Assembly: GCA_021464245.1 (NCBI GenBank)
Contig: JADCRB010000028.1
Location: 6,699,612 to 6,763,611 of the forward strand
DNA from: Carallia brachiata
Taxonomy: Eukaryota > Streptophyta > Magnoliopsida > Malpighiales > Rhizophoraceae
Reading direction: 5' to 3'
Length of the DNA stretch: 64,000 nucleotides
Positions within the stretch are counted from its first letter, which is position 1. Each line of letters opens with the position of its first letter. The position numbers and the translations under genes are program-made. The notes under the pieces were generated by a model. That model saw nothing but the letters and a program-made list of their open reading frames with translations, was not told where the DNA came from and made no database searches. Shown here in pieces: positions 1 through 64,000 of this stretch.

Positions 1-868
1 CAAGCCAAGACGACAAGCCAAGACCACCCCAAGTTCAGCCATGCCCTTTTCTTATCAACTGTACAAATTTGTTCCACAATCAGATTGCCTTGCAACGCCA
101 AAAACAGAACACTCCCCAGCAGAATGCAAAAATACAATCTGTTGTGATGTTGCTACTGACGGTTGCTGAAAGCTCTTTGTAGTTATCAATAGTCCAAATA
201 TAGACCTCATAAACTACTCTTTTGGTCACAAGGCCACTTGAAGTTTCCCTTCCAATCTCAAAGCCATTGTTGGTCAAGGAAAACAGGATGAAGAGGTGGA
301 CTCTGCAGGTTCCTAACACTATTTTCCCAATTCAGTGATCAGTTTCGAGTTTGATTTCTACTTTGAAGACCTTTGATTATTATTCTCCCTGAATTTTATC
401 TTTCAAGGAACTAAATGATTACACTTGCTCCCAAGATGAAAATTGGTTTTGGGGCTGCTTCCTACTTGTTAGCTTTCCATGCCTTAATCTTGACAAGTAA
501 AAGCAGAGGCATGATATCAATACTCTTTCCATGCATTGCTTTTAGCCCATCAGTTCGGTGGAAGGGATGTCAGTTCTAATTAGGTTTACGATGTGAAAGA
601 TATTTCGACATTAGGTTTATCTAGGTAAGAGTTGTGCATTATTGTATTTCTTGCACTTTTTCTTTGTTTGTGTGGGGATGATCAGCATTTAGCATGCTTG
701 GTTCGTTTCATATCCCTGCTTGTAATAGACCAACTGTTCTTCCTTTCAGCTTTGAAAATTTTGCAAATTCTGCTGTAACAACTATTGGAAAGCCAATTAC
801 AATGGTTCCAGTAGGAAGAGATTCATAATGTGCTGGAACCTGTCATCCTAATGTGATTGTATTAACAG
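1..868. other. No supported gene
   Basis: I see no exon chain or recognisable protein. The part just before 869 ends in a plausible splice acceptor (CAG at 866-868), so it probably holds an intron and perhaps unrecognised upstream exons of the ribosomal protein copy that follows. Confidence 0.4.
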
Positions 869-1326
869 GCTAATTGTGCACCAAGAAGCTTTTTTGGCGT
901 GGAAGATTTCCTGGACGATGACAATAGCAGGCCTTACACTTACAAGAAGGAGAAACACAGAATCGAAGAACCCAAAAAAACACACATCATTTAAACAACG
1001 GACAATTGCTTATATGGAACCATTTACACTTGATGTTTTCATCTCAAAGCGCTTTGTTTCAGCATCCCTCACCCATAGGGTAACAAGTAAACAGGTTGCA
1101 GTTGCCGGCACTAACTCTAAAGACATTAAAGCTGTCTTGAAATCCCGATCGGACATACCTGCTTGTTTGGCCATTGGCCGCATCATTAGCAGAGAGGGCA
1201 AGAGAAGCTGATGTCTACACTGCTTCATATACCCCAAGGGAGAGGGACAAGTTTGAAGGGAAGATCAGAGCTGTAGTTCAGTCACTCATTGATAATGGGA
1301 TTGATATCAAAGTTTATCTTGACTGA
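869..1326 (+). pseudogene. uL18-type (L18p/L5e family) ribosomal protein, organellar, frameshifted
   Basis: The last exon of a plant nuclear gene for a mitochondrial-type large-subunit protein uL18, which binds 5S rRNA. It opens after a CAG acceptor in phase 0 with SFFGVEDFLDDDNSRPYTY, continues with KQRTIAYMEPFTLDVFISKR and SRSDIPACLAIGRIISRE, and ends with KFEGKIRAVVQSLIDNG before TGA at 1324-1326. Two single-base insertions break the frame: a seventh A in an A run near 985, and an extra G in GAGGG near 1190. With these ignored, the conserved C-terminal domain appears complete. Family assignment is by recognition of the conserved blocks. It may be a real pseudogene or a working gene hit by homopolymer sequencing errors; the otherwise clean protein favours the second or a very recent loss. 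Confidence 0.75.
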
Positions 1327-2630
1327 ATTAAGTTTCCTCCATACTTGTAGTTAGCATTGGGGTGACCAGGAATGGTGTTTGTAACTTTTATTTTCTACAT
1401 TTAAGGCATGGCTGCTATACTTTTGGGAACATAATTTTTCAGGTGCAGTACCTTCTCTCTTTTGGGTTTAAGACACGTAAAAGTTCCCTGTTTTCTCCCT
1501 GGTTTATAGACTTTCTAATTTCAAAGTCATCAACCATATATTCTTAGTCCAACGATAAATGAAAAAAAAAAAATGAAAGTCCATCATATTTGAAGGAAAA
1601 TAACCTTTCTGTCCATCTCTACGCCATGAACTTTGAAGAGAAAATTTTCATATTGAGCATCAACACAAAATTGCCCCTTCCAAAGTGGGGAAATTGAATT
1701 GATTTATCAAACAAAAGACCTGTGAGGGGTAAACAATCAAGTCTTAGGTGATGCAGCCTAAGCCGTCTGAAATCAATCTCATCTCCTCCCATTTGCTTCA
1801 ATTGCTGATATTTCGCTCTTCCACTGACACCACAGTTTCATGGTTTTCTGGTTGTTAAATTTTCAATTCTAATCTCAAGCAGCAATCAATATCTACTAAG
1901 TTAACAAGTGGATTGTGTCACGACTACTTTGATTCTGCAGTTAATCGAGCATCATTTTTTTTTTTTGGAGTTTCACTAAGAAAACATGAAAATATTCATA
2001 AATTAATTATAAGAATAAGTTTAATTTTTAATAAATAATTAAAAATTATTTTTTTTAAAACTAAATCTTAAACATACGTAATATTATTTTAAATATACTT
2101 AATATTACTCTAAACTTTATTTCAAAAATATTTTGCTAAATTTTCTTTTTATTACTTATAATTTCTTTATAATTATTTTATATGTAGTTCTAGTTTTTAT
2201 CTTTTTTTTTTCCCCTTTGTTTTCAGGACTTCAAATATCCTCTAACAAAGTGTATCTCATCTAAGAACTCCATAATCTAGCCATCCTCATAAATGAATTT
2301 CGGGAGTTAAAAATTCTGGTCGACGAAATATTAGGGATGCAAAACAGAAAACATAAAAGTAAAAAGAGGTAAAAAAGAGTGCGGGGCGGAGAATCTAACT
2401 ATCCAAGAGAGGAAAAGGGAATTTATGGTTTTATAGATTCAATTACTGGCAAAGTGGTAACAGTGATTCATCAATTCCGTTCGATAACAGTGGGTAATGA
2501 CTGTCGTGGAATTACAATGCTCCTCAACACCAATTTCTGCTTAATTGACAAACTGCCAGCTCCAAAAAGAAAAGAAAAATGACACCAAACACTATTTAGC
2601 AGCAAAAAATAGGATTCAATGATCTTGAGA
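1327..2630. other. AT-rich intergenic spacer
   Basis: Nothing recognisable. Open frames are short, have no domain signal and lie in low-complexity AT sequence (notably 1950-2230). It separates the plus-strand ribosomal protein copy from the 3' end of the minus-strand CNL-A locus. Confidence 0.5.
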
Positions 2631-3505
2631 CTAACCAGTTCCGTAGTGCAACAGTCCTATAGTGGCGTTGAGATCGCCCTCCCAACGCCCTTTGTCATCA
2701 CCTTCTTCTTCTGTCAGTTTTACTCTCTTGAGCTTTGGTGTGGTTTGGGACTAATCTTGAGAAAGTCTTCATCTTTGGACATTGTGTCACAATTACTTCC
2801 TTCAAAGATGGAAATTGAAGGTGTGATATGCAGAGGAGAAGCAAGTGAGACTTGCCAAACAATCGAGTTTCAATGTTTCCAAATTGGCCCAGGTAATCAT
2901 CATCTGGTCTTCTCCGTCATCGGGGTGGTCTTCCTCCTCTCTTGCCACTATTCCGTCCACCATATCGCATTCTCTTATAGTCAATGTTGTGAGATGCTGC
3001 AGATATTGGGCTGTTGAGGAAGTGACCAGATTTAATAAAGCATCACAGGCCCATACATCTAGATTGGACAAATTTCCAAAGCATGCAACAGAAGGCGCCA
3101 AACTAATCAAACTGTCACACCCCCATACATCTAGTGACTCAAGATTTTTAAACAAGATTTGTTCCTGTCGGCAACCCTGTTTCCAAATAGTCTTCAGATT
3201 GCAAAGTTGTAGTAGCATCATCCGTCGAATAGTGGAAACTGTCCTCCCTTGATGCTCTTCCTCACTGACAGTGACAGGTCCTTCGCAACAGAACACCTCC
3301 TGGAGCTCATTAAAGGCTACAACGAGTAGTTCCAAATTCCGGAATCGTGGGAGGAGAGCAGGGAGAAATGATGCTGACTTCTCATCAAGGTTTTCCAAAC
3401 AGAGACGCCTCAATTCATCCGATAGGAGGGCCTGAAATCGGGCATCGCTTATCAAGTGTGCGTCCCCACCAGTCAAAGTCAAAATTTTTCTAAGTTGGGA
3501 ACGAC
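2631..3505 (-). pseudogene. CNL-A exon 4: C-terminal leucine-rich repeats, frameshifted
   Basis: Last LRR exon of the CNL-A resistance locus. It follows a CAG acceptor at 3506-3508; the intended start reads VVPNLEK, matching VAPGLEE in the CNL-B copy. The open stretch (2802-about 3490) carries irregular plant LRRs such as LESLDVWGCDSLISLAPS and LTTLTIRECDMVDGIVA. Compared with the intact paralogous exon at 43414-44277, the frame shifts near 3490, near 2806 (one C missing in a TTTCC context) and near 2757, after which the tail KGRWEGDLNATIG reappears in another frame and ends at TAG 2631-2633. LRRs of such receptors sense effectors or guarded host proteins. Either the 3' end is decaying or the assembly has small indels here. 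Confidence 0.75.
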
Positions 3506-4690
3506 CTGCACAGCCCAATCATGCAGACACTTGAAAGTACTACGATTTTGGATTTTGATATTTCTCCAAAGGGGCTAAAATAAAATAAAACATCTTACTA
3601 AGTATTACATACTATATTGTCATACCTACAGAACATGAATAGATTCTTAAACGATAAATATTATTCTTTCATAAGATCAATTAAATATATATAAAAGTTT
3701 GAGCATCTACACGACTATTTAATGACATGTAAACATTTAGATCGTGTTTTTTTGTCTTGATCTTTTATTATATTTTAAATTTATTGCCATGAGGCATAAA
3801 TTTTACTCTTTTTTTTTTTCTATTTTCAAACTCATATTTTGAAGAGAAAATGACAAATTCCACAAATCTTTAAATGCAATCTCATTTTCAGGTGTCACTT
3901 ATATCAACTTAGATTTTTTCTTTTTGAAAAAAAGCCTTTGACAATCTTATAACATTTTTAAGAAACAAAAAGTCATATTATGGTTGCAATGAATGCTGCA
4001 ATTCAAAATAATTCGTTATTCCATTAATGCAAGTTGTGCTGGGCTATCTCATTTTTCTTGAAAACCCAAAAAATTTGGTTGAATGTGAAAATCGAAACTT
4101 ATAAGCCGAAGTAAATCTATTTTTTTGATTCGATTAAAGAATTTTTTTTTTAATTTTAGAAAATCACACTTAACTAAATTGAAATGTTATCTTATATCTA
4201 TATTTTTATTTTTCATTTAAATAATACTAGAATTATTACCGATAAATAAATGTATAATAAGTAAATCTCACTAAAGCATGATTATGTCTTAGATAATGAC
4301 TTATTTATTTTATACAACATAATTATAGTTTTTTTTCCTAATAAATATATCAAAATTGTATATATGTTACATTAAAATTAGAATTATTATTATTATTTTT
4401 TGGAAATTAATTGTCAACCAGTTAAAGGTTTAAAAAACCAAACTGAACCAAAACTTTTAATTGACCAAAAGTTTTGAACAACTTTGATTTTTAAAATGGT
4501 CGAAGCAAAATATAGGTCGGTTTGGGTTTTAACCTCAACCGAACCATGAACTTTCCCAAATTGACACAACTATTAGCCATCGGTATCAAGGGATTTTTAG
4601 ATGATGATTTCTTGACTAAAACAGTTCAACTGTCTGGCAAATGCATTGATGATGGACGAACAGAAAGAAGTTGAAAGTAAATCTCCGTAC
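3506..4690. other. Intron 3 of CNL-A
   Basis: AT-rich sequence between the donor after 4691 and the acceptor at 3506-3508 (minus strand). Around 4065-4540 it holds degenerate motifs of the kind ACCAAACTGAACC / GGTCGGTTTGGGTTTT, which suggest an old non-autonomous DNA element, but I cannot fix ends or a target duplication. Confidence 0.45.
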
Positions 4691-5443
4691 CTTCTCAGCT
4701 GAAAAAAATGATCGTTGAAGGGAATTATCGAATTGGCTTCCCAAGCTGCTTTCTTGAAAGCTCCCACCTTCTGAAGTAAATAATTTTATGCTGCCACAAC
4801 TACTAACAGCTAAATTTTTTAAGTTTGGCCATTCACATGTATGCATCCCTGTGTAGAGTCTCCTGAGTTGTTCTAAATCATAAAGACTCAGAGTTGTCAA
4901 TTTGGGAAATTGAAACCTAGCATTTGCTTCCGTTTCTTCATCTGTCTCAATAATTTCCTCAACCCCACAATGTTGAAGCTCAAGCCGTTCAAGCTGCAGA
5001 AGACCCCTGGCAATGAAGGCTGGAAAAACACTTTTCAGATTTGGGCATTCCGAAGCATCCACTACCTGGAGATCATTAAAGGAGATGACTTCTCTTTGTT
5101 GGGGATGCTTATTCCAGATGTGCTCCAAATTTGGCAGATTTCTTATCCTCAAGGTCCTCAATCGACTAGCTGCGGGTCCTCGTGTTCTAATATTCACCAA
5201 TGACTCAAGTGGAAGGCTAAACACCTCTTTTAGTAACGCACAATCAATCAACTCTAGGCTCTCTAGATTAAGGAACCTGCTCATCGACATCTCGGATGGA
5301 AAAATATTCAGCAGTTCCTCTGCATGCTCTACAATTATAGATTTTATTTTGGCAAAGGAACACTCGCGAAGTTCAGAATGCCATATTGACTTTAACCCAT
5401 CCATGTTAACAATCTGCAATTTCTCCAACTTCGGGACAGCGAC
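4691..5443 (-). CDS. CNL-A exon 3: leucine-rich repeat exon, open
   Basis: An uninterrupted LRR exon of about 250 codons. It begins after CAG (5444-5446) with VAVPKLEKLQIVNMDGLKSI and ends at AAG just before a GT donor (RC of ac at 4689-4690). Repeats follow the irregular pattern seen in plant CNL tails: LNLESLELIDCALLKEVFSL, LRTLRIRNLPNLEHIWNKHP, LLQLERLELQHCGVEEI, WPNLKNLAVSSCGSIKLF. The colinear exon of CNL-B (44923-45672) has the same boundaries and order. Reading on past the donor gives a hydrophobic intron-encoded tail that the paralogue does not share, so I end the exon at the donor. Confidence 0.8.
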
Positions 5444-5768
5444 CTGTAACAAAAAATAGAAACCAAGCGTCTAAGAATACCAAAAAATCGAATTAGACAC
5501 AAATGTGAAACCAAATTTAAAGTCTGTTGAAAGTTAAAAGATCAGTCATAGTAAAAGTCAATTTACCAAAAAAAAAAAGAGAATTATGTTGGACCCTTTT
5601 CTCTATCACTGTTTTAAGGGGAAAAAGGATACATTTTGTTTTGTCAGATTGGAAATAAAACACAGATTTGAGAATTCAAGGAAACAAATTAAAAGAGCCA
5701 AAACATTTTCATAAAAAAATCCCATCTAATAATAGAAGTTTAATCAGGACAAAAAAAAAGCACCGCAC

Positions 5769-6211
5769 CTTCTTTGTCGAATAGGGCTAAGTTTGATCGT
5801 ATACTGACAGCAACAGGATTCAAGATGAATGCCTTCAACTCAACACAATTCTCTATCCACAACTCTTTCAAATAAGGAAATTCCATTAAGTCACTGGTGC
5901 AGAATGTACTGAGCATTGGAAGACTTTTGAGCTTTAGGAATTCTAAATTAGGAAATGGGGCACTGCTTATAATTTCCCCTCTTGTAGCTATTACATCTTT
6001 CATTGAATCACAATTAGATATTTCAAGTTTTTGGAGTTGTGGAAGACTTTTAACCATCGACGTTGTAAATAGATAATTTAGATTCTGACACTCCTTCACA
6101 ACGAAACTTGTTAACTTGTGGAAGGAAGGCTGATCTGCAAAGTGGTCATGCCATATCTTATCCACTCTGATTGAGGCCAGCTCGAGCTCTTTCAAATTTG
6201 AGAAAAAAAAT
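5769..6211 (-). CDS. CNL-A exon 2: leucine-rich repeat exon
   Basis: LRR exon of about 145 codons: LKELELASIRVDKIWHDHFA, then LQKLEISNCDSMKDVIATRG and FPYLKELWIENCVELKAF. It ends at an AAG|GT donor (GT = RC of 5767-5768) inside ALFDKEG; CNL-B has the same boundary. The 5' edge is less certain. The CNL-B exon starts CAG|ATTGTTTTC, whereas here TTTTAG precedes A followed by eight T, one base longer, which would shift the reading frame unless another boundary is used. The exon body is fully open. Confidence 0.72.
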
Positions 6212-6880
6212 CTAAAACCACAATTTTAGTTTCACCGATTAACAACTTTAGCAAAGCTAAATCTATTGCAATTTACAAATTATGAAAGTGAGAATTGCAT
6301 TCTTTTGTGTAAAGAGACCAACACCATGCAACCAAAAAAAAAAAAAAAGTAACTAACACTCTATGCATTCGAAAACACTGTGCCTTATTTTTAGAAATTT
6401 AAATGACATCAAATTTCCATATTCTTATTTCTCTTCCAATAGACAAAATTGAACCATACATTGTCCTTATTCTCATAATACTAAGAATTATTAGCAAAAG
6501 AATTATATATATCAAAATTGGCACTAAATTTCTTATTATATCTTTTTTTAGTTTTGTTATGCTATTTAGTTCTAAAAAACTTATGGTTAACTGAACAAAA
6601 TCAAAGAGTTATATTTAAGGCTGCAAATGAGTTAAGTTTTACTATGTTCAAATCTAGTCTATTATTTAACAAAGGAGTCTAAAAAGAGGCATCGAGTCGG
6701 TATTGTTTAAAATGACAAAATGTTATTTTAAGAAAATTAATCAATTAAAAATAAATATTTAATTTGATTATATTTGTATAAACATATATAAAACTTATAT
6801 AACATATAAATTAAAAAATGTGCCTAACAATCTCACTCTAATAACACAATAAATGAAAAATTTTTATTGACTATATATAG

Positions 6881-6947
6881 GGGCGGATCTAGAAATTGTT
6901 CTTAGTGGGGATAAAATTTATAATTACTTGTAGATATTTTTGTGTGC

Positions 6948-6992
<45 letters not shown>

Positions 6993-7465
6993 ACAACATT
7001 AATTTTACTTTTCCGCAACACAACAAAAATAATTATAAATTTATAATATTTGTATTAGAAATATTCATACAGAATTATTATTTTGAGATTTTACATGGTT
7101 TTCAAATTTTGAGGATTGACTAAGATTTTTTTGGGGCCAAATTTCCATATTTAATAATAATTCTTGCAAAAAAAAAAAATCATTTGTTTAATACAAAATG
7201 GATACACCATGCATCACAATAAAGTTTTCTTTTTTTTTTTTAATAATTAACCTTTTTTTTTTACATTCATAATTACTACCTAGCCTGATCTAAAATAAGG
7301 AATTTGACGAAAAGTTATTAGATTTTAAAAATTCATGGGGGCTAAAAAAATTTCTAGTGGAGGCATACCCTAAAAATCTTAATGATTAAATAATAAATTT
7401 TAATCTCAGTGGGGGCACTTGCCCTCACAACAAAACATGTTAATCTCAGTAGGGGCAATTTTAAG
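6881..7465. mobile_element. Degenerate hAT-like (Tip100-type end) non-autonomous element
   Basis: The left edge GGGGCGGATCTAGAAA and inner right motifs (GTGGGGGCACTTGCC near 7411-7428) resemble the ends of the well-delimited hAT element at 28639-29502. The right terminal repeat and a target duplication are not visible, and a short motif (TTAATCTCAGT plus GGGGCA) is repeated at 7399 and 7440, so the right end has been rearranged. It replaces the 3' end of the duplicated LRR exon that follows on the minus strand. It contains a (TA)n tract at 6951-6990. Confidence 0.45.
6951..6990. repeat. (TA)n microsatellite
   Basis: A pure TA tract of about 20 units directly after the motif GTGCATG. Confidence 0.95.
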
Positions 7466-7469
7466 CTAC

Positions 7470-8030
7470 CAATGCAAAACTTGCTGAGAGTTAGAAGACA
7501 TTTAAACTTTAGAAATTCTAAATTAGGAAAGGGGATATTGTCTATTTTTTCCCCTTTAATAGCTATCACATCTTCCAGTGACTCGCAGTCACATATCTCT
7601 AGTCTTTGGAATTGGGTAAGACATTTGACCATTGATGATATAAAAAGATAATTAATTAGAGTACTGTTATATTTTTTTAAAAAAATATGTCTAAATTGTT
7701 GTTTGAATACAATTAGTTGGATTTAATGTGCAACCGATCGAATTACATGTGCAACAAAATATAAGAAGCAATTTTTTTCTTATAATTAGTTGCATATACA
7801 ATTCGGTCGGTTGCATATTGAATCCGCTTATTTACATTCGGGCAGTAATTCAGACGCTTCTTCTTCCAAAAATATAATTTTTTCCAATTAGAGAAGATCC
7901 CTACAAGTCTCCGCTGTCAAACTTGTTAATTTGTAGAAAGAATGCCAATCTCATCTGCAAATTGTTCGTGTCATATCTTATCCACTCCAATAAAGGATAA
8001 CTTCAGTACTTTCAAAGTTGGGAAAACAAT
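7470..8030 (-). pseudogene. CNL-A exon 2': duplicated, decayed LRR exon
   Basis: A second copy of the exon-2 type LRR exon, upstream of exon 2 on the minus strand. It starts after TAG at 8031-8033 with IVFPTLKVLKLSFIGVDKI, almost the same as the CNL-B exon-2 start, and then hits a stop where the family has Trp. After an inserted MITE (7662-7885) it resumes as MVKCLTQFQRLEICDCESLE and FPNLEFLKFKCLLTLSKFC, and breaks off near 7470 at the hAT-like element. CNL-B has only one such exon, so this is an exon duplication in CNL-A or a loss in CNL-B. It cannot code across its stops and insertions. Confidence 0.72.
7662..7885. mobile_element. MITE copy 1 (224 bp), in the duplicated LRR exon
   Basis: Direct repeats AATTAGAG at 7654-7661 and 7886-7893 flank a 224-bp insert that interrupts homology to the LRR exon. 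Inner sequence is foldback-like: motifs of the kind GTGCAACCGATCGAATT and AATTCGGTCGGTTGCATAT are mutual inverted repeats. The sister copy is at 47517-47737 (221 bp). Target repeats of 8-9 bp point to hAT or Mutator-like transposition; copy 2 has a perfect 9-bp repeat, which favours Mutator-like. Confidence 0.75.
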
Positions 8031-8033
8031 CTA

Positions 8034-8747
8034 CAACCATAATTTTCTATTTCATCAATTTATTTTCACACAAATTTTAAAAAAATAGTAAGAATAAATT
8101 TATGGTAATATTTAAATTATCGTACTTGGTGAGATAAATCCATACCATAAAAAATATTAAACCTTACTGTTTAACAAATTATATGATATCAACATTCCAT
8201 AATCTTATATCTATTCTAACATTCTTAAAGTATTGCACTACAAGCAGTACAGTGTTTGTGAATTTTTTTTTTTTTTTAGTATAACTCATATTATTTTATA
8301 CTACATAAATTTATTTTTTTATTTTATTTATTACAAGCAAATTCCGTATTTATATGATATAAAATTATTAATAAATTATATTCACTCATAAAAACAATCA
8401 AATAAAAAATACTCAATAATATTGGATAACAACTTTCATAAAAAAAACTTTCATATTTATGTCTGCAAATGACCCATCCTAGCCCCTCACACAAACAAAA
8501 ACCAGAAAGAAAAAAGATAGATAACTAGAAGATCTATCTAAAATTTATATGGAGTAATATATTTAAAATTTATTAGTATAATATTATTTTAGATCTAATA
8601 TAAATAAAAAATATATATAATAATTCAAAGGTGTCATCAAAACTTTTTTCTAGTTAAATTTAAGCTAAATAAATTGTCTAGCCATGAAAAACACTCTACC
8701 CGAAAGTATAAAATTATAATGTGATTTATGTCAAGAGAGCACCGTAC
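8034..8747. other. Intron 1 of CNL-A
   Basis: AT-rich non-coding sequence between the exon-1 donor (GT = RC of 8746-8747) and the acceptor of the duplicated exon 2'. No other feature is visible. Confidence 0.5.
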
Positions 8748-9293
8748 CATTTCATTAAATAAGGGCATCGAAGTATCACTTGCTGATTCAATTTCCCTGA
8801 CAGGTGGATCCATTGCAGATTGCTTTTGTCTTGAACTAGACGCGTTTGCGGATGCGGGAGACAGTTTCTCTTTCGAACAAAAGCTTCGGAGCAGTGGCAG
8901 TCGTAACTTCAAGGAGAATAATTGAGTGAACTCCACCACTTCATTTTTGTCATCTTCTTCTTCTTTTGCTTGTTCATTTTCATAAGCAAATAACACTTCC
9001 ATATCACTGCAGTCCATTATTTCCATTTCTCCAAGTTGTTGAAGGTTTCTTCGAACCATGGAAAACGGGAAGAGATTCTTCAATTTGTTGCAGCTTCTGA
9101 CTTTTAGGATTCTTAGTCTGCAGAAGTCCCCTACAAAAGTTTTCCCAGGGAAATCTTGTCCAGGTTCACCAGATTGTGCAGAGTCAACGACTCTAGGGCG
9201 GGAAATGCATCACAAGACCCACCTTTTTGAGTCAATGATATATCGAATCTCTCCATTGTTTGGACATAGAGATGCTTTAATTGCGGAAATCCT
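8748..9293 (-). pseudogene. CNL-A exon 1, 3' part: LRRs after a 2-bp deletion
   Basis: Continuation of exon 1 in shifted frames. After NVLYDL the paralogue CNL-B reads HSEGFP; CNL-A lacks one CA of a CACA pair, so translation stops at TGA. LRR coding continues in another frame (FPQLKHLYV, ALESLTLHNLVNLDKIS), shifts again near 9140, and is then open through CRLRILKVRSC, KNLFPFSMVRRNLQQLGEME, an acidic stretch and SFCSKEKLSP. It ends in PLFNEM before a GT donor at 8746-8747; CNL-B ends its first exon identically. The receptor would be truncated within the LRR unless these shifts are assembly errors. Confidence 0.72.
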
Positions 9294-11633
9294 TCACTGT
9301 AGATCGTACAGCACGTTGGTGATTCCCTTCACTTCATCCAAATAAAGATCTTCTGCGTCCTTCAATAAGGTCTTCAACCCATGCTTGGAGTGAATGCTTG
9401 TATCCAGCTTCAGCTTTAACGTTCTTGAAGTTTGATATTTGCCACCCCAGTCCCACACATCACCAATGAGTATCTTGTATCTTTCTAACTTTTTGGAAGA
9501 CAGCCTCTTTGGTAGTTTCTTGGCATCTGGCACATGAATCTCCAAATTTGTTAGTGACAAGTGCTCCAACTCAGATAGACTTGCATTACTTTGATTGTTG
9601 AGCCGTTTGACCCCCCAATTAACGAAGCTGTCGCCCATGAGCAGTTCTTCTAACTTTGATAGTTGCGACAAGACATTTTCGGGAATGAATTTGAGTTTGG
9701 AACAATTGCTCAAATCTAGCAACTTTAATTGAGTCAATTGTGCTAGATCTCTTGGCAACTCAACAATTTCAGAGCCCCAGAGGCTAAGGATTTCTAGATT
9801 CTTCAGTTGCATAATGACAGAAATGTCGTGCAATGTACAATAGTCCAAACACAAGGTATGAAGGCTTGATAGGGAGCCCAGTGATAAAGGAAGAGATGAG
9901 AAACGCATCCTTGTGAAATCTAGCACTTGGAGCTTCGTTATCCCTTCGAAAAATGTATCGGGGATCTTCAAGGAGAGATCTTTTGCATTTAAGTGAAAGA
10001 ACTCTACTGCTGGGCATTGCGACTTCAGAGAGAGCATAGAAACATCACAGTTTTCCAGATAAATTTTTGTACAACTTGTAATATCCATTCTTTGTAATTC
10101 CTCAAACGAAGCACCAACCTTCTTGAACAGACGTTGAGTTCTAGTTGCAATTGAGGCAGCAACATCTTGAACTACATCATGGATTTTGACACGCCCATCC
10201 ATTTCGCTCTCTGACAACAAGCATGAGGCTTTTAGGTCTCCAATCAACTTATGGACTCTAATTCTAGCATCTTCCATTGTATGTATGTGTTTAAGTAGAC
10301 CCAATCCCATACTGTACGTCAACAAGTCCATGATCGAAATATTAGAATACGTAAATAGACCACAGAGCAAGAAAATTGACTGAGCTTCTTCATCAGGCAA
10401 ATGATCATAACTCAACTTAAGACCAGAGTAGACTTCCTCACCCTTGGATGTAGACAGTCGGTATAAAGCATCCTTCCATATTTCCAACTCTTTATTCTTC
10501 AAAGCACTTGCCACAGTGACAAGTAAAAGAGGGAATCCTGCACACTTCTCGGCCACTTCCATTGCTACAGATTGCAGTTCTGGAATTTTGAGGCCACCCA
10601 CCATCCTTTCAAATAGAGTCCATGACTCCTCTGTTGGTAAAACGTCAAGCATGAACCCTCTCTGCACTGCCATATCAGAGGTTAACAGATCCCGATTTCT
10701 CGAGGTTATTAATAGTTTGCATACCTTCTGATAATTTTTTCTTTGTTCAACTTCAGGCATGGAGTCAGTTCTCATGCTACTGGCCCATTGCTCATTCGCT
10801 ACCGGAATTCCCAATTTTTCCAAATCAATTTTTTCCCAAAGATTGTCCAAAATTATAAGGACTTTTTTCTCTTTCATCAACCTATGATGAAGTCGACTTG
10901 CCCTTCCATCCACAGTCTCCTCCTCGAATATCAAGCCTAGGAAGTCTGCAATACTCCCTTGGATCTCTTTGAGATCAGGTTTTTGAGATACAGTTGCCAT
11001 GGCCACAACATCGAACAAGTTCCCCTCAATCGCTTGCTTGTGGACCTCCCTTGCCAGAGTGGTCTTACCCGTTCCGCCCAAGCCGTAGACACCTATTAGG
11101 TAGATATTGGGATCTGATAGAGCATCCATAACATCTTTGAAAATGGAAGCTCTCGAAGGCAAGCCCTCAAAACCATGAGCGGATGAAGAAATTATCTGCT
11201 GAAGAGGGGCACGGTAGGATATTTGACTTGGATCAAATTTGCCTTCGTTCTCCAGAGCTTGAATAGCCAAAGCTTCCTTGGTCGCTTTCCTGCCAAGCTG
11301 ATGGCGGGTCTTAAGGTTGGGACACCCCCCAGCAAAGCAATTCTTCTTTGCCTCTTCTTCTCCGCGTTGGGTGAGCTCCCCAGCCTCTTTAATTTTATTC
11401 TCCGAATCATTCAGCCACTTTTCGACGGTAGGCTGGATCTCGTCCCCTCTTCTGTTTGCCGCATGAACAGAGTTCTGCAAACTCTCTCTGGTAGCAGCCA
11501 GCTTCTCAACCTGATTCTTGAGCTCAGCAACCTTCCTTGCGTAGCAAAAAGCATATCCGGCATGTCGTATAAGAGGGCCGACAGTGTACTCCAGAACCGT
11601 GGGAACTAAATTAAGAATGATTTCCAAAGCCAT
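9294..11633 (-). CDS. CNL-A: CC-NBS-LRR resistance protein, N-terminal 779 codons
   Basis: Intracellular immune receptor of the plant CNL class (RPS2/RPS5-like type). Residues 1-100 form the CC part with charged heptad-like stretches (VAELKNQVEKLAATRESLQN). NB-ARC follows: P-loop GVYGLGGTGKTT at 181-192, kinase-2 KKVLIILDNLWE at 256-267, RNBS-B KLLITSRNRDLL at 306-317, GLPL as CAGFPLL at 364-370, RNBS-D CGLF near 424, and an MHD-position IHD at 484-486. LRRs start near 530 (LQVLDFTRMRFSSLPLSLGS, LKNLEILSLWGSEIVELPRD). I chose the ATG at 11633 because CNL-B starts at the same MALE; the in-frame ATG 34 codons upstream is not conserved. It stops after VLYDLQ because of a 2-bp loss, although LRR coding continues downstream. 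ATP/ADP switching and cell-death signalling are the family role. Confidence 0.9.
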   Translation of the reverse strand: MALEIILNLVPTVLEYTVGPLIRHAGYAFCYARKVAELKNQVEKLAATRESLQNSVHAANRRGDEIQPTVEKWLNDSENKIKEAGELTQRGEEEAKKNCFAGGCPNLKTRHQLGRKATKEALAIQALENEGKFDPSQISYRAPLQQIISSSAHGFEGLPSRASIFKDVMDALSDPNIYLIGVYGLGGTGKTTLAREVHKQAIEGNLFDVVAMATVSQKPDLKEIQGSIADFLGLIFEEETVDGRASRLHHRLMKEKKVLIILDNLWEKIDLEKLGIPVANEQWASSMRTDSMPEVEQRKNYQKVCKLLITSRNRDLLTSDMAVQRGFMLDVLPTEESWTLFERMVGGLKIPELQSVAMEVAEKCAGFPLLLVTVASALKNKELEIWKDALYRLSTSKGEEVYSGLKLSYDHLPDEEAQSIFLLCGLFTYSNISIMDLLTYSMGLGLLKHIHTMEDARIRVHKLIGDLKASCLLSESEMDGRVKIHDVVQDVAASIATRTQRLFKKVGASFEELQRMDITSCTKIYLENCDVSMLSLKSQCPAVEFFHLNAKDLSLKIPDTFFEGITKLQVLDFTRMRFSSLPLSLGSLSSLHTLCLDYCTLHDISVIMQLKNLEILSLWGSEIVELPRDLAQLTQLKLLDLSNCSKLKFIPENVLSQLSKLEELLMGDSFVNWGVKRLNNQSNASLSELEHLSLTNLEIHVPDAKKLPKRLSSKKLERYKILIGDVWDWGGKYQTSRTLKLKLDTSIHSKHGLKTLLKDAEDLYLDEVKGITNVLYDLQ

Positions 11634-12075
11634 TTGTAAAAAATTCGAAAACGGGAAATATGTCAACAAGACGGGATATGCAATGGGAATCGTTGAACAA
11701 ATGCAGAGAAGGAGAAGGGAAGACACTGACGGCAAAGGAAAGCAGACAAGTAGGAAAGTAAGGAAATACGATTGAAAGGCGTCTTAAAGAGTAGCGAAAT
11801 GGAAGAAAGTTGATAAACAGAGAGAGGAAGAAATGAAGAAGTTAGCAACCCGTTTGTTTGGTAGTTGTAAGTGAAGTAACAGGAACGGGTTTGATGGTAA
11901 TTGGTAATTAAAGGGACAGCGAAATGAGAAAAGAGAGCAGGCAAAGCAAAGAAATAGTAGCAGCTGATGATGATGATGAGCAGTGAGAACTGGAAAGTGA
12001 AGTCCCGTGTAAATGAATCTATGAGAAAAGATTTTTGTGTGACAGGAAAGAGAGAGAGAGAGAGAGAGAGGTGGT
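11634..12075 (-). promoter_or_regulatory. 5' flank of CNL-A with GA-rich tract
   Basis: Upstream region of the CNL-A start codon. It includes a GATGATGATGATGAG tract near 11966 and a (GA)n run at about 12048-12070. No TATA box is certain. From about 11930 onward this flank is the founder-like sequence of the repeat units that occur eight more times in the window. Confidence 0.5.
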
Positions 12076-13305
12076 TGTGTTTAATGCCGTCATCATGCTA
12101 TCTGTAAATTACACAAATAAATTTTAAAAATTTATTATTTAAATGTAAATAAAAAAAGTCTTGAATGACTTTATTTGTTTTAAAGAGTGCCATCAGTAAG
12201 GTATTTTTAATAAAGTATAAAAAAAATATATATAATTAATTTAATAATATTTAATGAATTATTTATTTTATTATTTTTTAAATTTTAAAATATTTTTATA
12301 ATTTAATAATATAAATTATTTTATATTTATCTCACTCTCATAATTATGTATTTAAAAATTTTTTTATTTTTAATCTAAAATTTTAAAGAAAGATTCGGAA
12401 AAGACAATTGCTTGGTGTATCAGAAGTTACAGGAGACAAAAGAAAAGCAAAGAAATAAAGTGTGCAGCCAATGAAAAACCGTTTAGAAAATTAAATAAAT
12501 TGTATTGTATGATTGTATTTTAAATGGTATTAATATTTAATAATTTATTTATTTTTTTAATATTTATATAATAGTGCATAATACTTAATTTTATCTTCAT
12601 CCTGATTAAAGAATTCTACTAAATGCTGTTCAAAATAAATTAGTGTTAAAATGATCTAATTGCTTTTCAAAATTTTTAGGAAAATTTAAAAAGAAAGACT
12701 TGCCGCTTGACTTTGTTGTTAATGTATTTATTTTAATATATCCAACCAGTACTTGCACTCTTTTACGAGGTGTGAAAAAAAAAAAAAAAAAAAAAACAGA
12801 GACAAGATATCTCGTCTTTGATTTTTCCTTTTTTGTTGGTACATCGTCTTTGATTTTTCCAAAAGTACGAACAGATGAACATAAGTTGATTATTGAAATA
12901 AAGTCTACCCACCTGACGCAAAGAAGAAAATAAGGAGGAGCTGGGTCCACAGCATTTTGGAAGAGGGGAAGAATGTGACACAACCAACAGCTAACTAATG
13001 TCGTTTGGATTGTGGAAAGAAAATAATTTAGATATATAAAAAATAAGTAAGAAAAAATATGATAAAAGAAAATTATTTAGATAAATAAAAAATTAATAAA
13101 AAAATAATGATTAAAAAAATAATAATTTTTTAATTTTTGAATTATTTCTTATGAATTCTTCCAATCAAACACTAATAGACGAAAATCATTGACAATCAAA
13201 TCATGAGAACAAAATTTTAAAAAATGGAAAACATTGCTATCTATGACTAAAAAGCATGAGATCAAATAAGGCTTTTCGCAGTTGTAGAAAGTGATAAATA
13301 ATTCA
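11930..13305. repeat. CNL-flank repeat unit 1
   Basis: Non-coding unit recognised by two landmarks. One is a core with GAACTGGAAAGTGAAGTC, GTAAATGAATCTATGA, GATTTTTGTGTGACAGG and GCCGTCATCATGCT (11980-12100). The other is a distal block ending in GGGTCCACAGCATTTTGG (about 12943-12961). Between them lie AATCTAAAATTTTAAAGAAAG and TATTTTAATATATCCAACCA. It joins unit 2 near 13305. Confidence 0.75.
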
Positions 13306-15560
13306 ATTCCACATACTTGGATAGAGAAAAATGGGTGAGATAGAATAATTTGTCCAGCACCAGCAGAAATCTGAAGGAAGCTTGCACAGTTTAGCAGATG
13401 ACGATGAGTAATGTGAACTGGAAAGTGAAGTCTATGTAAATGAATCTATGAAAAAAGATTCTTGTGTGACAAGAAAGGGACAGAGGCTGTCAGTATTTAA
13501 AATTGATTTGGAGACTTTATTGTTTATTTAAAAAAAAATGCTTGGAAGACTTTATTGTTTTTTTTTTAAGTCTAAAATTTTAAAGAAAGGCTTCGAAAAG
13601 AATTTATTGGCTAGGCATCAAAAGGTACAAGAAACAAAAAAGAAAAAGAAAGAAAAAAAAAGCATCAAACGGATGACAAATAATTTAGAAACTTAATCAA
13701 ATTTTACTATATAATTATATTTTAAATAATATTACAATGGTTATACAGATTATTTAATAATATTTAATAATTTATTTAATTTTTTTTAAATTTAATTATT
13801 TAATAATTAATATCACTTTAATTCTATTTAAAGAATACTATCAAATATTTTTCAAAACAAATTAGCATTAGAATGACCCAATTGGGTTTTAAAATTTTTA
13901 GCAAAATTGTAAAGAAAGACTAGCTGCTTGACTTTGCTGTTGTTATCCTTAATTAATGTATTTATTTTAATATATCCAACCAATATTAGCCTTGTTCAAA
14001 AAGAAAAAAACAATATTCGCACTCTTGTACGGGGGTGGAAAAAAATGGAGACAAGAGATCTGTCTTTGATTTCCAACAGTATGAAGAGAAGAACATTGGT
14101 TCGCCGCTGAAATAAAAAGTCTATCCACTTTGCGCAGAGAAGAAAATAAGAAGCAAGTGGGTCCACAGCATTCTATAAGATTGTAACCCAACTAACAGTT
14201 GATTAATGGTGTGTTGTATGGGATAAATATTTTTGGGGTCTTAAATTTTTTAGTTTTTTTATATTTGAGTTTTAATCTTTTTTAACATTTCATTTGAGTT
14301 CTAAATTTTTTAATTTTTTACTATATCAGTCTTTTAAGTTACGAAAAGTAGTCAATCTATTAATAAGTGAGTTTAATTTAATAAAAATCATTTAAAAAGT
14401 TTAAATACATGAGTTAAATATTTTTTTCATCAACAAAATATGCATATTAAATATTTTTTTAATCAACAAATATACGAATTAAATAGACAATATGCATATT
14501 TTTTTATAAAAAAGACATTCAATTCATATATTTAATCTTTTTTAAATAATTTTTTGTAAAGTTAAAATTACTTTTTAATAAATTGATCACTTTTGTTAAA
14601 TATAGGGACTAATTTGGTAGAAAATTAAAAGATTTAAAACTCAAATGAAATGTCAAAAAGGTTTAGAATTCAAACGTAAAAAAATTTAAAGGTTTAGGAT
14701 TAAAAAAATGCTTATCCCGTATTTGTATTGTGAAACGAAACCAAAATCATTGACAATCAAATTCGGAACCAAATTATAAAAAATGCAAATCAATGGGATC
14801 TAAAATTAAAAGGCAGCCAACCTTTGATCAAAAAGGCTCTTTGCCGTTGTAGAAAGTGATAAATAATTCAAGTCCACATACTTTTGTTCGAAGGTGGCTA
14901 TGGAAATATTTCGGGCAAATTAATGTATGTGTGGTTGTCTCTTTTTTTTTTGTTTTTAATACAAGTAACAATCAACTGCTAGACTATTTGGTTTTTTTTT
15001 TTTTTGACATAGACTATTAGGTATTAGAAAGAAGTAAGAATACATGTGTATTTAATACATAATATAAAATAAAGTAATATAAAATAAATTAATTTTATAT
15101 TATATAAAATATAATAAAATAAAATTATCATATTTTATATTATTTTATATTATATTATATACCACATACACCAATACAAGACTAAAGACATCGTAAAAGT
15201 GCGAGCACCCCATCCCTCTCAATTTGCCAATTTGTCATTTGGGAAAGTAACAATATATGGTTTTCCAAAGGTCCACGGGACAACAATTTAGTGACATTGA
15301 CTCGAAAACTTTATGTGAATTATTGTCTTTTTTTTTCCTCATTTTCATTAATTTTTCACAGCAATTTGGTAACATATATTCCGACAACTATATGTGAATT
15401 ATTATAACATTTATTTCAAAAAAAATAAAAATATAAGTATGTGTGGTATATAGTATAAATAAAATAATATAAGATAAATTAATTTTATATTATATGAAAT
15501 ATAATAAAATAAAATTATTTTTTATTATTTTATTTTATATTATGTACTAAATACATCACA
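13306..15560. repeat. CNL-flank repeat unit 2, with MITE insertion and AT-rich extension
   Basis: Begins ATAAATAATTCAATTCCACA, core at 13376-13500, distal GGGTCCACAGCATTC at 14159-14174, then a 499-bp foldback element (14220-14718), and resumes with AAATCATTGACAATCAAATT. From 14870 to 15560 it includes (AT)-rich palindromic stretches (15040-15175, 15440-15555) around CAATTTGCCAATTTGTCATT. The same order without the foldback occurs at 52911-54800 upstream of CNL-B. Confidence 0.7.
14220..14718. mobile_element. 499-bp foldback MITE with ~200-bp arms
   Basis: Starts GGGATAAATATTTTT and ends with the complement of GGGATAAGCATTTTT. The arms pair over roughly 200 bp (ACATTTCATTTGAGTT occurs in both orientations, near 14285 and 14645). 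The paralogous flank near 53776-53800 lacks it. A flanking GTAT on both sides may be a short target duplication. No coding capacity. Confidence 0.7.
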
Positions 15561-17065
15561 GAGACAGGTTGAAATGGAAGGAAGTTAAAATGGACAGAAT
15601 CACAGAGGCAGGTTGAAATCTACGAGTAGGTGTAGATGGCGCAAACAGTAGCGCAGAAAACAGGGTGTGATTTATGGTAAGCGGTAAAAGGACAGCAAAA
15701 ATGAGAAAGAGAGTTGTTTATACTATGTGAAAATGTGCAATTCGATGGACAAAAATAGGTGAGTGAGAGAACAATTTGTTCAGCACCAGCGGGAATCCGA
15801 AGGAAGCTTGCACAGTTTAGCAGATGATGATGATGATGATGATGATGAGTGGGAACTGGGAAGTGAAGTCCGTGTAAATGAATCTATGATAAAAGATTTT
15901 TGTGTGACAGGAATGAGAGAGAGGCTGTTGTATTTATAATGCCGTCATCATGCTAAAAAATAAATAAATATATAAATAAAATAGATTTAAAAACTTTATT
16001 CTTTAAATTTAAATAAAAAAGACTTGTGAAGACTATTTATTTTGTAAGGGTAAGATTTCGTGGACATTCTTAATAATGTATGAGAGAAATGCACAAATAA
16101 TGAAATCATATTTAATGATTTATTTATATTTATATTTTTAAAATTTAATTTATATTTTATGATTTAATAATTTAAATTATTATATATCTACTGTATTTTT
16201 ATTATTACGATCTAATAAATTTTTTTAATTTAAAATTTTAAAGAAAGACTCGGAAAAGACTATTGCTTGGACATCATAAGCTACCAGAGAAAAAAGAAAA
16301 AAGAAAGAAATAAAGAAATGATGAAACCAATGAAAAATAATTTAAAAAATTAATCAAATTTTATTATATTATTATATTTTAAATAATATTAATATTTTAA
16401 TATTTATTATTTATTTTTAAATTGAATTATATAATAATTCATAATTCATAATATTATTTTAATCTCACTTAAAAAAATCTTATTAAATATTTTAAAAATA
16501 AATTAGCGTCAACATGACTGAAATACGTTCCAAAATTTTTAGGAAAATTTATAAAGAAAGACTTGCTAGTTGACTTTGTTGTTAATGTATTTATTTTAAT
16601 ATAACCAACCAATATTAGCAGTCTTTTGCGAGGTGTGGAAAAAAAAAAGAAAAAAATGAAGACGAGATATCTCGGCTTTGATTTTTCCAACAGTACGAAG
16701 AGATGAACATATATTGGTTATTTAAATAAGGGTTTTATTATGTGTTCATATTGTGTACTGTCATACATTTCAGTTATATGTTTAGTTATTTTATAATAAA
16801 ATATAATTTTTTTTTAACTATATACATATTTTTGATAATAAAAAAATAAATTATAAATTTTTATTATATAAAATATAATTTATTATTATAAAAATTATAA
16901 ATATTATTATATATAAAAAATATTTAAAATTACAGTGTGACCATCAATATTTTTCTTTAAAATAAAGTCTATCCACCTAACACAAAGAGAAAATAAGGAG
17001 GTGGGTCCACAACATTTTAGAAGAAAAGAAGAATGTGACCCAACTAACAGCTAACTTAATCAGCC
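15560..17065. repeat. CNL-flank repeat unit 3
   Basis: Carries a 5' extension with AAACAGGGTGTGATTTATGG that is shared with 51410-51440, then CAGCACCAGCGGGAATCCGA, the core (15785-15955, with a GATGAT tract), and the distal GTGGGTCCACAACATTTTAG at about 17001-17020. It ends in a head-to-head junction with an inverted partial unit. Confidence 0.72.
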
Positions 17066-17309
17066 ACTGGTTGGGTGGGGTTACATTCTTACGAAATGCT
17101 GTGGACCCACTTGCTTCTTATTTTTTTCTTTGCGTTAAGTGGATAGACTTTATTTCAATAGCCAACTTATATGTATATTATTTTTTAAAAAAATTTATCT
17201 TATAGATATAATAATTATCAAATGTTTAAACTAAATCCAAATTTTTAAAAATTGTTACTATCTTCATTCATAGGAAAGACTCATTATTGAAATATTATTG
17301 AGTCTAAAG
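17066..17309. repeat. Inverted partial CNL-flank unit (unit 4)
   Basis: From about 17075 to 17155 the sequence is the reverse complement of the distal block of unit 3 (GCTGTGGACCCACTTGCTTC; GTTAAGTGGATAGACTTTAT). This makes a near-perfect palindrome with arms of about 85 bp and almost no spacer. Beyond 17165 it is anonymous AT-rich DNA up to the retrotransposon target site. Confidence 0.75.
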
Positions 17310-17314
17310 CAGAC
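17310..17314. repeat. Target-site duplication, left (CAGAC)
   Basis: CAGAC directly before the 5' LTR; the same five bases follow the 3' LTR at 27638-27642. A perfect 5-bp duplication means the two LTRs belong to one insertion. Confidence 0.95.
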
Positions 17315-17349
17315 TGTAAACATTAAAATTAAAAAAAAAAAAGTCAATA

Positions 17350-17472
17350 GTCGACTTATTCCTTTCGCATGTATGCTTTCACACATAAAAGTCAACTTAT
17401 TCCTTTCGTATGTATGCTTTCACACGAAAAAGTCGACTTATTCTTTTCACATGCGTGCTTTCACACGAGAGG
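17350..17472 (+). promoter_or_regulatory. Triple ~41-bp repeat in the LTR, promoter-proximal
   Basis: Units begin GTCGACTTATTCC, GTCAACTTATTCC and GTCGACTTATTCT, and each contains GCTTTCACAC. They lie just upstream of the TATA box. The 3' LTR keeps the same three units (about 26840-26960). Their position suggests U3 enhancer repeats; the bound factor is unknown. Confidence 0.6.
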
Positions 17473-17480
17473 GGAAACCC

Positions 17481-17488
17481 TATAAATA
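17481..17488 (+). promoter_or_regulatory. LTR TATA box
   Basis: TATAAATA in the context CCCTATAAATAGGCCCC. It is conserved in the 3' LTR (about 26972). Transcription of the element should start about 30 bp downstream. Confidence 0.75.
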
Positions 17489-18147
17489 GGCCCCTGCCCC
17501 TCAGTTCAAAACAGATTCAACAAATCTGTAAACAGAAAAATACAGAGAATTTGAGAAAAAAAGAAAATTCTGAAAATCTCTCAAGAAAATTTCTCCTTTT
17601 TTTACGTGTTTTACTCTGCAGTATACTCTCCTAACTCCTTTTTGAGAGATATTTAAGGGGTAAGCCCCAAAAAAATTTGCTGTTTCTATTTGTAAAGTTA
17701 TTTTTAGGTTTATATTCTCCGATCGCTCTAGATCTGAATTTATGAGAATATAGATCTAAAAATATCAAATTACTACAAATCCGGCTGGGATTAACCCTTA
17801 TAAGGCCCTCAGCAAAATCCAGGCAGTCTATCCGAGAACAAGTCCCTTCGACCCTCGGTGAAATTAAGCCAGATCGGCTCAGATCAGCTCTCTGTGGTTC
17901 TTAACTGTAGTCTAAACGTCCAAACCAGATCCGGTTTCAGTCTACCCAGTTCAAGAAAAAGCTGTGGAATATTTCTGTCAAGATCAAGCTCGTGCAGCCC
18001 TTGACGGAGTCAAAAAGGAACACTAATCGGAGGATCTACGGAGATCGACCCCACAAATTTTCTTTTATTTTAAATTTTTATTTGTAATTTATTTTTGTAT
18101 TTTCGAGTTTAATTTTTTAGACTCGAAATTTACGCTTTACAAATTTT

Positions 18148-18165
18148 TGGCACGCTCGGTGGGAC
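18148..18165 (+). other. Likely primer-binding site
   Basis: TGGCACGCTCGGTGGGAC, six bases after the 5' LTR. It begins with the TGG expected of a site complementary to a tRNA 3' end. I did not assign the tRNA. Confidence 0.55.
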
Positions 18166-18187
18166 TCTTCACCTCCCATTCTTCTTA

Positions 18188-18357
18188 AAAAAAAAAAAAA
18201 AAAGAAAGACAGAGAAAAAAAAAAAAGAAAAAAAAAAAAAAAAAAAAAGTAAAAAAAAAAAAAAGAAAAAAAAAGAAAAAAAAAAAAAAAGAAAAAAAGT
18301 AAAAAAAAAAAAGAAAAAAAAAAGTAAAAAAAAAGTAAAAAAAAAAAAAAAAAATTT
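18188..18357 (+). repeat. A-rich leader tract of the retrotransposon
   Basis: About 170 bases of nearly pure A with scattered G and T, between the primer site and gag. Long open frames in this tract on either strand are compositional artefacts. Confidence 0.85.
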
Positions 18358-18378
18358 TACAGGTGTTCAGCACATCAA

Positions 18379-18933
18379 ATGGCACCGAAAAGTACAACTG
18401 TACCAAAAGAAGGCAACGGCTCCATTGCCTGCATCAACTACCCTACCTGGGTACGCAGGTCCAGAAACCCGGGGACGGACACAATTTCTTGCCGTCCAAA
18501 CCCGACAAAATACGAAATGGAGAGTCCACAGCTCGCACAACAGGATCTCTCCCCTGACTCTCTTGCCGCATGGAGGAGTCGATCACCCACCCCGATCGAA
18601 GTCGGGGGCAACACGACGAAGCCTGCTCAACATCCAACACATTCAGAGACCACACAGAGAATCAGAAGATTCTCCCCAGTCTTTCCCGGAGCCTCATCTG
18701 TTGCCGTCATGATGACCAACACAACCAGTACTGAAGAAAGAATTTCAGAATTGGAGAACAAAATTTTGCAGCTGATCAGAGTCGTGGAGGAAAAAGATCA
18801 ACAGATCGCCGCTCTCAAAGGAAAAGCCCCGATCCAATTGATCCCGAAATCCGCGAGGAGCAACCATATCCACCCGGTTTCACTCCAGAAGCCACACCAG
18901 CCGACGTCTTCCTGCAGAAAAGCGACCAGGTAG
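18379..18933 (+). CDS. gag: gag, N-terminal part
   Basis: Start of the TAT-element gag, about 185 codons from MAPKSTTVPKEGNG. It has no strong domain but contains a short coiled-coil-like segment (TEERISELENKILQLIRVVE, followed by EKDQQIAALKGK), as often seen ahead of the capsid region in this lineage. The frame ends in TAG at 18931, just before the capsid-like part, which continues in another frame; a single-base shift is the simplest cause. Confidence 0.65.
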   Translation: MAPKSTTVPKEGNGSIACINYPTWVRRSRNPGTDTISCRPNPTKYEMESPQLAQQDLSPDSLAAWRSRSPTPIEVGGNTTKPAQHPTHSETTQRIRRFSPVFPGASSVAVMMTNTTSTEERISELENKILQLIRVVEEKDQQIAALKGKAPIQLIPKSARSNHIHPVSLQKPHQPTSSCRKATR

Positions 18934-19095
18934 TTCTACACAGCTGCCACCCTCAAATTCTGTAGCTTCGCTATCTGTTCAACAATTGCAGGAAATGATA
19001 GCCAATACGATCCGACTGCAACAAGCTACATCCTTCCAAGGATCACAGATGTACGTCAAACCGTACACCAGACGGATCGAAAGTCTCAACATGCC

Positions 19096-19569
19096 TTGGG
19101 CTACCAGCCGCCCAAATTTCAACAATTCGACGGACGAGGCGATCCCAAACAGCACATCGCCCACTTCGTTGAAACCTGCAACAACGCAGGGACTTACGGA
19201 GATCTCTTGGTGAAGCAGTTTGTTCGTTCACTCAGGGAGACCGCTTTCACCTGGTTCATAAATCTTGAACCAGAATCGATCGACAGTTGGGAACAGCTAC
19301 AACGAGAGTTCCTCAACAGATTTTTCAGCACTCGAAGGACGGTAAGTATGATGGAGCTTACCAGCACCAAACAAAGGAAAGGAGAGCCCGTTGTCGAATA
19401 CATCAACAGATGGCGTGCCCTCAGCTTGGACTGCAAAGATCGCCTGACGGAGACTTCTGCCGTGGAGATGTGCATCCAGGGAATGCATTGGGAGCTGTTA
19501 TACATCCTGCAGGGTGTCAAACCCCGAACTTCGAAGAACTGGCGACCCGCGCACATGATATGGAGATAA
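19096..19569 (+). CDS. gag: gag, capsid-like core
   Basis: Matches the retrotransposon gag core of plant gypsy elements: FDGRGDPKQHIAHFVETCNN, FVRSLRETAFTWFINLEPES, then WEQLQREFLNRFF and VVEYINRWRALSLDCKDR. This part forms the particle shell. The real frame probably begins further upstream, since related sequence precedes 19096 in a shifted frame. The frame leaves gag homology after GVKPRTSKNW, where the next frame continues with NFEELATRAHDME. Confidence 0.8.
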   Translation: MGYQPPKFQQFDGRGDPKQHIAHFVETCNNAGTYGDLLVKQFVRSLRETAFTWFINLEPESIDSWEQLQREFLNRFFSTRRTVSMMELTSTKQRKGEPVVEYINRWRALSLDCKDRLTETSAVEMCIQGMHWELLYILQGVKPRTSKNWRPAHMIWR

Positions 19570-20170
19570 GCATCCAGACTTCCGGAGGCACGGTTCCCAT
19601 CCAGTTGGACCAGCAAGGGGGCAGAAGGGAGATTAAGAAACCCAACAGCTCCGGAAAAGGAAAAGAAGTGATGACTGTTGAAGCCGCACCAGTAAAAGTG
19701 GGCGCCAAAGCTAAGGTAAATCCTCCGACCCAAATAACTCAGCCAAAACAACAGGAAAGGCGGAAGGTGACATTGCGAGAGTTGGAGCAAGCAGTATCCA
19801 TTCCCCGACTCAGACGTCCCCGACATTCTTGACAACTCTGGAGGCGAAGCTGATCGAACTCCCAGAGTGCAAGCGGCCGAATGAAAAGGATCGAGTCAGC
19901 GATCCGAGATTCTGCAAATATCACCGGATAGTAAGTCATCCAACCGAGAAGTGTTTCGTCCTGAAGGAGCTAATCATGAAGCTCAAAAGCCAGAATAAAA
20001 TCATTCTGGACCAGGAAGGCATAACCTCTGCAAACCAGACCACCATCACTTCAAAACCATCAGAAGAGGTGACACACGTAAGGAGGAGCCGCTCGACAAC
20101 AAAAAGTCGACAACGGAGAAGGTATATGAAGCTCTCCAAACCCTTCTCGCTAACCCTCAGCTGTTTATAG
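19570..20170 (+). CDS. gag: gag, C-terminal part with Cys/His motif
   Basis: Two frames cover the gag tail. The first (open to 19832) carries NFEELATRAHDMEISIQ and a basic, Lys-rich segment. The second (19829-20170) carries FCKYHRIVSHPTEKCFVLK, the C..H....H....C spacing typical of the nucleic-acid-binding end of TAT gag. The frame change lies near 19825. Nothing else separates it from the protease region that begins at 20173. Confidence 0.65.
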
Positions 20171-20172
20171 CT

Positions 20173-20883
20173 TTGCAATCAACAGAAGTGTGGCAAAATC
20201 AAGTCAGCAATACTCTCCAGACCTCAGCTGAATCACAGCCATCAAATGATTCTAACTCAGCGGAGCAACAGACGGACCAAAATCACGTCGGATGTTACTC
20301 TGCTATCTCATTTTCAGATGAGGATCTCCTGCTGGGGTCCAAACCCCACAATCGGCCGCTGTATGTATCAGGCTATGTGAGAGAACAGAAGGTCCGACGT
20401 ATTCTGATCGACGATGGCTCAGCAGTCAATATTATCCCAAAATCCACCATAAAGGAGCTCGGCATCGGCATTGATGAATTATCAGACAGCCGCTTGATGA
20501 TTCATGGCTTTAATCAAGGAGGACAGAAAGCAATTGGGATGATTCGCTTGGAGCTAACTATCGGTAATCTCACTTCTAGCACTCTATTTCACGTGATTGA
20601 TGCACGTACCACATATAAGATGTTGCTAGGACGACCGTGGATTCATGGAAATGGAGTTGTGCTCTCAAGCCTGCATCAGTGCTTCAAGTACTACAATGGT
20701 GGCGTTCAAAAGGTCAATGCTGACTTAAAGCCGTTCGATGATGCTGAATCACATTTGGCGGATGCAGTCTTCTACACCGACACAGACAATCCGGAGATCA
20801 TTCCATCAAAAGCTACTTGGACTGGGGGCATCCACAAAAAGGGAAAAGCTGTCGAAGAACCTGCCAATGCCAACCCAGGCTAA
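20173..20883 (+). CDS. Aspartic protease (retropepsin) domain
   Basis: Pol-type aspartic protease that would cut the polyprotein. The active-site segment is VRRILIDDGSAVNIIPKSTI, with D-G-S after an Asp as in many plant gypsy elements. The fold continues with GFNQGGQKAIGMIRLEL and ends with TTYKMLLGRPWIHGNGVV, the conserved LLGRPW(I)H block. It is one open frame of 236 codons ending in TAA. Confidence 0.85.
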   Translation: MQSTEVWQNQVSNTLQTSAESQPSNDSNSAEQQTDQNHVGCYSAISFSDEDLLLGSKPHNRPLYVSGYVREQKVRRILIDDGSAVNIIPKSTIKELGIGIDELSDSRLMIHGFNQGGQKAIGMIRLELTIGNLTSSTLFHVIDARTTYKMLLGRPWIHGNGVVLSSLHQCFKYYNGGVQKVNADLKPFDDAESHLADAVFYTDTDNPEIIPSKATWTGGIHKKGKAVEEPANANPG

Positions 20884-21109
20884 CAAATGAAAAGCTGCCA
20901 CAGCCTGCTGAACTTCGTCCGAAGGATGTTGCATCTTCAAGCTCCACTCCAGTCCTACGCTATGTGCCGAAGTCACGACGCTCAGAAGGTCAACCCCCTT
21001 TCTCTTATTGTATTGATCTAAACAGGAGCAACATAGCCAACCCAAAACAAAGGAGCTGCACAACCTGAAGGAGACTTACACTCTGCCGATACCAAAGATT
21101 GAGCCGGTT

Positions 21110-21514
21110 TTGTCTTCAAAACCATTAAAAGGCTTCGTCAAACCACACACGGGGGCAGTCGAAGGCGGCTCACTTCCAGAAAGAAGAACACATGAAGGAT
21201 TTGATCCTAATGCATACAAGCTTTTGGCAAAGGCGGGCTATGACTTCTCAAACCCGAGCACAATGGGTACGCTGCCGTCCACACATGGCGCCGCTTCTCA
21301 AACATCACAGTCCCGACCTGGCTTAGGCTATCAGGAGAAGTCACCTGTGCGGATCACGCTAAAGAGCCGAAGCCGAGCAGCTGATGCACGTGCCATCACC
21401 ACCACCAACAAGACAGGCTTATCCAGTCAAACAAAGAAGGTGAAGTCAGAGGTTCTGCATTTCATGTCACAATTAGCGAGGAGGCTGATTCCGACTCATC
21501 AGATGGTGAAGTGA
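21110..21514 (+). CDS. Protease-RT linker of the TAT polyprotein
   Basis: Contains HEGFDPNAYKLLAKAGYDF and SRPGLGY, segments found in the linker of TAT pol proteins. The region from 20884 to 21110 continues similar linker sequence in another frame (LRYVPKSRRSEG), so at least one frameshift lies here. No catalytic function. Confidence 0.6.
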   Translation: MSSKPLKGFVKPHTGAVEGGSLPERRTHEGFDPNAYKLLAKAGYDFSNPSTMGTLPSTHGAASQTSQSRPGLGYQEKSPVRITLKSRSRAADARAITTTNKTGLSSQTKKVKSEVLHFMSQLARRLIPTHQMVK

Positions 21515-23046
21515 AGGAGGCTCCCCCGGAACTTGAAGATGGTGGCCAAGCAACTGTTGATGAACTCAAGGAGGTCAATCTTGGCTCTCCGGAAGATCCT
21601 CGACCTACATTTGTAAGTGCTTTACTTACTGCAGAAGAAGAGCAAGAATATGTTCAGGTATTAAGTCAATACAGGGACGTGTTCGCATGGAGTTACAAAG
21701 AAATGCCTGGACTTGACCCAAAAATTGCGGTGCATCGTCTAGCAGTAAAGAAGGGTGTTCGTTCTGTCAAGCAGCCACAACGACGGTTCCGCCCGGAACT
21801 CATTCCACAAATCGAGGAGGAGGTAACAAGCTGATCAATGCGGCTTCATCCGAGAGGTCACCTACCCAACGTGGATTGCCAACATTGTCCCGGTAAGAAA
21901 GAAGAATGGACAGTTGAGGGTATGTGTTGATTTTCGAGATCTTAACAAGGCCTGCCCGAAAGATGACTTTCCGTTGCCCATAACGGAGATCACAGTCGAT
22001 GCAACAACGGGTCACGAAGCATTGTCTTTCATGGATGGTTCTTCAGGCTATAACCAAATCAGAATGGCACCAGAAGACGAGGAGTTGACAGCATTCCGCA
22101 CCCCAAAAGGTATATACTGCTACAAAGTTATGCCGTTTGGATTAAAAATGCTGGCGCCACTTATCAACGTGCTATGCAAAAAATTTTTGATGACATGCTG
22201 CACAAGATTGTAGAATGTTATGTTGATGACTTAGTTGTAAAGACTAAGAAGCGCAAAGACCACCTCGAGGATCTCAAGACAGTGTTCGAAAGACTTCGGA
22301 GGCATCAGCTCAAAATGAACCCTCTCAAGTGCGCATTCGGTGTCACATCAGGAAAGTTTCTTGGGTTCGTGGTGCGCCATCGTGGAATCGAAGTTGATCA
22401 GTCAAAGGTTGAGGCAATTCAAAAGATGCCTGAACCTAAAAACCTGCACGAGCTGCGAAGTCTACAAGGAAAGCTGGCCTACATTCGCCGTTTCATCTCC
22501 AATTTAGCTGGGAGATGTCAACCTTTCCATCGGTTGATGAAGAAGGATGTCAACTTCGAGTGGGACGAAGCTTGCAGCAAAGCCTTTGAGAGCATAAAGA
22601 AGTACCTTTCCAATCCACCAGTCCTGGGAGCTCCAATTCAAGGAAAGTCGTTGATTCTCTACATTGCAGCGCAGGAAAGATCTTTGGGAGCCTTGCTTGC
22701 ACAGGAAAACGAGCAGGGAAAGGAAGTTGCCCTGTACTACTTGAGCAGAACACTAAACGGTCCGGAGCTGAGTTATTCGCCCATTGAAAAGACATGTCTA
22801 GCACTGTTCTTTGCCATTGACAAGCTGAGGCACTACATGCAAGCTCACACGGTACGTCTCATTGCCAGAGCTGATCCTGTCAAATATATCTTATCTAGAC
22901 CAATCTTGTCAGGACGACTTGCCAAGTGGGCAGTAATCCTACAAAGCTACGACATTGTCTACGTGCCTCAAAAAGCAGTCAAAGGACAAGCTCTAGCAGA
23001 CTTCCTTGCAGATCACCCTATCCGTCGATTGGGAGTTCACAGATGA
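21511..23046 (+). CDS. Reverse transcriptase and first RNase H, frameshifted
   Basis: The sequence runs through KQPQRRFRPELIPQIEEEV, VRKKNGQLRVCVDFRDLNKA, MDGSSGYNQIRMAPEDE and CYKVMPFGLK to the catalytic CYVDD (Tyr codon at 22219). It then continues to a gypsy-type RNase H (LILYIAAQERSLGALLAQ, LSYSPIEKTCLALFFAIDK). Frames change near 21828 and near 22150, where a run of A is one short of that needed for GLKNAGATYQ. With those ignored the domain is complete. Confidence 0.88.
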
Positions 23047-23746
23047 TCTTCCAGATGAAGAGGTCTTTTACATTGAGACACTGCCACCATGGACGATGTT
23101 CTTTGATGGTGCAGCAAGGCGTGATGGTGCTGGTGCCGGCATAGTGTTTGTCACTCCTCAACGACAAATACTACCATATGCTATCATTCTCGGTGAGTTA
23201 TGTTCAAATAATGTTGCTGAATACCAGGCTTTGATCATTGGTCTTCAAATGGCTGTCGATATGAAGATTCCAACTATAGAAGTCCATGGAGATTCCCAGC
23301 TCGTCATCAACCAACTTACAGGATTGTATGATGTGAAGAAAGAGGACCTTGCGCCTTACCATCAACGTGCTCGACAGCTAATGGATGAATTTGAAAGCAT
23401 CACCTTGGAGCATGTGCCTCGACGAGAAAACACTCAGGCAGACGCGTTGGCTAACCTGGCCACTTCTCTTGCAAAGTCAGAAATCCAGGCTACAGTTGTT
23501 GCCGTATGCCAGAAATGGATAGTGCCACAGAAGGATGATGAAGAAACTACAGCAGCCAACGCTGTATCTGTACGTCTCGCGGAGGACGAGGATTGGCGCC
23601 AACCAATCATTGACTACCTACAGCACGGGAAGCTGCCCGAAGATCGTCGTCATAAGACAGAAATTCAACGACGAGCTCCCCGCTTCATATATCTCAAGGA
23701 TGCTCTGTATCGAAGGTCTTTTGATGGAGTTTACTTCGCTGCCTAG
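23006..23746 (+). CDS. Second (archaeal-type) RNase H, TAT lineage marker
   Basis: Opens with MFFDGAARRDGAGAGIVFV, continues with ELCSNNVAEYQALIIGL and EVHGDSQLVINQLTG, and closes with VPRRENTQADALANLA. The acidic residues D, E, D and D typical of type-I RNase H are all visible. This extra domain between RNase H and integrase defines the TAT lineage. It is uninterrupted over 246 codons and overlaps the previous frame by a one-base shift near 23030. Confidence 0.88.
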   Translation: MQITLSVDWEFTDDLPDEEVFYIETLPPWTMFFDGAARRDGAGAGIVFVTPQRQILPYAIILGELCSNNVAEYQALIIGLQMAVDMKIPTIEVHGDSQLVINQLTGLYDVKKEDLAPYHQRARQLMDEFESITLEHVPRRENTQADALANLATSLAKSEIQATVVAVCQKWIVPQKDDEETTAANAVSVRLAEDEDWRQPIIDYLQHGKLPEDRRHKTEIQRRAPRFIYLKDALYRRSFDGVYFAA

Positions 23747-24835
23747 CAATGAAGAGGCAAAACAGGCTCTCACTGAAGCACATTCTGGTGTTTGTGGCGG
23801 ACATCAATCAGGGCCTAAGTTGCACTTCCAACTCAGAAGGATGGGATACTACTGGCCAACCATGGTACGTGATTCAATTGAGTTTGCTAAAACCTGTCAA
23901 GCTTGTCAATTTCATGCGAATTACATACATCAACCACCGGAGCCACTGCATCCAACTGTCTCATCCTGGCCCTTTGAAGCTTGGGGTCTCGACTTAGTGG
24001 GGCCCTTGCCAAAGTCATCCCTGGGTCACCTGTACATCCTCGCAGCAACCGACTACTTCTCAAAATGGGCTGAAGCCATTCCACTTAGAGAGGTAAAGAA
24101 GGAGCATGTTGCCAATTTCATCCGGACTCAGCTGATCTATCGCTATGGAGTCCCTCGATTCATCATCACTGATAATGGTAAGCAGTTCTACAACAGCTTA
24201 ATCGACAAGCTCTGCGAGAAGTTCAAGTTCAAGCAGTACAAGTCATCCATGTACAATGCCCCAGCAAATGGCTTGGCCGAAGCATTCAACAAGACCTTAT
24301 GCAACCTGTTGCGGAAGGTAGTCTCTAAATCCAAAAGAGATTGGCATGACAGAATTCCGGAGGCATTATGGGCGTATCGTACAACTTACCGGACTCCAAC
24401 ACAGGCGACGCCATACTCACTTGTCTACGGTGTCGAAGCAATACTGCCGTTGGAAACACAGATTCCATCCTGCGCATGGCTGTTCTGGAAGGACTCACAC
24501 AGGAGGAGAATGCTCGCCTACGTCTGGATGAGTTAGAAGCCCTTGATGAAAGGAGGCTCGAAGCACAACAGCAACTTGAGTGCTACCAAGCCCGGCTCAC
24601 CAACACGTTCAACCGCAGGGTCCGCCCTCGATCTTTTCAAGTTGGAGACCTTGTTCTTGCAGTGCGACGGCCCATCAACATGAAGCATCGGCCTGGTGAC
24701 AAGCTTACTTCCAAATGGGACGGGCCATACTTAGTGCAGGAGGCCTACACTCACAACGCTTACATGCTGTCAGACCAAGAAGGCGTCCGAATCGGCCCAA
24801 TCAATGGTAAATTTCTGAAACAGTATTATGTGTAA
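23703..24835 (+). CDS. Integrase and C-terminal domain, frameshifted
   Basis: N-terminal zinc-binding part: H at AHSGVCGGH and CQAC. Core with Asp in AWGLDLVGPLPKS, Asp in RFIITDNGKQF and Glu in NGLAEAFNKTL, giving the D,D,E triad. The frame changes near 24465, and the C-terminal part continues with RVRPRSFQVGDLVLAVRRPI and KLTSKWDGPYLVQEAY to TAA at 24833-24835. The tail has no chromodomain, as expected for non-chromovirus gypsy elements such as TAT. Confidence 0.88.
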
Positions 24836-24842
24836 ATATGTT

Positions 24843-25165
24843 TAAAAAAAAATCAAAAAAAAAAAAAAAAAAAAAAATCAAAAAAATCAAAAAAAAAAAA
24901 AAAGTTCAAGTCCCGATCTGAAATCAAACGAAAAAATCCGAAAACCAACCGAAATCCAACCCAAACACTTGAGCCCAATCAGAAAACACAAGCCCAACTC
25001 AAAACCCAAAACTAATCAGTCCAAACCCAAACACTCGACCCAAATCCAAAAAGTCCAAGTCCAAAGCCCAAACACTATACCCAAATCCAATCCAAAGCCC
25101 AAAACCCAAAATTCAAAGTTCCAGACACAGTCCAGAACCCAAGTTCAAAATCCAATCCAACTTCT
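24843..25165 (+). repeat. Poly-A and CCAAA-rich low-complexity spacer
   Basis: An A tract (24843-24903) is followed by about 250 bp of CCCAAA/CCAAAT-like repeats without G. It separates integrase from the captured homeobox gene. Open frames here are compositional. Confidence 0.8.
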
Positions 25166-25201
25166 GGCCCGCATGAGTATAAACTGTGAACGGCCCAAAA
25201 A

Positions 25202-25208
25202 TATAAAA
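25202..25208 (+). promoter_or_regulatory. Possible TATA box of the captured homeobox gene
   Basis: TATAAAA in the context CCAAAAATATAAAAGCAACGG, about 90 bp before the ATG at 25297. It may be a promoter carried along with the gene, which would argue against a pure mRNA-derived copy, or a chance AT-rich match. Confidence 0.35.
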
Positions 25209-25296
25209 GCAACGGAGGGTTTGAGTCTGAAACTCAGCATCAGTCTCAACCGATCTTCACCACCTACCAGACCTTTGCTCCTCTGCCACAAGAAAG

Positions 25297-25881
25297 ATGG
25301 AACCAGTTGCAGAACCTCAAGATAAGGGAGAATAAAGGTCACCCCGCACAAGGTGGCAACCAACCATGGCACAACTGTAAATTTTGGAGGAAGTCTTCTG
25401 TAACAATAGAGGTATTATGCCTAATGCATCTTATATTTACCAACTTGTCTCACGATTGCGCCCACTCGGGGCAATTGAAGGAAAAAATGTGTTTTATTGG
25501 TTCCAGAATCGGAGAAGTAGGAAGAAACCAACACTGAGAGCTGCTTTTTCCAAAGAACAGTCTGTCGTTCCGATAGTAGATCTCACCGGTACAACTTCGC
25601 CCTCAAATGAAGCAGGTCCGAGTTCTACCACGACAATAGTCTCTTCAGGCTATAACGATCAAAGCTGTAGCCTGTGGGAGCATGCGTACTGGTCCTGGTG
25701 GTCTTACGGAGTCAGCTAAGGGTTCATCCCTCCTAAGTACTTAAGTCTAGGTACTTTGCCTCTCTTTCCAGAATATTCCGGTAGCATCAACCAGCCGGAA
25801 AGCGACGTCAACATCATTGGCCCACCAGACGAGGCCCAGCTTGACTTGGAGTTGCGCCTCGGGCCCTGCCAGGACGGCTGA
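25297..25881 (+). pseudogene. Intronless WUSCHEL-type (WOX) homeobox gene copy inside the retrotransposon
   Basis: One reading frame of 194 codons from MEPVAEPQ to stop at 25879-25881, interrupted by TAA at 25333, 25378 and 25717. The homeodomain starts RTRWQPTMAQL, a stop sits at the next position, and it resumes with ILEEVFCNNRG and LVSRLRPLGAIEGKNVFYWF, then QNRRSRKK. GKNVFYWFQN is specific to WOX proteins. The C-terminal half has TLPLFP (WUS-box type) at 25753-25770 and LDLELRLG (EAR-type repression motif). So all three signature elements of the WUS clade stay in one frame and in order, with no intron. WOX proteins are transcription factors that maintain stem-cell niches. The three stops suggest decay, though no frame shift has occurred. 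It lies in sense orientation, after integrase. Confidence 0.82.
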
Positions 25882-26790
25882 CAAGATGAGGTGCAACGAC
25901 TTCTGCAGCACACGGCAACGACTTCTGCAATACACGGTAACGACTTTCGTGACACGCGTCAGCCGCTGCCTCTTTTGTCTCTTATGCGGGAAAGGGACGT
26001 GGATAACTCTACTCGATTCTGCGTACCTTCTTTTTGACTTTTAAAAAAAAAAAAAAACTCTTTATTGTTTGTATGTATATTCTACATGTCCGAGTTGTAA
26101 TACTCACCCCTCAGCTCTTCTTTCTCTCAAAAAGAAAATTGCTAGTCTCTGCACTTGTCTCAGAAAGTTCTTTGATCAAGAAGTTGGAGGCGCACGAGCT
26201 AAGAAAAGAAGAAGTAGTCCTTATCGAGGGATTCCTAAAAGCCCTCGAAATTCAGTCTCCAACGCCATCGGTGTCATGGAGTTCCAACTACTCTCCTTAG
26301 TTCACATCTATCGCAGCGAGCCGAGAAATTCTGATCGTCCTCCTGGATCTACAAATGCAGCAACGAGCAGGGAAGTTCCAACTACTCTCCTTACGTCGAA
26401 GCAGATTCGGGAATCATCACCATAACCCGTCTCTCTGTGTGCAGGTCTTGAAGTTCTATAGTGCTGGGGCCTTCCTCATGGGAAGGTTCAAGTTCTTTGC
26501 CTACCGGATCATCTTCACCAGAGCTTTCGAACTTCAAAGAACCTTTGCCAGCCTTTTCGAGCTATGGAAGCTCGACCTCACCTGGAGCCAAGGCTTCAAT
26601 TTCTATATTGGCTGGGCTGCTAACTTTCTCAAGATCGTATCGGATTCCTATTGTGATCCAACAACAGCAGGCATAGTCAGAGATAGAAGATTTCAACATT
26701 CAATGTTCATCAAGACATTTCAAACTTCAAGCTGGACTTCAAGACTCGGATCGGATCACGACCGCAAAGTTCTTCCTTACCGACCCTTGA
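25882..26790 (+). other. Retrotransposon 3' internal region, no recognised gene
   Basis: Begins with short direct repeats around AACGACTTCTGCA (about 25894-25950). The rest has several overlapping open frames without motifs that I recognise, such as one at 26355-26807. It may be the remains of an extra ORF or transduced host DNA. Confidence 0.4.
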
Positions 26791-26802
26791 AGTGGGGGCA
26801 TT
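26791..26802 (+). other. Polypurine tract
   Basis: AGTGGGGGCATT directly before the 3' LTR; the G-rich purine run is the expected plus-strand primer. Confidence 0.75.
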
Positions 26803-27637
26803 TGTAAACATTAAAATTAAAAAAAAAAAAAAGTCAATAGTCGACTTATTCCTTTCGCATGTATGCTTTCACAGAGAAAAGTCGACTAATTCCTTTCGCA
26901 TGTATGCTTTCACACGGAAAAGTCGACTTGTTCCTTTCACATGCGTGCTTTCACACGAGAGGGGAAACCCTATAAATAGGCCCATGCCCCTCAGTTCAAA
27001 ACAGATTCAGCAAATTTGTAAACAAAAAATACAGAGAATTTGAGAGAAAAAGAAAATTCTGAAAATCTCTCAAGAAAATTTCTCCCTTTTCTTACGTGTT
27101 TTACTCTGCAGTATACTCTCCTAACTCCTTTTTGAGAGATATTTCAGGGGTAAGCCCAAAAAAAATTTGTTGTTTCCATTTGTAAAGTTATTTTTAGGTT
27201 TATATTCTCCGATCGCTTTAGATCTGAATTTATGAGAATATAGATCTAAAAATATCAAATTACTACAAATCCGGCTGGGATTAACCCTTATAAGGCCCTC
27301 AGCAAAATCCAGGCAGCTTATCCGAGAACAAATCTCTTCGACCCTCGGTGAAATTAAGCCAGATCGGCTTAGATCAGCTCTCTGTGGTTCTTAACCGTAG
27401 TCTAAACGTCCAAACCAGATCCAATTTCAGTCTACCTAGTTCAAGAAAAAGCTGTGGAATTTACTGCTGTCAAGATCAAACTCGTACAGCCCTTGACGGA
27501 ATCAAAACAGGAACACTAATCGGAGGAATCACGAAGGTTGACCCCACAAAATTTTCTTTTATTTTAAATTTTTATTTGTAATTTATTTTTTTTATTTTCG
27601 AGTTTAATTGTTTTAGACTCGAAATTTACTCGTTACA
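26803..27637 (+). repeat. 3' LTR
   Basis: 835 bp, TGTAAACATT to CGTTACA. It is colinear with the 5' LTR, with scattered substitutions and small indels. CAGAC follows at 27638-27642. Confidence 0.95.
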
Positions 27638-27795
27638 CAGACCTCCCTCAAACTTAATCACGATAATTGTCGAGTTTGACATTTACGCTGCGCACTGTAG
27701 TTGCCTGAGGCAACTATCCAGCACATTAACTAGGAAACACTAATGCGGAAACTCAAATTTAAGTCACAATTAAAAAAAATATGTTAGGTTACTAC
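27638..27795. other. Right target duplication and anonymous flank
   Basis: CAGAC (27638-27642) completes the target duplication. The next 150 bp (CTCCCTCAAACTTAATCACG onward) do not match the neighbouring repeat units and may be a remnant of another element at the insertion site. Confidence 0.5.
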
Positions 27796-28638
27796 TAGAC
27801 TGCCGGATGTGGTGGTAATAACCAACTTATGTTCATCTCTTCGAATTGTTGGAAAAATCAGAGGAGATATCTTGTATCTGTTTTTTTTTTTCACACCCTG
27901 TACAAGAGTGCTAATATTGGATTATATTAAAATAAATACATTAATTAAGGATAATAACAGCAAAGTCGAGCAGCAAGTCTTTCTTATCAATTTTCTAAAA
28001 ATTTTGAAACGCAATTCGGTCATTCGGACATTGATTTGTTTTGGAAAACGTTTGATGGTATTCTTTTTATAAGATTAAGTAATATAAATTGTTAAATAAT
28101 TGAATATAAAAAATAAATAAATAAATAAATATTATTAAATAATCTATATAATCATTATAATAATATTTAAAATATAACTATGTAACAAAATTTATTTGAT
28201 TTTCTAAATTATTTGTCGTCGGGTTCATGCTTTCTTTCTGTCTCCTTTTCTTTTTGTTTTTTGTACCTTCTGATGTCCTAAGCAATAAAGTCCTTTCCAA
28301 GCCTTTCTTTAAAATTTTTACTTTAAAAAAAAACAATAAAGTCTTCCAAGCCCTTTTGTTTTAGAAAAAAATTAAACAATAAAGTCTTCAAATTAATTTT
28401 ATTTATTTATTTCTTTTTGACAGATAACCTGATACAACATTAAATGTAACAACCTCTGTCCCTTTCTTCTCACACAAGAATCCTTTTTCATAGATTCATT
28501 TACATAGACTTCACTTCCCAGTTCACATTACTCATCGTCATCTGCTAAATTGTGCAAGCTTCCTACAGATTCCTGCTGGTGCTGGACAAATTGTTCCATC
28601 TCACCCATTTTTCTCCATCCAAGTATGCGGACTTGAAT
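27796..28638 (-). repeat. Inverted CNL-flank repeat unit 5, left part
   Basis: Reads as a CNL-flank unit on the minus strand: distal part with AACTTATGTTCATCTCTTCG at 27822-27841, core at about 28450-28600 (CATAGATTCATTTACATAGAC, CATCGTCATCTGC). It is split at the ACTTGAAT target site by the hAT element and continues at 29503-29575. Confidence 0.78.
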
Positions 28639-29502
28639 CAGTGGCAGAGTCAGAAATTTTTTTCAATGGAGGCAAAAATGTATAGAATTATAATCAAGTA
28701 ACTGTGATTAAACTTTGAATGTTCATTTTCAGTTTATTTAATAAATTAGGTTAAAATTAATATTTATGTGTTTCACTAACAAATCAACTTCAGATTTTAG
28801 TTAAAATTTAATTAATAAACAAGTTTAACGAGTTGATCTTTATTGAAACAAATTTATTATTTTTTTATAAATAACTCAAATAAAATAATTTAATTTAATT
28901 AAAATAGCTAAAATTATAAAGTTTGATTGTTAGGAATAAAATTAAAATGACAAAATTTAATCACAATTTCACGAATACAAGTTTTATTTTTAATATTTGA
29001 TGAAAAGATAAATTAATTAACTTAAGAATAAGACATCACAAAATATGCACAATTGATAAAATCAAAAGAGATTAAAAATTGAGTTTATAAAATTATTATA
29101 CATCATATTTTGTTATCTATTAAAGATAAAGAAGAAAAAACTATTTAATTTAACCTTAACGAATCACAAGAGCCATATATATAAAATAATAAATCAAATT
29201 TTTTATTTTTCTTATTTTTCATAAAGTAATTAATTAAAATTATTGATAAAATTTTGTTCTCACTTTTATCACTTTAACTCATATCTACGTAGTTATATTC
29301 TTAAAAAAATTACTTTTTTCTTTAATTTTTAAATTAAATAAAATTAAAATTATATTTTTAGTAGGGAAGTATTAATTTTTAGTGAGGACAAGTCCTATTT
29401 TTTTTAAAATTATTAAAAAAATTTCCTATTTAATTTAAATATTTTTAACTTTCAGTGGGGCAATTGCCCCACTCTCCATAAGGTCTTATGGCTCCGCCAC
29501 TG
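28639..29502. mobile_element. hAT element, non-autonomous, 864 bp, perfect 8-bp target duplication
   Basis: Terminal inverted repeats CAGTGGCAGAGTC and GGCTCCGCCACTG (complement CAGTGGCGGAGCC, two mismatches) are of the Tip100 type known for plant hAT elements. ACTTGAAT flanks both sides (28631-28638, 29503-29510). The same repeat unit elsewhere shows the uninterrupted site with a single copy, for example around 52920 and 54140 on the opposite strand. The interior is AT-rich with no transposase frame, so it is non-autonomous and depends on an outside transposase. Confidence 0.93.
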
Positions 29503-29575
29503 ACTTGAATTATTTATCACTTTCTACGACGACAAAAAGCCTTATTTGATCTCAGGTTTGCTGCTTTTTAGTCTT
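29503..29575 (-). repeat. Inverted CNL-flank repeat unit 5, right part
   Basis: Continuation of unit 5 after the hAT element: ATTATTTATCACTTTCTACG and AAAAGCCTTATTTGATCTCA. It meets the next, forward unit head-to-head near 29575-29640. Confidence 0.75.
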
Positions 29576-29639
29576 ATGGTGTGCTTGCATTGTGAAGGAA
29601 AGTAGTTTGAATATATGACAAATAAGTAAAAAAGAAAAT

Positions 29640-31335
29640 AATGGTAAGCAGTAAAACGACAGCAAAAATGAGAAAGAAATGGCAGAGAAAGCGAAAGAAA
29701 GGGCAATAAAAATGTGCATTTGGATGGCCAAAAATGGATGAGAGAGAGAACCATTTGTCCAGCACCTGAAGGAAGCTTGCAAAGTTTAGCGGATGATGAC
29801 GATAATGATGAGCAGTGGGAACTGGGAAGTGACGTCCGTGTAAATGAATCTATGATAAAAGATTTTTGTGCGACAGGAAAGACAGAGAGGTTGTACCTAA
29901 TGCCGTCATCATGCTACCTGAAAAAATAAATAAATAAATAAAATAGATTAAAAATTTTATTGTTTAAATTTAAATAAAAAAAAGACTTTATTTTTTAAGA
30001 ATAAGATTAAGTAAACATTTTTAATAAGATATAGAGAGGTATATAATTAATTTAATAATATTTAAAAATTTATTTATTTATTTATTTGTTAAATTTAATA
30101 ATTTAAATTATGTTGTATTCACTGTCTTCTCATAATTATGTGTTTAAAAAAAATATTTTTTTAATCTAAAACTAAAGAAAGACTATTGGCCGGCTTGGGA
30201 CATCAGAAGGTAGAAGAGACAAAAGAAAAGGAAAGAAATAAAAAAAGTATGAGACCAATGACAAACAATTTAAAAAATTAAACAAAATTTATTATATGAT
30301 TATATTTTAAATACTATCATCATTTATTTTTTAAAATTTTAGTTATATAATTATTAATAGTACTTAATTTATTTAACCTCACTTAAAGAATCTTATTAAA
30401 TATTTTTTAAAATAAATTAGCGTCAAAATAATGGACTTGCATTTCAAAATTTTTAGGAAAATTCATAAAGAAAGACTTGCTGCTTGACTTTGTTGTAAAT
30501 GTATTTATGTTAATATATCCAACAAAGATTAGCCTTTCTTTTTAATGGCTGGTTATTCGTTCAGGCCGGAAAAAGATTATAGTAAAATGTTGAGTGATAA
30601 ATTCAATAATTATTATGATCTTTAGAGGTAGAGTTACGTTTGACTTTATTGGTGATCGAAATTAGGTTTGCTTTTTTAGAAATATTTGAATGAATAGTTA
30701 TAAATAAAAATTACTCTAATTTCGATTTATATATATTTGTGATAAAATTTTTTTTATTAAAGAAATAAAAATAATGACAGTCTTTTATGAGGTGTGAAAA
30801 AAAAAAAACAGAGACGATATCTGGTCTCAAATTTTTCCAACAATACGAAGAGATGAACATAAGTTGATTAATGAAATAAAGTCTACCCACCTAAAGCAAA
30901 GAAGAAAATAAGGAGGAGGTGGTTCCGCAGCAATTGTCAGAAGGGAAAAATGCGACACAACTAACAGCTAATCAATGTTCTGTTGGGATTGTGAAAAAAA
31001 ACAAAAAAAGATAGATGAGAAATAGGTAAAAAATATACGATTTGAAAGAAAATAAGATAAAATTTTTTTAAAAAAAGTGATAAAAAATATTTTTTAGATA
31101 GATGAGAAATTGATAAGAGAAAAGATGATGAGAAAAAAAAAAGTAATTTTCTTGATTTTTAGATTCTTTTCTATGGATTCCTATGAATCCAATCAAGCCC
31201 CAACAAACAACCAAAATCATTGGCAATCAAAACATGAGAACCAAATTACAAAAAAAATGGAAAACATTGCTATCTAAAACTAGAAAGCAGCAATCCTGAG
31301 ATCAAATAAGGCTTTTTGCCGTTGTAGAAAGCGAT
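29640..31335. repeat. CNL-flank repeat unit 6
   Basis: Forward orientation. The 5' extension GGTAAGCAGTAAAACGACAG matches units 3 and 8. The core is at about 29765-29925 and distal landmarks at 30840-30935. About 30545-30770 carries extra AT-rich DNA that other units lack. Confidence 0.72.
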
Positions 31336-32660
31336 AAATAATTCAAGTCCACATACTTGGATGGACAAAAAATGGGTGAGATGGGACAATTTGTCCAGCA
31401 TCAGCAGGAATCTGAAGGAAGCTTGCACAGTTTAGCTGATGACGATGAGTAATGTGAACTAGGAAGTGAAGTCGATGCACAAGAGAGGGACAGAGGTTGT
31501 TGTATTTAATGCCGTCATCATGCTATTTGCAAAATACACAAATAAATAAATAAATATGGTTTGGAGACTTTATAGCTTTTTTTAAAAAAAAAAAAGGATG
31601 TAAGACTTTATTGTTTTTGGTTAATCTAAAATTTTAAAGAAAGATTTGGAAAAGACTTTATTGCTTAGGACATTAGAAGGTACAAGAAACAAAAAGAAAA
31701 AGAAAGAAAGAAAGCATGAAACCGATGACAAACAATTTAGAAAATGAAACAAATTTTACCGTATAGTTATATTTTAAGTAGTATTATAACGACTATATAG
31801 ATTATCTAATATTATTTAATAATTTATTTTTTAAATTTAAGTATTTAATAACTTATATCACTTAATCTTATTCTAGAAATGTCACCAAATGTTTTTCAAA
31901 ACAAATTAGCATAATTTCAGTAAAAAAAAAAAAACAAATTAGCATAAGAATGACCGAATTGGATTTCAAAATTCTTAAGAAAATTATAAAGAAAGACTTT
32001 GTGCTTGACTTTGCTTTATCCTTAATTAATGTATTTATTTTAATATATCCAACTAATATTAGCACCCTTGTATGGGAAGTAGAAAAGAACGGAGACAAGA
32101 CATTTCGCATCTGATTTTTCTAACAGTAAGAAGAGATGAACATAAGTTGGTTATTGCAATAAAGTCCATCCACCTAACTGAAAGAAGAAAATAAGAAGCA
32201 AGTGGGTCCACGGCAAGTTGGTTATCGAAATAAAGTCTATCCACTTAACTCAAAGAAGCAAATAAGAAGCAAGTGGCTCCACAGCATTCAGGAAGAATGT
32301 GACCGAACTAACAGCTAATTAATGGCGTGTTTGAATTGTTAAAAAAAATAATAATAAATATATAAAAAAAATAAGTAAAAAAATGATGGGAAAAAAATAA
32401 AGAAAATTGTAAGAGAAAATAATATGAAAAAATAAATATTATTTAAATAAATGAAAAATTAATAAAAAATGATAAAAAAAGATAAATAGTTACTTTTTTT
32501 ATTTTTGGATTCTTTGCTGTGCATTCCCATGAATTCAAACAAGCCCAACCTTTCATAAAAATAGAAAGTAAAAAAGAATTCGAGTCCACATACTTTTGTT
32601 CAAAGAAGGCGGCTATGGAAATATTGCAGGCAAATTAATGTATGTGCGGTTTCCTTTTTT
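31336..32660. repeat. CNL-flank repeat unit 7, with internal 75-bp duplication
   Basis: Core at about 31405-31535. The distal block is present twice in tandem: TTGGTTATTGCAATAAAGTC to GTGGGTCCACGGCAAG, and TTGGTTATCGAAATAAAGTC to GTGGCTCCACAGCATTC (32147-32290). Confidence 0.72.
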
Positions 32661-32689
32661 TTTTTTTTTTGTTTTAAATACAAGTAACC

Positions 32690-33000
32690 GTCAAGTAATG
32701 TTGTTAAATTCGAATCAAATTGATCGGTTTAACCGATTGGATTGGTGATCGGTCAAATGTTCGGTCTGAATTATAGTTTAAAATTGACATAGATCGGACG
32801 GATCAAAACCCGGTCAACTAACTGGTTCAATCGGTCGGACTGGTGAATCGTTCTCAGGTTGATCAGATTGCCCACATTCACTAATTAGAAAAAATTTCAC
32901 ACTAATTTGCAGAATTTGGGTTTTGAACCCTTGACCTCCAATAAGAAAGATGAACATCATACCACTAAACCACTTTTAATTTGTTATAATTTTTTTTTAC
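32690..33000. mobile_element. GGTTCAATCGGT-type element remnant with tRNA-like segment
   Basis: Sequence rich in AACCGATTGG, CAAAACCCGGTCAAC and GGTTCAATCGGTCGG, resembling the element delimited at 57440-58259. At 32916-32976, read on the minus strand, a tRNA-like segment has an A-box-like GTGGTTTAGTGGTAT and a B-box-like GGGTTCAAAACCC. It lacks a credible acceptor stem. No ends could be fixed. Confidence 0.4.
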
Positions 33001-33739
33001 TTATTATTTTCTCAAATTTCTCACATAATACATATACCATCTTATGTAATTAATATATTAACACTTACTATTTTTTCTTTTTGTTAAGACAATTATTAAT
33101 TTTTTTAATTTGTTAATTTTATCTTATAATAAATTATTAATCATTTAACTTAAATTTAAAAATGTAAGTATTTTCGTTGTTTAAGTGCAAATTTTTAACA
33201 AATTCTACTCAGCGAAATTAGTTGAATTTTAGAGGTTTTTGAGTTTTTAAACCTTTTTTACCTTTTTTTTTTGTCATGTTGGGATTTGGAGAGAATTGGT
33301 CATCATGGATTTAGATTTTCATGCTCTTGTCAGTTTCAATCCCGAAGTCCCTGACAATCTCCAAAGGTAGCTCGTATTTTCTCTTCTTTTTTTCCCCCCC
33401 TTTTGTTAAGAACATTTATGACTTTTTTTTTTTTTTTCGTGATTACATTGGGGAAATTTGACTGCAGCAAATAACCATAGAAATTTGTGTCATGGTTCAT
33501 CGGTGGTGTTCAAAGGCCATGTTGTTGGGGAGATATTAGAGATTTTGGAGTGAAAAATGCTTCTGTTGCCCGAGACTGATGGACTGAAATGCTGTGGCTT
33601 TTTTGAAGGTTTGTTGAATATCGCAAATTGGCCATGGTGAGATGGTTTTCTGGTTTGATTTTTATTATTTTTGTTTATTTTCTTGAAGGACTATAAAATT
33701 GGCAATAAATTGGATTTTTTTTTTTTTTTTTTTGGTATA
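33001..33739. other. AT-rich spacer before the DnaJ pseudogene
   Basis: Possibly contains an upstream exon: an ATG at 33306 opens MDLDFHALVSFNPEVPDNLQ and runs into a donor-like AAAG|GT at 33370. I cannot match this peptide to the J-domain N-terminus, so it is not part of the model. Confidence 0.3.
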
Positions 33740-35523
33740 AGTGCAACAATGGCATCTTGATAGGTGGATGAGCACACTTTCGCTTTTGGGTCAAGCCAAA
33801 AGGAAGTTCCAGAAAATCCAAGAAACCTACTGTGGTAAATTTTATTTAATAAAGTTATATTGTTAGAAAACTCGTTGTAGTTTTGCTTTTTTGAATCCAA
33901 AGATTATTTTTGATTGCTTTTTTTTTCTTTTTTTTTTTATTGAAAACTCTGTTATCAGACAAGAGCAAGAGAACTTTGTTTGATGCAGGATTATATGATC
34001 CTGAAGATGAGAAAGGTGAGGTGGTAGTTTGGTTTTATTGAATGTTTTTGATTTCTCTACTTTTTCTGAAGTTTTGGATACTCATATATCTGGTATTGTT
34101 TTAGGGATTTTTTTATTTTGTGCAAGAAATGATGTCTCTCATGGCGGAGGAGAGGGAAAAGGTATAACCAACCATCCATTTATTTCTTAACCAATTGTGC
34201 TCTTATTTTGGTGACTTAAAGTTTCATCACACATTGTGATCCACTTGTAGTATCTAAAACAGCATGAGAATTTAACAATTTGCCAACTTCACGAATTCAT
34301 TGCAATATAATGAGAAAAATCAAAAAAGAAAAAAGAAAGTCCTCGTTTTGATAGCCTTTTGGTTCTTCAAAGCACATTTTGGAATGACATTTTCATTCTC
34401 TTGTATGTCAAAAGAGTAATAAAATGTGGAATTTTCATGGGTTAAGGTTCTGTAGTAAGCAAATCAAATACCACTTCATATCTCATAATGCATAGGTGAT
34501 TATCTTATTTACTATATTAAATTTCAAACATAGCAAACTCAAACCTATAATTGAAAGAAGGTTTATTCTCGATCCCAGGATTTCAACCATGTTGAAACAT
34601 GAATTTAGCTTCTATAATTTAAAATATTTGTCATATTGTAAAAAAAAAAAATTGTAGTCAAGTACTATGGACTTTGAAAAGTCCAAGTTTTGTTTTGATC
34701 CAATTCTTTTTTATTTTGAATGAGATATCAAGTCTAAAATTATTTTTCTAATTTTTGGAATCACCAACTAACAACGATCAATTATCCCAAGAACCAAGTT
34801 TCCTTTGTGGAAGTAAGATTTTTAAGAACCCTCATTTTAGGTGGTAGAGTGTTTTGAATTGGCATTAGGCCTTATTTATAATGCTTGTGTTCTGTATGCT
34901 GTGAAGAATTTTTGCTATCAATTTTTGAAAGTTGGTTTTTTGAGTATTCGTCAATTAAACACATAGCCTTAGCCTTGCGTACAACACGAAGCTTTTCATA
35001 ATAGGGTAAGAATTAGTATATTATCTTACACAAAAAGTATTCCTTTATGAAAGCCTATAAAAAAAATGGTTGCTTTGGATATTATTACCTACTTATAATG
35101 TTGCATGCAGGATACTGCTGAAATATCCAACTTATTGAATATTCTTCTGTTCGAGATCCAAGTTTATATTATTTATTGTGCTACTATTTGGTAATTATGA
35201 TAATTTATGTTGGAGAGTGGTTGTTGGAATTTTGATTTGGTGAATATTTAGGCATCTTGTCAACAATTGTTGGTTATATCAATTGGCTTAAGATATTGTT
35301 TAGTTATTGAAAATGCAGCAATTGGTTCATGCAGGATGAACATTACAACGTGGAGGAATTGTAGACTATGCTACTAAAAATGGCACAAGGATTTGAATCT
35401 TCTTCGTGGTACTGGGAACCCTTGTTTCTTGATGATCCTTGACACTCAAAAAGGATGCGATGTGACATGAGTTCAATAATTGGTAGTAGTCGCCAACATT
35501 TCAATCTAGCAGACTGGAGATAA
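33740..35523 (+). pseudogene. DnaJ (HSP40) homologue, multi-exon pseudogene
   Basis: Four exon-like blocks in the right order. Block 1 (33750-33834): WHLDRWM then LGQAKRKFQKIQETY. Block 2 (33955-34015): KSKRTLFDAGLYDPEDEK. Block 3 (34105-34161): GFFYFVQEMMSLMAEEREK. Block 4 (35335-35523): EHYNVEEL, a stop, TMLLKMAQGFESSSW, another stop, HSKRMRCDMSSIIG. These match a plant family of small J-domain proteins with KWHPDRW, YDAGLYDP and MEELQTM blocks. The catalytic HPD that stimulates Hsp70 ATPase is HLD here, block 3 is one base out of phase and block 4 has two stops. Introns are retained, so it arose by DNA duplication or in-place decay rather than retroposition. Confidence 0.7.
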
Positions 35524-36480
35524 ACGACATTATTAGTAAAAAAAATCACTTTGAATATATTTTATTGAAATTTTCTATTTTTTAATTTTATTTTTTTAAT
35601 TTTGTAGTTGTTTTTGTAGTAGTTTAAGTAAATTATCCACGGTGAAAAACAAATAATAGTATCAAGTGCACTTGGAAACTAGGTCGTGGCACAAGGACAG
35701 CAATTAGTTGCAATTCGCATTTTGTTGAGAAAGTTTGCTTAAATTTGATTAATTGATTGGGTTGTCGGTAAAAAATACTTGTTCAAATTCGATTGGGACT
35801 TAGGACATGAGATAAACAAAATTACAAGTAGCAATTATATTACTTGCAATATATTTTTATGAAATTATATATTTTTATCTTTTTTTCTTTCATAGTAGTT
35901 AAAAGAAATTATCCACAATTAAAAAGAAAGGTATCGACTACACTTGGAAACTGGGACGTTGCACAAGGACAACAATTAGTTGCAATTCGTGTTCTGTTAC
36001 GTAAGTTTGCTTAAACTAGATTAATTAATTGGGTAGTAAGGTAAAAAAAACTTGTTCAAATCGGAATGAAAAATTCACACTAGAGATAAACGACATTATT
36101 AGAAAAAAAAGATCACTTGCAATATATTTTATTGAAATTGTCTATTTTTATCTTTTTTTTTTTAATTTGTAGTAGTTTTTATAGTAGTTTAAGTAAATTA
36201 GCGACGGTGAAAAACAAACAATAGTATTTATTGCACTTAGAAAGTAGGCCATTGCACAAGGACAACAATTAGTTGCAATTCGTATTTTGTTGCACAAGTT
36301 TGCTTAAATTTGATTAATTGATTGGGTTGTCGAGTAAAAAATACTTATTCAAATTCGAATGGGAATTAGGACATGAGGTAAACAAGATTACAAGTAGATA
36401 ATCCACAGTCAACATATAATAGTCGTATGACTGCACATGGAAACTAGGTCGTTGCACAAGGGAAGCTAATAGTTGTAGTA
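35517..36480 (+). repeat. ~290-bp tandem repeat, about 3.3 units
   Basis: Units start with GAGATAAACGACATTATTAG-like sequence near 35517, 35811, 36084 and 36374 (spacing about 294, 273 and 290). Each carries GGAAACTAGGTCGTGGCACA-like and CAATTAGTTGCAATTCG motifs. The array begins inside the last codons of the DnaJ pseudogene. Confidence 0.82.
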
Positions 36481-38215
36481 TAATTATTCAGTGGCTGAAG
36501 ATCCCAAAATATAATTTAATGAAAGTAAATTATTTGGAAACTGACTTAAGTTTTACAACTTAAAGTGAACCACGGATACTGAAGATATTTCTAAATGTAT
36601 ATCGTGCACTTGGGAAAATATTTTTACATATTTTCTTTGTATATATATTCAACCATTTGCCACGTTTTTATAGTACTAAAAATTAAATAAGGAGGTTTTT
36701 TTTTTCCTCAGTTCGTTTAAATGGATAAAAAAAGGGAGGTGGAGGAGCGACAAGGATGCAACCAGCTGTATCCGTTTTGCAACCAGATACTTACAATTTG
36801 GAAAAAAAAAAGTTAGATGTAAAAATTACTGTTTTTTTGACAAAAATTAAATGCTTTTTTTTTTTTTTTTTAAATACAAGAAATGAGGTCGGATGCAAAC
36901 CATTCGTAACCACAAAAGTGATCCAACCATAACAAAATTTATCGGACCAAACCGCCCTATTTCTCACCATCGATTGGTTCCTCTTACGCCAACCAAATTT
37001 AGTAGATATGATGCCACTTTATAGACAACAGGATCCACAATGCTTGAGTGTTAATGTAAAGAACAATAAATGCTTGCAATATATACTCATTTCCTTCATT
37101 CACAAATTGGACTTTTTAGTCATACCTTTATTCCCCATATAATAAATGACATCATCTTTAAATTTCTGCTCAATTCTTCTATTTGTTGTCCTCAATAATC
37201 CACCAATCAAAATTATAGTAATTGTATAATGACTTAACATGATCCAACTAGCAAAATAAGCATTCGGTGTCTCAACGTCATCAGACTCCATGAAAGTTCT
37301 ATCTTCATTTCAGCTTGTCAACTGCATGGGGGCTGATGGAACCTGTAATCCGTTTACTAGTAGCAAATGTCAGGAGCATTACTGTAAGGTAAACCACAAA
37401 ATCCACACGTGAGGGGAGTGGGGTTGAAGTATTTCTCAAACAATGGCAAATATCACATACCACATTAGAATTTTGAACATAGCTTCCGCTGTCATGATTT
37501 TGTGTGTTTAGTGGGTAGAGATTTGGAGGAGCTAGTCCAAAGAATGGAGGAAATGGTCCTGCAAGTAAATGTGATTGGCAAGACGTGTTGTGTGACCATT
37601 ATGATCAACAAAGAGAATAGTTAATTTAAGCTTAACCTCCAACTCAGTAAACAATGTATATTTTCACCTGTTGCACTATCTACAAAGTAAACAAATGATG
37701 ATTCCCAACATGGATGATAGACTGTAAGTTATGAAGGTATAAAATCCATAATTTTTTCCACCCAAAAAGAAGGTGATGTATGTCAAACCTGCCTTCAAAC
37801 ACATTGCCCATCCCACAGCTCAACAAAATATGTAGCTCAATCCAAGAAAATTTACAAATGCTACATTTGTTTCATCATGTTACTGCAACTATCTTTCATA
37901 TATTTGTCGTCCCAACGCATCTTCAATTGAGGCTTTTGTGGAAAGCCATCATTTATAAATTTATAATGACCACAAGTCCTCTAATGAGCACTCTGCTGAA
38001 ACTAACCAACAAAAGATTTATAATTCTACTGCAATTTTCATCCATATTCCGCACCAACCCATCCAAATTCTCCCTTCCGAAGCCATTATATGGCACATGC
38101 ATGCTACATCATATTATATGTTCGCTTCCCTACACTTCGTAAGTTCGTTCTTTGACAGTTTATAAACAGAGTCAAAAGTCCATTATTTCTAATTTACATC
38201 AATTGCAAACAGAAG
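36481..38215. other. No supported gene
   Basis: Open frames (for example 37100-37291 minus, 37780-38142 plus) show no domain, no exon partners and no repeats that I recognise. Confidence 0.4.
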
Positions 38216-38960
38216 CCCAGCTCAGCATCAAATATATGCTATTGATTTCAATTTAAGTATTACTACATTGTTGTACTGCATTTAGCAAATTCTTATCGTG
38301 TTAAGACAACGAAACACAGTTTTCTCTGCATCACTTCAGTTGTTGCTCAGTCTCCATCTCCTCGACACATCTCTCATCGACGTCACCTTACCTCATCCTT
38401 GCATCAAATTTCTCGAACTATCACTATTTAGCAACTCTCAACCAACGTCGCGACTGAACAAATACCGTCAGTACATACTTTGCTTTCCAACAAATATAGT
38501 CCCGTAGACACCAAATTATCTTGCTACGTCAATCTCTCAATTTGTCCTACCCCCGCCTTCACATTTTTTCCTTTCAAGAAATTCGTCTAACCCCAGGTAT
38601 TTCAGCATCAGACATAAGCTACTGATTTCAATTTAAGCACAACTACGATGTACTAATTTTAGCAAATTCTTACTGTGTTAACACAACGAAACACTATTTT
38701 CTCTCCGTCACTTCAATTGTTGCTCAATCTCATTCTACTTCCTCTACACATCTCTCATTGATGCTGCCTCCCAACCTCTTTCCTTCCATTCCCTCATCTT
38801 TGCATCAAAATTTTCAAACTATCACCATTTTACTAGCTCTTACCTGATGCCGCGATTGAACCAATTGCGTCAATGCATAACACGGTCCCGTCGACGCCGG
38901 TTTGTCTTGCTGCGCTGATCTCCAAATTTGCCCGTCCTCTGCTTTCACATGTTTTCTTTT
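38216..38960 (+). repeat. ~380-bp diverged tandem duplication
   Basis: Copy 1 (about 38220-38600) and copy 2 (about 38605-38960) share TGATTTCAATTTAAG, AGCAAATTCTTA, AACACAACGAAACAC-like sequence, ACACATCTCTCAT and AACTATCACCATTTT-like blocks in the same order. Non-coding as far as I can see. Confidence 0.7.
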
Positions 38961-39189
38961 TAGAAATTCGTATAACTCTGAAGATTTAGGATTATCGAAG
39001 TTTCAGGGGATTAATTTTTTGGAAATGAGAATAAGGGCTTTTAAGAGTTCCAGTACTCTTTCCCCAATTTTGTCCCGCTCTATTGCACACCTTTTTCCCC
39101 CTCTTCCTTTTGTTTTCCCCCCCTTTTTTTTTTGGAGCTACAGCACCCTATCATTTCCCGCTTTTTATTTACTAAGGGCGCCATTACAC

Positions 39190-39395
39190 TTCCAGAATCG
39201 GGCATCCTGCCCGAATTTTTTTTGTGCAACCAGACAAACATTTTGTGCAACCAGACCAACATTTTGTGCAACAAAAAATATAGAAAAATACAAGTGTTTC
39301 TTGTTGCACAAAATAACAGTCTTGTTGCACAAAACGTTCGTCTTGTTGCACAAAAAAAATTCGGGCAAGATACCCGATTCGGGTGCCTTACTTTT
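39190..39395. repeat. Foldback element with GTGCAAC-type repeats in each arm
   Basis: The left arm (about 39197-39272) carries ATTCGGGCATCCTGCCCGAA, then three TTTTGTGCAAC copies. The right arm (about 39300-39390) is the inverse, GTTGCACAAAA three times and then ATTCGGGCAAGATACCCGA. The spacer is about 30 bp. A transcript would form a long hairpin. It resembles a MITE, but no target duplication is evident. Confidence 0.72.
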
Positions 39396-40729
39396 TTCCT
39401 TTAATATTTCATTAATCAATTAAAGATTCCCTGCCACGTAATTACGGCACTTTTTCCGGCTACCAGATCCGGGCAAAGAACTTTTCCCTAATAGATTTAA
39501 GTTTAAAACGTAAATTCATGATATATTGGAAAAAAAACATCATGATAGGTTTAAAAAAATTTGATAAGTTCATTGTTTTTTTTAAGGATTAACCCATTAT
39601 ATTTAGTGTATTTCCAGAGTCTTTGTTTAATTGGAAAAAACAATATTTATTTCTATGTTATTTTAATGTCAAAAATCAACTAATAAAAAGTCAATAAATA
39701 CAAGAGACTTTTAAAATATTCAATATAATTACTTCCAAAACAATTATTAAAAAATAATTATCATAAAACAACTACGCAGGTACTACAACTAGTTCATGTC
39801 TCTTTATGTGACAAATACATCTCTTTTTTCATTATTAAAAAATATTAATGTACTGAATTTTAATGTCTTAATTGAAATTAAAATTGATATTTTTAAAATA
39901 AGGTTGATAATTTTTAAAATAAAAATTAAAAATTATTTTTTTTATTACAAAATTATCAATTTTATTTTAAAATTATCAATTTTAATAAAACACTAATTAA
40001 TAAATTAAAATTCAACATATGTATTAATATTTTTTCATTATTATTGAGTATTTTTGACCAATGCGATTTTTCCTGTTTTGTTTTCTAGGCGCACATTTCT
40101 GTTCTCAATGGTTAGAGCTTGTTTACCCCGGGACATTGCACGGCCAATCCAAGGGGGCATTAGACTTTCTTTGAACCTGACCTGCTTTTTATCACCTTCT
40201 TTTTTTTTTCCCCTTTCTGGGTTTCTTTAAATTTATGGTTCGTGTTCTCTGCTTGGCCAATTGGTATTGAATTTCAATTGGCTTATAATTAGTTGATCAT
40301 ATTTTTTCTCACATAGATATATAGATATATACATTTTTGTTAGTGATGGCACCAGTGCAAAGAAAGCTTCTCCTGTGAAGTCTCATGAGAAATCCCACTG
40401 GTATTTGTCTAATGCGGAGGTCCAAGTAAGCTCTGGGAGAATGCCAAGATGGCAAAAATCTGAGGTAATTCTTGCCAAATTTCTGATGCGCATTATGTTT
40501 GTTCTATATGTTGACTGTGACTTATTGAAAACTTTCCAACCCATGAAATTGAAATAAAGCACAAGGAACTATTGCCAGTGTTCGAATGCTTTTGTTGCGT
40601 CAAAACCGGATGACGGACAGGTGATGACTATATTAGCAATTACTTATTTTTAATCCCTACATCCAATATACATTATTCTTTTTCGGAAATTATAGGTGGG
40701 CACGAAAAATAGAAGACGGGAGACCGACG
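39396..40729. other. No supported gene
   Basis: AT-rich. A short open stretch at 40375-40557 (KSHWYLSNAEVQ) begins near AAGAAAGCTTCTCCTGTG, but I recognise no family. Confidence 0.35.
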
Positions 40730-40880
40730 TTTTACAACGGACGACTTTATTATTGCAACAAAACGGCTTAAACTTTGCAATAAAATATCAAAGTATTTTT
40801 TATCTTTTTTCATTGCAAAAGTTTAACACGTTTGTTGCAAAAATAAAGCTACTCATTGCAATGCATTGCTCTGTCGTCTC
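40730..40880. repeat. Second foldback element, TTGCAAC arms
   Basis: Left TTTATTATTGCAACAAAACG and TTAAACTTTGCAATAAAA pair with right TTTTCATTGCAAAAGTTTAA and CGTTTGTTGCAAAAATAAAG, around a short AT spacer. It is smaller than the element at 39190-39395 and shares the TTGCAA theme. Confidence 0.6.
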
Positions 40881-41099
40881 TCATTTTTTCCATTCACCTG
40901 CGGGGCTCATTCTTTCTGGCCTTAAGTTTCAAAATTTGTCAGCTAAGGTAAATGAACGTGAAGCAGAATTTCTGCTATCTATGTTGTTACTTTGTCCAGT
41001 AAGATCAACAGGAGACTGTTATTTGCCACTCAAAGCCAGCATCACTCAGCTCGACAGAAAGTGTAGAATGTGGTGATCAGATATTATGCCCTTCCATGC

Positions 41100-41817
41100 A
41101 TGGTTTGCAATTAACATCCCAATAAATTTCAGAAATCTAATAGGCTATAAATTTTCCCTTCCCCCTTCCGAACAGATCACCGAACAATATATCACATAAA
41201 TGTCTCAAACGAATTTTAGAGTTGCTGTGCATCCATGGCATGACACTTTTCTCCATTGTCAACAGAGCCTGCCATAACGTACAAAATCCAACACAACAGA
41301 AATCACATGAAGCAACAAAATTTGCTGAAAGACTCACAATTGGAATTTGAATATATGAGAACCAGCCCTAGCCCAGTTTGCTGCTGCATATCTACACTCC
41401 AGTTCTGTAAATATCAGTCTTTCAAGAATTTAACAATATTTGCTAAATTGTTCTTGTAATTTTAGGCGCATCTTCCAATCTACTGCAAATTGTTGACACC
41501 TCAAATCATGGGAAGGTTTCATCTTGCTAACTTGTTACTCACAAATTTCAAATCAAAAGGACAATCAAACATTCCATTAAATTCACTCACACAACGTCAT
41601 AAAACCCTTCAATTGATTCTCATCTGGTCATACGATTGCCAAAGAGGCAAAGATAGATCAAGTAATTGAAAAACTTGGATTAATTAATCCAAAAGCCGTT
41701 TTACTGAAAAGGATGGCATAATTCCTCAAGTTCAAGTGTAAAAAGCATATGATACAACTGTAGATTAGATTCCCTAAAACCACTAGCATCTTCCAAAAAA
41801 AAGAGAGCTTAACAATC
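41100..41817. repeat. Duplicated H2A.X 3' flank, copy 1
   Basis: Diverged duplicate of 60850-61580: GCAATTAACATCCCAAT, AGCAACAAAATTTGCTGAAA and CTTTCAAGAATTTAACA occur in both in the same order. It lies directly 3' of the H2A.X fragment on the minus strand, so both belong to one duplicated segment. Confidence 0.75.
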
Positions 41818-42030
41818 CTACGAAGCAGAATCGATATCTCCTTTACCCTTGCCCATCTTCCTAGGAAGGAGAGTTTGGTGAATGTTGGGCAATACAACTC
41901 CATTGGCAATGGTGACAGAACCAAGAAGCTTGCTTAACTCCTCATCATCACTCACAGCAAGCTGGATGTGCCTCGGCACAGTACGATTCTTCTTGTTGTC
42001 TCTTGCTGCATTTCCAGCAAGCCCCCAAAC
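41818..42030 (-). pseudogene. Histone H2A.X last exon, truncated before the SQ motif
   Basis: After a TAG acceptor (42031-42033) the exon reads [20 protein letters not shown] and [20 protein letters not shown], then [18 protein letters not shown] and SAS before TAG at 41818-41820. The C-terminal half of the histone fold is clean. Plant H2A.X ends SQEF, whose Ser is phosphorylated at DNA breaks; here the Gln codon position is TAG, so the motif is lost. VLEL has become VWGL. I find no matching first exon upstream. A partial, probably dead copy of an H2A.X gene. Confidence 0.8.
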
Positions 42031-43413
42031 CTAGGAATCAAACGGCACACCAATCGGCAAAATCCAGAGAACACTCTCATTCAAAACAAAAGTAAATTCA
42101 AAGGGTATTAAATGAAATTACAATTCAACCCATCAATTTTGGAGATTGCATTTGAGTGCTTACAAACGAGAAAACCCTCTAAATCAAAATACCATTATAT
42201 GTTTGATCTAAAAAAAAGGACCATTTATCTGACTCAATTCTTCGTGACACAAATGTGTGTTGAAGTACGAAAACAAAAGCAGAAACAATCAGATGATAGC
42301 AAAAGCAAAAGAATTGTCAAAGCTTAATTGAGCAATTCATAAATATATGTTAGGTAAATTCGAAATTAGATAAACAATGAAACTAAACTAACTGTAATAA
42401 GGTGACAATATGTTGTATTCTCACAAAATTTAACTTGAAGAGAAATTTTTTCATCCAACCACCCCAAAAGAAAGAGAGGAAATTTTCATATGGAGTATTC
42501 TCACAAAATTACCTCCTCTAAGGATGAGAAGGTGAAGTTTTTTCTTGACTCCTGAAACAATACACTTGTAAGATGGTACAATCCCGCCCGCTGCAACACT
42601 CAATTATGCTCATTCCTGTAAGTTGCACAGAAATTTAGCTGTCAAGGAAGTCAAAAACATAAAACTCGAACATAAATTACAAAATGAGACATAAACTAGA
42701 AATCTAGGCATGAAAAAAGTTCACAAAAATTAGCATATATTAAACCTCACATAAGTTTAAAACATTAATTTTTATAAAATGGCCCAGATTTTCTTATTAT
42801 AACCTAACAGTTTTAGTAAAACAAAATATTGAAACAGTCAACAAAATGTATATTGATTTATCATACTTAAAAATATCGAAGAAAAGAAATTTTTTTTTGG
42901 ATTATTTCTAGGAATTATTTTACTGATTACCTTCTTTAAATATAAATAAAAAATGCAAATTCTATAAAATTTCAGCAGAATTTTCATAATGTAGTGATTT
43001 TATGTTTCTTATCAAGTAACATGCATATTGAGGAAGTATAATTATTTTAAATTGCAAAATGAAAAGCATATTGAAAAAATGATTTTTATACCATTACGCA
43101 ATCACACAATCTGAGACACACAGAAGATATGCAATTAATTGAACAGTTTATCTTTTTTTTAAAAAAATTTCAATACTTCACAATCCAATTATTCATATTT
43201 CTACGTGTTAATTTTGTGTCTACTATTGTATGTGTACGTAGTTTTTCTCTATGTTTTTTTTTTTACCAACGATTTTTTGATATTAATAAAAGTCTTATGT
43301 CTTTTAGCCAGATAAAAATGTTTCATATATGTTTACTTTTACATATAATATACAATACGGATATTATGGATTATAAATAATAATTTCTCTTACTCTGGCC
43401 TAATATTTATTGA
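42031..43413. other. No supported gene
   Basis: AT-rich spacer between the H2A.X fragment and the 3' end of CNL-B. The expected H2A.X first exon is not seen. Confidence 0.4.
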
Positions 43414-44277
43414 TTACCAAATGCAAAGGATTTCTCTATTCACATACCTTTCAGTAAACAACTGTTGTATGGTAGCATTAAGATTTCTATGCCAGCGGCC
43501 TTTCTCATCTTCATACTTTTGTTTTACATTCTCAAGCTTTGGCGTGCTCAAGGCACCTTTTGAGAAAAACTTCATCTTTGGGCATTGGCTCACAATTACT
43601 TTTGACAAAGACGGGAATTTGAAGTTGTGATTTGCTGAGCAAAAGCTAGTGAGGCTTGGTAAACAATTGAGTTCCAAAGTGACTAATCTTCTGAACATGA
43701 CATCCTCTTCAGTTTCACAGCCCTCACTGGCTACTATTTCTGTCAACTCGTTGCATTGTATTATCCTCATTATTCGCAGCTGCACCAGAGATTTGGCAGT
43801 TGAGGAAGCCACTATGTTTACTAATCCATGGCAATCTTTCATTTCCAAAGCTGTTAGGCTTTGGAAAGAAGCAGAGGATGGTGCCAAATTGCTCAAATTG
43901 TCACAAGACCATACTACTAGAGTTTCAAGGTTTGGAAGGACATGGTCTGGCTGAGACTCTTGATTCCATATTTGTTCTAGAACAGGCATATTTCGTAATT
44001 TTAAATATCGTATTTGAGCCAGCGCCCTTTTATGTTCCTCGTTGTCGAAAAGTTCTTTAGATGCAAATAGCTCTTTGAATTGACTATATCCAACACCAAG
44101 TGCCTCCAAATTATGGAATCTGTGAAGGAATTCAAATGGAAAAGCTGTAGATTCACCATGAAAGCATTGCAGCGCAAGAAATTTGAGTTTGTCAAAGAGG
44201 TTTGCTGGAAATTGGCGTTTCCATATCATTGTGACATCTTCATTGTTCAGTCTTAGTTCCTCCAAGCCAGGGGCGAC
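43414..44277 (-). CDS. CNL-B exon 4: C-terminal LRRs, open
   Basis: Intact LRR exon of about 287 codons after CAG at 44278-44280: VAPGLEELRLNNEDVTMIW, FHNLEALGVGYSQFKELFAS, LPNLETLVVWSCDNLSNLA, FPSLSKVIVSQCPKMKFFS, and the tail DEKGRWHRNLNATIQQL. It is the best reference for the frameshifted exon 4 of CNL-A. Either translation ends at the stop at 43414-43416, or splicing occurs at ERY|GT near 43446 (GAAAG|GTATGTG), giving a slightly different end. The exon is open although exon 1 of the same locus is shattered. Confidence 0.8.
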   Translation of the reverse strand, partial: VAPGLEELRLNNEDVTMIWKRQFPANLFDKLKFLALQCFHGESTAFPFEFLHRFHNLEALGVGYSQFKELFASKELFDNEEHKRALAQIRYLKLRNMPVLEQIWNQESQPDHVLPNLETLVVWSCDNLSNLAPSSASFQSLTALEMKDCHGLVNIVASSTAKSLVQLRIMRIIQCNELTEIVASEGCETEEDVMFRRLVTLELNCLPSLTSFCSANHNFKFPSLSKVIVSQCPKMKFFSKGALSTPKLENVKQKYEDEKGRWHRNLNATIQQLFTERYVNREILCIW

Positions 44278-44922
44278 CTGCATACCAAATAATCAAAGGC
44301 AACTTACCGTTGATGTTCCCCTATCAACTTCAGAAATATATTTTAATAATATTTTTCTGACACGCGTCCAACAAAACAAATATGAAAGAAGATGAAAATT
44401 TACAAAGAAGACCAAGGGCAGCTAAGTTTTGGCTGCTTAATAAAAGTCAATGGAAAATTATTCAATTGGATTGAAATAATTGTACCAAAAGCACTAGATC
44501 TTAGAAACTTGGTCATACGACAATGATATATTCCCACATATAACAGAGCAACACAGCAATTTCGTCACCTGGAAAGTCTAGAATAATTACTTGTTTAAAT
44601 TTTCCTCCCAAAAAAAAGGTATATGTTTAGATATCACTCAATGAGATTGCTTACACTTTGTTGAATGCGACAGAAGAGTGTGATTTGTTTACAAGTGAAT
44701 CATAATAGTTATGTCAATATGGAACATATTGGTTTTTGTTACATTATGAATCTAAAGTACCTAATTAATGATCGCTACCTTTTTAAATTGTTTGATAAAA
44801 TGCCTGAGATGAAAGACACCTTCAGTAGTAGCCCACCCAGTAGAGACAACTTTGAATATAAGAAGTTGATTATCATTCAGTCCATGATAAAGACAAAAAT
44901 GGAAGAGAGTAGAGAACCACAC

Positions 44923-45672
44923 CTCTTGAAATGAGAAAAGTGGCTGCATAACTTGGATATCAGGTTGCTCTTCCTCACATGTTCCTTGCAAACTCTGAGA
45001 TTCAAAAGAAAATATCTTCATTTTGTCACAATTATAAACATATAATGCTTTCAATGCTGGCCATTCTGTAGTATGTACTCTTGGGTAGAATTTGTCCAGG
45101 TTTGACAATTCCCATAGCGTCAAAATTTTTATTTTGGGGAACATAAACCTAGTAATTGGAGCTTCTTTTCCTCCTCCTTCCCTCATCGCAACAATTTCCT
45201 CCACACCACAAGACATGATGTCGAGGCGTTCAAGCTGCAGAAGACATTCCGCCACAGGGGCTGGAAAGATACTCTTAAGAAGTGGACAGTCCCGAACAAA
45301 CACCGAACGAAGGCTTTGAAAGGAAATATTTCTTTGAGGATTTTCCTTCCATATATGCTTTAGATTTGGTAGATTTCTTAAATATAGAGTTCTCAATTGA
45401 TTGACTCTTTCTGAACGTGTCTCCTTTATATCCATTAGAACTTGAAGATCGAACACCTCTTCTAGTGAGTCACAGTCTTGTACATCCAATTGCTCTAGAT
45501 CCTGGAATCTTGTCAGCATAACAGATGGGAAAATTTGGGATAGTTCTCTGCAATGCATTACCTTCAAGTTTTTCAGTTTACAGAAAGACTCTTTGTGGAG
45601 TTCATTGTGCCATATCATATTCAGCCTATCCAGGTTGAGGACTTGTAACGTATTCAACATAGGCAATGCAAT
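44923..45672 (-). CDS. CNL-B exon 3: LRR exon, open
   Basis: 250 codons from IALPMLNTLQVLNLDRLNMI after CAG (45673-45675) to FSFQE before GTGTGG (donor at 44922). Repeats: FQDLEQLDVQDCDSLEEVFD, LRTLYLRNLPNLKHIWKENP, LLQLERLDIMSCGVEEIVAM, WPALKALYVYNCDKMKIF. Each step aligns with exon 3 of CNL-A; solvent-side positions differ while framework leucines stay. Confidence 0.8.
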
Positions 45673-45943
45673 CTGCACATGTTTATTCTAACGTCAAGGA
45701 CCTTCTAAATGCCAAAGCAAACAGTAATATAGGAGCGAGAGAGGGCCAAAGGGGAGGCATTCTGATTGCCTATATGATAGAGACGTAACAGTATCAAAGT
45801 TAACTTATGTTATTTTTTTCACAAGCAAATCTTAAAATAAAAGCACGTATTTGAGAATTTAAGGAAACAAATTAAAAGAACCAAAACACTTTCATAAAAT
45901 TCTGTAGAATAATAATAATTCATGACGATAAAAAATACTACAC

Positions 45944-46384
45944 CTTTTCGTCAAATAGGCATAAGTTGGATTCTCTATAAAGAGCAACAGGAGTGGAGAT
46001 AAATGCCTTCAACTCAAGACAATCCTCTATCCACAACTCTTCCAAGTACGGGAATTCTATCAAGTCACCGATGCAGAATGTGCTGAGTTTTGGAAGACCT
46101 TTAAGCTTTAAAATTTTAGATTAGGAAATGGGCCTTGCCTATTATCTCCCCTTCTGTAGTTATCACCACATCTTCCATTAACTTGCAGTCACATATTTCA
46201 AGTTTTTGGAGTTGTGCAAGTCTTTTGACCATCGATGATGTAAATAGGTAATTAAGATTCTGACAAGTCTCCACAGTCAGACTTGTTAACTTATAGAAGG
46301 AAGGCTGATCTGCAAAGTGGTCAGGCCATATCTTATCCACTCAATTGAGGACAGCTTCAACTCTTTCAAATTTGGGAAAACAAT
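45944..46384 (-). pseudogene. CNL-B exon 2: LRR exon, frameshifted
   Basis: Starts CAG|ATTGTTTTCCC with IVFPNLKELKLSSIE, loses one base before the DKIW block, is open over MDKIWPDHFADQPSFYKL and LQKLEICDCKLMEDVV, then shifts at GKAHFLI and again in LKFLKLKG. It continues with LSTFCIGDL and FPYLEELWIEDCLELKAF and ends at LFDEK before the GT donor (45942-45943). Three single-base losses relative to CNL-A exon 2, some next to homopolymers. Confidence 0.75.
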
Positions 46385-46410
46385 CTGCAACCACAATTTA
46401 GTTTCACCAT

Positions 46411-46413
<3 letters not shown>

Positions 46414-46449
<36 letters not shown>
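46414..46449. repeat. (TA)n microsatellite
   Basis: Pure TA tract directly upstream of CNL-B exon 2 (minus strand). The corresponding place in CNL-A has no such tract. Confidence 0.9.
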
Positions 46450-46450
<1 letters not shown>

Positions 46451-48179
46451 CGAACTTAGCAAGGTTAAATCTATGGTAATTTACAAATTATCGAACGTGG
46501 TAAATTGCATTCTTTTTTTGTAAAGAGACTAATATTGGGTAACGAAACAAAAATGTGAACAAAAATCCATGCATTCGAAAACACTATACCCTACTTTTAT
46601 AAAACTAAATGATTATCAAAATTCCATATTCTTGTTTCTCTTCCAATAGCCTTAAAAGTGTACCCCCACATGTTGTCCTTATTCTCATAAGTCATAATAC
46701 TACAATTATTACTAATAAAATTATCTATATCAAATAATTGTCAATAAATTTTTATTATAGGGTTCAAGCTTTGAGTACGCAGAAAATGAGCGTTGTAAAA
46801 GTTTTACCTCCCTTGCTTGATTCCGAATTAGTTGGTTCCAACACGACTTCTAAATACTAGGAGTGTCTTAGATAAAACAATAAATTTTTATTATATCCTT
46901 TATCAATTTGCTTATTGTATCTACTTTTAAAAAACTTATGATTAACAGAACCAAATTAAAAAAATTATATTTAAAGTTGCAAATAAGTCAAGCTTTATTA
47001 TGTTCAAATTTAGTTTGTTTAACAAACAAGCTTAGAAAAGAGGCTTTGTGTCATTATCGTTTGATTATAAGCTGATTGTAAGCTCAATTTGTTATTATCA
47101 ACCAAGCTTGAGAGCTTTTTATGAACAACTCATTTAATTTTCTTATATTAACAAAAATAATTAAAATTAAAAAAATTAATTGTTATAAATAGAAGTAAAA
47201 TGACAAAAATGCCTACTTCCAAAAAAAATTAATCAAATTAAAAAATATTTAATTCAAAAATATAAATATAAACAAATAAAATGAGTCAAATTAAAAATCT
47301 CTCTAAAATATAACATATAAGTTTTAATATGAATCTAACAAACTTACTCTAATAACATAATAAATGAATTATTTTTAATGACTATATAAAGGAGTTTTTA
47401 TTGAGTTTTTCAAACTTAAACGAGTCAAACTTTTCATTTTCAGGCTTGGCTCTTTTAATCGTACTTGGTGAGACAACTCCATAGCACCAAATACGTTAAG
47501 CCTTACTTTTTAACAAGAGCACTGTTACATTTTTATAGAAAAAAGAGTATTAAATGTTATCTAAATGTAACTGATTGAATTTGACGTGCAACCAGCTGGA
47601 TTTCAAGTTTAATTAAAAAAAAAAAATCACTGTCATTTCTTTACACATAAGATCCAGTTAGTTACATATCAAATTCAATCAGTTACATTCGAGTAGCGTT
47701 TTGAGCACTTTTCTTTTTGGAAAATGTAACTTTTTTCTTTTAACAAATTATATGATATCCAAATTCCATATATTCTTCTTTCTCTTATAACAGTCTAAGT
47801 TGTACGCTACAATAAATAATTAAGTGGACACTGTTACGTGACCAGACAATTTGATGGTTAAATTGTGATCATATTGTAAACAAATGTACATTTTATACAA
47901 CTACATTCAAAAAATATGCATTTAAAAAATAATTATATTTTTTATTATTATAATTATACAAAATATAATATTTATTACAATATTGACACAATTTAACTAC
48001 CAATCCATTTGCCCACCTAAGATTTCGGTATTTAAAAGTTAGATAATAGTCTTGGATTCTCAACCGACAGCACAGAAATGTTTCAGGTTTGTGTCTCTAA
48101 ACGACCCGTCCTGGCCCCACTCACAAACAAAAACCAGGAAGTATAGAATTAGAATTAGAATGTGAGCGCATGAGCGTAC
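46450..48179. other. Intron 1 of CNL-B
   Basis: AT-rich non-coding DNA containing the MITE at 47517-47737. No sign of the duplicated LRR exon seen at this place in CNL-A. Confidence 0.5.
47517..47737. mobile_element. MITE copy 2 (221 bp) with perfect 9-bp target duplication
   Basis: TTTTAACAA at 47508-47516 and 47738-47746 flank an element that begins GAGCACTGTTACATTTTTAT and ends with the complement of GAAAAAAGTTACATTTTCC. Inside, AACTGATTGAATTTGACGTG and its near inverse AATTCAATCAGTTACATTC form a foldback. Nine-base target repeats fit Mutator-like transposition. Sister of 7662-7885. Confidence 0.82.
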
Positions 48180-51080
48180 CATTTCATTAAATAAAGGCAT
48201 TGAAGTATCACTTGCTGATTCAATTGCCATGAAAGGTGGATCCATTGCGGAATGCTTTTGTCTTGAACCAGACGTGGTTGTGGATGTGGAAGACACTCTC
48301 CCTTTGGAACAAAAGCTTCGGAGCCGTGGCAGTTGTAATTTCAAGGAGTATAATTGAGTGAACTCCACCACTTCATTTTTATCATGATCCTCTTCTTCTT
48401 CTTCTTCATTTTCATCAGCAAAGATCACGTCCATATCACTGCAGTCTATTATTTCCATTTCTTCAAGTTGTTGAAGGTTTCTTCGAATCATGAAAAACGG
48501 GAAGAGATTCTTTAATTTATTGCAGCTTCTGACTTTTAAGATTCTTAGTCTGCATAAGTCCCCTTCAAAAGTTTCCTCCGGGAAATCTTCTCCAGATTCA
48601 TCAGATTGTGCAAAATCAACGACTCTAGGGCAGGAAATGCAAGCACTGGCCTTTTTGAGTCAATGATATGTCGAATCTCTTCACCATTACGGACATGGAG
48701 ATGCTTTAATTACGGAAATCCTTCACTGTGTAGATCATACAGTACATTGGTGATTCCCCTCACTTCATCCAAATAAAGATCTTCTACGTCCTTCAATGAG
48801 GTCTTCAACCCATGCTTCGAGTGAATGCTTGTATCCAGCTTGAGCTTTAATGTTCTTGAAGTTTGATATTTGCCACCCCAGTTCCACTCATCTCCAATGA
48901 ATATCTTATATCTTTCCAACGTTTTGGAAGACAGCCTCTTTGGTAGTTTCTTGGCATCTGGCACATGAATCTCCAAGTTTGTTAGAGACAAGTGCTCCAA
49001 CTCATACAGACTTGCGTTGCTTTGATTATCGGAATGTTTGGCCTCCCAGTTGACAAAGCGTTGCCCATGAGCAGTTCTTCTAACCGAGATAACTGTGACA
49101 ACACATTTTCTGGAATAAATTCAAGTTTGGAACAATTGCTCAAATCTAGTAACTTCAGTCGACTCAATTGCGCCAGATCTCTGGGCAACTGAACAATTTC
49201 AGAGCCCATAAGGCTAAGGATCTCAAGATTCTTCAGCTGCGTAATAACAGATATGTCCTGCAATGTACAATAGTCCAAACACAATGTATGAAGGCTTGTT
49301 AGGAAGCCCAATGATAAAGGAAGAGATGAGAAACACATCCTCGTGAAATCCAGCACTTGGAGCTTCATTATCCCTTCGAAAAATGAATCAGGGATCTTCA
49401 AGGAGAGATCTTTCGGGGTTAAGCGAAAGAACTCTACTGCTGGGCATTGCGACTTCAGAGAGAGCATAGAAACATCACATTTTTCTAGAAAAGCATTGTA
49501 TAACTTGTAATATCCATTCTTTGGAATTCCTCCAACGAAGCACCAACCTTCTTGAATCCAAGTTGAGTTCTGGATGCAATTGAAGCAGCAACGCCTTGAA
49601 CGATATCATGGATTTTGACGCGCCCATCCTTCTCACTCTCTGACAAAGCATAAGGCTTTGAGGTCTCCGATCAACTTTTGGACTCTATTTCTAGCGTCTC
49701 TCACGGATTCTATGTGTTTGAGTATACCCAGGCCCATGCTGTACTTCATCAAATCTAGGATAGAAATATTAGCATACGTAAATAGACCACAGAGCAAGAA
49801 AAATGATTTGGCTTCCTCGGGCAAAAGTATCACTGAACTAACCTAAACTTTTTCTTGTATTTCCTCATCCTCAAATGTCGAGAGACGCTGCAAAGCATCA
49901 TTCCATAATCGAACTCCTTATTCTTCAAAGCGCTGCCATCATGACAAGAAGAATAGGCAAACCTCCGCACTTTTTGGCCACTTTAATTGCTATAGATCGT
50001 AGTCTTGGTGTTTCGAAGCCACCCACCGTTCTGTCAAATAAAGACCATGACTCCTCTTCTGTCATAAGATCAAGCTTGAAATCTTTCTGCACTCCCATTT
50101 CATCGGTTAACAGACGCCCATTTCTTGAGGTCATTAACACTTTGCACCCCTTTTCTTCCTGTTGGTTGATTCCAACTGAGAATTGAACTGAAAACCTTCA
50201 TGTACAGAGTCAGCTTCTCTACCCCTGACCCATTTCTCGTTGGTTAATGGAATTCCCAAATTTTCCAATTCAATTTTTTCCGAAAGATTGTCCAAAATTA
50301 TAAGGACCTTGTCTTCCTTCATAACCTCGGCGTAGTTGATTTGCCTTCCATCTAGACTCTCCGCCTCAAATTTTAAGCCCAGCACGTCCGCAATACTCCC
50401 TTGAACCTCTTTGAGCTCATTGAGGTCTGGTTTTGCAGAAAAAGTTGCCATAGCCACGACATTGAACAGCTTCCCGTCTGCTTGCTGGCGTACCTCCTTC
50501 GCGAGAGTGGTCTTACCCGTTCCGCCCAAGCCGTAGACACCTATCATTTTGACATTGGGATCTGAGAGTGCATCCATAACTGCTTGAAAGATGGAAGCTC
50601 TCGAAGGCAAGCCCTCGAAACCATGAACGGATGAAGAAACTATCTGCTGTGGAGCGGGCCGGTAGGATATTTGATTCCGATCAAATTTGCCTTCATTCTT
50701 CAGACCTTCAATGGCCAAAGCTTTTTTGGCTGCCATTTTGCCAAGCTGATAGCGAGTATTTATGTTGGGACACCACCCAGCAAAACACTTCTTCTTTGCC
50801 TCTTCTTCTTCGCTTTGAGTAAGCTCCCCAGCCTCTTCAATGGCATTCTGCGCATCGGTCAGCCACTTTTCAACGTCAGGCTGGATCTCGTACCCTCTCC
50901 TCCGATCTTCTTGGCAGAGTTCTGCAAGCTCCCTCTTGCAGTGGCCAGCTTCTCAACCTGATTCTTGAGCTCTGCAACCTTCCTTGCGTGGCAAAAAGCA
51001 TATCCAGCATGCCGTATCACGGGGCCGATGGTGTACTCAAAAACAGTAGGAGCTATGGAAAGAATGAATTCCAAAGCCAT
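48180..51080 (-). pseudogene. CNL-B exon 1: CC-NBS-LRR, multiply frameshifted
   Basis: Paralogue of CNL-A exon 1 with the same start (MALEFILSIAPTVFEYTIGP, ATG at 51078-51080) and the same end (PLFNEM before GT at 48178-48179). It breaks after SLQNS, resumes with GVYGLGGTGKTT (P-loop) and KVLIILDNLSEKIELENLG (kinase-2; the usual W after DNL is S), breaks near GAKC, resumes with LMTSRNGRLLTDEM and CGGLPILLVMMAAL, breaks again, then FLLCGLFTYANISILDLM, then LRRs (LQVLDFTRMCFSSLPLSL) with further breaks near 49000 and 48700. At least six shifts. No single product could contain a whole NB-ARC. Either a real pseudogene or a poorly assembled allele. Confidence 0.85.
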
Positions 51081-51480
51081 TTTTTGCTTCCGACTTCTTA
51101 GACTTTTGTTATGCTTTTTGTACCTTCTTTTTGTTTTTTCCTGGAAAACTGATATGAAATACTTTTAACAGAAAATTTGTCAACAAGACAGAATATGCGA
51201 ATTGGAATGGTTGGACAAAACACGGACTTAGGAGGGAAGACAAAGATAGCAGCAAAGAAAAGCATGCAAAAGGAAAAGCAAATAGTAGAAGAAATGAGAA
51301 TGAAAGGTAGGTGATGAAAAGGTAGCAAAAAATGGAAGGAAGTTAATGGACCGAATCACGGAGACAGGTTGAAATCTACTGGGAGGTGTGGATGGCGTAT
51401 ACAGTAGCGCAGAAAACAGGGTGTGATTTATGGTAAGCGGTAGAAGGACAGCAAAAATGAGAAAGAGAGTTGTTTATACT
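51081..51480 (-). promoter_or_regulatory. 5' flank of CNL-B
   Basis: Upstream of the CNL-B start. It contains GAAATCTACTGGGAGGTGTG and AAACAGGGTGTGATTTATGG, which match 15615-15680 in unit 3 upstream of CNL-A. No certain TATA box. Confidence 0.4.
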
Positions 51481-52910
51481 GATGTGAAAATGTGATTTGG
51501 ATGGACAAAAATGGGTGAGGGAGAGAACAATTTGTCCGGTACCGGCAGGAATCTGAAGGAAGCTTGCAAAGTTTTAGCAGATAGATGATGATGATGATGA
51601 TGAGTAGTACTGGGAACTGGGAAGTGAAGTCCGTGTAAATGAACCTGTGAGAAAAGATTTTTGCGTGACAGGAAATAGAGACAGCTTGCTGTATTTAATC
51701 CCCTCATCATGCTGTCCGTAAAAAAAAAAAAAAAAATAAATAAACAAAATAGATTTAAAAACTTTGTTGTTTAAATTTAAATAAACAAATAAAAGACTTT
51801 GAACATTTTATTTGTTTTTTAAGAATAAGATTACGTGGATATTCTTAACAAAATATACAAAATATAAAAGATATATAATTAATTTAATAATATTTAATAA
51901 TTTATCTATTTATTTTTAAATTTATTATATTTTTAATGATCTAATAATTTATATTATTATGTATTTACAGTATTTTTATAATTATCTTTTAAAAAAATTT
52001 AATCTAAAATTTTAAAGAAAGACTCGGAAAAGGCTATTGCTTGGGACATCAGAAGCTGCAAGAGACAAAAGAACAGAAAAGAAATAAAACAAGCATGAAA
52101 CCAACGACTAACAATTTAGAAAATCAAACAATTTTATTATATAATTATATTTTATATAATACTAATATTTAATAATTTATTTATTTTTTTAATTCAGTCA
52201 TATAACAATTCACAACACTTAATTTTATTTTGATTATATTTAAAAATTTTTTTAAATATTTTTAAAAATAAATTGGTGTTTAAATGACTGTATTACGTTT
52301 CAAAATTTTTAGAAAAATTTATAAAGCAAACTTACTGCTCGACTTTGTTGTTAATGTATTTATTTTAATATATCCAACCAATATTAGCACACTTTTAGGA
52401 GGTGCGGGAAAAAAACAGAGACAAGATATCTCATCACTGATTTATCCAACAGTACGAAGAGATGAACATAAGTTGGTTATTGAAATTGAAATAAAGTCTA
52501 TCCACCCAACGCAAAGAAGAAATTAAGGAGAAGTGGGTCCACAGCATTTTGGAAGAAGGAAGAATGTGACACAGCTAACAGCTAACTAATGTTGCATTTG
52601 GACTGTGAAAAAAAATAATTTAGAAGATAAGAAATAAATGGGAAAGAATATAACGAAAAAATTATGATAAAATAAAGTTATTTATATAGATATAAAATTA
52701 ATGAGAAAATAATGATAAGAAAAAAAATAATTTTCTTGATTGTTGAATTATTTCCTATAAATTCTTATGAATCCAATCAAAGCTCTAATAGACGACCAAA
52801 ATCATTGACAATCAAACCATGAGAACCAAATTATAAAAAATGGAAAACATTGCTGCCTATAACTAAAAAGCAGCAAACCTGAGATCAAATAAGGCTTTTT
52901 GCCGTTGTAG
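51481..52910. repeat. CNL-flank repeat unit 8
   Basis: Core at about 51550-51720 (GATGATGATGATGATGAG, GGGAAGTGAAGTCCGTGTAA, TTTTTGCGTGACAGG) and distal GTGGGTCCACAGCATTTTGG at about 52530-52549. The order is the same as in unit 1. Confidence 0.78.
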
Positions 52911-54800
52911 AAAGTGATAAATAATTCAAGTCCATGCACTTGGATGGCGAAAAATGGTTGAGATAGAAGAATTTCTCCAGCACCAACAGGAATCTGGACG
53001 CAGCTTGCACAGTTTAGCAGAAGACGATGAGTAATGTGAACAGGGAAGTGAAGTCTATGTAAATGAATCTAGGAAAAAAGATTCTTGTGTGACAAGAAAG
53101 GGCCAGAGGCTGTCGTCTTTAAAATTGATTTGAAGACTTTATTGTTTAATTTTTTTTTAAAAACAAAAGGCTTGGAAGACTTTGTTGGTTAGGACATCAA
53201 AAGGTACAAGAAACAAAAAAAGAAAAAAAAAAATCATCAAATGGATGACAAACAATTTAGAAAATCAATCAAATTTTACTATATAATTATATTTTAAATA
53301 ATATTAATAGTTATACATATTATCTAATAATATTTAATAACTTATTTAATTTTTTAAATTCAATCATTCAACAACTCGTATCACTTAATTTCACTTAAAA
53401 AATGCCACCAAATATTTTTCAAAACAAATTAGCATAGAATGACCGAATTGGGTTTCAAAAGTTTTTGGAAAATTATAAAGAAAGACTTGCTGCTTGACTT
53501 TGCTGTTATTATCCTTAATTAATGTATTTATTTTAATATATCCAACCAAAATTAGCCTTGTTAAAAAAAAAAAAAACAATATTAGCACTCTTGCGCGGAG
53601 AGTGGAAAAAAAATAGAGACAAGATATCTGTCTTTGATTTCCAACAGTATGCATAGATGAACATTGGTTGGTTATTGAAATAAAAAGTCTATCCACTTAA
53701 CGCAGAGAAGAAAATAAGAAGCAAGTGGGTCCACAGCATTCTGGAAGAATGTAACCCAACAAACAGCTGATTAATGGTGTGTTTGGATTGTAAAAAGAAA
53801 GTAACTTAGATACAGGAGATATGAGTAAAAAAAGAAAATAATAAGAAAGAAAATTATAAATAAAATTGTGAGAGAAAATATTGTGAAAAAAATATATTAT
53901 TTGAATAGATGAGAAATTAATAAAAAAAAATGATAGGAAAAAAAAAGTTGTAATGTTCTTGGTATTTGGATTCTTTTCTATGGATTCCATGAATTTAAAC
54001 AAGCCCTAACGGCAAAGACCAAAATCGTTGACAATCAGATTGAGAACCAAATTATAAAAATTGCAAACCAATGGGATCTAAAATTAAAAAGCAGCCAACC
54101 TTTGATCAAAAAAGGCTTTTTGCCGTTGTAGAAAGTGACAAATAATTCAAGTCCACATACTTTTGTTCGAAGGTGGCTATGGAAATATTGCAGGCAAATT
54201 AATGTATGTGTGGTTTTCTCTTTCTTTTTTTTGTTAATACAAGTAACAGTCAACTGGTAGACTATTAGGTATTAAAAAGAAATAAGAATAAGTGTATTTG
54301 GTATAATATAAAATAAAATTAAAAAAAATAAATTAATTTTATATTATATAAAATATAATAAAATAAAATTATTTTATTTTATATTATTTTACTTTATATT
54401 ACATATTAAACACACCAATACAAGTCCCAAAGACATCATAATAGTGCAGGCACCCGACCTGTCTCAATTTGCCAATTTGTCATTCGGGAAAGTAACAATG
54501 TCTGGTTTTCCAAAGGTCCACAGCACAACAATTTCGTGACATTGACTCGAAAACTTTATATCTGAATTATTGTACTTTTTCGGCCCCACCTCCCTCAATT
54601 TTCCACAGCAATGTCGTAACATTTACTTGGGCAACTATATCTGAATTGTTGTAGCATTTACTTTGAAAGAAATAAGAATATAAATATGTTTGGTATATAA
54701 TAATATAAATTAAATAATATAAAATAAATTAATTTTATATTATAAAAAAATATAATAAAATAAAATTATTTTATATTATGCACCAAATATAGCAATATGA
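52911..54800. repeat. CNL-flank repeat unit 9 with AT-rich extension
   Basis: Core at about 52985-53125, distal GTGGGTCCACAGCATTCTGG at about 53726-53745, then AAATCGTTGACAATCAGATT, GGTGGCTATGGAAATATTGC and AT-rich palindromic blocks (54290-54420, 54690-54790) around CAATTTGCCAATTTGTCATT. Same order as unit 2 upstream of CNL-A, but without the 499-bp foldback element. Confidence 0.75.
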
Positions 54801-56550
54801 AAGACATCACAAAAATGTAAGCACCCCACCTGTATCAATTTGTCAATTTGTCATTCGGGAAAGTAACAATGTATGGTTTTCCAAAACCAAAGGTCCACAG
54901 CACAACAATTTCGTGACATTGATTCGAAAACTTTAAGTGAATTATTGTACTTTTTTTCTGCCCCACCTCCATCAATTTACTAATTTGTCACTCAGGAAAG
55001 TAACAACTTGTAAAATCAAAATTTGTGCACACACACATGCATTGATTTAGTAGTAGCCCACTTGTTCATTTGGCTTTATCAACTGCAATTATTTTCTGGC
55101 TTATCTCCTAATAAAATACTTTCTTTATACATAAGAATATAATTAGAGAATGCAATCCAAATGAGATGTACATAGATAAGCACTCAAAAATATGGTTTTG
55201 GATAAAGGAAACAAAGGCATCCCTTTTCTTAATGAAAAATAAGACGGAAAATGGTATAAATTGTCCCGTGATTTCAATTTTCTGGCTCCATTTATCTCTT
55301 TTTGTATTGAAACGATCATTCAAGTTTTAATCAAATTGACGAAACTATTCAAAATGTATTAACTTTGTCGTAGCATATTTTTAAGAATAAGTTTTAAAAA
55401 GACTCAGAAAAGGAATTCATTGTCCAATCTCATTATTTTTTTTTAATGAAAGAATTTTTGAATTGTATTATTCTCAATATTAAGATTTAAATTGCACTCA
55501 AAACATATTTCTAAAATAACAATTGAGGATTATAAATCGTGATACGGTATTATGGATTTAATACTCATTAATATTGTGCTCGGATGTAGGAAAGACCCAC
55601 TCATTCTCAATAATACTCTAATAGGAAATCTCTTCTTACAGGTTGGGTTGAATAGAGAGGTTCAAAGAGAGTTATTTTGATTTCGATTCACAGATCTGAT
55701 AACCGACTTACGCGCGAAAGATCTGTTTTTTTGTTGAAAAAAAATAACAATGATTTGTTAATATATTTAGATGACTAGAGTTGTTGGCTTGTCCTATGTT
55801 AATTAAGTACATGATACTTTATTGAAAGTGAATTCTCAAGAAAATAAAATCGTTATGGCATCAAAGATGATATGGACTCAAAAATTTCTTTACGGCCAAA
55901 TAAAGCTTCCATTCCACGACCAATGGGACTTTGGTACATTCTCTTTCTCCCCCTCTCTTCCTTTTTCTTTTTTTTGTAAAATTTTCAAATGCACATTAGT
56001 CATTTTGATTTTTTTTTTACGCTGATTTTATTTCCTAGTTGTTTTTCATTGGTTTCATGCTTTCTTTCGTCTTTGTACCGTAAAGAACAAAATCTTATTC
56101 TGGGACCTTTTCTTCTGGGATCTTTAGATTTAAATAATAGTTTTTTCACAAGTCTCCCTTTAAAATTTTTTTATTTTTTTTGTTTTGGAGATATGCAAGA
56201 CATAGACTAACTGGTTTTAACGAGGATGAATAGTTAGGGAGGTCTAGCATATTATTACTGTCATCCACACTACAAATTCGCAGCCTTTAAAATTTTTTAT
56301 TTTAACAAAGAAGAAACTCGTCTAAGACTTTCTTTCATTATGTTCAATTTAAACAATGAACTCTTTTTCCAATGTTTTTTTTTTAATTTTCACTTTCAAC
56401 AATTGTTTCATTCCTTATTTATTCCATAAGTGATTTTTATTTACGACTCCATCCAATTTTCTTTATCTGACCCAACTTATAAAAAACTGTACCATTCATA
56501 ATTGATTATTTTTTTTGTCAAACCGTTCATAATTGACGAGGAGCTCACCA
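54801..56550. other. No supported gene
   Basis: A further copy of GGGAAAGTAACAATGTATGG is seen to about 55010; beyond it AT-rich DNA with poly-T runs and no recognisable exon. Confidence 0.4.
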
Positions 56551-57135
56551 AAAGTTGGGGATTGCACCTCCAAGCGAACGAACGGCCAAGGGTTGGAGGG
56601 GTCCCCAATTTCTTGGACTTTTGATCAAGGAGTACGATAAAACTCGCATGTCTGTGACCTTGGGCCTCCCCGCAACATCCCTTACTCACCTAATACATAT
56701 ATTCAGGCTCACGACAGGCCTCCCTCGCCGAAGGAGGTGCATGCTTGTGAGTCAGTTCCTAGGCCCGCCACAAATCAGTCTCTTTTATTACCTCAAGGAA
56801 GATTTCCAACATGGTTCCCTGCTGCTTTAGGCCAACCCCATTGTCTGGGCACCGTGTGCAGATATGTTGTTCTCTCGGGCTGAATTAGCACCATACGACC
56901 AGCTTGGCCTTTCCATCATGTAGCGTCTCGCCCAGCTTGGGTTGGGGCTTCCAGCCCGCATGGCCCTCTAATTGTCCGCTCCACCTGTTTCTCCAACCAA
57001 AGTAACAATTTCCAATTCACAAAGCTGTGAAAGCCTTGTAATCATGGACAATGACAATCCACTCAAATGTCTTACTGTTAACATTCATAGCTTGCTGAAG
57101 GCTTCTGCCACAAGTCGTCCATATCAAATCATCTC
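56551..57135. other. GC-richer segment, partly duplicated at 61716-61935
   Basis: Composition changes sharply (for example GGCCTCCCCGCAACATCC, GGCCTCCCTCGCCGAAGG). From about 56935 the segment GCTTGGGTTGGGGCTTCCAG to TAGCTTGCTGAAGGCTTCTG matches 61722-61906. On the minus strand one block reads WTTCGRSLQQAMNVNSKTFE then WIVIVHDYKAF and recurs in the second copy, so it may be an old exon. I do not recognise the protein. Confidence 0.5.
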
Positions 57136-57439
57136 TGGGTTCATCTGTTGTACAGAAAATAAGGTTGTATTTGATATATAGATTGAATAATATAAGGTAT
57201 AATAGTATAAGATAATACATTATAGAATATGCTACTAAACTGAATAGTATAAGATATAATAATATAAAATAGTACAGTATAAAATAAACTACATTACTAA
57301 CTTCTAATATGTTTGAATAAAATTAAGTGAAACAAAATAATTATTTTATATTGTATTTGGATAATATGAAATATTATAATATAATATATTAGAATAACTT
57401 TTGTGCTCTTATACGTAATGAACTTATAGCAACTCATAT

Positions 57440-57630
57440 CAAGGTTTTAAAAACTGAATCGGTTATTGAACCGGAAAGATAAGAGGTTTAAGGTTCAACC
57501 GGTTCAACTGAGTTAGCCGTGGTTGAACCAGTAAAATTGATATTTAATATTAAATATATAAAATTTAAATAGTTACATACATTTATCTAATATATTAATA
57601 TTTAAAATATAATATTATATAAGATATAAG

Positions 57631-57664
<34 letters not shown>

Positions 57665-58259
57665 CTTATATTTGTAACGTTAATATATATAATTTATAAT
57701 CTATTATAAAATGAAAACTTATTAATTTTATCTTATAATTTATAAATTTATATTCTTATAATATATTTTAATATATGTTTCAAAAAATGATCGTTGAACA
57801 TCTATAACTCATTTAATTTATTTTTAAAAATATATCATTTATATATTTGTAAAGTAATAAATATTTTTGATAAAATATAAACATGTTAATTACTTTTAAA
57901 AATAGTAATTTCTTAATTATTTTTAAAAAATTGAAATTTATTAATGAATTTTAAAAGAAAGTAGACAAGTAGAATACTCGTAAGATAAATATTAATTAAT
58001 TTTGACTAAAGTATGTTGTCATTTATTGATATTTATTTATTTTTTCATTTTTTGGTGTTTTTTTTCTCTTTAAACCAAACAATTTTGATCAGAAAAATCA
58101 GAACTGGTTCTCCGGTTCCCAGTTTAACCAGCCGGTTCACCCGATTCGTGGCCGGTTCTTTAAATCAACAATTTTTTAAGGCTAACCAGACCAGTTCAAG
58201 GCTCAGTTCTCAATTTTTTCAGTTAAACCGACCGGTCCGGTCCGGTTTTCTTAAGAGTG
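57440..58259. mobile_element. Non-autonomous TIR element, 820 bp, 8-bp target duplication
   Basis: ACTCATAT at 57432-57439 and 58260-58267 flanks an element that begins CAAGGTTTTAAAAACTGAAT and ends with the complement of CACTCTTAAGAAAACCGGAC. Sub-terminal GGTTCAACCGGTTCAAC and CCGGTCCGGTCCGG clusters are inverted at the two ends. It contains a (TA)n tract at 57634-57661 and no transposase. The 8-bp repeat suggests hAT; a Mutator-like origin (9 bp) is possible because the ninth base mismatches. Confidence 0.75.
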
Positions 58260-58559
58260 ACTCATATATGTTATAGTTTTGTCTCCATCTTTTTTTAAAT
58301 AAATAACTAAAATTAAACAACAAAATTAATATTTAATTTACGCACCATTACATTTTAATATATTTATAATGGCAGCAGAGCATTGCAATTTGAAGGCGTG
58401 GGAGGATACATGTCGCCGGACTTCCAAGTCACTAGAATTATGTTTTAAAATTTCCAGTTTGTACATAGATTCCAAGGTTTGGTCCAATAACAATACCAAA
58501 ATCTCCAATCAAATTTCCGTGTCTTTAGCACCAAGATAATTTTTTTGCCATAATAATCC

Positions 58560-58800
58560 AGCCTGAGACGTTGTTGTTGAAATAGAAGACGACGTGGAGA
58601 AGCCGGAGGAGAGTGGTGCCGGGAGGGCTCTTCGGAAAAATATGAGGATGGTGTCGGCCAAGAAGATTGCGGCTAGTTTGCGGTGGTTGCAGCTGCCGGA
58701 GACGGTGGGTGCTGGATGTGTAGAGTGGAAGAAGCTGCAAGGGTATTTTAGTAATTGTATAAATTGTAATACTACTCCATCAAATAGGATAAAATAATCC
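58560..58800 (+). other. GC-richer coding-like fragment, unidentified
   Basis: A frame with VEKPEESGAGRALRKNMRM, VSAKKIAASLRWLQLPE and EWKKLQGYF has codon-like composition unlike its AT-rich surroundings. VSAKKIAASL recalls the SARKLAA segment of plant coiled-coil USO1-like proteins, but that is a weak resemblance. Probably part of a lost exon. Confidence 0.35.
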
Positions 58801-58939
58801 ATCCAAATGAAAAAGATAGTATTATCTCACATTTATAAGATAATAAGTTTATACTAAGTTATTTTATGCTTAACTTCGTGAACAAATAAACATGAGTTAA
58901 GGTCAGATAATTGATTTCTAATTTATATCATTCTATTTT

Positions 58940-60545
58940 AACTCATAGAACAAACGCACCTTACAACTCTCTAAAATGAGACATAAGGTACCAATCTTTT
59001 AGAGTCAAAGATGTATTCAATTTTGTAGACCATTTTGGACTTGAAGATACTTCAATTGCAAACTGCAGAAAAAAAAAAACGGTAGTTACTGGCTTGCGAT
59101 TTAGAAAAATATACCTGAAACATTCTCTTCGATGAATTATGTCGCACTCACACAAAAGGAAAGCCGAGAAGAATCGGGTATTTCTCTCCCCTGTACAATT
59201 ATTCTGCAATAATAAACAGCTTTAAGCAGAAAAACGAAAAAAGGAAATAAATCTATAACTGCTGGAAAGACAACACAAACAACAACTAAACATAAGTGCA
59301 AGAATCTGTAAAAGAAATTGGTAGGAATATAATACAGACCATCTGGCCAAAATGATGGTCAAACTGAGTCACACTGCGATCACCTATGCTGCAGTGTTTG
59401 GACTTTACCGGTCTGGAGCAGGAAGATGCTACATTTTAATAGAAGGAAATGAAAAAACTTGTAAAGGATCTTCAGTAACGAAATCAAAGAACTCACTTCG
59501 GAAGTCTATAAGTAAGCCAAGGAGATGGGTAGAGAGACATTCCGAAACATTCTCAACCTTCACAATTCCTAGATCAGAAATGAAGCAGTATAACACTTGG
59601 TCTAACCAAGTTTGAAATGCAATGACAGAAACTAACAAATTTGCAGCTGAAGAGAAATATCTGTTACTAGGCACATGCCCATACTCCACTTAGATAACAC
59701 CCAGGAATAAAGCTGCTCCAATTATTGCGAGGCGTACAATCTGCAATAGAACAGAAAAGAGTACAGTGTAAGATAGCTCTACTACTATAAAAGGACCTTA
59801 CAAGATAAAACACAGTACAAGAGGCTATGAAATACGCAACTTCAATGAAGTGCCAATCGCTCAAAATCAACTTTGTATAATTCCTGTTACCCGCCTCATT
59901 CAAACCATAAATTTAGAGCTTTCTTTCTTGCCATAATCTCCAAGAAACATCTCTATTCTCTATTAGCCGATAAATAAATTCCCATTAGAACCACGTATTC
60001 AAATCTCCCATATATGCCCAGATAATTGATAATATAATCTTTTAATTCCAATACCAAAACATGCATGACCCCAACAGCACACAATCACTACTTTCACAAA
60101 TACACAAAAAGCACAAACAGCCACTTTATCTTTACAATTAACCAAAACCGGTAATACTTGTAGCAAAGGATTAGGCCCATTACGGCAGAAATGCTGAATG
60201 GAGAATATGACATTGGCACCAGTCACCAAACACAGCCTCAACACGCCCCCTTCAACGGTTCAACCAGATCAAGTGCATCAAATCAATACCCAAAAAGAGA
60301 AAAAACAACTCATAAATAGAAATTCAAGTGCCTCTGTATTCTCAGACAGGGAGAGAGAAAGAGAGAGAGAGAGTCCAGGAGAGCGAGGAAACAATGGAGG
60401 GGTACAATGGGGGTGCCGCAGAAGATGGGCCATTGAGCACATAAAATTTAGACCATCACTAGTAAGGTGGCCAGGCCGCGTCAGATTAGAACCAACCCAC
60501 TGTGCGGCCATTCTACAGAGAGAGGGAGAGATTTTTAGGTTCTAG
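58940..60545 (-). repeat. ~1.6-kb duplicated segment, copy 1, with exon-like blocks
   Basis: Diverged copy of 61935-63690. On the minus strand it carries exon-like pieces shared with copy 2: AAQWVGSNLTRPGHLTSDGL near 60450, RLCLVTGANVIFSIQHFC near 60200, GHVPSNRYFSSAANL near 59660, and FAIEVSSSPKWSTKLNTSLT near 59030 behind a TGCAG acceptor, ending DWYLMSHFREL plus stop. A GA-rich tract (60345-60375) sits where a 5' leader would be. Conservation in two copies suggests a transcribed gene; the family is not recognised. Confidence 0.55.
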
Positions 60546-60849
60546 GCTCCATGGGAATTTTGACGAGGATTTCGGGAATTACGGACCATGATTCGACTCA
60601 CTCAAAAAAAAAAAAAACAAAAAGAAAAATCAACAAGGTGGCATTTGTTAAAATTTTATATTATATTTTTGCTGCTTCTTTTTGTCTTTTCCAAGTTATC
60701 TTTCTTCAATTTTGTAGGATTTCCTAGACAGATTAGGGAAACTTGAAATACTACATTTTCAACTATTATTAGAATTTTACGTGTTTCCGTCCTATTCGGT
60801 CGTTCCCATATTTCTTCCGGATTGCTTTCCATTTTCCAAAATGCAGCAA
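60546..60849. other. Spacer, no supported gene
   Basis: AT-rich DNA between duplicated segments; nothing recognised. Confidence 0.4.
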
Positions 60850-61580
60850 CATAAATTTGGATTAGTAGTGCAATTAACATCCCAATCAATTTTCCAAAAT
60901 CCAAAACGGGATAAGATTCCCTATTTTGAACAAATCACCTAACGATAGATCAAATAAATAGATTTCACAGATGTATTTTGTTCAATCACTTTACCTGAAT
61001 TTGTCGGAATGATATTGATAGAGTTTGCTATGCATCACAGAACCCACCCTAGCGTGCAAAATCCAACAACAGGAATCACAAGAAGCAACAAAATTTGCTG
61101 AAAGATTCAATGTTGGAATTGAATGCCCAGGAACTAGCCATACCCAAGTTTGCGACTACATATTTACACTCTAGTTCTCCAAATATTGTTCTTTCAAGAA
61201 TTTAACAGTATTTGCTTAAGTGTTCTAATTCTACTCTAGAGATTATGATTTTAAGCTCACCAATCTACTGCAAATTGCTGACGCCACAAGCTTGGGAGGA
61301 ATTTGTTACTCACAATTTCAGATCAAAAGAAGAACAAACAAACATTCCATTAAATTCACTCACACAATGTCATAAAACCCTTCAATTGATTATCATCCGT
61401 TCATACAATTGCCAAAGAAAGATCAAGCAATGGAAAATTTTGGATTAATTAATCCAAAGGCTGTTTTACCCAAAAAATTAAAGATAAAAATAATTTCTTG
61501 CATTCGAGAATGAAAGTGCTATGATACAACTGTAGATTAGATTCCTTAAAACGACTAGTGTCTTCCAAAAAAGAGAGAGC
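60850..61580. repeat. Duplicated H2A.X 3' flank, copy 2
   Basis: Matches 41100-41817 in order (GCAATTAACATCCCAAT, AGCAACAAAATTTGCTGAAA, CATTCCATTAAATTCACTCA). It lies 3' of the second H2A.X fragment. Confidence 0.75.
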
Positions 61581-61715
61581 TCAAAACCCCTGAGAAGCAG
61601 AACCGATATCTCCTTTATCCTTTCCCATCTTCTTAGGAAGGAGAGTTTGGTGAATGTTGAGCAATAAAACTCCATCGGCAATGGTGACAGACCCAAGAAG
61701 CTTGCTTAGCTTCTT
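61581..61715 (-). pseudogene. Histone H2A.X C-terminal fragment with SQGF end
   Basis: Reads [37 protein letters not shown], then SASQGF and TGA at 61581-61583. The SQ motif is kept, unlike the copy at 41818-42030. The 5' side is cut off near 61715, where sequence matching 56935-57135 begins, so only about 44 codons of the histone remain. Confidence 0.78.
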
Positions 61716-61935
61716 GCCCTGCTAGGGCTGGGGCCTCAAGCCGTGTGGCCTTCTCAGGGTCCGCTCCCTAGAACACTTAGTTTCATCAGCCAAAGAATCA
61801 ACTTCCACCAATTCACAAAGCTGTGAAAGCCTTGTAATCATGGACAATAAAAATCCACTGAAATGCCCTACTCTTAATAATCATAGCTTGCTGAAGGCTT
61901 CTGTGGCAAGTTGTCCATGGCAAATCTTCTCAAAG
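61716..61935. repeat. Duplicate of 56935-57135
   Basis: GGGCTGGGGCCTCAAGCCGT, TTCACAAAGCTGTGAAAGCC, TTGTAATCATGGACAATAAA and AGCTTGCTGAAGGCTTCTGT occur in the same order as near 56950-57110. It joins the truncated H2A.X fragment to the 1.7-kb duplicated segment. Confidence 0.7.
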
Positions 61936-63690
61936 GACTTCTATAAAATTTGAGACTCTAGAATGGAACATGCATTACCAAGAACCAATCTTTCTGAGTC
62001 AAAGAGGTAATAAAAAATCTTGCCCATTTTGGATTTGGAGATACTTCAATCGCAGACTGCCAAATAAAAAAGGTAGTTACTGGTTTGCAATTTAGAAAAA
62101 TTTACCTAATACATTCCCACCGATGAATCATATAGCACTCCCCTAAAAAAGGAAAGCCAAGAAGCATCATGTATTTCTCTCCCTGACATAAATATTCTGC
62201 AATAAAGAACAGCTTTAGGCAGAAAAACAAAAAATATATATATTTATAACTGCTACAAAAGCACCACAAACAACAACTAAATGTAACTGCAAGAATCTTT
62301 AAAATAAATTGGTAGGAATATAATACCGACTATCAAGCCACAATGATGGTCAAATCAGGTCACACAGCAGTCAAATATGCTACAGTGCTCGGACTTCATT
62401 TGGTCTAGAACAGGAAAATGCTACATTTTAATAGAAGAAAATGAAAAGCTTGTAGAGGATCTTCAGTAATGAAATAAAGAACTCACTTTGAAATTTTATA
62501 AGTAAGCCATTCTTTCTCTTTATATATAATATTGGCATTGGGATAGGCAGAGAGATATAGCAAAACATTCTCAACCTTCACAGTTCCTAGATCAGAAAAG
62601 CTAGTCAATAGAAACAGTATAACACTTGATCATATCAAGTTTAAAATGCAATGCACAGAAAATAAACAAATTTGCAGATGAAGAGAAATGTCTGTTACTA
62701 GGCACATGCCCATGAACTCCACTTAGATAACACCCACTGGGAATATAGCTAAACGAAAGTTTTGCAATGGAGCAAGTTGCTCCAAATATTGCCAATCTGC
62801 AATTGAACAGAAAAGAGTATGGTGTAAGATAGCTCTACTACCATAAAAGGACCTTACGAACTATTTTATAAATTGGACTAGTGGGATAAAACGTAGTACC
62901 AGAAGCTATGAAGGAAAGACGCAAAATTCTCTCTCTTTTTGCCTTTGACAAAGAGCCAATTACTCAAAAATCAACTTTGCATAATTCCTCTTACCCCCTT
63001 ATTCAAACCATAAATTTAGAGCTTTCACGCTGGATTAATTTAAAGATCTTAAGTGAATGCAACTTTGTTATCATACATAATCACAAGAAACATCTCCACT
63101 CTCCAATTAATAACAGACCGAACACGGACTCAAATCACTGGACAGGTATTCAAATCTCTCCAATACGCCAAGAAAATTGATAATATAATTTTTAATTCCA
63201 ATACCAAAACATGCATCCCAACAGCGCACAAACACTACTTTCACAAACATACAAAAAGCACAAACACCCAATTTATCTTTACAATTAAACAAAACCCACC
63301 AACATAGAAATACTTGTAATACAGGATATGGCGGATTACAGCAGAAATGCTGAATGGAGAATATGACATTGGCACCAGTCACCAAACACAGCCTCATCAC
63401 GCCCCCTTCAATCAGGCCAAGAGAACCAAATGAATGCCAAAAAAAACAAGAAAGACAACTCATTAATAGAAACCCAAACGCATCTGTTTTCAGATGGAGA
63501 GAGTATAGGAAGCAATCATAGGCTTCAAAGGCGAGGAAACAATGGGGGGTTCAATGGGGGTGTCGCGGAAGATGGGCCGTTGATCGCATAAAATTTAGAC
63601 CGTCACTAGTAAGGTGGCCGGGCCCTGGCACATCAGAAACAACCCACCGTGCGGCCACTCTGGAGAGAGAGAGAGAGAGGAGTTTTTTTT
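61936..63690 (-). repeat. ~1.7-kb duplicated segment, copy 2, with exon-like blocks
   Basis: Second copy of 58940-60545. On the minus strand: GPGHLTSDGLNFMRSTAHL near 63600, MRLCLVTGANVIFSIQHFC near 63380, GHVPSNRHFSSSANL near 62690, and SAIEVSPNPKWARFF near 62030. A GA tract lies at 63663-63680. The blocks are kept in the same order, but the reading frames differ. Confidence 0.55.
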
Positions 63691-64000
63691 TTTTGGTTTC
63701 AAGTACCACTTTTTGGCCTATGCTTGTTTTTTTTTTTTTTTGCCAAGTAGTCAAGTAGATTATTCAGTTACTTCAACGAAATTGAAATCCCAAAATTTGT
63801 TTGAATTTTATTTATTTTTATTGTCTCTCTTCATAAAGGCATATGGTTTAGTCAAAGTTTGTCAATTTCATTCCACTGGAATGATTTTTTTGAACTACGT
63901 GACATATAAATTGGTGCGAGTAATGTTTTGGTCTTGCTTATATTGCAAATTGAAAGAGGGTTTTAATAATGTCTTGAGGATAGACCTAATCTGTTTCTTC
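63691..64000. other. No supported gene
   Basis: AT-rich end of the window with T runs; nothing recognised. Confidence 0.4.

Follow-up and report, generated by a model that had tools for sequence, protein, structure and literature searches.

How did a homeobox gene of the WUSCHEL (WUS) type come to lie in a retrotransposon of Carallia brachiata, and what might it do there? The window, by which we mean the whole stretch of 64,000 nt of C. brachiata DNA that was analysed, is part of a 337.5-Mb genome. Coordinates are window positions unless they follow a label of the form L0xx, which marks a copy or locus, and features lie on the plus strand unless stated otherwise. We think it probable that a Tat family took up a processed WUS-type gene, multiplied it and uses it as a trans-acting repressor; taken as a whole, this is our best explanation for the findings that follow.

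The element is a 10.3-kb LTR retrotransposon of the Tat-type Ty3/gypsy kind at 17315-27637. Its 5' LTR (TGTAAACATT...TTTACA, 17315-18141) and 3' LTR (26803-27637) were delimited by LTR comparison and from the sequence; the LTR ends TGTAAAC...TTACA and the target site duplication CAGAC, at 17310-17314 and again at 27638-27642, agree with the TG...CA LTRs and 4-5-bp duplications expected of Tat elements. Directly after the 5' LTR stands a primer-binding-site candidate, GGCACGCTCGGTGGGAC (18149-18165), and ahead of the 3' LTR a polypurine-type tract, AAGTGGGGGCATT (26790-26802), both read from the sequence. Between them, Pfam places gag (Retrotrans_gag PF03732, 18934-19569), an aspartic protease region (PF13650/PF13975, 19999-20883, below the curated cut-offs), reverse transcriptase with RNase H (PF00078, PF17917 and PF17919, 22054-23046), a second RNase H, or aRH (RVT_3 PF13456, E 2.6e-25, 22997-23746), and integrase (PF17921 and PF00665, 23523-24536). 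Two RNases H, the second between RNase H and integrase, are described as the mark of angiosperm Tat elements (PMC6317226). Since the aRH of the window element has this position, the element is, judged by its domain order, a member of the Tat lineage of Ty3/gypsy.

The WUSCHEL-type homeobox ORF (25297-25881) lies in sense between the integrase and the 3' LTR of this CAGAC-flanked element, and it reads as the sequence-only reading had described it: one intronless WOX frame with, in order, a homeodomain (R19 to K77 in ORF numbering, 25351-25527; found by Pfam, with coordinates counted from the translation), a WUS-box TLPLFP (25753-25770) and a C-terminal EAR motif LDLELRLG (25840-25863), the last two counted from the sequence and its translation. 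That reading had stated that an HMM search without a WOX-domain match would refute it; this was not the outcome. The stop-free piece 25381-25680 matches the Homeodomain model PF00046 above its cut-off (E 8.9e-7, 29.1 bits against 22.9), two intact copies match it with E of about 1e-12, and phmmer finds 6ry3, a structure of the WUS homeodomain, with E 1.3e-18. It is a plant-type homeodomain with a WFQN recognition helix. The three in-frame stops (25333, 25378 and 25717, before the terminal stop at 25879) and the lack of a frameshift were also borne out; compared with the intact copy L009, the window ORF differs in gaps only by in-frame deletions of 36 and 12 nt. The earlier suggestion that this copy lost function recently or that other copies are intact holds in its second half, as described below; for the window copy recent loss is unsupported, and its LTRs, at 94.0% identity, are separated by 38 substitutions over about 825 aligned positions.

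Which WOX gene was the source? From its motifs and from profile searches, WUS appears the likeliest, and the homeodomain tree alone leaves the source open. In the structural description of the WUS homeodomain (PMC7203112), DNA is read by R38, Q89, N90 and R94, W39 is anchored and one residue is inserted at Y54. The homeodomain of L009 has the equivalents of R38, W39, Q89, N90 and R94 and keeps the insertion at the Y54 site, as H. This extra residue in helix 1/loop I (the Y54 pi-bulge) gives the element a spacing of 42, equal to that of AtWUS, and it occurs in 9 of 239 database matches, seven of them WUS-like and two WOX3-like. Together with the WUS-box and the EAR motif, these residues are what the cargo shares with WUSCHEL (AtWUS and the host loci L035 and L036). 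It differs from WUSCHEL in the homeodomain as a whole, which is about 52% identical (32 of 62 residues), in the continuation of the recognition helix (RRSRKK against HKARER), and in having an ORF of about 205 residues without an intron and on a long branch. Among nine host WOX loci tested, a set that leaves aside host WOX9 and WOX13, ETLPLFP was found solely in the two WUS loci; the other seven have TLQLFP, TLELFP or ALPLFP. The C-terminal EAR was found in L035 and was not picked up by the pattern in L036.

We judge it unlikely that the cargo came from a modern-clade WOX gene other than WUS, of which WOX3 would be the first candidate, though several features point that way. When a single sequence is used as query, a WOX3 protein heads the best 120 of 235 matches (58% over the homeodomain), the stretch ILEE..GGI.PNASQI is WOX3-like, and the loop length is common to the two WOX3-like proteins noted above. 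However, a profile built from seven copies matches a protein named WUSCHEL (E 2.2e-18), and among its best 120 of 667 matches, 28 stand above the first WOX3; none of these is named WOX3, 10 are called WUSCHEL or WUSCHEL-like, two have other names and 16 have uninformative ones. The C-terminal LxLxL is found in 6/6 WUS but in 2/74 WOX3-like database matches, and ETLPLFP fits host WUS and not the TLELFP of host WOX3. The protein P0048, which the database names WUS, is WOX3-like. The phylogeny that the earlier reading had called for was run on the homeodomain. It leaves a WUS placement unrejected and does not settle the source: rooted on WOX9/13, the tree has the element branching outside the modern WOX clade (88/81), and the AU test gives p 0.27 for the element with WUS and a marginal p 0.048 for the element with WOX3. 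When the outgroup is omitted, both placements are unrejected (WOX3, p 0.475), and the best tree joins the element to WUS (support 83/18). The element's homeodomain branch is long, about 1.5 changes per site. When 5.8 billion proteins were searched twice, no close relative of the cargo appeared among the best 120 of 235 and the best 120 of 667 matches, where identities are at most 62% and essentially confined to the homeodomain. Returning to WUS as the likeliest source, the earlier notion of a WOX cargo can be sharpened to a WUS-type cargo on the basis of ETLPLFP, the C-terminal EAR and the profile search. In host WUS, the homeodomain and the WUS-box are on different open stretches, with 1.06 and 1.17 kb between them; in the element they lie about 0.3 kb apart in one frame, which indicates a processed form. 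Loss of the intron during later retrotransposition is equally possible as a substitute for processed capture.

Our genome-wide searches now further show that the ORF belongs to the family. A degenerate pattern for the homeodomain core NVFYWFQ, with at most one mismatch allowed, has 709 matches in the genome compared with 4 for the reversed control; these counts, with the E value of the seven-copy profile, exclude chance. The element's spelling occurs in 96 of the 100 pattern matches listed (4 differ), so that about 680 of the 709 would belong to the element if those 100 are representative. A PF00046 search of the host genome gave at least 150 scored matches, and one homeodomain type recurs in many of them. 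We fetched 20 stretches: 19 are about 10 kb long, and the other, at the end of a contig, has 4.7 kb. Of the 20, one (L012) is host WOX9, and the remaining 19 are element copies, in which the WOX region was present at the same place in 19/19, the end of pol in 17/19 and gag in 10/19, some stretches ending before gag. All copies were located through WOX, so the sampling covers elements that carry it. The loci L049-L053, fetched as possible host WOX, are HD-ZIP III-like in what we take to be their identity and were left out. On the minus strand, two WOX pattern matches lie 862 bp apart (G000:C1:424771 and 425633), in nested or duplicated copies.

The 43 fetched non-host loci all match the ORF over nearly its full length (615-621 of 621 nt). 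When the window is included, 13 of 44 aligned copies are free of stops and frame-breaking indels, a share that leans upwards because most copies were picked by homeodomain score; eleven of the 13 also keep the start ATG, and two of these eleven, L019 and L022, encode an identical protein. The pattern list supplied another 16 copies (L054-L069), one of which (L057) is intact, a share that leans downwards because the copies in the PF00046 listing, together with a few others, were excluded from that sample. Looking for the same ORF in other copies, as had been proposed, thus rejects a one-off insertion into the element. The idea that the element captured a WOX gene and spread it is supported by the same intronless ORF at the same place in all 19 element stretches, by the intact copies and by the several hundred pattern matches.

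High copy number can also be had by an autonomous element alone, and we considered whether the ORF is a fragment of host WUS that was picked up once, is useless to the element and was retained for want of removal. Evidence for such uselessness would be the 15 of 16 pattern-list copies that are broken, in a sample that leans to poor copies, and residues 81-207, where dN/dS is 0.62-0.73 and near neutral (49/300 simulations were as low as 0.62). The homeodomain behaves differently. Its dN/dS is 0.17 in 12 copies that are open from homeodomain to EAR (a set without L045 and without L022, which has the same protein as L019, and including L026, with a 1-nt insertion before the homeodomain, and L021, with a shifted start). 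In 17 copies not chosen for intactness (the 16 pattern-list copies and the window, with the pattern codons omitted), it is 0.296, far under the neutral simulation (mean 0.716, sd 0.18; 0/300 as low). The simulation is a rough null: it assumes a simple tree of two levels and takes its substitution spectrum from the 3' noncoding region. For the whole ORF the value is 0.52, and 2/300 simulations were as low. The dN/dS comparison among copies suggested earlier thus gave, in rounded figures, 0.30 against a neutral 0.72 in the homeodomain and a near-neutral remainder.

The codon positions of the variants tell more about when this constraint applied. Without recourse to the simulated null, homeodomain variants found in two or more of the 17 copies are distributed 8/4/15 over codon positions 1/2/3, and singletons 14/14/8 (Fisher p 0.009); the same contrast in the 12-copy set gives p 0.006. 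Because shared and private variants contrast in this way, constraint acted during propagation of the element and ended after insertion, and the homeodomain shows signs, in its substitution pattern, of having been constrained while the element spread. Indels are depleted as well: compared with the window copy, WOX has a substitution-to-indel ratio of 43.7 and the 3' noncoding region one of 6.6. Three of the seven shared indel types are in-frame (a 12-nt type in 21 copies, a 6-nt type in 7 and another of 6 nt), and the two commonest, of 12 and 6 nt, fall at one repetitive site; the other four are frame-breaking 1-nt types in two copies each. Of the private indels, 37/48 are frame-breaking. The leucines of the EAR are retained in 41/43, 44/44, 44/44 and 43/44 copies, with a mixed H/R position between them. 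In the WUS-box, L, L and F are retained in 43/43, 42/43 and 43/44 copies, P in 38/43 (TLPLFP or a near variant) and the first T in just 34/44. Against a useless fragment, then, stand the low homeodomain dN/dS, the contrast between shared and private variants, the depletion of indels and a conserved TATA leader described next; the long homeodomain branch also implies long residence or fast change with the frame still open. We therefore regard retention without use as having perhaps one chance in a handful, and keep to a cargo that would serve the element as a protein.

Upstream of the ORF, a conserved leader (25147-25296) has an all-pairs divergence of 0.040 among 17 copies, compared with 0.098 in the 3' noncoding region (20 copies) and 0.21 in a CCCAAA-rich array further upstream. 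The leader alignment comprises 17 of 20 copies, including the window; L017, L022 and L025 were missed by the start-site string. It contains a TATA box, AATATAAAAGC (25200-25210), which lies about 90 bp before the ATG and is invariant in the 17 aligned copies. The GGCCCA motif beside it resembles, as we presume, site II (TCP) elements. Small indels distinguish the copies in the reading frames upstream of the ORF. Because the TATA leader is conserved and the upstream frames differ between copies, we infer a separate transcript, and the WOX ORF is predicted to be transcribed from its own leader promoter. A translational fusion with pol is unlikely, since indels of 1-3 nt vary just upstream of the ATG while the frame of the ORF stays. 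Of additional note, L027 has no CCCAAA array but, in its place, repeats of a unit containing GTATAAAAGGCGAC, with several TATA-like boxes in series.

The conserved leader and the CCCAAA-rich array, together with two TGGGCY sites in the window 3' LTR (0.31 expected; 9/300 shuffles had as many), could also be taken to mean that the WOX stretch works as nucleic acid, either as promoter or enhancer cargo or as a source of small RNAs against host WUS, and not as protein. We give this little credence. Constraint in the homeodomain tracks codon position, and with homeodomain identity to WUS at 32 of 62 residues, matching of small RNAs to host WUS would be unlikely. Regulation of the element by its own product through the LTR was considered separately: homeodomain-type sites are not enriched in the window 3' LTR (ATTA, 9 against 11.6 expected; TTAATG, 1 against 0.75), and such self-regulation is unsupported by the site counts in that LTR. 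In the 3' region, a block of about 200 bp (26122-26320) is conserved, with a divergence of 0.03-0.05 per 40-bp step. It has a peptide-like frame but no codon-position bias, and we rejected it as a second coding gene.

Some copies have lost much of the element and kept WOX. L019, L020, L021 and L023 have gag deleted and keep the 5' LTR, pol and WOX. Two of the 19 stretches, L025 and L027, are LTR elements of about 5 kb in which WOX is the only recognised gene. L025 (5037-9917) is about 4.9 kb long, starts with TGTAAACACC at 5037, has the flanks GCTTC/GCTTT with one mismatch, and has paired LTRs (95.4% over 739 bp) around the WOX leader, ORF and 3' region. L027 (4985-9951) is alike, with LTRs of 96.4% over 726 bp and its right end outside the fetched stretch. 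Five pieces, from gag, protease, reverse transcriptase, RNase H and integrase, gave no tblastn match at 1e-5 in either. The WOX frame is intact in L027 and has one stop in L025. The primer-binding-site candidate GGCACGCTCGGTGGGAC is exact in 12/19 fetched element stretches (some end short of this region), among them both WOX-only elements, and the polypurine motif GAAGTGGG*CATT is in 15/19. Since the strings that follow the 5' LTR and precede the 3' LTR of the long element are kept, the WOX-only elements could be moved in trans. In a different kind of rearrangement, most of pol is gone from L015 (L015:2163-6837), replaced by a stretch in which each of the three forward frames stays open for about 1400-1550 codons and which presumably consists of tandem repeats.

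Within-copy LTR differences range from 1 in 789 (L021) to 20 in 208 (L024, a partial LTR), so activity has been long-lasting and includes recent insertions. This LTR clock is contradicted by gag-pol (window 18934-24836; copies L009-L028), which is uniform even in copies whose LTRs are several per cent apart: segment medians are 0.14-0.57% substitutions against the window, with many 1-nt indels, and the LTRs, leader, WOX and 3' region have medians of 5.5-11.5%. This uniformity could stem from gene conversion or from polishing towards one common sequence, and 1-nt frameshifts, those in WOX included, may for that reason be overcounted. That an assembly artefact inflates or distorts the family, as this oddly uniform, indel-rich gag-pol might suggest, is very improbable: the copies are real because their WOX, leader, 3' region and LTRs diverge from the window, the LTR pairs vary from copy to copy and the window element has a target site duplication.

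Based on these findings, we propose the following scheme for the trans-acting repressor. A Tat-lineage element would have acquired an intronless WUS-type gene as an extra 3' sense ORF and carried it to several hundred copies. The ORF would be transcribed from its leader promoter and not translated with gag-pol. The product would enter the nucleus and bind WUS-like sites through its homeodomain. WUS-box and EAR motifs recruit TOPLESS-type co-repressors, and those of the cargo would do so here; the cargo can thus be pictured as a mobile TOPLESS-recruiting repressor, perhaps active in meristems. Protein from intact copies would act in trans for the whole family. What the element gains may be a more permissive cell state, for example in meristematic cells that feed the germ line, or a lowered host defence; this is the step that we hold least firmly. 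WUS is reported to repress methyltransferases in an antiviral role (PMC7960677), and such repression could equally work against a parasite.

The statement in the sequence-only reading that no WOX gene was known as transposon cargo is outdated. A 2023 meeting report (Naito, PMC10714607) describes Vigna marina and V. riukiuensis as rich in WOX copies, most of which lie between identical LTRs; the latter species has more than 1000. Our family is like the Vigna case in having WOX-family genes mostly flanked by identical LTRs with target site duplications, and in being amplified, here to hundreds of copies. The Vigna host is a legume, and the section of the report on it gives no WOX subtype, element lineage, gag-pol, selection or promoter. 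Our host does not resemble Vigna: the closest matches to its WOX9 come from Malpighiales (53%), as against 45% for V. unguiculata. Apart from Vigna, we found no further LTR-WOX report among the matches listed in a literature search that lacked bioRxiv and most subscription journals. The phenomenon is thus already known in kind from one brief report, and what is new here is a second host, the Tat context with gag-pol, the WUS-type features, the evidence for constraint, the predicted leader promoter and the WOX-only elements.

Extra domains of host origin are already known from Tat and other Gypsy elements. In OTA elements, the domains of extra ORFs (eORFs) that were reported as most prominent (Neumann et al. 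2019, PMC6317226) are plant mobile domain, Transposase_28 and Athila ORF1. In common with the Tat eORF-3'F elements (Ogre/Retand-type) of that survey, our element has RNase H and aRH before integrase and an extra ORF between pol and the 3' LTR. Its cargo of about 205 codons falls below the 250 codons at which the scope of the survey begins, and the word "homeodomain" was not found in the survey's main text. A Phalaenopsis Ty3/gypsy element with a 2-ODD/AlkB ORF (PMC9289625) likewise keeps a host-derived domain in a Gypsy element with dual RNase H; its cargo is an RNA demethylase, and ours a developmental transcription factor. The screen of 121 genomes in that paper has G-patch, AIR1, B3 (Aegilops), YgdH, which is the LONELY GUY domain (Citrus), and AlkB among 15 domains, and neither "homeobox" nor "homeodomain" was found in its text.

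In this family, a plant stem-cell master regulator has turned into a mobile gene that exists in hundreds of copies, some of them intact. If expressed, it may act as a genome-wide repressor and change meristem behaviour, and this might explain the success of the element. LONELY GUY also has a meristem role. Taken with the Vigna report, our family suggests recurrence, which makes testable the hypothesis that retrotransposons profit from stem-cell control where germ cells are set aside late. In plants, which lack an early germ line, an element that promotes stem cells or acts in them would, on our proposed reading, gain access to future gametes. Extending this, we speculate that the capture of stem-cell regulators of the shoot meristem has recurred in plant Gypsy elements, with WUS in our family, WOX in Vigna and a LONELY GUY-type domain in Citrus, because it opens a way to the gametes; the WOX-only elements of about 5 kb would then be selfish transcription-factor genes on borrowed gag-pol. 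We advance this as a long shot. More practically, a tally of WOX genes in a plant genome may in fact be a tally of transposons. Outside the element, two stretches of the window (2802-12097 and 43414-50952, minus strand) contain long ORFs, which we take to read like NB-ARC and LRR disease-resistance genes.
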